Virus record (IMG/VR): IMGVR_UViG_3300011432_000036
Location: 1-30,336 of that record
Strand: one strand, 5' to 3'
Length of the DNA: 30,336 nt
Source of the DNA: a virus
The notes below the pieces were generated by a model, which saw nothing but the letters and a program-made list of their open reading frames with translations, had not been told where the DNA came from and searched no databases. Position numbers and translations under genes: made by a program. This document shows, piece after piece, positions 1 through 30,336 of this stretch (position 1 is the first letter of the stretch; each line of letters starts with the position of its first letter).

Positions 1-1
1 G

Positions 2-82
2 AAGATCACCGCCCGCAGCGCGATGAAGGTCGAGCAGTTGTGGCGGCGCGAGACCATGCCGGACCTCGAGGTGCGCGCATGA
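2..82 (+). CDS. C-terminal end of an unidentified protein (partial)
   Basis: An open frame enters from the left edge and ends in TGA at 80-82, overlapping the next start as ATGA. Only 26 residues are visible, ending METMPDLEVRA-like (RRETMPDLEVRA). It is basic and rich in Arg. It cannot be assigned to a family. The tight overlap suggests it is in the same operon as the HD-domain gene that follows. Confidence 0.5.
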   Translation, partial: KITARSAMKVEQLWRRETMPDLEVRA

Positions 83-771
83 GCGATTGGATCATGACGG
101 CCTCCGGCGTGAAGTTCTACCCGACGCAGCCGCGCATTCAAGACATCCGCATCGAGGACATCGCACACGGTCTGGCGGCTGTGTCGCGATTCGGTGGTCA
201 CACGCGCGAACCCTATTCGGTAGGGCAGCACTCGTACCACGCGAGCCAGTTACTCGAGAGCATGGAAGGGCCACGCGCGGCGCTATACGGGTTGCTGCAC
301 GACGCGAGCGAGGCCTACCTGGGTGACGTGCCGCGGCCGCTGAAGCACCTCCTGGAGTTCGAGGGCTACCGCGCCGCAGAGCAGCGTCTGCAGGAGATGG
401 TCTATCTCGCGTTCGGGCTCTCGCGTGAGGCCGAGCCCGTCTCGCTCAAGGACGTCGATCGCCGGCTGCTGCGGACGGAGCAGCGGTCGCTGATGCCGCC
501 GGCGGCGCCGGCCGAAGATCGGCACGACGTCGAGCCGTACACCTTCGCGGTCGTGCCGTGGTCCTTCATGGACACACGCGCGCGGTTCCTCGCGCGATTC
601 CAGCAACTGCAGCGGCACCTGGCGGCGGCGTTGAACTGCCATACCTGCCGCGGCGCAATCTGGGTGATCTGTCCGACCTGTCGAGGGGCAGGCACGGAAT
701 CGCAGATGGCGATCGTGTGGACCCGGCAGTTGATTCGGTATTGGCAGGCGATGGGGGCGCACACGCTGTGA
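79..771 (+). CDS. HD-domain phosphohydrolase (YfbR/5'-nucleotidase-like) with C-terminal Cys4 zinc element
   Basis: 230 residues. The start at 79 overlaps the previous stop (ATGA); an in-frame ATG at 40 lies inside the upstream gene and is less likely. The HD-type metal ligands are visible: His51 in SVGQHSYHAS, the His74-Asp75 pair in LLHDASEAYLGD, and a distal Asp near 138 in SLKDVDRR. Proteins of this type occur widely in phages and are related to the 5'-deoxynucleotidase YfbR, so a role in nucleotide pool management during infection is inferred. After the usual HD length a short Cys4 motif follows, CHTC at 187-190 and CPTC at 198-201, as in a DnaJ-type zinc element. That extension is unusual. 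The final TGA at 769-771 overlaps the GTG of the methyltransferase. Confidence 0.85.
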   Translation: MSDWIMTASGVKFYPTQPRIQDIRIEDIAHGLAAVSRFGGHTREPYSVGQHSYHASQLLESMEGPRAALYGLLHDASEAYLGDVPRPLKHLLEFEGYRAAEQRLQEMVYLAFGLSREAEPVSLKDVDRRLLRTEQRSLMPPAAPAEDRHDVEPYTFAVVPWSFMDTRARFLARFQQLQRHLAAALNCHTCRGAIWVICPTCRGAGTESQMAIVWTRQLIRYWQAMGAHTL

Positions 772-1394
772 CCGATCAATCCCTGCTCTTCGAGGACGTG
801 AACCCCGGTGAGCGCAGTGTCGATGACTTCTACCGCACGCCGGCCTGGATGACGCAGGCGCTCCTCGCGCGGTGCTCGTTCAACATGTGCGAGGGCGTCG
901 TCGAGCCGTGCGCCGGCGACGGGGCCATCGTCAACCAGCTCCCGCAGAACGTGGACGCGCTGACGAATGACATCGTCGCTCGGCATCCGTTCCTGCCGGA
1001 GTTCCTGCTCGACGCCCGAGCGGTGAAGTCCTGGCACGCCTTCAAGGAAGCCACCTCGCGGATCGATGTCGTCGTGACGAACCCGCCATTTAACGAGGCC
1101 TACGAGATCGTGGTGCAGGCGGTGGACCACGCGCGCGTCGCGGTGGCGATGCTCCTGCGGTTGTCGTGGCTGGAGCCCACGGAGGAGCGTGGCCCGTGGC
1201 TGCTGGCGAATCCACCGGAGGCGCTCATCGTGCTGCCGCGGCATGACTTCCGAGGGAACGGTGCCACGGATTCAGTGACGTCTGCGTGGATGGTGTGGAT
1301 GACCAGGGCTAGAAACCAGTTCTGTGACCCTGGCATCCAGATCGTCACCAAGGCCGAGCGGGATCGGCTCATCGCGAAGTACGGAGACCGATGA
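768..1394 (+). CDS. Adenine-type DNA methyltransferase (N6-MTase)
   Basis: 208 residues starting at GTG 768, which overlaps the upstream TGA as GTGA. The open frame extends further upstream, but that part runs through the HD gene. Motif I appears as EPCAGDGAI (Glu46 onward), the SAM-binding loop. Motif IV appears as TNPPF with Asn105-Phe108, the catalytic signature of N6-adenine methyltransferases (N/D-PP-Y/F). The N-terminal FYRTPAWMTQALL resembles other phage MTases that begin by recognising the DNA substrate. No restriction enzyme lies beside it, so it is an orphan, probably modifying phage DNA against host restriction. The target site cannot be read from sequence. Confidence 0.85.
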   Translation: MTDQSLLFEDVNPGERSVDDFYRTPAWMTQALLARCSFNMCEGVVEPCAGDGAIVNQLPQNVDALTNDIVARHPFLPEFLLDARAVKSWHAFKEATSRIDVVVTNPPFNEAYEIVVQAVDHARVAVAMLLRLSWLEPTEERGPWLLANPPEALIVLPRHDFRGNGATDSVTSAWMVWMTRARNQFCDPGIQIVTKAERDRLIAKYGDR

Positions 1395-1663
1395 ACCTCG
1401 CCCACGAAAAACCGGCCGACGAGCTCGAGGGCGACGAGGCCCTCGCGAAGATCGAGACGGCGTTGCGCGGCGCGCTGCCGTCCTTCCATCTTCGAGGCCG
1501 GGTGCAGTCGCTCACGGTGGTTAAGGCCGCGCGTGGTGTGTTCGTAGACGTCCGATTTGGCCGTGGTCGCAGTGCGGAGATTCCCGTTCGGGTGCGCGGC
1601 ATCGTCTCTCGGGCGCTGGCTGAATCACTGCGCCAGCAGCTGAATCGAGTGCTCGATGCGTGA
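1391..1663 (+). CDS. Hypothetical protein, 90 residues
   Basis: The gene overlaps the methyltransferase stop (ATGA at 1391). The N-terminal 35 residues are acidic and helical (ADELEGDEALAKIETAL). The C-terminal half is basic with beta-like segments (GVFVDVRFGRGRSAEIPVRVRG). No family recognised. It sits in the translationally coupled early operon, and its stop overlaps the next gene by 8 bases. Confidence 0.65.
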   Translation: MNLAHEKPADELEGDEALAKIETALRGALPSFHLRGRVQSLTVVKAARGVFVDVRFGRGRSAEIPVRVRGIVSRALAESLRQQLNRVLDA

Positions 1664-1988
1664 GCCCGTCACCAAACGTCGGCCGCGGCGTGTGCTGAAT
1701 CACCGATCGATCCCGAGCACGCTCGCGGACGCGCAGCGGATGGTGGACTACTGCGGCCGGATCATTCGAGGCAGTGACTCCTGGTCGCGTGTGGAGCGCT
1801 CCCGGCGGATGCTGGCCAATCTCCTGCCGCATATCGACAGGCTCGAGCGCCAGGCCGCGGCAGCTGCTGAGTGTGCCAGGGCCGCCGGCGAGTTCGATGA
1901 GACAGACGCGTATGTCGTGGTGTGGAGCGGTGAGATCAGTCGGCGCACCGGCGTGCAACCGAGTGATTGTGCGGGGCGGCATGCCTGA
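1656..1988 (+). CDS. Hypothetical basic protein, 110 residues
   Basis: The ATG at 1656 lies inside the end of the preceding gene. The N terminus is Arg/Lys-rich (TKRRPRRVLNHR). The centre is predicted mostly helical, with an Ala-rich stretch (ERQAAAAAECARAAGEF). No family recognised. The coupled position is the main support for it being expressed. Confidence 0.6.
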   Translation: MREPVTKRRPRRVLNHRSIPSTLADAQRMVDYCGRIIRGSDSWSRVERSRRMLANLLPHIDRLERQAAAAAECARAAGEFDETDAYVVVWSGEISRRTGVQPSDCAGRHA

Positions 1989-2196
1989 CCCCGTCAATCC
2001 GATCACGGCGGCGTTGAGGGTCTGCGAGCAGTGGCACGCGGAGCTCGACATCGAGCGCGACGAGGTGACGCAGTTGATGGCCGCGCTCCGGCCGCTCGAG
2101 CAGCACTACGCGATGGTGCTCGGGGTTCGGCCTCGGCGTCAGGTGAAGGCGGCGCTGCCGGTGATCGAGCATGCGCTCAAGGCGAAGGCCGGTTGA
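1981..2196 (+). CDS. Hypothetical small protein, 71 residues
   Basis: The ATG at 1981 overlaps the previous gene by 8 bases. The product is probably all helical (ELDIERDEVTQLMAALRPLEQHYAMVL) and ends in a basic segment. The same reading frame is open upstream, but this ATG gives the operon-like overlap. No family recognised. Confidence 0.6.
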   Translation: MPDPVNPITAALRVCEQWHAELDIERDEVTQLMAALRPLEQHYAMVLGVRPRRQVKAALPVIEHALKAKAG

Positions 2197-2210
2197 GAAG
2201 TGGAGGAGTG

Positions 2211-2579
2211 ATGCAGCAAGTCCAGGGTGTGACGTTGACTAACATCGGCGGCGGGGCGTTGGCGGAACTGTTCGAGGAGGAATTGGCGCGGGTGCTCGCG
2301 AACATCGCGGACCCGAACACCGACGCCGAGCAGAAGCGCGAGATCACGCTGAAGGTCGTCGTGAAGCCGAAGCATGACCGCCAGGCGCTCGACGTCGACC
2401 TGAAGTGCAGCTCGAAGCTCGCGAGCATCGTCACGGTCTCGACCATGTTGTTCATGGGGCGAGCGGGTGGCCGGTTGGTGGCCGTCGAGAGCGACCCGAG
2501 ACAGTCGGGGCTCTTTGATGAACAGAAACCGCAGCTGTCGGCGGTGGCGAACATGGCCGATCGAAAGGCGGGTGAGTAA
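2211..2579 (+). CDS. Phage protein encoded immediately upstream of the DUF2303 gene
   Basis: 122 residues, with a strong ribosome binding site (GGAGGA at 2202-2207) placed before ATG 2211. The N terminus is QGVTLTNIGGGALAELFEEEL, followed by an ITLKVVVKPKHDR beta segment and a short conserved-looking LFDEQ near the C terminus. I recall similar small proteins next to DUF2303 genes in other phages, with no known role. The paired arrangement, with the next ATG directly after the TAA, suggests the two products work together. Confidence 0.75.
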   Translation: MQQVQGVTLTNIGGGALAELFEEELARVLANIADPNTDAEQKREITLKVVVKPKHDRQALDVDLKCSSKLASIVTVSTMLFMGRAGGRLVAVESDPRQSGLFDEQKPQLSAVANMADRKAGE

Positions 2580-3314
2580 ATGGATGGTGCCGCCGTCAAT
2601 GCGCTCGCGGAACGGTTCCGTGGTCCGCAGCTTCTCAGAGAAGACCTCGTCGCGCGTCCGAACGATTGGACGCTGGTTGATCCGGCGACCGTCCCCGGGG
2701 CGACGCCTGTCGCGCTGGCTGTCTACACCCTTGGCGCGGTGCGCGACTACCTGAAGGCGAATCGTGACGGCCTGGATCTCGCCACAGTGGTCGTCCACGT
2801 CGTGAGTCCCCATCTGGTGCAGCTGTCGGGCCCGCTCAAGACAGGGTCCCGAGTTCGCGAGATGTACGTGAAGGGCGAATCGCTGAACCTCACCGATGCA
2901 TTCGTCGGCAAGTTCCTGTCGATCGAGGAGTTCGTGATCGGCCTGCAGTGTCGCTTCATCGAGACCGACGAGCGGAAGCAGGTGCTGTCGTTGCTGGGCA
3001 CCGTGAAGCACGAGGCCGTGCGGACCTCTCAGGATGATGGCCGCACGCAGGTCGTCACGGCGAAGGCCGGCGTGGTCCTCGTCGGAGAGGTTGCCGTCCC
3101 GAACCCAATCACCTTGACGCCGTGGCGCACCTTCCGCGAGGTGACGCAGCCGCAGTCCCCATTCGTGCTGCGCGTGCAGGGCGGCGGGCCGAATACGTTG
3201 CCACAGGTCGGCATCTTCGAGGCCGATGGTGGGGCGTGGCGCCTGGTTGCGGTCGACCGCGTGCGCGACTGGCTCGTTGAGCAGTTACCGACCGGCGTGG
3301 CGGTGCTCGCGTAG
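2580..3314 (+). CDS. DUF2303 (YfdQ-like) family protein
   Basis: 244 residues starting directly after the previous stop. The recognisable features are LSLLGTVKHEAV near 140, a V-T-A-K-A-G-V segment, and the TPWRTFREVTQPQSPFVLRV block near 180-200, which matches the conserved F-R-T-F-x-E-V-x-Q-P-x-S-P-F-V-x-R signature of DUF2303 proteins such as E. coli prophage YfdQ. Members are common in tailed phages near recombination and early genes. The biochemical function is unknown. Confidence 0.85.
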   Translation: MDGAAVNALAERFRGPQLLREDLVARPNDWTLVDPATVPGATPVALAVYTLGAVRDYLKANRDGLDLATVVVHVVSPHLVQLSGPLKTGSRVREMYVKGESLNLTDAFVGKFLSIEEFVIGLQCRFIETDERKQVLSLLGTVKHEAVRTSQDDGRTQVVTAKAGVVLVGEVAVPNPITLTPWRTFREVTQPQSPFVLRVQGGGPNTLPQVGIFEADGGAWRLVAVDRVRDWLVEQLPTGVAVLA

Positions 3315-3326
3315 GGCCCGAGTCCC

Positions 3327-3594
3327 ATGAGGGAATTTCCAGAGTCGTTTGAGGGCGCGATCGAACGTGAACGCTACGCTCCGTTGCGCCGGATTCTGGC
3401 GGTCGCGCGCTCTGTTGAGAAGGCGCGCGTCGTGAGTATCGATGCGCTCGCAGTCAAGCACGGTGTCTCTAGTCGCACGATGCGCCGGTATTTCGAGGCG
3501 TTGGAATCAGTGGGCTGGCCGCTGCCTCGATGGCGGTTTCACGAGAACCTGTACGGTGATCGGAAGCGTCCGGTGGGGGGGGGGCGATCAGTGA
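3327..3594 (+). CDS. Helix-turn-helix protein, probably ending at a poly-G frameshift
   Basis: The N-terminal 80 residues are a convincing DNA-binding domain. The segment VSIDALAVKHGVSSRTMRRY (36-55) is the HTH of DeoR/WYL-type regulators. A WYL ligand-binding domain is missing. As read, the frame runs through ten consecutive G (3575-3584) and stays open to 4379, but beyond 3590 it is antisense to two convincing minus-strand genes and has no protein-like character. One G fewer would stop the gene at TGA 3592-3594, giving tail-to-tail convergence with the minus-strand gene that ends at 3588. I give that as the probable end; the literal sequence does not contain it. Confidence 0.55.
3575..3584. 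repeat. Homopolymeric tract of ten G
   Basis: Ten G in a row sit at the end of the HTH reading frame, next to the convergent minus-strand gene. The tract decides whether the HTH frame ends at about 89 residues or runs on for 350. It could be a sequencing or assembly length error, or a slippage-prone tract. Confidence 0.9.
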
Positions 3595-3788
3595 AGCCAG
3601 CGCAGCCAGCGGCGGCCGTGCGGGCAGCGCGGATTCAGGCACGGCGCGCCGGCGCCGCAGTCCTCGTCGTGGTTCATCGGCAGGTGGGGATGGTTCTCGC
3701 AGACCAGGCCGTCGTCGCATCCGCAGGGCGCCGCGGCTGGCATCAGCAGCAGGCCCAGCGCGACCTCGGTGAACGTGCGGCGCTCCAT
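3588..3788 (-). CDS. Small Cys-rich protein with CENHP...HD...CGAG...PC motif
   Basis: 66 residues on the minus strand. The start is ATG at 3788 and the stop at 3588. A hydrophobic N-terminal stretch (VALGLLLMPAAAP) is followed by the Cys/His pattern GLVCENHPHLPMNHDEDC, then CGAGAPC and NPRCP. I recall this motif order in many small phage and bacterial proteins of unknown function. The Cys/His spacing suggests metal binding. The hydrophobic start could be a degenerate signal segment, though no proper lipobox is visible. With the next gene it forms the only minus-strand island in the window. Confidence 0.75.
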   Translation of the reverse strand: MERRTFTEVALGLLLMPAAAPCGCDDGLVCENHPHLPMNHDEDCGAGAPCLNPRCPHGRRWLRWLH

Positions 3789-3818
3789 GTCTCAGTCTAC
3801 GTCCCGGCGGCTGAGCGC

Positions 3819-4331
3819 CTAGACGAGCTCGTCAGGCGTCGCGAAGTGTCCGAGCGCCTTCACCGCCGCTGGGACTTGCGTTCGGAAGTGCCACCAGCGT
3901 TTCGGCCCGAGGTATCGGATCGTGAAGCCGGCCAAGGTCACGTCGAAGGCCGTCTCGTGCCAGGCACTCGAGATGTCCTGGTAGAACATCCGGTATCGAT
4001 TCCCGATCGTGTAGAAGCCGGTGATGGGCACGTTCATCACGGTGTTGCCCACACGATTCGGCTCGCCGTCCTCGCCGCGCTCGCCGAGGCGCTCAATAAC
4101 CTGGTGTTCGGCGAGGACGTTCTCCGGCTGCGTGGCATTCACAACCTTCACCGCGAACGCGGGCCCATTGCCGAAGTTCTTGATCTTGATGCTGGTTTGC
4201 GTGGAGGTGGGCACCGGTCTCAGTACCGGTCGGTAGGAGAGCCGCAGCGTCTCCTGGCTCGTGCGCCAGGCGATGAAGGCCAGCGCGCTCGCGAGCAGGG
4301 TTCCGATCGCTTCGATGGCTGTCCAGTTCAC
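3819..4331 (-). CDS. Membrane-anchored protein of unknown function
   Basis: 170 residues from GTG at 4331; no ATG is in frame nearby. A single N-terminal hydrophobic helix (AIGTLLASALAFIAW, about 8-22) is followed by a cytosolic-type beta domain containing IKIKNFGNGPAFAVKVVN, the N-x-G-x-G-P-A pattern seen in many uncharacterised bacterial membrane proteins. The orientation is opposite to the surrounding lytic-type operon, with only 44 bases to the divergent ASCH gene. This is typical of an accessory gene (moron), perhaps acting on host or competing phage. That role is inferred from context only. Confidence 0.75.
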   Translation of the reverse strand: MNWTAIEAIGTLLASALAFIAWRTSQETLRLSYRPVLRPVPTSTQTSIKIKNFGNGPAFAVKVVNATQPENVLAEHQVIERLGERGEDGEPNRVGNTVMNVPITGFYTIGNRYRMFYQDISSAWHETAFDVTLAGFTIRYLGPKRWWHFRTQVPAAVKALGHFATPDELV

Positions 4332-4375
4332 GGTGGGGGATCCGCATTCTACAGGCGATCCGCGAGTGTGGCCCT

Positions 4376-4798
4376 ATGAAGGCGCTCACCATCTGTCAGC
4401 CCTACGCGGAGCTCATCGCGCGCGGTGAGAAGCCGATCGAGAACCGCACGTGGGAGACACCGTATCGCGGCCTGCTGTTCATCCACGCCGGCAAGTCCCG
4501 CGCCTGGCTGTCGCCCGGCGACGAGACGACGTATGCCGGCATGCCCTTCGGCGCGCTCGTCGCGACCGCGCAGCTCGCCGAGTGCCTGCACATGGAGCGT
4601 GCCTGGCCTGAGGCCTACGCGCATCTGAAGAGTAACAACCACGCGATGGGTCCGTGGTGCTGGGTGCTCGAGCAGGTCACCCGGATCGCGCCGTATCCGA
4701 TGCGCGGGTTCCAGGGCCTCTGGTACGTGCCGCGCGAGATCGCGGTGTCGATCACGATGCCGCGCCAGTCTCCGGTGATGAATCGCGCGAGGAGCTGA
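4376..4798 (+). CDS. ASCH-domain protein
   Basis: 140 residues. The N terminus TICQPYAELIARGEKPIENRTW carries the ASCH signature, with the Gln-Pro-Tyr turn and the E-N-R-T-W edge of the binding pocket. LLFIHAGKS and FGALVATAQLAEC follow, as in ASC-1 homology domains. ASCH proteins bind RNA or nucleoside-like ligands, and small bacterial ones such as YqfB hydrolyse N4-acetylcytidine. Phage copies are common, with mostly unknown roles. The gene is divergent from the minus-strand island, so a promoter should lie in 4332-4375, but no clear boxes are visible. Confidence 0.85.
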   Translation: MKALTICQPYAELIARGEKPIENRTWETPYRGLLFIHAGKSRAWLSPGDETTYAGMPFGALVATAQLAECLHMERAWPEAYAHLKSNNHAMGPWCWVLEQVTRIAPYPMRGFQGLWYVPREIAVSITMPRQSPVMNRARS

Positions 4799-5023
4799 AT
4801 GGCGAACACACCCGACTGTCCAGACTGCGGCGCGCCTATGGTCTCGCGCGTGCGTCAACCGAAGGCGTGGGAGACCGATCAGCAGCCGCAGCGATTCTGG
4901 GGCTGCCGGACCTTCCCGCGTTGTAAGGGCACGCGGGACGTCATGGGTCGATCGAAGCGTGAACGTGATGACGACCGGCGAGAGAACCCGGAGCCGCGAC
5001 AGCGGAGCAGGTGGATCGAGTGA
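4799..5023 (+). CDS. Topoisomerase-type C4 zinc ribbon protein
   Basis: 74 residues, with GAGGAG upstream of ATG 4799. Residues 7-45 form a Cys4 zinc ribbon, CPDCGAPM followed by a W-G-C-x-x-F-P-x-C-K-G-T knuckle, which is the hallmark of the C-terminal DNA-binding ribbons of bacterial topoisomerase I. The C-terminal 30 residues are highly charged (RSKRERDDDRREN). It is a free-standing ribbon and probably binds single-stranded DNA. Confidence 0.85.
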   Translation: MANTPDCPDCGAPMVSRVRQPKAWETDQQPQRFWGCRTFPRCKGTRDVMGRSKRERDDDRRENPEPRQRSRWIE

Positions 5024-5370
5024 GCGACGACAAGAGCAGTGAGGCAGAGCAGTGCCTGAGGCAGATGTTGACGACGATGCCGGCACCGACGAGTGAGCCG
5101 CATTTGTGTCAACACGAACACTTTGCTGCCGCTGTCGCCGTGGGTCGCATGTTGGATACCGGTCGCTTTGTCGCCGAGGTCCGCATCATCTGCGTGCAGT
5201 GCCGAGAGCCGTTCCGGTTTATTGGCATCGAGCCAGGCGTGTCATGGGACAAGCCGGCGTGCTCGATCGATGGCATCGAGGCGCTCTTGCCGGTGGAGCC
5301 TGAGATCGAGAAGCGATTGTTTGCAGGGGCGCGCTATCAGATGCCGCCTTCGATCGGGACGCAGCACTGA
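5020..5370 (+). CDS. Conserved phage protein with HxC-type metal motif
   Basis: 116 residues from GTG 5020, which overlaps the previous TGA as GTGA; an in-frame GTG at 5011 is possible but has a purine-rich box too close to it. The core CQHEHFAAAVAVGRMLDTGR followed by IICVQCREPFRFIG is a pattern I recognise from many siphophage early proteins: a strand with H-x-x-F, a turn with D-T-G-R-F, then C-x-x-C and P-F-R-F. Function unknown; a zinc-binding fold is likely. Confidence 0.75.
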   Translation: MSDDKSSEAEQCLRQMLTTMPAPTSEPHLCQHEHFAAAVAVGRMLDTGRFVAEVRIICVQCREPFRFIGIEPGVSWDKPACSIDGIEALLPVEPEIEKRLFAGARYQMPPSIGTQH

Positions 5371-5398
5371 TGACCTTCGCTGGCATCGCGGGCCTCGT

Positions 5399-6184
5399 AT
5401 GAGCTGGTTGGGCGTCAAGTACGCGCTGGCCTGTCGAGATGAGCGAGTGCGCCTCGGGGCGCGCCTGGTGCTCGTCGCGCTCGGGGTGCGGGTCGAGCAA
5501 CGTCGCATCACGACATCACCGACGTCGCTGGATCATCTGCGGTGGATCACGTTGATGTCGCACGAGCAAATCAGGCGGGTGCTCGACGACCTCGAGGAGT
5601 GGCAGAAGGTGCGCCGGCTGCGCCGCGGGAAGAACGCGATCTATGCGCTCCCTGAGATGGCCGGTCCGCTGTTCGCGATTGACGATGGAGATCCGGTCAG
5701 GATGACCGATTTCGTCCTCGAAAGTCTGCCCGAGAAAATCGGGCAGGATGCCCGGAAAGTCACCGGCAGGATGACCGGTTTTCCGCGACGAATGACCGAT
5801 TTTTCGGGACGCCGTGCCGGAGGTGTCCCTTTTTCCCAAGTACGTACATCTGTACCAGTACCTACTACTACTGAAGACGAAGCAGTAGCAGTCTTCATCG
5901 AGTGGTTCTCGCGGACCTACCGAGAACACCGCGGGCATCCGTATCAGGTGAAGCGTGACGTCGCGCTCCAGGTGACGCGCGAGCTCCTGCACGAGCGAAC
6001 GGTCGATCGTTTGCAAGTGATGGCGCTCTGGATGTTCGCTGCCGAGCGAGACGCCTGGATCACGGGCTCCGACTACAGCCTCTTCGTGCTGCAGCACAAG
6101 GCGACCTATCTCGAGAACGTGGTGGTGGCGAACCATGGCCGCGGCCCTGAGCATGACGTGCCGCGGCGGAGGGCATCGCTATGA
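5399..6184 (+). CDS. Phage replication initiator-like protein (lambda O type layout)
   Basis: 261 residues from ATG 5399. The N-terminal 80 residues look like a winged HTH (TSPTSLDHLRWITLMSHEQI then VLDDLEEWQKVRRLRRGKN). A low-complexity linker rich in RMTDF-like words (about 100-140) follows, then a helical C-terminal domain (VFIEWFSRTYREHRGHPYQV; LQVMALWMFAAERDAWI). This HTH-linker-helical layout is typical of phage O-like initiators, in which the origin iterons lie in the linker-coding DNA. Repeats of that kind are present here. A nine-codon ORF at 5370-5402 overlaps the start as ATGA and may couple translation. Confidence 0.65.
   Translation: MSWLGVKYALACRDERVRLGARLVLVALGVRVEQRRITTSPTSLDHLRWITLMSHEQIRRVLDDLEEWQKVRRLRRGKNAIYALPEMAGPLFAIDDGDPVRMTDFVLESLPEKIGQDARKVTGRMTGFPRRMTDFSGRRAGGVPFSQVRTSVPVPTTTEDEAVAVFIEWFSRTYREHRGHPYQVKRDVALQVTRELLHERTVDRLQVMALWMFAAERDAWITGSDYSLFVLQHKATYLENVVVANHGRGPEHDVPRRRASL
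5695..5807. repeat. Iteron-like repeats inside the replication gene (candidate origin)
   Basis: Three direct copies of a G/A-ATGACCG-A/G-TTT word occur at 5701-5713, 5770-5782 and 5791-5803. An inverted partial copy (GAAAATCGG, 5734-5742) lies between the first two. The last copy also forms a CCGA-TTTT-TCGG hairpin. The cluster encodes the linker of the initiator-like protein, which is where lambda-type origins sit. Origin function is inference. Confidence 0.45.
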
Positions 6185-6435
6185 GCCGCCAACGTCGTCG
6201 AGCGCCGTCGAAGCCTCGGACTGAATCATCGAAGTGGGTGCGGTGTCGCCTCGCGCTGCGCTGCGGGTTCGGTTGCACTATTCAGCGCGGCGAGTGGGTG
6301 CGTTGGGGTCGGAACCGCACACCTGTCTGCGCGCCCTGTTCCGCGACGAGGTACGGCCTGACGGCGCCAGCTCCGGTCTTCAATTGCCGCGACTGGGTAG
6401 TGGACTTCCGCGCGCGCCAGGCCGGAGACGATTGA
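6181..6435 (+). CDS. Hypothetical Cys-containing small protein, 84 residues
   Basis: The gene overlaps the initiator stop (ATGA at 6181). The N terminus is basic. A possible zinc-binding pair is formed by CGFGC at about 28-32 and CAPC at about 50-53, with GEWVRWGRN between them. No family recognised. Confidence 0.65.
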   Translation: MSRQRRRAPSKPRTESSKWVRCRLALRCGFGCTIQRGEWVRWGRNRTPVCAPCSATRYGLTAPAPVFNCRDWVVDFRARQAGDD

Positions 6436-6791
6436 TGGAGCCATCCCAATCACGGCGCCCGCGCGTCGGTGACACCTGCCCGGTCTGTCCCGGTGTCATC
6501 AAGAGCCGCGGCGCGGCGACATGCAGCGCGAGCTGCGGATCCTATCTCGCGCATGACCGTCGTGGTGCCGAGGCCCGGCGCGCCCACGCGGCCAAGATGC
6601 GCGAGGGCCGGCGCCGCCTGGTGATTGCACGCCTGCTCGAGTTCTTCAAGCAGCAGTCCCTGCCGTTCGTGGACCGTGTCCCTCAGCGCGAGCTGGTGAC
6701 GGCATTCGCCGCGGTGTATCGCCTCGGCAAGACCAACGGCTGGCAGTCGTGTCGGGCGTCGCTGTTGAAACAGCTGAGGAAGAGTGCGTGA
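6435..6791 (+). CDS. Zinc-finger hypothetical protein, 118 residues
   Basis: ATG 6435 shares a base with the upstream TGA. CPVCPGVI at 15-22 and CSASCGSYLAH at 31-41 form a Cys4 knuckle like those in small transposon or phage zinc ribbons. A basic helix (AEARRAHAAKMREGRRRLV) and a helical C terminus ending NGWQSCRASLLKQLRK follow. Probably nucleic-acid binding; the exact role is unknown. Confidence 0.65.
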   Translation: MEPSQSRRPRVGDTCPVCPGVIKSRGAATCSASCGSYLAHDRRGAEARRAHAAKMREGRRRLVIARLLEFFKQQSLPFVDRVPQRELVTAFAAVYRLGKTNGWQSCRASLLKQLRKSA

Positions 6792-7174
6792 TGGACGAGA
6801 CCACCACGAAGGCTGCGATTGAGACGGTCAGCGCATATCGGGCTCGCCGGCGCGTGGAAGAAGAGCGGGCGCTCGTCAAGGTGCTCGACGCCATGCGCGC
6901 GACGATCTCGTCTGGGGCGATCGAGCGCTGGTTGATCGCGGCGCTCGCGCAGGAGCGATCGGAGTGGAGCGCGTCCGAGGCCGTCCATGCGCTGATTGAC
7001 GCGCTGCAACACCGGCCGGCCGATCGCCCGCTCGACGGTCTCCGTAACGATCGAGTCGCGGCCACCTGTCTCGAGATGTTCTGCGGGCACTTCGACCTGG
7101 CCGAGCCACGCGATGGCTGGCGCGCGGGCCTGGTGGGTGATCCGTTCGTCGCAAGACGTAGGAGCGCCTGCTGA
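6791..7174 (+). CDS. Hypothetical helical protein, 127 residues
   Basis: The start overlaps the previous TGA. The frame is open a little further upstream (an ATG at 6749 inside the previous gene), but 6791 fits the coupled pattern. The product is Glu/Arg-rich and helical in the first 60 residues, with one Cys near 108. No family recognised. Confidence 0.6.
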   Translation: MDETTTKAAIETVSAYRARRRVEEERALVKVLDAMRATISSGAIERWLIAALAQERSEWSASEAVHALIDALQHRPADRPLDGLRNDRVAATCLEMFCGHFDLAEPRDGWRAGLVGDPFVARRRSAC

Positions 7175-7380
7175 TGAAACGACCCGCGCTCGTCGATCTG
7201 GCCACGCACCAGCATCCGTGGGTGAGCACGCCGGAACTCGCCACGTATCTCGACTGTGACCCGCGCACGCTCCTCCGGATGATCGATCAGCTCGACGGCT
7301 ACAAGGTTGGTCGGGGCTGGCGCATCCCGATCGAGTCGGCGCGACGCGCCTTCCCTGTGAAACGCCAACGACTCGCGTAA
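7174..7380 (+). CDS. Excisionase-like helix-turn-helix protein
   Basis: 68 residues, ATG 7174 overlapping TGA. WVSTPELATYLDCDPRTLLR is a MerR/Xis-type winged HTH, followed by the wing segment KVGRGWRIPIESARRAF typical of the helix_turn_helix_17 (excisionase family DNA-binding) domain. It may act as a directionality factor or small transcription factor. No integrase is visible, so excision is not supported. It closes the early operon and is followed by 160 non-coding bases that include a palindrome it might bind. Confidence 0.75.
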   Translation: MKRPALVDLATHQHPWVSTPELATYLDCDPRTLLRMIDQLDGYKVGRGWRIPIESARRAFPVKRQRLA

Positions 7381-7540
7381 CGGTGTTTCACGTTCAACAG
7401 ACATCCCGCGCATCTCGCGCATTCTCGGCACTTCGCTCTTGCCAAGGATCACCTGAGTGATCACTCTGGGTCAGCCCATCTTGTTCGCGCAACCCTGTCC
7501 ACTGTCCAACTTTGACCCGGTTCACTGAAGGAGCACGCAC
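7381..7540 (+). promoter_or_regulatory. Intergenic region before the structural genes, with palindromic operator candidate
   Basis: This is one of the few non-coding gaps and separates early from structural genes. It contains GATCAC-CTGA-GTGATC (7447-7462) and the overlapping perfect 10-base palindrome AGTGATCACT (7456-7465). No convincing -35/-10 pair was found, but a promoter or terminator for the late operon is expected here. AAGGAG at 7528-7533 is the ribosome binding site of the next gene. Confidence 0.45.
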
Positions 7541-7996
7541 ATGGCCGCTTACGCAACCTCATTCAACAAGACCGGAGCCGACTCCGTTCTGTGTGTCCTT
7601 GAACTGCTCGCGGACGCGACCACGCCACGGCGGCAGAAGATTTTCAGCTTTGGCATCGGCTGCACGGCAGCCAGCAACGATGGCGTCCATCAGTACAGCG
7701 TGCGCCGGATCACGAACTCCGGCACCGGCACGTCGGTCACGCCCAATCCGCTGGACCCTGCCGATGCGGCGTGCCTGGCCGATGCCGAGCATCTCATCAC
7801 GGTGGATCCGGCGTCGTACGGGGCCGGCATCGAGCTCTATCGCGAGCCGCTGAACGGGCGTGCGTCGTGGCAGTGGAATGCGAATCCTGGCCGTGAGTTC
7901 GTGAGTCCGAACACGGCGTCAGCAGGATTCGGGATCGGCCTGAGTGCGGCGTCGACCAGCACGTACTCGGGCAATCTCCAGCACGAAGAGCAGTAA
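7541..7996 (+). CDS. Phage structural protein, beta-rich
   Basis: 151 residues with AAGGAG upstream. It is low in charge, and rich in Ala, Thr, Ser and Gly, with alternating hydrophobic residues. GTGTSVTPNPLDPADAACLA and PGREFVSPNTASAGFGIGLS are familiar from small virion proteins of many siphophages. The fold is predicted to be a beta-sandwich. It is the first gene of the virion-surface cluster. The exact location in the particle is unknown. Confidence 0.7.
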   Translation: MAAYATSFNKTGADSVLCVLELLADATTPRRQKIFSFGIGCTAASNDGVHQYSVRRITNSGTGTSVTPNPLDPADAACLADAEHLITVDPASYGAGIELYREPLNGRASWQWNANPGREFVSPNTASAGFGIGLSAASTSTYSGNLQHEEQ

Positions 7997-7998
7997 AC

Positions 7999-8346
7999 GT
8001 GATCGCACCAGCGCGGGGCGCGCACGGCTACGGGATCATCGTCGACCCGTCGCTGTCGCGTCCCGTCGAATTCGACACGGTCCAGTGCAAGCACTGCGGT
8101 GGGCACATCAAGGTGAAGCCGGGCTCCGGCTACACCGTGTATTTGATGCCGACCGACACGCCGAACGTGTATCGCGAGGAGATGGGCTTCTGGTGTGGTC
8201 GCTGCACCGGCCCGGAGTGTCTCGCCTGCCATCGACGCTACAAGGGCCGGTGCCGACCGTTTGAGCTCTGGCTCGATCAACAGGAGCAGAAGATTCGGAA
8301 CAAGCTGGAGCTCGGGCGGTTCTTCCGCTACATCGGGATCGGCTGA
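7999..8346 (+). CDS. Double zinc-ribbon phage protein
   Basis: 115 residues from GTG 7999, two bases after the previous stop. CKHCGGHIKVKPGSG forms the first knuckle. CGRCTGPECLACHRRYKGRC followed by PFE forms a second Cys cluster, at about 73-92. I recall this C-x-x-C-G plus C-x-x-C-x-G-x-x-C arrangement from small phage proteins encoded next to tail-fibre genes. The C terminus is charged and helical. Function unknown. Confidence 0.7.
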   Translation: MIAPARGAHGYGIIVDPSLSRPVEFDTVQCKHCGGHIKVKPGSGYTVYLMPTDTPNVYREEMGFWCGRCTGPECLACHRRYKGRCRPFELWLDQQEQKIRNKLELGRFFRYIGIG

Positions 8347-9854
8347 TGGAGTGGGCACCGCGGACCACGGGGACGTCTCGAGGGCGCGGGCGCTCGATGC
8401 CTGGAGGCATGACGCCGCCGTCGACTCCGGCCGTGATTGTGGCCAGCGAGGACGAAGACAGCAGCTTCGACGCATCTGAATACCGACAGGTCACCTACGG
8501 CCCGCCGACGCACTACTGCGACCCGGCCAAAACCACCAACGGCGCCGGCACGTTCGGGGATCCGTGGCAGCCGTCGCAAGCGATGTCGGCCGCCGTGGCC
8601 GGAAACGTGGTGGGATGGATTGCCGGTGTGACGGCGTCGATGGCCCGTAGCACTGACACGCAGACTCCGACGCTCAATCCGGCGAACAGTGGGACATCCG
8701 GGAGCCGGATCGTTCATGTCACGCGGTACGCCGCCGTGGCGCTCGATACGCCGCCATCGAATGCGCTACGAACGCAACTTCGTCACGACGGCGTGGGTGT
8801 GGTCTCTGATGGCCCATCCTCAGAGTCGGGCAACGGCGCGTCGATGTTCGGGAGCCTGAGCCGGAACTACATCACGTGGGACGGGTTCTACGTAGACATC
8901 GACGAGGCCGAGATCGCGTCGGACACCGGGTGCATCTCGATTCGGGAATGCACCGGGGTACATGTCCGGAACTTCTACATCAAGTCGAAAGAGTTGACGT
9001 GCAACTCGAACGCGGTGGTCTACCGGCCGAACAACTGCATCGGGACGGTGCTCCACAACGGGGTCATTGAGAATCACACGAATGTGCCGCCAGGGACTCA
9101 GGCCGGGATCGCGTCAGACCAGTACGCCGATCAGGGCTACCTAATCGAGTACATCACGGTGCGCGATTCTGACGTCGGGTTCTATACGAAGGGCGCGCCG
9201 GGCGGGGTCTTCAATTACGGCACGATGCAGTACCTCAAGCTCCACGGCATGGACATCGGGCTCGTGAGCCATGCGTGGGACACCAATCCGGCGAATCTTC
9301 AAATCTTCCACCACTGTCTCATTTACGACTATTTGAGCGTTGGGTTCATCATCGGCACGAACCATCCGACCGCCGAGAACGTCCTGGTGCATCACCTGAC
9401 GGTCGCGAACGGCACCGCGACTGGTGGTGGCGCGTTAGGGCCGATCTACATCAGGACTGCGACGACGGCCTTCGCCAACTTCACGATCCGCGATTCGATC
9501 TTCGATTGGGCGAACGCGAGCGCTGGCCGGGCCGTCGAGGGTGGGGATTACGATGGCACGACGTTCCCGACGATGGACTACAACCGGTATTACCGCGTCG
9601 GCGCGGGCGTGACGTGGACGATGGACGTGTCGACGCTGACCACCATCGCGCAGTGGCGCACTGCGCTCGGCGGCGGGTCGCAGGAGTCGCACAGCGACAC
9701 GCTTGGATCGGACCCATTCACGAGTCGAGCGTCGGACGATTACACCATCGCGGCTGGTTCGAGCGCGTTGCTGACGGCGGATTCCAGCGGCGGGGAGTTG
9801 GGGTGCTTTGAAGGCAGTATCGAACCAGGGCATTACGGGAGCTACGGTTTCTAA
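8346..9854 (+). CDS. Right-handed beta-helix tailspike/tail-fibre-like protein
   Basis: 502 residues. After a Pro-rich N-terminal linker (MPGGMTPPSTP, about 18-28), residues 55-95 carry HYCDPAKTTNGAGTFGDPWQ, the DP-x-x-G-x-G-T-x-x-x-P-W entry motif of pectate-lyase-like beta-helix proteins. The remainder shows repeated short coils rich in Asn, Ile and Val (NYITWDGFYVDI, IRECTGVHVRNFYI, YLIEYITVRDSDVGF, ENVLVHHLTVANG), as in parallel beta-helices. It ends with DPFTSRASDDYTIAAGS and a G-C-F-E segment, the usual cap of secreted and phage beta-helix proteins. It is likely displayed on the virion and binds or cleaves host polysaccharide. No catalytic residues can be assigned. Confidence 0.8.
   Translation: MEWAPRTTGTSRGRGRSMPGGMTPPSTPAVIVASEDEDSSFDASEYRQVTYGPPTHYCDPAKTTNGAGTFGDPWQPSQAMSAAVAGNVVGWIAGVTASMARSTDTQTPTLNPANSGTSGSRIVHVTRYAAVALDTPPSNALRTQLRHDGVGVVSDGPSSESGNGASMFGSLSRNYITWDGFYVDIDEAEIASDTGCISIRECTGVHVRNFYIKSKELTCNSNAVVYRPNNCIGTVLHNGVIENHTNVPPGTQAGIASDQYADQGYLIEYITVRDSDVGFYTKGAPGGVFNYGTMQYLKLHGMDIGLVSHAWDTNPANLQIFHHCLIYDYLSVGFIIGTNHPTAENVLVHHLTVANGTATGGGALGPIYIRTATTAFANFTIRDSIFDWANASAGRAVEGGDYDGTTFPTMDYNRYYRVGAGVTWTMDVSTLTTIAQWRTALGGGSQESHSDTLGSDPFTSRASDDYTIAAGSSALLTADSSGGELGCFEGSIEPGHYGSYGF
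8400..8420 (+). repeat. DNA repeat encoding the PGGMTPP motif, copy 1
   Basis: This 21-base segment matches 10568-10588 at 20 of 21 positions. It encodes PGGMTPP in the N-terminal linker of the beta-helix protein. Confidence 0.75.
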
Positions 9855-10600
9855 TGGCCGCGTTCATCGACGACTTCGACGACGACCCATTCGCTGCGCG
9901 GTGGACGCAGGAAATGGGGTCCGCTGCGTATGACAGCACTGACGACGAGATCGACGTCTCGTTCACCGGTAGTCACGTCATTCTCAGCTATCTCGCCAAT
10001 GGGCCCGGGTCCATTGAACACGAGGCGCAGGTTACAGCAATCGCAGGAGACGATAGGGTTCTGGGTCCCGCAGTCCGCATTGACGGTGCTGGTCCTGACG
10101 CCTACACCCTCGACTTGGACGACGACGACAACTTGCGGATACGTAGAATCATTGCTGGAGGGACAGAAGACGTCATCAGCAACCAAGTGAGCGGCGTCAC
10201 GTTCACAGTTGGGAATTGGTATACCCTCCGTCTGGCGGCGGCTGGTGGTGTGGGGTCCAACGTCGCTCTTAGTGCGTGGGTCTTTGACCACGGCACGTCC
10301 AAGCCTAGTCTCGGCGGGTCTGGTAACTGGCAAGGGGTTGACGCCTCACCCCACATCACGGCTACAGACACCGAAGCCAATCGACTCGACGGCGCGAGCC
10401 ATGCTAACTGCGGAATCGGTGGCCGCAGTGCGAGCAACGCGGACTATGACACGCGGTTGGATTTCTGGAAAGAGCGGGCGATCAGCGACCGCGGTGGCGT
10501 AGGGCCGACGTTGCCGTGGCTCCCTCGGCAGACGAACCTGCACGGCCCAACTGGCGCGCAGATGATCCCTGGCGGCATGACGCCGCCGAATAGACCCTAA
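9854..10600 (+). CDS. Lectin-like (concanavalin A/LamG-type) virion protein
   Basis: 248 residues. The start DDFDDDPFAARWTQEMG and the segments YTLDLDDDDNLRIRRI, FTVGNWYTLRLAAAG and VALSAWVFD follow the pattern of concanavalin A-like jelly-roll domains used for glycan binding in phage tail proteins. The C-terminal 32 residues are a separate Pro-rich tail containing LPWLPRQT and then MIPGGMTPP. The first part matches the Trp repeat of the next protein and the second matches the linker of the previous one. It is probably a surface adhesin. Confidence 0.7.
   Translation: MAAFIDDFDDDPFAARWTQEMGSAAYDSTDDEIDVSFTGSHVILSYLANGPGSIEHEAQVTAIAGDDRVLGPAVRIDGAGPDAYTLDLDDDDNLRIRRIIAGGTEDVISNQVSGVTFTVGNWYTLRLAAAGGVGSNVALSAWVFDHGTSKPSLGGSGNWQGVDASPHITATDTEANRLDGASHANCGIGGRSASNADYDTRLDFWKERAISDRGGVGPTLPWLPRQTNLHGPTGAQMIPGGMTPPNRP
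10568..10588 (+). repeat. DNA repeat encoding the PGGMTPP motif, copy 2
   Basis: Near-identical to 8400-8420 (one mismatch in 21). It encodes PGGMTPP at the very C terminus of the lectin-like protein. Confidence 0.75.
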
Positions 10601-12900
10601 TGGCGTTCCCCTCTGTTCGCGCGGCGATCGGCACGAACGACACCTCAGGTACCGGGACCAACGTCACGATCACCCTGCCCGGGTCGGCCGGAAGCATTAA
10701 GCAGAACGACGTCATCTTCGTGGTGTATCGGTGTGCCGCTGCAGGCGCGATCGGCTGGCCGGATGCGTCATGGAATGAGCTGTTCGATCTCTCCTCCGAT
10801 GGGGCTGACGATCAGATGGCCGCGGCGTGGAAGCGGGCGGTCGGGAACGAAGGCGGCACGACCATTGTTCTGACAAAAGGCAGCGGTGGCCGCGGGGCGG
10901 CCGTGGCGTATGCGATTGCGGACTCAGCTGATCCCTATGTGCGTGCACCCGAACTGTCCACGGTGGCGACTGGCACCGGAAACCCGAACGCCACGACGGT
11001 CACACCGACCGGAGGCGCGAAGGATTACCTCTGGCTCACGTTCACCGGTCGCGAGGGTGAAGCGACGGTCCCGCCGACATATCCCACGAACTACACGGTC
11101 AACCAGCTGACGGCTGATTCCGGCACGTCTGGCGCCGTTGGCTTGAATGTGCGCGTCTCGGGCGCAGTGCGGACGAACAACAACGCAGCGAGCGAAGACG
11201 CTGGCGCGTGGACGTTCTCCGACGCCGAGGACTGGACGGCGTACACCATCGCCTTCCATCCGCCGCCAGTCGATCCAGCGCCTGGCCATGTGCGCGCGTA
11301 TCCCGCTCGTGTGGTGACACCTGTCTCAGTCGCGGCGGCCTGCGTGCTGGCGTTCGTGCCGATTGTCGAGGCCGCAGTCGAAGAAGCTGACGCGGTCACG
11401 CAGAGCACCGGGCCTCAGGTCTACGCGCGCGGGTCGGTGCAGTACACGCCGATCGCTGGGCCTGTCGTCACGGGTTCGGAGTTGTCGTGGCTCTCCACGC
11501 CTCCTGGTCTTGTCCAGCGGTCGGTCATCATCCGGTCAGAGCTCGCGCAGCCGTCGAGAGTTGACGAGACGAATGTCAACTGGCTCCCACGTCAGAACGA
11601 TCTCGTTCGTGCGCTGCCGGTTATTCGCTCGGAATACGCGCGTCCATCGACGGAGACAGCTGCGGCGACGTTCGACGTCCAGTGGTGGCCGAATCCTGGC
11701 CGCGTCGTCGCCAGGATTCCATTCGTCGCGCCGTTCACGGCCGATCCGCCGATTTATGCGTCACTTCCACAAGCTGCTGATGCGCTGAGTCCGTCGACCG
11801 GGCCGATGGTCTGGCCTCGCGGCGTGGTGCAGTACGTCGCGGTGGCCGGGCCGGTATTCACCGAAACCGTCGCCGCCACGCCGGACCTGCCGTGGCTGCA
11901 GGTCGGCAGTCCCATTGTTCGACGCGTCCCGGTCACGCGTCACGTCGTGGCGGCGCCACCGTCGGTGACGACTGGCGCGTTGTCGGATCTGCCGTGGCTG
12001 GTCTCTCCACGGCCGCCGGTGCTTGCCGCGCGTCCCGTGCGTGTCGTGCTCGTCACGCCGCTGGGCTTCTCTGAGGCGGCACCCGATCGCGCGCTGACGT
12101 TCAACGATGACGGGATCATCCGACCGGATCGGTACACGCACTATCAGGCCATCACCGGGCCGGTTGTCATCCCGCTCGAGACGGGCTGGATCTCTGTCCC
12201 TGGCCGCATCGTCCATCGTGTGCGGCTGCCGCTCGGTGCGGTGCGCGCCGTCCCCATCTCGCCGCTCGACGCGGCTGGGCGTTCCGATCTGCCGTGGCTG
12301 ATGCCGCAGTTGCAGCTCGTGCGGAGGATTCCGCAGACGCGGCACCTGAGCGCGGCGCCGGTGCAGTTCACGCTCGGCGAGGGTGCACCGCAGATCCCGT
12401 GGCTGGTGCGCGGCCTGCCACCGGTGATCGCGAAGTTCCCGACGCGGCATGTGCTCGTGTTGCCGGTGAGCGCGACGGCTGGCGACCTGTCCAATATCCC
12501 GTGGAACCGTCAGCAACTGCCGCTGGTGCTGGCGAAGCAGCCGACACGGCACGTGCTCTCGATGCCTCCCACGGTGCCGGAGAGCATCGATCTGCCGTGG
12601 CTGGTCCAGCAGCTGCCGCTGATTCAGAAGCAGTATCCGAATCGGCCGATCCTAGTCGTGCCGGCGACGGTGCCGCCGAGTGCGCTGTCAGGCATTCCCT
12701 GGCTGCAGCCGTGGCCACCGCTAGTCCTGCCGACGTATCCGACTCGGAACCAGTTGTCGCATGTGCTGCTGGACAACTACGGCCCGAATCCGACGGCCGA
12801 CGTGATCATTCTCGTGCAGGCTGATGTCGGGATCATTCGCGTGCGTCCGGACGTGGGGATCATCCTCGTGCTGCCGGATGTCGGAGACGTGGAGGCGTAA
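10600..12900 (+). CDS. Large Trp/Pro repeat virion protein (about 34-residue repeats)
   Basis: 766 residues. Residues 1 to about 222 form a beta-sandwich-like domain (NDTSGTGTNVTITLPGSAG, IFVVYRC, WTFSDAEDWTAYTIAF) found at the N terminus of other phage structural proteins. The rest is a tandem repeat with consensus D-x-P-W-L-x4-P-x-V-x4-P-x-R-H-x4-P. Copies start near residues 295, 327, 361, 429, 463, 527, 562, 598, 632, 664 and 698. Three divergent units carry STGPxVxxRGxVQY or a variant (about 261, 395, 495). The C terminus ends with three copies of a short DVG word. The spacing is regular at 32-36 residues. No enzyme motif is visible. It is likely an extended fibre or surface protein; the repeat family is not one I can name. 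Confidence 0.75.
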   Translation: MAFPSVRAAIGTNDTSGTGTNVTITLPGSAGSIKQNDVIFVVYRCAAAGAIGWPDASWNELFDLSSDGADDQMAAAWKRAVGNEGGTTIVLTKGSGGRGAAVAYAIADSADPYVRAPELSTVATGTGNPNATTVTPTGGAKDYLWLTFTGREGEATVPPTYPTNYTVNQLTADSGTSGAVGLNVRVSGAVRTNNNAASEDAGAWTFSDAEDWTAYTIAFHPPPVDPAPGHVRAYPARVVTPVSVAAACVLAFVPIVEAAVEEADAVTQSTGPQVYARGSVQYTPIAGPVVTGSELSWLSTPPGLVQRSVIIRSELAQPSRVDETNVNWLPRQNDLVRALPVIRSEYARPSTETAAATFDVQWWPNPGRVVARIPFVAPFTADPPIYASLPQAADALSPSTGPMVWPRGVVQYVAVAGPVFTETVAATPDLPWLQVGSPIVRRVPVTRHVVAAPPSVTTGALSDLPWLVSPRPPVLAARPVRVVLVTPLGFSEAAPDRALTFNDDGIIRPDRYTHYQAITGPVVIPLETGWISVPGRIVHRVRLPLGAVRAVPISPLDAAGRSDLPWLMPQLQLVRRIPQTRHLSAAPVQFTLGEGAPQIPWLVRGLPPVIAKFPTRHVLVLPVSATAGDLSNIPWNRQQLPLVLAKQPTRHVLSMPPTVPESIDLPWLVQQLPLIQKQYPNRPILVVPATVPPSALSGIPWLQPWPPLVLPTYPTRNQLSHVLLDNYGPNPTADVIILVQADVGIIRVRPDVGIILVLPDVGDVEA
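11270..12780 (+). repeat. Protein-level tandem repeat array of about 34 codons
   Basis: About fourteen units of roughly 102 bases each, recognisable by the PWL and PTRHVL words. DNA identity between units is low, so the array is old or under diversifying selection rather than a recent expansion. Confidence 0.7.
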
Positions 12901-13215
12901 ATGCCAGGGCCCATCACCATCACTGACGGCGGCTACTGCGAAAAGGACTCCGACGAAGTACTCGTTTACGAGTTCGACTTCGACACGTTGAACCTCGCCG
13001 CCGGCGTGGAGCTCACGAGCGTGGGAACGTTCATCATCAGCGGCACCGGATTGACGCAGGACAACCAGGCACTCGTCTCGGGGAATCGCAAGACACGGGT
13101 CCGCCTGGCCGCGGGCACCGTGGGCACGAAGTACACCATTGCCAACCGGGTGACCACGAACGAATCGCCGAGCCAAACCAAGGAAAAGCGCTTCTACCTG
13201 AGGATCAAGAGTTGA
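12901..13215 (+). CDS. Small beta-rich phage structural protein
   Basis: 104 residues starting directly after the stop of the repeat protein. The sequence EKDSDEVLVYEFDFDTLNL is followed by TFIISGTGLTQDNQALVSGN, then RVRLAAGTVGTKYTIANRVT, ending KEKRFYLRIKS. The pattern, an Ig-like sandwich with a G-T-x-G-x-x-Y-x-I-x-N-x-V-x-T strand, is familiar from small phage virion proteins that sit next to fibres. The exact role is unknown. Confidence 0.7.
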   Translation: MPGPITITDGGYCEKDSDEVLVYEFDFDTLNLAAGVELTSVGTFIISGTGLTQDNQALVSGNRKTRVRLAAGTVGTKYTIANRVTTNESPSQTKEKRFYLRIKS

Positions 13216-13520
13216 GATCCGGGCCATCCAGGATCCTTGGCGCGCTGCTGTTCGTCATGCTGGTGGCGCTGGTCGGGACGCTCTCGCTGGTCATCGGCGC
13301 ACTGTTGACGCCAGCGCCCTCGCCGACGTCGGTGATCATCGCTTTCCCAGTCCCCATCGAGGTGACCGGCCAAGACGTGGACCAGTTGCAGCGTGCTGTC
13401 TCGGCGATCATCTCGCATCACCAGGTCCCCGGCCGCAAGCTCTGGATCGCGGACTGGGATCAGCAGGGCCCGACGTTCCGGATGCAGGTGCAGTCGAGCG
13501 CGGAGCAGGGCAGCCAGTGA
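13212..13520 (+). CDS. Single-pass membrane protein
   Basis: 102 residues if started at TTG 13212, which overlaps the previous TGA as TTGA and has GAGG at a reasonable distance; ATG 13257 is an alternative but would cut the membrane helix. Residues 9-31 are a strong transmembrane segment (LGALLFVMLVALVGTLSLVIGALL). The remainder is a small soluble domain ending in Gln/Ser. A holin or spanin role is possible from size and position, but no diagnostic motif is seen and no lysin gene is visible. Confidence 0.65.
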   Translation: MRSGPSRILGALLFVMLVALVGTLSLVIGALLTPAPSPTSVIIAFPVPIEVTGQDVDQLQRAVSAIISHHQVPGRKLWIADWDQQGPTFRMQVQSSAEQGSQ

Positions 13521-13522
13521 GG

Positions 13523-13603
13523 ATGCGACACTCTCAGCCGTTGCCGCTCGTGTGCGTGTGGCCGTTCGTGTTCGTGACGTGGTTGCGTCAATGGACCCGG
13601 TAA
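13523..13603 (+). CDS. Possible 26-residue hydrophobic peptide
   Basis: A short ORF begins at ATG 13523, three bases after the previous stop. It has a GAGG box very close to the start. It encodes a hydrophobic, Trp-rich peptide (LVCVWPFVFVTWL in the middle). It could be a coupled membrane peptide or chance. It occupies most of the 103-base gap before the HNH gene. Confidence 0.25.
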   Translation: MRHSQPLPLVCVWPFVFVTWLRQWTR

Positions 13604-13623
13604 CTAACCCTTAGGAAGGCGCA

Positions 13624-13965
13624 ATGCCACTAGCCCCACTGCGCCACTGTAGCCCAGGCTGCCCCACGTTGACCCGAGGTGGCCCTTGTGCGGTCCATAC
13701 GACGCCGAAGTCCACGGGCTGGAACAACGACGATACGCGCCTCAGGGGACGTAGGCTGCAGGCCAAGCGAAAGCAGCTATTCGATGATGAACCGCTCTGT
13801 AGGCTCTGTAGGAAGCTCGGACGGGTGAGCGCAGCGACGATCCGGGATCACATCGTGCCCTTGGCGGAAGGTGGTACGGACGAGGATTCGAACATTCAGC
13901 CGCTCTGTCAAACCTGTTCAGATACGAAGACCAGACAGGAAGCAATTCGAGGGAGGAACCGATGA
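13624..13965 (+). CDS. HNH endonuclease
   Basis: 113 residues with GGAAGG upstream. The nuclease core is visible: CRLC at 59-62, then RDHIVPLAEGGTDEDSNIQP with the catalytic His80 and the downstream Asn, and CQTCSDTKT completing the zinc pair. HNH proteins next to the terminase genes are common in HK97-type phages and are required with the terminase for DNA cleavage and packaging in several of them. It is placed directly before the small terminase, matching that role. Confidence 0.9.
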   Translation: MPLAPLRHCSPGCPTLTRGGPCAVHTTPKSTGWNNDDTRLRGRRLQAKRKQLFDDEPLCRLCRKLGRVSAATIRDHIVPLAEGGTDEDSNIQPLCQTCSDTKTRQEAIRGRNR

Positions 13966-14057
13966 CCCTGGGGGGTGCTCCGAAGTTTGATGACGAAGCA
14001 TCCGGAAACCGCGTGGCAGCTTCGTTCACGCGTGCGCGAATTCAAAAGATTCTGTAA
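13962..14057 (+). CDS. 31-residue ORF between HNH nuclease and small terminase
   Basis: ATG 13962 overlaps the HNH stop as ATGA and is preceded by GGGAGGA at 13951-13957, one of the best ribosome binding sites in the window. The peptide has a polar N-terminal half (GGAPKFDDEASGN) and a basic helical end (FTRARIQKIL). It is too short to classify. Possible roles are a packaging accessory or translational coupling to the terminase. Confidence 0.45.
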   Translation: MTLGGAPKFDDEASGNRVAASFTRARIQKIL

Positions 14058-14077
14058 GTAGAGAGGTTTTCTAATCT

Positions 14078-14665
14078 ATGGGTGGGAAGGGCAGCGGAGG
14101 CAAGCGAGTCGGGGCTGGACGACGCCGTAAGGGCAAGGAAGAAGGGAAATTGACAGGTTCTCGGCGTGCCCTCGCGCGTGACCAGGATTCCCGGAATCAA
14201 ACATCCGCCGCGAATCAAACCGCCAGTAATCAAATGCCGCTTCAGACGACGCCTGTCGTCGCGGCCCCCGAGGTGCAGATTCCGCAGCCGCCTGGTCGCC
14301 TGACTCTCGACGAGCTCGGGGAGTGGAACGACCTCGCGCCGCAGGCGGCGAGGGAAGGCACGCTGAACGATTCGACGGCGCTCGCCCTCCGCGACCTCTG
14401 CCAGCTCCGGGTCCTGAAGGACCGACTGCTCAGGCGTGTCGACGACGAGGGCGATGTGGTGACGAGCGCTGCCGGCAACCTGGCTGCGCATCCGCTGCTG
14501 ACGCGCATCACGACGCTGTCGCAGCGCATCGAGGCGGCGATGCTCAGGTTCAAGTTGTCGCCGGTCGGGCGGGAGCTCGCAGCCCCGGCGACGCAGTCGA
14601 CCGATGACGGCTTCCTGGAGTTCGATGCCCCGCCGGCGCCCGGCCCAGGAGCGACGACCCATTGA
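14078..14665 (+). CDS. terS: Terminase small subunit (P27-like)
   Basis: 195 residues. The basic Gly-rich start MGGKGSGGKRVGAGRRRKG is typical of phage small terminases. A central helical region, LTLDELGEWNDLAPQAAREG then LNDSTALALRDLCQLRVLKD, followed by a conserved N-L-A-A-H-P-L segment and LKLSPVGREL-like ending (FKLSPVGREL), matches the P27/HK97-type small terminase (phage_term_smr family). It recognises packaging-site DNA and loads the large subunit. Its stop overlaps the large subunit start. Confidence 0.85.
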   Translation: MGGKGSGGKRVGAGRRRKGKEEGKLTGSRRALARDQDSRNQTSAANQTASNQMPLQTTPVVAAPEVQIPQPPGRLTLDELGEWNDLAPQAAREGTLNDSTALALRDLCQLRVLKDRLLRRVDDEGDVVTSAAGNLAAHPLLTRITTLSQRIEAAMLRFKLSPVGRELAAPATQSTDDGFLEFDAPPAPGPGATTH

Positions 14666-16365
14666 GCGATATGAACGTCGTCGATCGCTACGCGCAGTCC
14701 GTTGTCCGCGGCGATCTGCCGGGCGGCAAGTATCACCGGCTGGCGTGCGCCAGGCACCTGAAGGACCGCGCGCGCGAGGGCACGACTGAATTTCCGTACG
14801 TGTTCGACCTCCCTCGAGCTGAGAGGTTCTTCCGTTTCGCTGGCCGGGTGCGCCACTACAAAGGCGAGTGGGCTGGGCGGCTCGTCGAGCTCTCGGACTG
14901 CCAGAGGTTCAGGCTGGGTTCCGTCTTCGGGTGGGTGCGCGCCGCGACCGGCCTGCGCCGGTTTCGAAAGGCGTACAACGAACTCCCGCGCAAGCAGGGC
15001 AAGTCCCTCGAGGCCGGCATCGTTGCGGACTACACGACGTTCTTCGATGGTGAGCCAGGCGCCGAGGGGTACTGCGCGGCGACGAAGCGAGACCAGGCCC
15101 GTATCGTGTTCAACGATGCGAAGGCGCTCGTCGAGTCCTCGAGCGAGCTGCGGAGTCGCATCAGCGTCCTGGGGTCAAACCTGTCGCACGCTCGCACGCG
15201 ATCGAAGCTCGAGCCGCTCAGCGCCGACCACAACTCGATGGACGGTCTGAACCCACACCTCGTGATCGTCGACGAGCTCCACGCGCACAAGGACCGCGGG
15301 TTGATCGACGTGCTCGAGACCGCCATGGGCGCTCGCCGGCAGCCGCTGATGTACGAGATCACGACGGCCGGCGATGATCCGGTGTCGCCGTGCGGAGACG
15401 AGCACGACTACGCGTGCAAGATTCTCGACGGCGTCATCGACGACGAGAGCTTCTTCGCGTTCATCGCCCACGCGGACCTCGAGGACGACTGGTTGAGCGA
15501 GGCCACTTGGCGGAAGGCGAATCCGCACTATGGCATGTCGGTGAATCCTGAGGACATGCGCGCGCTGGCGACGAAGGCGAAGAACATGCCCGCTGCGGCC
15601 GCCGCGTTCAAACAGAAGCGGTTGAATCTCTGGGTCAACAGCGCGCAGCCGTGGCTCTCGCTCGAGGGCTGGCGCAAGGGACAGAGCAAGCCTGCCGAGT
15701 GGACCGCCGCCGATCTCCTGCACGAACCCTGCTGGGTCGGTATTGATCTCGCCAGCAAGATCGACCTATTGGCGATGGTGTTCGTGTTTCCCCCGACCCC
15801 TGGCCGCGCCAATTGGCGGCTGCTGCGTTGGGTGTGGACGCCTGGCGATACCGTGCTGGAGAGAGAGCGCCGTGACCGCGCGCCGTACACACAGTGGGTG
15901 GAGCAGGGTCATCTCCGCACGACGCCAGGGACGCGGGTGGATCATCAGGTGATCCGCCAGGTGTTGTCTGAGGAACGAAAGCGATTCGACATTGAGGCGA
16001 TCGGCTTCGACCCTTGGCACGCGGACACCTTGATCGACCAGCTCGTACACCAGGATGGCTTTCCAGAGTCGCAGGTGTTGGCCGTGCCCCAGACCTACGC
16101 GGGCATGGGCAGCGCCGCGAAGCGGTTCGAAGCGGACGTCTTGGCCGGGGACTTCGATGCGCAGGGCGATCCGCTTATGCAGTGGTCGGTCTCGAATGCC
16201 GTGGCGCAGCGGGACGGCAAGGACAACATCTACCCGGTGAAGAAGAAGAGCCGCGGGCGGATCGATCCGGTGATGGCGACGCTGATCGCACTCGCGTTGT
16301 ATTTGCGGCAGCCCGTTCAGCGTCCGCCGGCGTATCAGATGATCGTGTTGGGAGGAGGCAGGTAA
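14662..16365 (+). CDS. terL: Terminase large subunit
   Basis: 567 residues if TTG 14662 (TTGA overlap) is used; ATG 14671 is three codons downstream and equally possible. The ATPase part has a variant Walker A, PRKQGKS at 109-115, and Walker B VIVDELH with Asp204-Glu205. The nuclease part begins at GIDLASKIDLLA with the metal ligand Asp362, and a further acidic site lies in GFDPWHAD near 450-455. Length and order fit the HK97-type large terminases. It pumps DNA into proheads through the portal and cuts the concatemer. Confidence 0.95.
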   Translation: MSDMNVVDRYAQSVVRGDLPGGKYHRLACARHLKDRAREGTTEFPYVFDLPRAERFFRFAGRVRHYKGEWAGRLVELSDCQRFRLGSVFGWVRAATGLRRFRKAYNELPRKQGKSLEAGIVADYTTFFDGEPGAEGYCAATKRDQARIVFNDAKALVESSSELRSRISVLGSNLSHARTRSKLEPLSADHNSMDGLNPHLVIVDELHAHKDRGLIDVLETAMGARRQPLMYEITTAGDDPVSPCGDEHDYACKILDGVIDDESFFAFIAHADLEDDWLSEATWRKANPHYGMSVNPEDMRALATKAKNMPAAAAAFKQKRLNLWVNSAQPWLSLEGWRKGQSKPAEWTAADLLHEPCWVGIDLASKIDLLAMVFVFPPTPGRANWRLLRWVWTPGDTVLERERRDRAPYTQWVEQGHLRTTPGTRVDHQVIRQVLSEERKRFDIEAIGFDPWHADTLIDQLVHQDGFPESQVLAVPQTYAGMGSAAKRFEADVLAGDFDAQGDPLMQWSVSNAVAQRDGKDNIYPVKKKSRGRIDPVMATLIALALYLRQPVQRPPAYQMIVLGGGR

Positions 16366-16571
16366 TGGCTGATTCCACGCGTCGGCCAGGTCGTCCCAGG
16401 CTGGATCAGGCGTCTGGGTCGCCGACGGCATCGGTGCATCTCAAGCTGCCGGCGCAGGTCTACGACGACGTCTATAAGCTGGCGCAGCGACAACGTGGGT
16501 CGACGGTGCAGGACGTCATCCGCCTGAGCGTGAAGCGGTTGCTGGCCTCCGACCGTGGCGGCACGCTGTGA
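16365..16571 (+). CDS. Small RHH-like DNA-binding protein
   Basis: 68 residues, overlapping the terminase stop by one base and with GGAGGAGG upstream. After a basic Pro/Arg N terminus, ASVHLKLPAQVYDDVYKLAQ followed by STVQDVIRLSVKRLL has the strand-helix-helix pattern of ribbon-helix-helix repressors. It may regulate its own operon. The assignment is by pattern only. Confidence 0.6.
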   Translation: MADSTRRPGRPRLDQASGSPTASVHLKLPAQVYDDVYKLAQRQRGSTVQDVIRLSVKRLLASDRGGTL

Positions 16572-16726
16572 ACCCACGGGGCGCGCTGGCTGCGGTGATC
16601 ACGTTGCCGGCCGTGGCGGGGCGTCTGTCAGTGCGTCGCTCTGGATCTGTGCTGTCGGTTTGCTCGGGCAGGTTTGCTCGGCAAAGCATTGTTCAAGGCA
16701 GAGTCGTTCTTGATAGGCTCACGGCC
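16572..16726 (+). promoter_or_regulatory. Gap before the moron-like gene, weak promoter candidate
   Basis: The reading frame of the next gene is open across this stretch, but the translation has no domain character. A possible promoter is TTGTTC (16689-16694), 17 bases, then GATAGG (16712-16717). This would start transcription almost on the ATG at 16727, giving a leaderless message. The -10 match is poor. Confidence 0.25.
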
Positions 16727-17662
16727 ATGGCAAGAATTGACGATCTGTCGAGCGATGTACGTGAAGTTAAGACTCACTTAGATTGGCATTTCAAGGTCGG
16801 GGGTGGAGGGCTTGCGATCCTGTTTGGAGCGTTGTTCTTCGCTGCGTGGTGGTATCTACCGTCTGAGTTGGCCAAGAGCAGAGATGTCTCAAAAGGAGAT
16901 ATCCGAGAGTTGTTGAGGCCAATTGAGAATCAGCTGGCTCGGTTAGTGGCTGACACTGTGACCGCTGGTGAGAATGCGGGGCCGCGAGTTCTTCAGGCGA
17001 TGGAGCAGAGCCTTGATAATCAGTCAGAACGCCGAGCAGGTTTGGCGACCATCGGCGCCACGGCTCAGAAGGCGTCTGAGCGCCGCGTCCTAGCCGACCC
17101 TACGGCGATCAGAAGTATTGGGGATCGGGTTTTGGCGTTAACAAGTGCTCCAGCGCACGGTGATGCCGCTTGGGAAGCGGCAGTTAGGCTAGCTGACTAT
17201 CGCTCGTTTCTGAACGGGACGCTAGTTTCCATTCCGAATAAGTCATTGCAAACGACGTTCAGCGTCGCGGCCATGGTGACATCAAGGCCCAAGCCAGGAG
17301 CGAGGCCTTCGGACTGGAAAGACTCAGAGTTCCAGTTCCGCTTCTATGGCCCTGTCACAAATGACTGCGCTCGCTCTGTGCGCTTGGCGAACAAAAGCGA
17401 CCCATGCGCCGCTGGGCCTTCCCTGATCGAGCTTTATGGACTTCAACGAGAGGGGGTTGACAGGGTCTTGCTGCTGGACGGCTACTACTTTAAGGACATG
17501 GTTGTTAGGGACATGGTTATTCAGTGGAACGGCGGACCTTTCGAGGCAAAGAACGTGGCGTTCTTGAACTGCACGTTCGACTTTAAGCAGCAAGCGCCAA
17601 GTGAGCCATTCGTCCGACAACTATTCGCAGGAACCCATGTCACGTACTCAGTCCAAGGGTGA
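16727..17662 (+). CDS. Membrane-anchored moron-like protein
   Basis: 311 residues from ATG 16727; the frame is open to 16568, but the added part is not convincing. The N terminus SSDVREVKTHLDWHFKVGGG is followed by one membrane helix (LAILFGALFFAAWWYLP, about 28-44), a helical region and a C-terminal beta domain with DGYYFKDMVVRDMVI and AFLNCTFDF. That V-F-x-N-C-x-F ladder occurs at the end of many uncharacterised bacterial membrane proteins. Codon use is visibly more AT-rich than the neighbours (many AGA, TTG, GTT, AAG-A), and the gene separates terminase from capsid genes. This fits a recently acquired accessory gene, possibly for superinfection exclusion. Confidence 0.75.
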   Translation: MARIDDLSSDVREVKTHLDWHFKVGGGGLAILFGALFFAAWWYLPSELAKSRDVSKGDIRELLRPIENQLARLVADTVTAGENAGPRVLQAMEQSLDNQSERRAGLATIGATAQKASERRVLADPTAIRSIGDRVLALTSAPAHGDAAWEAAVRLADYRSFLNGTLVSIPNKSLQTTFSVAAMVTSRPKPGARPSDWKDSEFQFRFYGPVTNDCARSVRLANKSDPCAAGPSLIELYGLQREGVDRVLLLDGYYFKDMVVRDMVIQWNGGPFEAKNVAFLNCTFDFKQQAPSEPFVRQLFAGTHVTYSVQG

Positions 17663-17720
17663 CTGGCCGACCCACGCCATCGTGTATCGCGATAGTCAGG
17701 GCCGCCCGAAGGGTCGCTGA
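17637..17720 (+). CDS. Possible 27-residue ORF
   Basis: ATG 17637 lies inside the end of the moron-like gene, with AGGA five bases upstream. The peptide has a tail WPTHAIVYRDSQGRPKGR, which has normal composition, and it ends at the base of the hairpin at 17719. It may be a small gene or the remnant of one cut by the insertion. Confidence 0.3.
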   Translation: MSRTQSKGDWPTHAIVYRDSQGRPKGR

Positions 17721-17749
17721 CGTCCGGGCACTGAGACAGTGCCGACGTC
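17719..17749. terminator. Strong hairpin, possible terminator or processing site
   Basis: GACGTC at 17719-17724 pairs with GACGTC at 17744-17749, and GGCACTG (17727-17733) pairs with CAGTGCC (17737-17743) around an AGA loop, with a two-base bulge. That is 13 paired bases. No T-run follows directly, so intrinsic termination is uncertain; the AT-rich stretch at 17763-17778 lies further down. It separates the moron-like gene from the capsid operon. Confidence 0.45.
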
Positions 17750-17817
17750 CGAGACTCCGCCACATTTAAAAACCTAAACTCGCCATCTGATCAGCGGCCT
17801 TCCAGAGTAGGGGGGCC

Positions 17818-19719
17818 GTGAACCGCGCGTACTCCCTGCTCACGATCAAGTCGGTAGATGACGAGCGCCGCGTCATTCGCGGCACGGCCACGACGCCAAC
17901 ACCCGATCGATCGGGCGACATCGTCGAGCCGCTCGGCGCGACGTTCGCCGCAGAACTCCCGCTGCTCTTCCATCACCGAAAAGACGCGCCAGTCGGCACG
18001 GCACGATTCAAGAAGCCGACGGCCAAGGGCATCGACTTCGAGGCGGAAATCCCGGTCATAGAGTCGGCTGGTACGGTTCGCGATCGCGTGAACGAAGCCT
18101 GGGATTCCCTGAAGGCCGGCCTCATCAAGGGCGTGTCGATTGGGTTCAGGCCCATAGAGTACGCCTTTCTGGAAGGCGGCGGCATTCATTTCCTCGAGAC
18201 CGAGATCCTCGAGCTCTCGCTCGTCACCGTGCCAGCAAATCAAGACGCGACGCTGTCGATGGTGAAAAGCCTCGACGCACAACATCTGGCCGCGACAGGC
18301 CGTCATTCGCCCGGCGCCTCGGGCTCTTTACCCGTTGTTCGTGCTGTGAAGGCAGCACCCGCCATGGCGAATACCGTCCAAGAACAGATCACTGGATTCG
18401 AGAACACGCGCGCGGCGAAGTCGGCGCGCATGAATGAATTGATGTCGACCGCGGCCGCGGAGCACGTCACGCTGGACGCGGCCCAGACCGAGGAATACGA
18501 CACGCTGACCGGCGAGGTGAAAGCCATCGACGCGCACCTCGTGCGCCTGAAGCAGCTCGAGACGTTCAACCTGGCCAACGCCACGCGGATCACGAAGACC
18601 ACGGAGCAGATCGCCGCGTCGGAGATGCGCGGGGGCACCCCGACCGTCACCATCAAGCCCAACGTCGCGAAGGGCACCGCCTTCACGCGCTACGCAATGG
18701 CGATGATCCGGGGCAAGAACAGCATCTCGGACGCCATCCGCTACGTCGAGAACAACAAGCAGTGGATGGATCAGACGCCTGAAGTGCTGATGGCGCTGAA
18801 GGCCGTGGTCAACCCCGGCACCATCGCCGAGCCGGCCTGGGCGGCGCCGCTCGCGGTTCAGACCCCGATGGCGCAGGAGTTCCTCGATCTGCTCCGTCCC
18901 GAGACCCTGATCGGCAAGCTGTCCGGACTGAAGCAGGTGCCGTTCAACGTGTCGTTCCCGATTCAGACCGGAGGCGGCACGTACGCCTGGGTCGGAGAAG
19001 GTGCGCCGAAGCCGGTCGGCAATCTGCAGTTCGCCACGATCACGCTCGGCATCACTAAGTCGGCCGGCATCATCGTGATCTCGGAGGAGCTCGCGAAGGT
19101 CTCGAGTCCCTCGGCAGAAGCGACGGTGCGGAACGACATGATCAAGGGCATGGCGCAGTTCCTTGATCTGCAGTTCATCGATCCGACGATCGCGGCGGTG
19201 ACCAACGTCAGCCCGGCCTCGATCACCAACTTGGCGAACGGCTACGCGACCGCTGGCACCTCCGGTGACAACGCGCGGACGGACATCAAGAAGGGGATCA
19301 CGCTCCTCACGCAGAACAACTATCCGATCTCGGAAGTCGTGCTGATCATGTCCGAGGCGAACGCCTTCGCGTTGTCGACGGCGCTCACCAGTAACGGCGT
19401 GCTGGTCAATTCGCAACTCAATGCGAAGGGCGGCAACATCCTCGGCGTGCCGGTCGTGACCAGCCAGTCGGCCGGTCAGGTCGTGGCACTCGTGCACACA
19501 CCCTCGATCGCGTTCGCGGATGACGGCGGCGTGAGCATCGACGTGAGCCGCGAGGCGAGTGTCGAGATGAACACGACCCCGACGTCGCCGGTGACGGCAT
19601 CCAGCGCGTTTGTTTCGCTCTGGCAGTCGAACCTTGTCGGCTTGCGTGCCGAGCGCTTCATCAACTGGAAGCGCTGCCGCTCAACCGCCGTCGTTTACAC
19701 CACGGCCACGTACGTCTAG
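17818..19719 (+). CDS. Prohead protease-major capsid protein fusion
   Basis: 633 residues from GTG 17818, preceded by a run of G. Residues 1 to about 165 are an HK97-type prohead protease (S78): LLFHHRKDAPVG with His52, GVSIGF with Ser107, and LELSLVTVPANQDATL with Glu132. Residues 185-250 are a coiled-coil scaffold (delta-domain-like), ENTRAAKSARMNELMS and following. From about 270 onward an HK97-fold capsid protein follows, with PETLIGKLSGLKQVPFNVSF, YAWVGEGAPKPVG and KSAGIIVISEELAK. The protease would cut the scaffold off during maturation. An in-frame ATG at 18364 begins a sequence (MANTVQEQITGF) that looks like a normal free capsid protein start, so a second, capsid-only product is possible. 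Confidence 0.93.
   Translation: MNRAYSLLTIKSVDDERRVIRGTATTPTPDRSGDIVEPLGATFAAELPLLFHHRKDAPVGTARFKKPTAKGIDFEAEIPVIESAGTVRDRVNEAWDSLKAGLIKGVSIGFRPIEYAFLEGGGIHFLETEILELSLVTVPANQDATLSMVKSLDAQHLAATGRHSPGASGSLPVVRAVKAAPAMANTVQEQITGFENTRAAKSARMNELMSTAAAEHVTLDAAQTEEYDTLTGEVKAIDAHLVRLKQLETFNLANATRITKTTEQIAASEMRGGTPTVTIKPNVAKGTAFTRYAMAMIRGKNSISDAIRYVENNKQWMDQTPEVLMALKAVVNPGTIAEPAWAAPLAVQTPMAQEFLDLLRPETLIGKLSGLKQVPFNVSFPIQTGGGTYAWVGEGAPKPVGNLQFATITLGITKSAGIIVISEELAKVSSPSAEATVRNDMIKGMAQFLDLQFIDPTIAAVTNVSPASITNLANGYATAGTSGDNARTDIKKGITLLTQNNYPISEVVLIMSEANAFALSTALTSNGVLVNSQLNAKGGNILGVPVVTSQSAGQVVALVHTPSIAFADDGGVSIDVSREASVEMNTTPTSPVTASSAFVSLWQSNLVGLRAERFINWKRCRSTAVVYTTATYV
18364..19719 (+). other. Possible internal start giving capsid protein alone
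   Basis: ATG 18364 is in frame with the fusion, with AAGG about ten bases upstream. It would give a 451-residue protein starting at the scaffold coiled coil, the usual layout of unfused HK97-type capsid precursors. Whether it is used cannot be told from sequence. Confidence 0.35.
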
Positions 19720-19742
19720 AGCAGAGACGGGGGATCTAGCGC

Positions 19743-19973
19743 ATGTCTGGATCCCTCGTCGCGATTCGCATGGCCAAAGATCCCACGGTCTGGATGCGGG
19801 CGCTCCGGTGGCACACCTATCTTGGGCGCTCCATCAACGAAGGCGACTTCTATCTCGCGCACCCGGACATCGTCGAGACGCTCGAAGCGTCCTGCCATCG
19901 GTTTTCGGTCCGTGTGCCGCCACCCGAGCGGCCGACGCGACCGCCCTCGTCGGAGCCTGATGACCATTCGTGA
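19743..19973 (+). CDS. Hypothetical protein, 76 residues
   Basis: ATG 19743 with GGGGGA upstream. Segments LVAIRMAKDPTVWMRALRWH and EGDFYLAHPDIVETLEA are followed by a Pro-rich tail. It lies between capsid and isomerase genes and overlaps the isomerase by 14 bases. It may be a small head protein; no family recognised. Confidence 0.6.
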   Translation: MSGSLVAIRMAKDPTVWMRALRWHTYLGRSINEGDFYLAHPDIVETLEASCHRFSVRVPPPERPTRPPSSEPDDHS

Positions 19974-20541
19974 GCGGCTCGTCACGGTGCTGATGGCCGA
20001 GGCTGACGCGATCGCGGCGGTCGTGGTGACCGGCGTCCACGAGCAGGCCGTACTGCGCCTGGCGGCGTGTGCCGGCAAGGTCGTGACGCTCGGGATGGGG
20101 AAGGCGGGTCTCATCGCGCGGAAGTGCGCGGCTACCTTCTGCGCCACCGGCACGCCGGCGCTGTTTCTGCATCCCGGTGAGGCTGCACACGGCGATCTCG
20201 GCGTGCTGACAGCCGAGGATGTTGTGCTCGCTTATTCCACGAGCGGCCACACGGCGGAAGTGCTCGAGACGCTGACGGCGGCCCGGGTTATTGGGGCGAC
20301 GGTGATCGGCATCACGTCGCATCCAGGGACGGCCTTTCGTCAGCGGTGTGATCTGGTGCTGGACATGGGTGTCATCACGGAGCCCTGCCCATTGGGGCTG
20401 ACGCCGACGGCGAGTTCGGCCGTGATGCTGGCGATTGGCGACGCGCTGGCGTTGGCGGTGATGGAGATCAAGGGCATCACGCGTTCGGACTTCGGTGCGC
20501 GTCACCGGGCCGGGTATCTCGGCGAGCGTGCCCGCGCATGA
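19960..20541 (+). CDS. kdsD: D-arabinose 5-phosphate isomerase (SIS domain only)
   Basis: 193 residues, ATG 19960. The protein follows KdsD/KpsF closely: LGMGKAGLIARKCAATF, then PGEAAHGDLGVLTAEDVVLA, STSGHTAEVLETL, TEPCPLGLTPTASS and GARHRAGYLG. Residues equivalent to the E. coli KdsD catalytic set (Lys59, Glu111, Glu152, His193) are present as Lys48, Glu100, Glu141 and His182. The enzyme interconverts ribulose 5-phosphate and arabinose 5-phosphate, the first step to KDO. The paired CBS domains of E. coli KdsD are absent, as in some natural short forms. Its place between capsid and portal genes is remarkable and links it to the glycosyltransferases downstream. The symbol is given by family; the substrate is untested. 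Confidence 0.88.
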   Translation: MTIRERLVTVLMAEADAIAAVVVTGVHEQAVLRLAACAGKVVTLGMGKAGLIARKCAATFCATGTPALFLHPGEAAHGDLGVLTAEDVVLAYSTSGHTAEVLETLTAARVIGATVIGITSHPGTAFRQRCDLVLDMGVITEPCPLGLTPTASSAVMLAIGDALALAVMEIKGITRSDFGARHRAGYLGERARA

Positions 20542-21941
20542 ACATCCTCGGCCTCACCATCCGGCGCACGAAGGCTGGCTACGAGATCAGCCGAACGAAG
20601 GCGATCCCGCAGCCACTCTCGACCCTGAGCGGCCGCGGTGGCTGGTGGAGCGTCGTCCGTGAGCCGTTCATGGGCGCCTGGCAGACGAATCAGGACATAC
20701 GAACCGACACGGTTCTCACCTATTTTGCGGTCTTCGCGTGCACGACGCTGATCGCCTCTGACATCGCCAAGTTGTGCCTGCGGCTCGTGCAGCAGGATTC
20801 GAACGGCATCTGGACGGAGACGGACAGCGCGGCGTTCTCGCCGGTCCTTCGGAAGCCGAATCACTACCAGACGATCATCAAGTTCCTCGAGCAGTGGGTC
20901 GTCTCGAAGTTGATCCACGGCAACACGTACGTCCTGAAGGAGCGCGACGCGCGCGGCGTCGTGACGGCGATGTACATCCTCGACCCGACGCGCGTGATTC
21001 CGATGGTCGCGCAGGATGGATCGGTCTGGTACGAATTGAAGCGGGACGATCTCTCCGGGCTGCCGAATGAAGCGTTCACCGTGCCGGCGCGCGAAATCAT
21101 CCACGACACGATGGTCGCGCTGTATCACCCGCTGATCGGCGTCAGTCCGATCTATGCGTGCGGGTTGGCGGCGACGCAGGGCCTCGCGATTCAGAGCAAC
21201 TCGCAAAAGTTCTTCTCGAACGGATCGAATCCTGGCGGCGTCCTGACGGCACCGGGGGCGATCGCGCAGGAGACCGCCGATCGCTTGAAGGCGTACTGGG
21301 ATACGAGCTTCTCCGGGGACAACTACGGCAAGGTCGCGGTGTTGGGCGACGGCCTGAAATACGAAGGCCTGGTCGTGAACGCGGTGGACTCGGAGTTGAT
21401 CGAGCAGTTGAAGTGGACGGCCGAGAACGTGTGCAGCTGCTACCACGTCGCGCCGTACATGATCGGCGTCGGCCCGCCGCCTCCCTACGCGAACGTCGAG
21501 CCGCTTTTGCAGCAGTACTTCTCGCAGTGCTTGCAGACGCTGATCGTCTCGCTCGAGAAGAGCCTCGACGAAGGTCTCGGACTCGGTCCGCAGGCCGGCA
21601 ACAAGTTCGGAACCGAATTCGACATCGGCGATCTGATCTGGATGGACACGGCGACGCGGACGAAGGCCGCCGGCGACGGCATCGGATCTGGGGCGCTGTC
21701 ACCGAACGAGGCACGGAAGAAGTACTACGGCTACGGCCCGGTGAAGGGCGGCAATTCACCAATGGTGCAGCAGCAGTACTTCTCGCTGGAAGCCCTGGCT
21801 GAACGCGACTCTGACAAGCCGTTCGCGAAGCCTGCTCCTGCACCTGCGCCGGCGCCACGCACAGACGATGACGAGATGAACGGTGCGGCGTTCCTGGCCG
21901 CTATGCAGAAAGAACTCGACGAGGGACTGTATGCAGCCTGA
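20538..21941 (+). CDS. Portal protein (HK97 family)
   Basis: 467 residues, overlapping the isomerase stop as ATGA. The N-terminal TVLTYFAVFACTTLIASDIA, then LRKPNHYQTIIKFLEQWVVS, GNTYVLKERD and YILDPTRVIP are the usual landmarks of HK97/P22-type portals (phage_portal family). The stem region includes GVSPIYACGLAATQGLAIQS. The C terminus has a Pro-Ala stretch (AKPAPAPAPAPRT) before a helical end. It forms the dodecameric DNA channel at one capsid vertex. Confidence 0.93.
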   Translation: MNILGLTIRRTKAGYEISRTKAIPQPLSTLSGRGGWWSVVREPFMGAWQTNQDIRTDTVLTYFAVFACTTLIASDIAKLCLRLVQQDSNGIWTETDSAAFSPVLRKPNHYQTIIKFLEQWVVSKLIHGNTYVLKERDARGVVTAMYILDPTRVIPMVAQDGSVWYELKRDDLSGLPNEAFTVPAREIIHDTMVALYHPLIGVSPIYACGLAATQGLAIQSNSQKFFSNGSNPGGVLTAPGAIAQETADRLKAYWDTSFSGDNYGKVAVLGDGLKYEGLVVNAVDSELIEQLKWTAENVCSCYHVAPYMIGVGPPPPYANVEPLLQQYFSQCLQTLIVSLEKSLDEGLGLGPQAGNKFGTEFDIGDLIWMDTATRTKAAGDGIGSGALSPNEARKKYYGYGPVKGGNSPMVQQQYFSLEALAERDSDKPFAKPAPAPAPAPRTDDDEMNGAAFLAAMQKELDEGLYAA

Positions 21942-22926
21942 CGAGCTCGCGCGCAGCGTGGTCCTCATGGTCCGCGCGTCGCTTGCACCGTTATTCGAGC
22001 GAGTGGCGGCGTTCGAGGCGCGGCTCGCGACGTTGGATGGCGTGCGCGATCGGGTCGTGGCGATTGAGACGAAGCAAGCGATGCCGGCACCTCCACCGGT
22101 GGTCGATCCGGCGATTGCCGAGGTGCGCGGGCTGGTCTCTCGGTTTGCTGATCACTCTGCCGATCCCGCAGTGCTGGTCGGGCTGACGACTCGCCTGAAA
22201 GCGCTCGAAGACAGGCCCAGTCCAGAACCATTTGATCCTCGCGTTCACGACATGAACACACGTCTGACTGAGGTCGAGGTCGCCTGCAAGTCGATCGAGA
22301 CAGCCGTCACAGTGGCGCTCTCGAAGGAATTGGGCGGCGTTCGTGAGCGGCTGGCCTCACTCGAGACACGCGCACCGGTGCCCGGTCCTCCGGGCCCTGC
22401 TGGCGTCAACGGACTCGACGGCAAGGCCGGCCGTGACGGCGTCGACGGGAAAGACGGCAAGGACGCGGCCTCGGCCGACTTCGCGAAGGACATCGAGACA
22501 CTCCGCGACCGCGTGCAGGTTGTGGAAGTCCGCGGCGTGGTGCCAGGGCCTGTGGGCCCGGCCGGCAAGGACGGCGCATCGGGTCGTGACGGGCGAGACG
22601 GGCACGACGGCATCGCGTTGGACGACCTGTCGGTCGCGGTCGAGCACGAGCGCACGTTCATCTTCCGGGCGCGTGTCGGCGGTCAGATCAAGGACATCGG
22701 CGCGCTCACCGTGCCGGTAGACATCTACCGCGGCGTCTGGGTCGAGGGCAAGACCTACGAGCGCGGCGACGGCGTGACGTGGGCCGGATCCGAGTGGCAC
22801 TGCAATGACACGACGACGGTAAAGCCTGGCGACGGATCACGAGACTGGACGCTGAAGGTCAAGCGCGGGCGGGACGGCAAGGATGGCAAGGATGCTGAGC
22901 AGCCACTACCGGTCGTGAAGCGATGA
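21931..22926 (+). CDS. Collagen-like protein with coiled coil and chitin-binding-type module
   Basis: 331 residues, overlapping the portal gene by 11 bases. Residues 1-150 are helical heptad-like (FERVAAFEARLATLDGVRDR), probably a trimeric coiled coil. Three collagen-like blocks follow: GPPGPAGVNGLDGKAGRDG and onward from about 152, GPVGPAGKDGASGRDGRDG from about 208, and GRDGKDGKD near the end. Between the last two lies a CBM5/12-like stretch (GVWVEGKTYERGDGVTWAGSEWHC, about 268-291), a carbohydrate-binding fold common in phage fibres. It is likely a virion fibre or head decoration. The glycosyltransferase genes start immediately downstream, so it is a candidate glycosylation target. Confidence 0.82.
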   Translation: MQPDELARSVVLMVRASLAPLFERVAAFEARLATLDGVRDRVVAIETKQAMPAPPPVVDPAIAEVRGLVSRFADHSADPAVLVGLTTRLKALEDRPSPEPFDPRVHDMNTRLTEVEVACKSIETAVTVALSKELGGVRERLASLETRAPVPGPPGPAGVNGLDGKAGRDGVDGKDGKDAASADFAKDIETLRDRVQVVEVRGVVPGPVGPAGKDGASGRDGRDGHDGIALDDLSVAVEHERTFIFRARVGGQIKDIGALTVPVDIYRGVWVEGKTYERGDGVTWAGSEWHCNDTTTVKPGDGSRDWTLKVKRGRDGKDGKDAEQPLPVVKR

Positions 22927-23564
22927 CCACGGAAACGGCGACTCCATCGTGCGCGCGTGTCGAGCGCCTCTGGTCCGGTGAACGCGTGGTCATCCTCGGC
23001 GGCGGCTGCAGTCTGACCGATGACGACGTGGAGTTCTGCCGCGGGAAGGCGCGCGTCATCGCGATCAAGGAAGCGTATCTGCTCGCGCCGTGGGCCGATG
23101 CGCTGTACGGCTGCGACCCGAAGTTCTGGCGCTTCTACGAGGGCGCGCCGACGTTCACCGGCCTGAAGTACACGATTGCGCAGGATCCCGCACAGGAGCA
23201 GCACACCGCATGGCCCGGATTGCAAGTGCTGAGGAACACCGGACAGGACGGGCTCGAAGTCGACCCGTCTGGGCTCCGAACCGGCTTCAACAGCGGGTAT
23301 CAAGCCATCAACCTGGCCTTCCACCTCGCCGGCCCGACGCAGATCGTGCTGCTCGGGTTCGACATGTGGGCCGGACCGGACGGGCATCAGAACTGGTTCG
23401 GGCCACACCCGAACCACGTCGACAGCCCGTACCCCATCTTCCTCCAGGCGTTCCGGTCGATCGAGGAACCGCTCGCGGACGCTGGCGTCCAGGTGCTCAA
23501 CGCGTCGCGGTTCACGGTGATGAACAGCTTCCCGCGCGTGCCGCTCGAGGAGGCGCTGGCGTGA
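22923..23564 (+). CDS. GT42/DUF115-like phage protein
   Basis: 213 residues. RVVILGGGCSLTDDDVEFC forms the N-terminal nucleotide-type loop, followed by IAIKEAYLLAPWADALYGCD and GFNSGYQAINLAFHLAG with IVLLGFDMW. The order resembles the Rossmann-like core shared by the DUF115 (MptE-like) and bacterial sialyltransferase (GT42) families, and near relatives are frequent in phages. A donor sugar cannot be assigned. It is the first of four consecutive coupled sugar-type genes, and its stop overlaps the next start as GTGA. Confidence 0.65.
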   Translation: MTTETATPSCARVERLWSGERVVILGGGCSLTDDDVEFCRGKARVIAIKEAYLLAPWADALYGCDPKFWRFYEGAPTFTGLKYTIAQDPAQEQHTAWPGLQVLRNTGQDGLEVDPSGLRTGFNSGYQAINLAFHLAGPTQIVLLGFDMWAGPDGHQNWFGPHPNHVDSPYPIFLQAFRSIEEPLADAGVQVLNASRFTVMNSFPRVPLEEALA

Positions 23565-24307
23565 TCCCGGTGGCGTATTACGTGCCGACCGAGGCGACCT
23601 CGCCGAAGTTCGCGTACGCCTTCGCGAAAGGGTGCGGAGGGCAAATCACGGACGACATCGGCTATCTGTTCGACGGGCCGGTCGCCGCCTTCGGGTCGCC
23701 GCCCGTCTGGCCGCTCCTCGATCGCGCGCGGGCGCAGGGTCGTGACGTCTATTTCGGCGACCACGGGTACTTCGGACGCAAGAAGTTCTATCGCATCGCG
23801 AAGAACGCCTTCCAGCACGACGGCCGCACGCCGGCCACGCCGCAACGATTCGAGGCCTTCGAGCGCCGTGTGCAACCGTGGCGGCGTACGGGCGACTACG
23901 TCCTCGTGTGTCCGAACTCAGCGATCTATTTCAAATTGCACGGGCAGAACATCGACGAGTGGCTGATCACCGTCCGCGAAACCGTCGCCAAGCACACCGA
24001 TCGCCCGATCAAGATTCGATGGAAGACAACGGCGATTCCCATCGAGGAAGACCTGGCGCACGCCTGGGCCGTGGTGGTCTTCAGCAGTGCGTGTGCCATC
24101 GATGCGCTGATCGCCGGGGTGCCATGTTTCACGACGGCACCCTTCGCGGCGACGGCGCGCATGGGGCTGTCCGATCTGTCACAGATTGAATCGCCGTACT
24201 ACCCTGACGATCGGGAACCGTTCCTCTGGAGCCTCGCCGATCATCAGTGGTCGATTCAGGAAATCTTCAGCGGCGCCGCGTGGCGAACGCTGGAGGGGCG
24301 GGCCTGA
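23561..24307 (+). CDS. GT-B-like protein, possible polysaccharide glycosyltransferase
   Basis: 248 residues from GTG 23561. RDVYFGDHGYFGRKKFYRIA near 60, YVLVCPNSAIYFKLHG near 117, and VVVFSSACAIDALIAGVPCF near 170 resemble the C-terminal donor-binding half of capsule and teichoic-type transferases, which show S-x-x-x-x-D-A-L-x-x-G-x-P. The N-terminal half is shorter than in those families. Function is inferred from this pattern and from the neighbours. Confidence 0.6.
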   Translation: MIPVAYYVPTEATSPKFAYAFAKGCGGQITDDIGYLFDGPVAAFGSPPVWPLLDRARAQGRDVYFGDHGYFGRKKFYRIAKNAFQHDGRTPATPQRFEAFERRVQPWRRTGDYVLVCPNSAIYFKLHGQNIDEWLITVRETVAKHTDRPIKIRWKTTAIPIEEDLAHAWAVVVFSSACAIDALIAGVPCFTTAPFAATARMGLSDLSQIESPYYPDDREPFLWSLADHQWSIQEIFSGAAWRTLEGRA

Positions 24308-25098
24308 TGTTCGTCAAGAGTCGGCCACTCAAGGCGGGCGAGCGCGTGTACATCGGATGGGACGCGGCCGAAGCGGTGGCGTGGAATGTCGCGGAGTATT
24401 CCCTATTCCGCCACGCCAGCCGGCGCCTGATTCGCACGGACCGGATCGCGCTGCAGACGCTCGGCGCGAGGTATCAGCGCCAGACGTCCGCACTGACCAA
24501 CGGGCAGCTCTTCGACGAGATCTCCGGTGCGCCGATGAGCACTGGCCACGCCATCGCGCGGTTTTTCATTCCGCTCCTGCAGGAGTTCAGTGGCTGGGCG
24601 CTCTTCACCGATGGCGACGTGCTGTTTCGTGAGGACGTCGGGAATCTCTTTGAGATGGCCGATCCGAAGTACGCGGTGATGGTTGTGCAGCATCCGCCGA
24701 TCCTCGAGGCCGCCACGAAGAAAGCCGGGCATGTGCAGCAAGCGTATCCCCGGAAGAACTGGTCGAGCGTCATCCTTTTCAACTGTGGCCACCTTGCGAA
24801 TCGGGCACTCACGCTGCAGGCGCTGAACACGTGGACCGGCCGCGATCTGCATGCCTTCTCGTGGCTGCGGGATGCGGAGATCGGCGAGCTGCCGGCGCGC
24901 TGGAATCACCTCGTGCACATCAGCCAGCCTGATCCGAATCCGGCGCTGGTGCATTACACGCTCGGGACGCCGGACGTCGACGGGCACGAGCACGATCCCT
25001 TCGCTGACGAGTGGAGGCTCGCGGCGCGCGTGGCCGGCTACAGCAACCTGTTGGCATTCCACACCGAGCTCCAGGGCGTCGGAAAGGCGGCGGTGTAG
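24307..25098 (+). CDS. GT8-like glycosyltransferase (GT-A, DxD)
   Basis: 263 residues, ATG 24307 overlapping TGA. RVYIGWDAAEAVAWNVAEYS at the N terminus, FTDGDVLF with the metal-binding Asp102-Gly-Asp104, YPRKNWSSVILFNCGHLANR, and LRDAEIGELPARWNHLV are strong landmarks of a large phage/bacterial GT-A family related to GT8. His-Tyr-Thr-Leu-Gly near 217-221, just before PDVDGHEHD, resembles the second metal/donor site. It probably transfers a sugar from a nucleotide donor. Neither donor nor acceptor is known. Confidence 0.8.
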   Translation: MFVKSRPLKAGERVYIGWDAAEAVAWNVAEYSLFRHASRRLIRTDRIALQTLGARYQRQTSALTNGQLFDEISGAPMSTGHAIARFFIPLLQEFSGWALFTDGDVLFREDVGNLFEMADPKYAVMVVQHPPILEAATKKAGHVQQAYPRKNWSSVILFNCGHLANRALTLQALNTWTGRDLHAFSWLRDAEIGELPARWNHLVHISQPDPNPALVHYTLGTPDVDGHEHDPFADEWRLAARVAGYSNLLAFHTELQGVGKAAV

Positions 25099-25100
25099 CC

Positions 25101-26039
25101 GTGGGCTGGGGCGATGAACTCGTGGCCGCCGGGCAGGCGCAGCGCCTCTTCGATGCCGATCCGTCAACGCGGATCGCGATCGTCGGGATGGACGCGCAAC
25201 CGCGCTGGCACGAGATCTGGCTCGGGAATCCGATCATCGCCAGTCCTGCGGATGTGGCGAAGGGCGAACCGGTTCGATCGGTGATGAACGGCCCGAACTG
25301 CCGACCCTACATCGTGCCTCCGTTCACCAAGGAAACCGGCTGGACGTTCAACCAGGCGTTCCGCTGCCGGGATCACATCGCGCGGATCTACCTCACGCAC
25401 GAGGAGCGCGCGCGCGGCGAGGTGGCCTACGAGAAGTATGGGCCGTACGTCCTGATCGAGCCGTTCACGAAGCACGTCAACTTCCGCTGGGCCCATGCGC
25501 GCTGGGCCGAGCTCGTCGCGGCGCATCCGGATCTCGTGTTCGTGCAACACACGCACAAGGACTCAGAACTGGTGCCTGGCGCCCACTACGAGCGCGCGAC
25601 GTTCCGCGAGGCCTGCGGGCTCATCGCCTCGGCCTGCGCGTATGTGCGGTCCGAGAGCGGGCTCTGTCATGCCGCGGCGGCCTTGGGGATTGCGCAGGTC
25701 ACGCTCTTCGGCGGGTGCATGGACTCCACGGTGATGGGCGGGTATCCCGGGCAGGAGTGCCTCGTCGATGACGACCCGGCGTCGCCGTGCGGGGCGTGGC
25801 TGGCCTGTGAGCACTGCTCGGCGGCGATGGGGCGGATCACGGTGGAGCGGGTGTCGGACGCGCTGTCTCGGGCATTGAAGAAGGGGGCCGGCAGTGGCAC
25901 TGGTGTCGCTCGAACAAGCGAAGGGGCATCTGCGGATCACGGACGTCGCAAGCGACGCCGACCTGAACATGAAGGTCGAGCAGGCGAGCGCGATCATCGT
26001 GACCTACATGAAGGATCAGGCCGAGGCCGGCTGGAGTGA
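25101..26039 (+). CDS. GT9 (heptosyltransferase)-like glycosyltransferase
   Basis: GTG 25101 follows the previous TAG by two bases. YVLIEPFTKHVNFRWAHARW, then FREACGLIASACAYVRSESG and LCHAAAALGIAQVTLFGG, with a G-Y-P element after it, fit the ADP-heptose:LPS heptosyltransferase (GT9) C-terminal half. The N-terminal half is short, but GWGDELVAAGQAQRLF is the usual G-x-G-D start. The reading frame runs to 26039 and overlaps the connector gene by 146 bases. The last 50 residues are Arg/Glu-rich and look like an out-of-frame reading of that gene, so the true end is probably near 25890, implying an indel or a recent loss of the original stop. Confidence 0.75.
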   Translation: MGWGDELVAAGQAQRLFDADPSTRIAIVGMDAQPRWHEIWLGNPIIASPADVAKGEPVRSVMNGPNCRPYIVPPFTKETGWTFNQAFRCRDHIARIYLTHEERARGEVAYEKYGPYVLIEPFTKHVNFRWAHARWAELVAAHPDLVFVQHTHKDSELVPGAHYERATFREACGLIASACAYVRSESGLCHAAAALGIAQVTLFGGCMDSTVMGGYPGQECLVDDDPASPCGAWLACEHCSAAMGRITVERVSDALSRALKKGAGSGTGVARTSEGASADHGRRKRRRPEHEGRAGERDHRDLHEGSGRGRLE

Positions 26040-26175
26040 CGGGTCGGTCGCTGTGCCCGGGAACGTGGAAGCGGCGACGCTGATTGTCCTCACGGATCTG
26101 CGGGAACTGCGGCCGATTGATTGGGCCACGGTGGAACGGCTACTGGTCGGGATGCGGGATCCGACGCTGGCATGA
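25894..26175 (+). CDS. Head-tail connector protein (HK97 gp6-like)
   Basis: 93 residues from GTG 25894 with AAGGGGG upstream. The opening VSLEQAKGHLRITDVASDAD is the classic signature of the phage connector family (gp6/phage_connect_1), in which four helices form a ring under the portal. It ends in RPIDWATVERLLVGMRDPTLA, where small connectors usually finish with a helix and a R-x-P-x-x-A tail. Confidence 0.88.
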   Translation: MALVSLEQAKGHLRITDVASDADLNMKVEQASAIIVTYMKDQAEAGWSDGSVAVPGNVEAATLIVLTDLRELRPIDWATVERLLVGMRDPTLA

Positions 26176-26462
26176 ACATCGGCGCCATGCGGCACCTCGT
26201 GACGCTCGAAGCCGGCCCGGACGGTACGCCGACGGCCTACGTTCCGTCGAGGGTCTACGCGGCGATCGCGCCGGCGCCGCCGGGGGCCTTCGATGAGCAG
26301 CGGATCACGCATCAGGTGTCGATCTGGTATCACCCGCAGATCACGTTCGACACGGTGATCGTGCATCAGGGGACGCGTCGGTTGTACGTGAAGGGCATTC
26401 AGAACATCAACGAGCAGGACCGGGAATTGATGCTGCTCTGCGAAGAGGTGAAGACGCCGTGA
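26172..26462 (+). CDS. Head closure/head-tail joining protein
   Basis: 96 residues, ATGA overlap at 26172. The short N-terminal GAMRHLVTLEAGPDGTPTAY followed by strands VYAAIAPAP, HQVSIWYHPQITFDTVIVHQ and RRLYVKGIQNINEQDRELML matches the phage head-tail joining (stopper) family, including the I-x-N-x-x-E-x-x-R-E-L segment. It closes the portal channel after packaging. Confidence 0.88.
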   Translation: MNIGAMRHLVTLEAGPDGTPTAYVPSRVYAAIAPAPPGAFDEQRITHQVSIWYHPQITFDTVIVHQGTRRLYVKGIQNINEQDRELMLLCEEVKTP

Positions 26463-26716
26463 CGATTTATGGGCCGGTAGACGTCAGCAAGCACGCTGCG
26501 CTCAAGAACTCCGGTCACGAACTGCGCGTGTTTGTGGATGGCGTAGACATCACCGATCGCTGCCGTTTCTTCGACGACACACCCGGTGCACGCGTCGCTG
26601 AAATTTTCAGGGTCGACAACGATGGTCGGAAGTACGTAGACCCATCCACTGACACCGCAGCGGTAGATCGCGTCTACGAATTCGAGGTCGTCGAGGTGCC
26701 GCAGGCATGTCAGTAA
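26459..26716 (+). CDS. Hypothetical protein, 85 residues
   Basis: GTG 26459 overlaps the previous TGA. The core HELRVFVDGVDITDRCRFFDD followed by VAEIFRVDNDGRKYV is beta-rich. It sits between head-closure and gp10-like genes, where other phages have small unknown proteins. No family recognised. The end overlaps the next gene by 10 bases. Confidence 0.65.
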   Translation: MTIYGPVDVSKHAALKNSGHELRVFVDGVDITDRCRFFDDTPGARVAEIFRVDNDGRKYVDPSTDTAAVDRVYEFEVVEVPQACQ

Positions 26717-27114
26717 AAGTCCAGTGGTCCGGATTGAACGAACTCCTGCGCGCGCTGGGGTCGCTTCCGCGCGATCTCCAGTCCGAGGGCATGGGGATCG
26801 TCCGCGACGAAACCGAGGGCGCCGCGGTGGAGATGGCGCAGGGCTACGAGAAGAAGTCAGGCAAGCTCGCGCGGTCGGTCCGGACGATCTACCCGGCGAG
26901 CAATCTCCTGATTGGGATCGCGCAGGCGAAGGCGCCGCACTCACACCTCTACGAATTCGGGACCGAGCAGCGACGCACGGCAAGCGGCGCGAATCGCGGC
27001 CGGATGCCGGAGAGGGCGGTCACGGTGCCTATCGCTCGCCGGCGGCGGGCGAACATGGCTCGACGCCTGGTGGACATGTTGCGGCGGTACGGGTTCCGGA
27101 TAGGTGACGCATGA
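26707..27114 (+). CDS. HK97 gp10-like tail-completion protein
   Basis: 135 residues from ATG 26707. KVQWSGLNELLRALGSLPRD at the N terminus, EKKSGKLARSVRT, and HSHLYEFGTEQRRT followed by RRGRMPERAVTVPIA-like sequence are the defining features of HK97 gp10 family proteins, with the H-x-x-x-x-E-F-G-T element. These act in joining the tail to the head. Its stop overlaps the methyltransferase start as ATGA. Confidence 0.88.
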   Translation: MSVKVQWSGLNELLRALGSLPRDLQSEGMGIVRDETEGAAVEMAQGYEKKSGKLARSVRTIYPASNLLIGIAQAKAPHSHLYEFGTEQRRTASGANRGRMPERAVTVPIARRRRANMARRLVDMLRRYGFRIGDA

Positions 27115-27737
27115 GGGACGTCCTGCTGTACGGGTTGAGCGCGTCGCCGGATTTCGCGGCCTTGCTGCATTGGGCACAGACCACGAAGGATGTCGAATTC
27201 CCGGCGCCGGATCCGCATCGCCTGCAACTCGAACACTGGGTCTGGTCGCATCGCGAGCAGCTCGGGACCGACGTCCTCGATGTTGGCGTCTACTTCCGGC
27301 GCACGTATCTCGGTGCCGGCTATCTCACGGTCGGTGAGAACGGCGAAGACGTGAGAGCCGACCTCTGCGCGCTGCCGTTCCCGGTCGGCCGGTTCGATGG
27401 CGTCGTGCTGACCGAGGTGCTCGAGCACTGCAAGGATCCGTTCACGGCGGTCAAGGAAGTGCACCGCGTGCTGAAGCCGGGAGGTTTGCTGCTCGTGACG
27501 TCGCCGTTCCTGTGGCCGTGGCACGGCACAGAGGATTACCAGGACTACTGGCGCTTCACGCACGAAGGTTGGGCGCTGCTCCTCAAGGACTTCACCGACG
27601 TGGAGATCACGGCCTGTGCGTGGACGCCGGAAGCGACGGCGGCGTACGACCAGATGCGCCGGTTCGAGTGCATGGGGTTCGCGAACCAGACGAAAGCGAC
27701 GACCGGCTATCTGTGCACGGCGAGGAAGGCGGCATGA
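27111..27737 (+). CDS. Class I SAM-dependent methyltransferase
   Basis: 208 residues. VLDVGVYFRRTYLG sits at the motif I position but lacks the usual G-x-G-x-G. Later motifs are intact: RADLCALPFPVGRFDGVVLT, EVLEHCKDPFTAVKEVHRVL and KPGGLLLVTSPF, as in the Methyltransf_11 family. The DYWRFTHEGW element is seen in sugar and small-molecule methyltransferases of polysaccharide clusters. It lies between tail-completion and glycosyltransferase genes and probably methylates a glycan. The altered motif I may weaken SAM binding. Confidence 0.82.
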   Translation: MRDVLLYGLSASPDFAALLHWAQTTKDVEFPAPDPHRLQLEHWVWSHREQLGTDVLDVGVYFRRTYLGAGYLTVGENGEDVRADLCALPFPVGRFDGVVLTEVLEHCKDPFTAVKEVHRVLKPGGLLLVTSPFLWPWHGTEDYQDYWRFTHEGWALLLKDFTDVEITACAWTPEATAAYDQMRRFECMGFANQTKATTGYLCTARKAA

Positions 27738-28822
27738 ACCGGCTCCTCCTGATTCACCCGGGCGCATCGTGGTCGACCGCGGATGTCGAAGCCGGGCTGC
27801 GCTATGGGCTCGAGGTGCACGGGTGCCGCATCCTGAGGTATCGGCTCGACACGCGGATCGTGCGCGCGGCGCGCTGGCTGAATGCGAACTGGCGACTCGC
27901 GAAGAAGACGAACCCGACGATCGCACGACCGACAGATGCCGACATGGTCTATCAGGCCGGAGTCGGGGCGCTCGAGATGGCGCTCCGGCATCAGGTCGAC
28001 GCGGTGATCGTGGTGTCGGCGATGCTCCTGCATCCCGACGTGATCGTGCTGATGAAGCGCGCCGGTCTCAAGGTCTTCATCTTGTTCACCGAGTCACCGT
28101 ATGACATGGACAAGGAAGGGCCGATCGCGAAGCTGGTTGACGGCTGCTGGACGAACGAGCGGACGGTGGTCGATGCCTTCCGTCGCCTCAATCCACGCAC
28201 CGGCTATTTGCCGCACGCCTGGCATCCGCTGCGCCATCGTCACGACGCGCCGATGGAGGATGTCCCTGCGCACGACGTCGTGTTCGTGGGCACCGGATTC
28301 ACCGAGCGCGCGCAGTGGTTCAACGCGATCGACTGGACCGGGATCGACCTGGGTCTGTACGGCAACTGGCGCGACGTCGGCCTGAACGCGCAGCTCCAAG
28401 CGTGCGTACGCGAGGAAGAGATCGAGAACACGAAGGCGGCCTCGCTCTATCGTCGCGCGGCGATCGGGTTGAACCTGTATCGCCGATCGATGGGATGGGG
28501 CAAGGATGCGCCGCAGATCCACACGGCCGAGAGCCTGAGTCCGCGCGCGTATGAACTGGCGGCGTGCGGGGTGTTTCATCTCAGCGACTATCGCCCGGAA
28601 GTTCCGGAGGTCTTCGGCGATCTGGTGCCGACCTTCCGAGGACCGTTTGAAGCGGAGCAGTTGATTCGTCAGTGGTTGCCCGATGTGAACGGGCGCGCGC
28701 GGGTGTCCGCGCACCTTCCCGCCTGCGTGGCGGAGTCGTCATGGGTCCAGCGTGCGGCCTGTGTCATCGGTGACGTGCAATCAGCATTGGCTGAGCGCCA
28801 CGTGACGGCCGCGGCCGTCTGA
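27734..28822 (+). CDS. CgeB-like glycosyltransferase (GT-B)
   Basis: 362 residues, ATGA overlap at 27734. The N-terminal half has LLLIHPGASWSTADVEAGLR and VIVVSAMLLHPDVIVLMKRA, with LFTESPYDMD. The C-terminal half has VVFVGTGFTERAQWFNAI, IGLNLYRRSMGW and ESLSPRAYELAACGVFHLSD, ending with PEVFGDLVPTF. That L-S-x-R-x-[FY]-E-x-x-A-C-G segment is typical of CgeB/Glyco_trans_1_2 transferases. It should transfer a nucleotide-activated sugar. It is the last of the sugar genes before the tail tube. Confidence 0.85.
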   Translation: MNRLLLIHPGASWSTADVEAGLRYGLEVHGCRILRYRLDTRIVRAARWLNANWRLAKKTNPTIARPTDADMVYQAGVGALEMALRHQVDAVIVVSAMLLHPDVIVLMKRAGLKVFILFTESPYDMDKEGPIAKLVDGCWTNERTVVDAFRRLNPRTGYLPHAWHPLRHRHDAPMEDVPAHDVVFVGTGFTERAQWFNAIDWTGIDLGLYGNWRDVGLNAQLQACVREEEIENTKAASLYRRAAIGLNLYRRSMGWGKDAPQIHTAESLSPRAYELAACGVFHLSDYRPEVPEVFGDLVPTFRGPFEAEQLIRQWLPDVNGRARVSAHLPACVAESSWVQRAACVIGDVQSALAERHVTAAAV

Positions 28823-28835
28823 CAAAGGACACACC

Positions 28836-29234
28836 ATGCCTCCCTATCACGGCAAAGGCGGCGTCGTTTACGCGTCGAGTTCTGGATCTGGCACCGCCAT
28901 CGCGGTCGTGCAGTTGACGGAGTGGACGCTCAACATGGCGACGGACAAGGTCGAGACGACCTCGTTCCTCGACACGAATAAGACCTACGTCCAGGGCTTG
29001 CGCGACATTCAGGGCACGCTCTCGGGCTTCTGGGACAGCGCCACGGATCAACTGTTCGACGCGAGCGAGTCGACGGACGGGATCAAGATGTATCTCTATC
29101 CGAGCAACCTCGCACCGACGGTCTACTTCTACGGCCCGGCGTGGTTGGACGCGTCGATCAACGTCACCGTGGCCGGCGCGGTAGGCATGACGGGCAACTT
29201 CGTGGCAAACGGCGCATGGAGCCGGAAGCCGTAG
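28836..29234 (+). CDS. Major tail tube protein
   Basis: 132 residues, AAAGGA upstream. VVQLTEWTLNMATDKVETTS and FLDTNKTYVQGLRDIQGTLS, then GFWDSATDQLFDA and GIKMYLYPSN are the expected features of a siphophage tail tube subunit: strands of the tube barrel with the long loop, and a T-G-x-F strand near the end (MTGNFVANGAW). Position before the tail chaperones fits. Confidence 0.85.
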   Translation: MPPYHGKGGVVYASSSGSGTAIAVVQLTEWTLNMATDKVETTSFLDTNKTYVQGLRDIQGTLSGFWDSATDQLFDASESTDGIKMYLYPSNLAPTVYFYGPAWLDASINVTVAGAVGMTGNFVANGAWSRKP

Positions 29235-29240
29235 AGGTGT

Positions 29241-29501
29241 ATGGCGATCACAGCGAAGGGCCTCGCGGGAGAAGTGCGATGGGTGTACTTACCAGCCGTC
29301 ACATTTGGCCCGTGGTCCTTCGTTCCAAGCGACGGGAAGACAGGCACATTGACGGCGCAGATCGTGAGCGTCGACGAGTTTCGGATGCAGCAGCGTCCGC
29401 TCGTCGTGGTGGTGCCGGCCGGCCGCGCCGAGTGGCGGTGGTCCGTGACCGATCTGCAGATCTCCGGAACGACGCTCACGGCGAGCGTGGTTCGACTGTG
29501 A
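29241..29501 (+). CDS. Hypothetical small tail-region protein, 86 residues
   Basis: ATG 29241 with GAGGTG upstream. It is a beta-rich sequence (EVRWVYLPAVTFGPWSFVPS; ADIVSVDEF-like QIVSVDEFRM) ending in RRWSVTDLQISG-like WRWSVTDLQISG. No family recognised. The position between tail tube and chaperone genes suggests a tail role. Confidence 0.65.
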   Translation: MAITAKGLAGEVRWVYLPAVTFGPWSFVPSDGKTGTLTAQIVSVDEFRMQQRPLVVVVPAGRAEWRWSVTDLQISGTTLTASVVRL

Positions 29502-29507
29502 GGCAGC

Positions 29508-29912
29508 ATGGCTCGTTGCAGGTTCGTTCAACCCGATGTGGTCCGACTCTCGCTCTCCGAGGGTGACTGGATCGGGGTCAAGAAGCGGCTATCGGTCGGC
29601 GAAGAGCGCGCGGCGTTTCAGCAGATCGTCGGGGAAATCAATCCGAACAGCGGCTGGCGGAAGCCGAACGTTGAGATGCTCGGGATCGCGGAGATGGCCG
29701 CCTACATCGTCGAGTGGTCGCTTCGGGATGCACAGGATCGACCGGTGGCCGTATCGGTGGCCGCGATCAAGCAACTGGACTCCGCGACGTTCAAGGAAAT
29801 CGAATCGGCCCTGGCCGCTCACGTCGAGGCGACAGAGGCGGCGCTGGCGGCCTCAAAAAACGATCCGGATGGCAAGCTCGAACCCGTACCGACTTCGCCA
29901 TCTGCCGCCTGA
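29508..29912 (+). CDS. Tail assembly chaperone, first product (gpG-like)
   Basis: 134 residues in the zero frame. LSLSEGDWIGVKKRLSVGEE followed by AAYIVEWSLRDAQDRPVAVS is typical of small tail chaperones, which bind the tape measure protein during tail assembly and are not in the final particle. Near the end, the slippery heptamer A AAA AAC lies in the correct register, so part of the ribosomes should shift to make the longer G-T product. Confidence 0.85.
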   Translation: MARCRFVQPDVVRLSLSEGDWIGVKKRLSVGEERAAFQQIVGEINPNSGWRKPNVEMLGIAEMAAYIVEWSLRDAQDRPVAVSVAAIKQLDSATFKEIESALAAHVEATEAALAASKNDPDGKLEPVPTSPSAA

Positions 29913-30019
29913 TGAAGTGGTCCTACGGGGATCTGATGGATCTGCCGGCGGATTTATACGGGGAGTTGATCGAGTTCTTGAGTGAGCAGCCGAAGGGAAT
30001 GGATGTTGACGACTTCTAA
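29508..30019 (+). CDS. Tail assembly chaperone, frameshifted gpGT-like product
   Basis: A -1 shift at 29855-29861 joins residues up to AALAASKK with the -1 frame, which runs RSGWQARTRTDF and then MKWSYGDLMDLPADLYGELI to the stop at 30017-30019. The joined product is about 169 residues. The T part has the W-S-x-x-x-L-M-x-L-P pattern of second-half tail chaperones. The order tail tube, G/GT, tape measure is conserved in siphophages. Confidence 0.8.
29855..29861 (+). other. Programmed -1 frameshift site A AAA AAC
   Basis: The heptamer sits exactly in the zero-frame phase (TCA AAA AAC), and the -1 frame is the one that carries the T-like segment. This is the canonical X-XXY-YYZ slip site used by lambda-type tail chaperones. 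Confidence 0.85.
29912..30019 (+). CDS. Second chaperone segment (T), possible independent start
   Basis: ATG 29912 overlaps the G stop as TGATG, so the 35-residue T segment could also be made alone by coupling. It contains KWSYGDLMDLPADLYGELIE and ends PKGMDVDDF. The frameshift route is the better supported one. Confidence 0.4.
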   Translation: MKWSYGDLMDLPADLYGELIEFLSEQPKGMDVDDF

Positions 30020-30038
30020 GGACGCGAGGGCCGCGTAA

Positions 30039-30336
30039 TTGGCTGTCTCCGCCACGTTCGCCGCCGACTTCACATCGTTCTATTCCGCCATCGACAAGGC
30101 GGACGTGAAGCTGCGCGGCCTCGATTCCTCGTCGAGGTTCGTCGAGCGTGGATTGAACCGTCTCGTCGACAACTTCTCCGGCCGGAAGCTGATACAGGAA
30201 GCCACCCTCATGGCGGATGCCGTCGAGCGGATCGGTGGCAAGTCCAAGCTCACCGAGGCCGAACTCCAAAGCGTCGGCAACAAGGCGGCCGAGGCCGCCG
30301 AGAAGATGAAGAGGCTCGGGATCGAGGTGCCACCGA
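30039..30336 (+). CDS. Tape measure protein, N-terminal part (partial)
   Basis: Open frame from TTG 30039 to the right edge (99 residues visible). FAADFTSFYSAIDKADVKLR, then RLVDNFSGRKLIQEATLMAD and AVERIGGKSKLTEAELQSVG are typical of the helical N terminus of siphophage tape measure proteins. It sets tail length and is chaperoned by the G/GT products. There is no ATG near the start; TTG follows an in-frame TAA by one codon position and is the only good candidate. The rest lies outside the window. Confidence 0.85.
   Translation, partial: MAVSATFAADFTSFYSAIDKADVKLRGLDSSSRFVERGLNRLVDNFSGRKLIQEATLMADAVERIGGKSKLTEAELQSVGNKAAEAAEKMKRLGIEVPP

Follow-up and report, generated by a model that had tools for sequence, protein, structure and literature searches.

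Sugar-chemistry genes interleaved with the head-tail genes of a metagenomic phage form a candidate pathway for virion glycosylation

Corndog and other cluster O mycobacteriophages carry an O-methyltransferase, two glycosyltransferases and a putative N-acetylglucosaminyltransferase in the interval between the portal and protease genes; the authors proposed capsid modification, and the enzymes were produced in infected cells and were not detected as virion components (PMC4351075). In the mycobacteriophages Che8 and Rita, virion proteins, the major capsid protein among them, bear covalent glycans according to Freeman 2023, as cited in PMC11256854, showing that decoration of phage virions is real.

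We analyzed a 30,336-nucleotide stretch of viral DNA (IMG/VR record IMGVR_UViG_3300011432_000036, positions 1 to 30,336; hereafter, the window), an incomplete metagenome contig of a phage known here from sequence alone. A first-pass annotation had proposed that seven sugar-chemistry genes are threaded through its capsid, portal and connector operon. All seven, lying on a single strand at 19960-28822, and the capsid, portal, connector, head-closure, gp10 and tail-tube genes interleaved with them were recovered by profile searches, with fold comparison for GTa and GTb, and the gene-family calls proved right overall. The features are:

17818-19719, + strand: protease-fused major capsid protein (Pfam Phage_capsid 4.5e-16, Peptidase_S78 4.9e-8; phrog_617 1.8e-127)
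19743-19973, + strand: small ORF of 76 aa in the capsid-isomerase gap (gene call; homologues in relatives)
19960-20541, + strand: arabinose-5-phosphate isomerase of the KpsF/KdsD type, with a single SIS domain and no CBS domains (Pfam SIS 7.5e-19)
20538-21941, + strand: portal protein (Pfam Phage_portal 6e-76)
21931-22926, + strand: portal-associated protein; collagen-like G-X-Y repeats, CBM5/12-like C-terminus (phrog_1289 8.2e-27)
22923-23564, + strand: GTa, Maf/GT42-like glycosyltransferase (phrog_4603 1.2e-32; structure model pLDDT 92.8)
23561-24307, + strand: GTb, GT-B enzyme folded like retaining Kdo transferases but lacking their catalytic motifs (model pLDDT 91.5; KpsC 8fux E 1.9e-8, Z 13.1)
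24307-25098, + strand: GT8-like glycosyltransferase (invariant DXD; phrog_28018 5.6e-47, function unknown)
25101-26039, + strand: GT9, heptosyltransferase-like (Pfam Glyco_transf_9 5.8e-7; WaaC 2gt1 8.2e-7)
25894-26175, + strand: head-tail adaptor Ad1 (phrog_40 2.5e-6; profile of relatives 7.7e-28)
26172-26462, + strand: head closure Hc1 (phrog_25 0.0013 plus position in relatives)
26459-26716, + strand: 85-aa ORF with no family match in PHROG or NCBIfam-type profile searches
26707-27114, + strand: gp10-like neck/tail completion protein (phrog_5 3e-11)
27111-27737, + strand: class I SAM-dependent methyltransferase (Pfam Methyltransf_11 6e-14)
27734-28822, + strand: CgeB-like/Glyco_trans_1_2 glycosyltransferase (Pfam PF13524 6.5e-14)
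28836-29234, + strand: major tail (tube) protein (phrog_10528 5e-10)

Exact 4-base overlaps were found at seven junctions (SIS/portal, collagen-like/GTa, GTa/GTb, Ad1/Hc1, Hc1/26459, gp10/methyltransferase and methyltransferase/CgeB). The most likely, corrected starts are 24307 (ATG) for GT8, with a 1-base overlap with the GTb stop, and 25101 (GTG) for GT9, whose C-terminal tail, past the usual end of the family, overlaps Ad1. No promoter- or terminator-like site above chance was found in 14000-30336, and it is the gene layout that suggests co-transcription of the sugar genes and their timing. A nucleotide search against phage records gave 0 matches. With transferase genes placed among virion structural genes, the locus has the organization of a phage virion-glycosylation module.

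The GTa model matched the Maf flagellin O-glycosyltransferase 5mu5 (Z 15.1), CstI (12.1) and CstII (12.0) over 177-184 residues, and the best non-transferase match, SteA, reached Z 10.6 with fewer residues aligned. Unrelated Rossmann dehydrogenases had topped a plain Foldseek search, a result superseded by re-ranking, which placed 5mu5 first. As modelled, GTa shares the catalytic-domain fold of Maf, CstI and CstII, although at just 213 aa it has none of the regions that flank this domain in the 632-residue Maf. Its motifs GxGPSL and SGxxxxxA..LG..xxLxGxD align collinearly with CstII (profile E only 0.6), and G28, S30, G121 and G145 are invariant across 30 members. A histidine after LxGxD (H162 in 19 of the 30 members, with H or N at 157; placed without structural alignment) is, by comparison with CstII, a candidate catalytic base. 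By analogy, GTa would use a CMP-ulosonate donor and a Ser/Thr protein acceptor; a Maf enzyme moves Kdo as well as Neu5Ac onto protein Ser/Thr (PMC11339370). GTa is the most widespread member of the sugar-gene set, and its homologues include P1 PmgO, D3 Orf7 and PAJU2 gp10. The pmgO gene of P1 is dispensable (PMC10695390), as expected if its role is decoration and not assembly.

The four consecutive glycosyltransferase-like genes of the first-pass annotation held up as GTa-GTb-GT8-GT9, with the qualification that GTb resembles Kdo transferases in fold and not in catalytic motifs. No sequence family matched GTb in Pfam, PHROG or NCBIfam-type profile searches, PF05159 (Capsule_synth) had no match in the window, and hhalign of GTb against KpsC gave a weak probability of only 1.2. 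Its model has the GT-B fold of the retaining Kdo transferases KpsC, WbbB and KrkA (GT107, GT99 and GT140), with a Foldseek E of 1.9e-8 and a Z of 13.1, the best unrelated chain reaching 9.2. Those enzymes possess a catalytic QXXXD and a CMP-binding (K/R)XHP motif, as defined previously (PMC12887879, PMC10148158), whereas GTb has neither. In 14 of 14 members QXXXD occurs at no shared position, the place judged equivalent by sequence pattern having CPNSxxYF instead, and (K/R)XHP is absent from the C-terminal domain, where the equivalent strand has RWK/R without HP. The assignment of GTb as a Kdo transferase, suggested by fold, was therefore dropped, which leaves the isomerase and the promiscuity of Maf as the basis for a link to Kdo.

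The GT8-like protein scored below the Pfam cut-off (0.0076) and matched PDB 5gvv at 7e-4; its D103xD105 is invariant across 18 relatives. GT9 passed the Pfam Glyco_transf_9 cut-off (29.5 vs 22 bits) and missed the LPS heptosyltransferase equivalog cut-offs (~20 vs 134-437 bits), so that its donor cannot be taken as ADP-heptose. A protein scan of viral contigs with the CgeB-like query found nothing; in L112, the CgeB-like enzyme and the methyltransferase are a single fused protein.

The isomerase had been called KdsD-type; it is indeed of the arabinose-5-phosphate isomerase kind, now better worded as a single SIS domain. Its PDB matches (5uqi, 2.3e-44; 3etn, 1.6e-41; 2xhz, a structure named arabinose 5-phosphate isomerase, 2.1e-37; GmhA-type, 1e-6) place this domain closer to arabinose-5-phosphate isomerases than to GmhA. 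It missed the NCBIfam KpsF/GutQ subfamily cut-off (161.8 vs 203.7 bits), which is expected because the match spans only the SIS part (KpsF profile positions 1-152 of 268) and CBS domains are lacking. The enzyme probably belongs to the Kdo pathway, with putative activity on ribulose/arabinose 5-phosphate. In three further lineages its close viral homologues lie alongside Maf-like enzymes, and in L146 the isomerase lies directly 3' of GTa; distant homologues in the large contigs L149-L153, where gene calls are poor, had no cassette profiles nearby. Most cassette-bearing contigs have no isomerase, which counts against the virion-glycosylation scheme proposed below.

Another 12 contigs contain the cassette GTa-GTb-GT8-GT9, and the arrangement is therefore not due to chance. 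In most of them it occupies the same place as here, after the portal-associated collagen-like gene and next to the connector and closure genes (collagen-like/Ad1 or Ad1/Hc1 joint). Among 80 contigs recruited by portal alone, ~20 have sugar genes at that joint and 34 are continuous without any; many relatives have none and others a different set. HNH-like genes adjoin some sugar genes in relatives. Rank correlations of identity were 0.86 for GTa-GTb and 0.77 for GTb-GT9; against the portal they were lower, at 0.41 for GTa and 0.14 for GT9. The sugar genes are optional and mobile largely as a unit, yet occur at few preferred joints of the head-tail operon. The first-pass annotation had named variable passengers at unrelated sites as an outcome that would speak against it, and this holds by half: variable they are, as the 34 contigs show, but the sites are related. 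It overstated the case in saying that phages usually keep their sugar genes in separate accessory blocks, since such genes lie among head-tail genes in Corndog, D3, PAJU2, Tetraselmis virus S20 and many contigs of IMG/VR. Tetraselmis virus S20, CcrColossus and L103, all unrelated to this phage, also have comparable sets in their capsid or tail gene regions, L103 with the order capsid, Maf-like+methyltransferase fusion, radical SAM, isomerase, GT9 and SU10-type adaptor. Gene identities by profile or fold, overlapping layout, recurrence at the same joints, co-movement of members and co-occurrence of isomerase and Maf-like enzymes were shown.

Our best explanation, which we hold with moderate confidence, is that a soluble cytoplasmic glycan pathway is made together with the head-tail proteins and O-glycosylates at least one virion protein before or during assembly. 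For donor sugars, acceptor, enzyme order, timing and benefit we propose a scheme in which GTa most likely initiates by transferring a ulosonic acid, either Kdo or a nonulosonic acid of the host, from its CMP-activated form to Ser/Thr on the surface of a virion protein; extension of the glycan would fall to GTb, GT8, GT9 (with a heptose-like donor) and the CgeB-like enzyme, the methyltransferase would cap it, and the isomerase would provide more Kdo precursor. A glycan on a virion protein of this phage is accordingly what the scheme predicts. Synthesis during assembly, perhaps on virions, had been suggested before; it is the best reading left and gains from the Maf-like fold of GTa, its timing being drawn from layout. 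More tentatively, minimal Maf-like protein O-glycosyltransferases may be a widespread unrecognised family, including P1 PmgO and D3 Orf7, that modifies the virion proteins of phages with Kdo or a different ulosonic acid, with some phages bringing their own arabinose-5-phosphate isomerase as feeder.

The acceptor might be sought in the collagen-like protein 5' of GTa, whose Collagen (4e-6) and CBM_5_12 (5.8e-4) matches are both under the Pfam cut-off. Phages with the enzymes have a median of ~28 collagen-like triplets in this protein, against 10 without (PGLS p 0.0055), an association that rests on few events, since the glycosyltransferase state changes only ~5 times on the portal tree. Ser/Thr make up only ~4% of X and Y positions, the same as in phages without the enzymes, so the stretch would be a poor Ser/Thr acceptor and its candidacy is weakened.

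Alternatively, late in infection the enzymes might remodel the LPS core, capsule or O-antigen on the host surface, so that progeny do not re-adsorb to debris or other phages are excluded. GT9 is like LPS heptosyltransferases, GTb has the fold of capsule and O-antigen Kdo transferases, and for the isomerase the resemblance is to KpsF-type enzymes of capsule synthesis; that heptosyl- and GT8-type enzymes also occur as LPS enzymes was counted against virion glycosylation. By hydropathy, none of the seven proteins has a likely membrane helix, and the set has neither a flippase nor a polyprenyl-linked transferase, in contrast to Gtr-type seroconversion cassettes with GtrA and GtrB, although LPS core transferases are cytoplasmic and missing membrane domains do not exclude this role. 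With insertions in these relatives only at virion-gene joints, and with the most widespread member resembling Maf enzymes, which modify proteins, we regard host-surface modification as unlikely, if worth keeping in mind.

Less probable still is that the genes are unlinked morons, collected where joints in the late operon tolerate insertion, with separate roles and no common glycan. Such a collection would fit the differing content among relatives and the neighboring HNH-like genes, but the GTa-GTb-GT8-GT9 order is kept, its members co-evolve, the same order appears again in CcrColossus, and the methyltransferase+CgeB and Maf-like+methyltransferase fusions suggest joint action. Glycosyltransferases are used by phages for DNA-base modification, and a DNA-methyltransferase-like gene is also present in the window, but anti-restriction hypermodification of phage DNA is very improbable here, as it fits poorly with five different transferases and a Kdo-pathway isomerase, and the window genes scanned included no recognizable base hydroxymethylase or related synthase (weak evidence, the contig being incomplete).

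If virion glycosylation is correct, sugar-coating of virions would be common in phages of Gram-negative hosts too, besides mycobacteriophages, with a chemistry akin to that of the enzymes of flagella and of LPS/capsule synthesis. In P1 and D3, genes labelled 'putative morphogenetic' and hitherto without a role would acquire a probable one. The idea is directly testable, since D3 and P1 are laboratory phages, and virion glycans may affect particle stability, adsorption and immune recognition.

Among known systems, the Pseudomonas phages D3 and PAJU2 are like the window in that a GTa homologue adjoins Ad1 or Hc1 and a methyltransferase lies 5' of the gp10 gene, and PAJU2 shares the backbone; unlike the window, they carry no more than one GTa-like enzyme, a single methyltransferase and one hypothetical gene, and GTb, GT8 and GT9 were not seen there. 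Caulobacter phage CcrColossus has the same order with two GTb copies (GTa-GTb-GTb-GT8-MTase-GT9), but in this jumbo phage the cassette is flanked by a tail protein and the endolysin, outside the head-tail connector region. In Maravista, a relative of Che8 and Rita, the transferases lie near the genome 3' end, unlike those of the window (PMC11256854). Corndog, likened here by its published description, belongs to another host group and uses another joint, and the Maf/KpsC-type pair and arabinose-5-phosphate isomerase of the window do not figure in the part of its account that treats this interval; it does have several transferases and a methyltransferase within the head operon (PMC4351075). By this analogy, Corndog-type mycobacteriophages provide the published precedent for the arrangement found in the window.

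The first-pass annotation had placed seven sugar-chemistry genes within the capsid/portal/connector operon. Our analysis bore out the presence of sugar genes among the head-tail genes, which is real and well described; all genes of interest were recovered on the + strand, in the following order:

17818-29234, +: protease-fused capsid, small ORF, SIS isomerase, portal, collagen-like portal-associated protein, GTa (Maf/GT42-like), GTb (GT-B), GT8-like, GT9, head-tail adaptor (Ad1), head closure (Hc1), 85-aa ORF, gp10, methyltransferase, CgeB-like transferase, tail tube

Four-base overlaps were found at seven gene junctions, and G+C was even across the region (0.62-0.68), except in the 85-aa ORF. 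No promoter- or terminator-like sites were detected in the region above shuffled expectation, and hydropathy suggested no membrane helix in the seven sugar proteins. The simplest reading of this layout is a putative single polycistronic late message. The window comes from an IMG/VR virus record, and a nucleotide search of the phage collection returned no close DNA relative of its right half. GT9 runs ~40 aa beyond the usual end of its family, overlapping Ad1 by 146 bases (25894-26039), which is either a real extension or a lost stop or assembly error. Large ORFs of 481, 248, 766 and 364 aa at 8409-12900 and 16568-17662, one of them between terminase and capsid, had no Pfam or PHROG match.

To compare relatives, 80 viral contigs were recruited by portal, blind to sugar genes, and searches with GTa, GTb, GT8 and the isomerase added further contigs. 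Gene calling used a simple codon model, and assignment relied on profiles derived from the relatives. The common backbone consisted of capsid, portal, collagen-like protein, Ad1, Hc1, gp10, tail terminator and tube. Transferase genes followed the collagen-like gene in ~20 of the 80 portal-recruited contigs, and 34 of the 80 ran from that gene to Hc1 without any transferase. The full cassette was present in 12 contigs and the window:

GTa-GTb-GT8-GT9, in that order, by profiles: L085, L086, L088, L105-L109, L112, L113, L115, L117

Apparent near-copies (L085/L086, L107/L108, L112/L115) reduce these 12 to about nine distinct contigs. One extra gene interrupts the cassette in some of them, it lies after rather than before Ad1 in L088 and L105, and its flanks were not recognised in L117. 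At these joints, other contigs carry FkbM-type, Methyltransf_24, GT2 or GT-D genes, or ones that match no Pfam family. At the capsid/portal joint, the site of the isomerase in the window, 24 of 70 portal-recruited contigs had cargo, with a methyltransferase family among it; part of this cargo is small and may be structural. The tail-terminator gene, which other relatives carry between gp10 and tube, was undetectable in the window, L112 and L115 (profile E >1 vs 2.7e-47 in L113), where the methyltransferase and CgeB genes take its position (27114-28836 in the window); L011 and L028 retain both. HNH-like cysteine motifs, seen by eye in genes of L011 (14232-14729, - strand) and L113 (4764-5453), adjoin methyltransferase/CgeB genes or the capsid gene, and these genes are possible homing endonucleases that could aid exchange at the joints. 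Related cassettes were also seen in MAG contigs L127 and L128, labelled Alphaproteobacteria and Aurantimonas, a hint, subject to binning errors, that alphaproteobacteria are hosts of the window's group.

By identity, the window portal was nearest to L011 and L006, which lack the four-gene cassette at that joint, and to L010 and L008, which end before it; on the portal tree, its sister was a cassette carrier, L114. The window's cassette proteins were nearest to those of L114, L086/L101 and L105. Identity ranks agreed well within the cassette (0.86 for GTa-GTb, 0.77 for GTb-GT9) and poorly with portal (0.41 for GTa, 0.14 for GT9), while transferase presence in the collagen-like/Hc1 interval required ~5 changes on a 55-tip portal tree vs 18.9 for shuffled labels. 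The transferases are exchanged between phages, yet fairly stable within lineages.

The AlphaFold model of GTa (pLDDT 92.8) best matched Maf (5mu5, Z 15.1), followed by CstI (12.1) and CstII (12.0). Next came SteA (10.6), which is no transferase, and then sialyltransferases of mammals (8-9). Homologues in isolated phages were P1 PmgO (in frame, 28% identity, 4e-8), P7 HdmB, D3 Orf7, PAJU2 gp10, and proteins of Caulobacter giant phages and Tetraselmis virus S20. P1 PmgO was dispensable in two screens (PMC10695390). In D3 (L132, 5816-6409), the Orf7 homology already starts inside orf6.5, in frame and ahead of the annotated orf7 start codon, so the true orf7 is probably longer than its annotation. 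Among solved structures, those closest to the GTb model (pLDDT 91.5) were without exception Kdo transferases (Foldseek E 1.9e-8; Z 13.1 vs 9.2 for unrelated chains). Their key catalytic elements, QXXXD and (K/R)XHP (PMC12887879, PMC10148158), are absent from all 14 GTb members, and therefore this fold does not assign the GTb donor. DXD is invariant in the GT8-like protein, and GT9 matched the heptosyltransferase family, reaching none of its equivalog cut-offs.

The isomerase matched structures of single-domain sugar-phosphate isomerases as well as the arabinose-5-phosphate isomerase of E. coli. Close viral homologues occurred in few lineages: the window, L086/L102 (with L154, a partial homologue after terminase), L146 and L103; L102 and L154 stop short of the relevant joint. 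L086 has the full cassette. In L146 the isomerase lies directly 3' of GTa, and GT-D, GT8 and two methyltransferase genes surround the pair. The L103 phage has an SU10-type adaptor; between this adaptor gene and a capsid-like gene, its isomerase is accompanied by GT9 and a Maf/MptE-like-methyltransferase fusion. Because close homologues sit with Maf-like enzymes in L086, L146 and L103, the isomerase is tied to these enzymes; no sugar-gene neighbours of the Maf-like/cassette kind were found beside weaker homologues in large contigs. The set in L103, an unrelated phage, occupies 7442-10660 and also includes a radical SAM/SPASM enzyme. Since a Maf enzyme transfers Kdo to protein Ser/Thr (PMC11339370), a protein glycan initiated by Kdo is chemically plausible.

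With phages clustered at 90% portal identity, collagen-like G-X-Y triplets in the product of the gene preceding GTa had a median of ~28 where the enzymes are present vs 10 where they are absent (p ~1e-6; phylogenetic regression, p 0.0055). In the same comparison portal length did not differ, and capsid length differed slightly (657 vs 631, p 0.002). This link is only suggestive, because the tree shows few changes of transferase state. The triplets contain ~4% Ser/Thr, so if the collagen-like protein is the acceptor, it is probably modified elsewhere than in the repeats; the capsid and tail tube proteins are also still candidates. We favor virion protein glycosylation, by a modest measure, as the best reading of the sugar genes; the main rival, that the enzymes modify the host surface, appears rather unlikely.

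This kind of system is already known. In Corndog-group mycobacteriophages, the portal and protease genes flank three transferase genes and one for a methyltransferase; these enzymes are produced in infected cells, and capsid modification was their authors' proposal (PMC4351075). Covalent virion glycans are reported for Che8 and Rita, as cited in PMC11256854. The transferase label is likewise not new, since PHROGs and some records already call members 'alpha-2,3-sialyltransferase'. What is new is the enzyme set, its spread over several joints in what appear to be phages of Gram-negative bacteria, the link to the isomerase, and the placing of P1 PmgO and D3 Orf7 in the Maf-like family.
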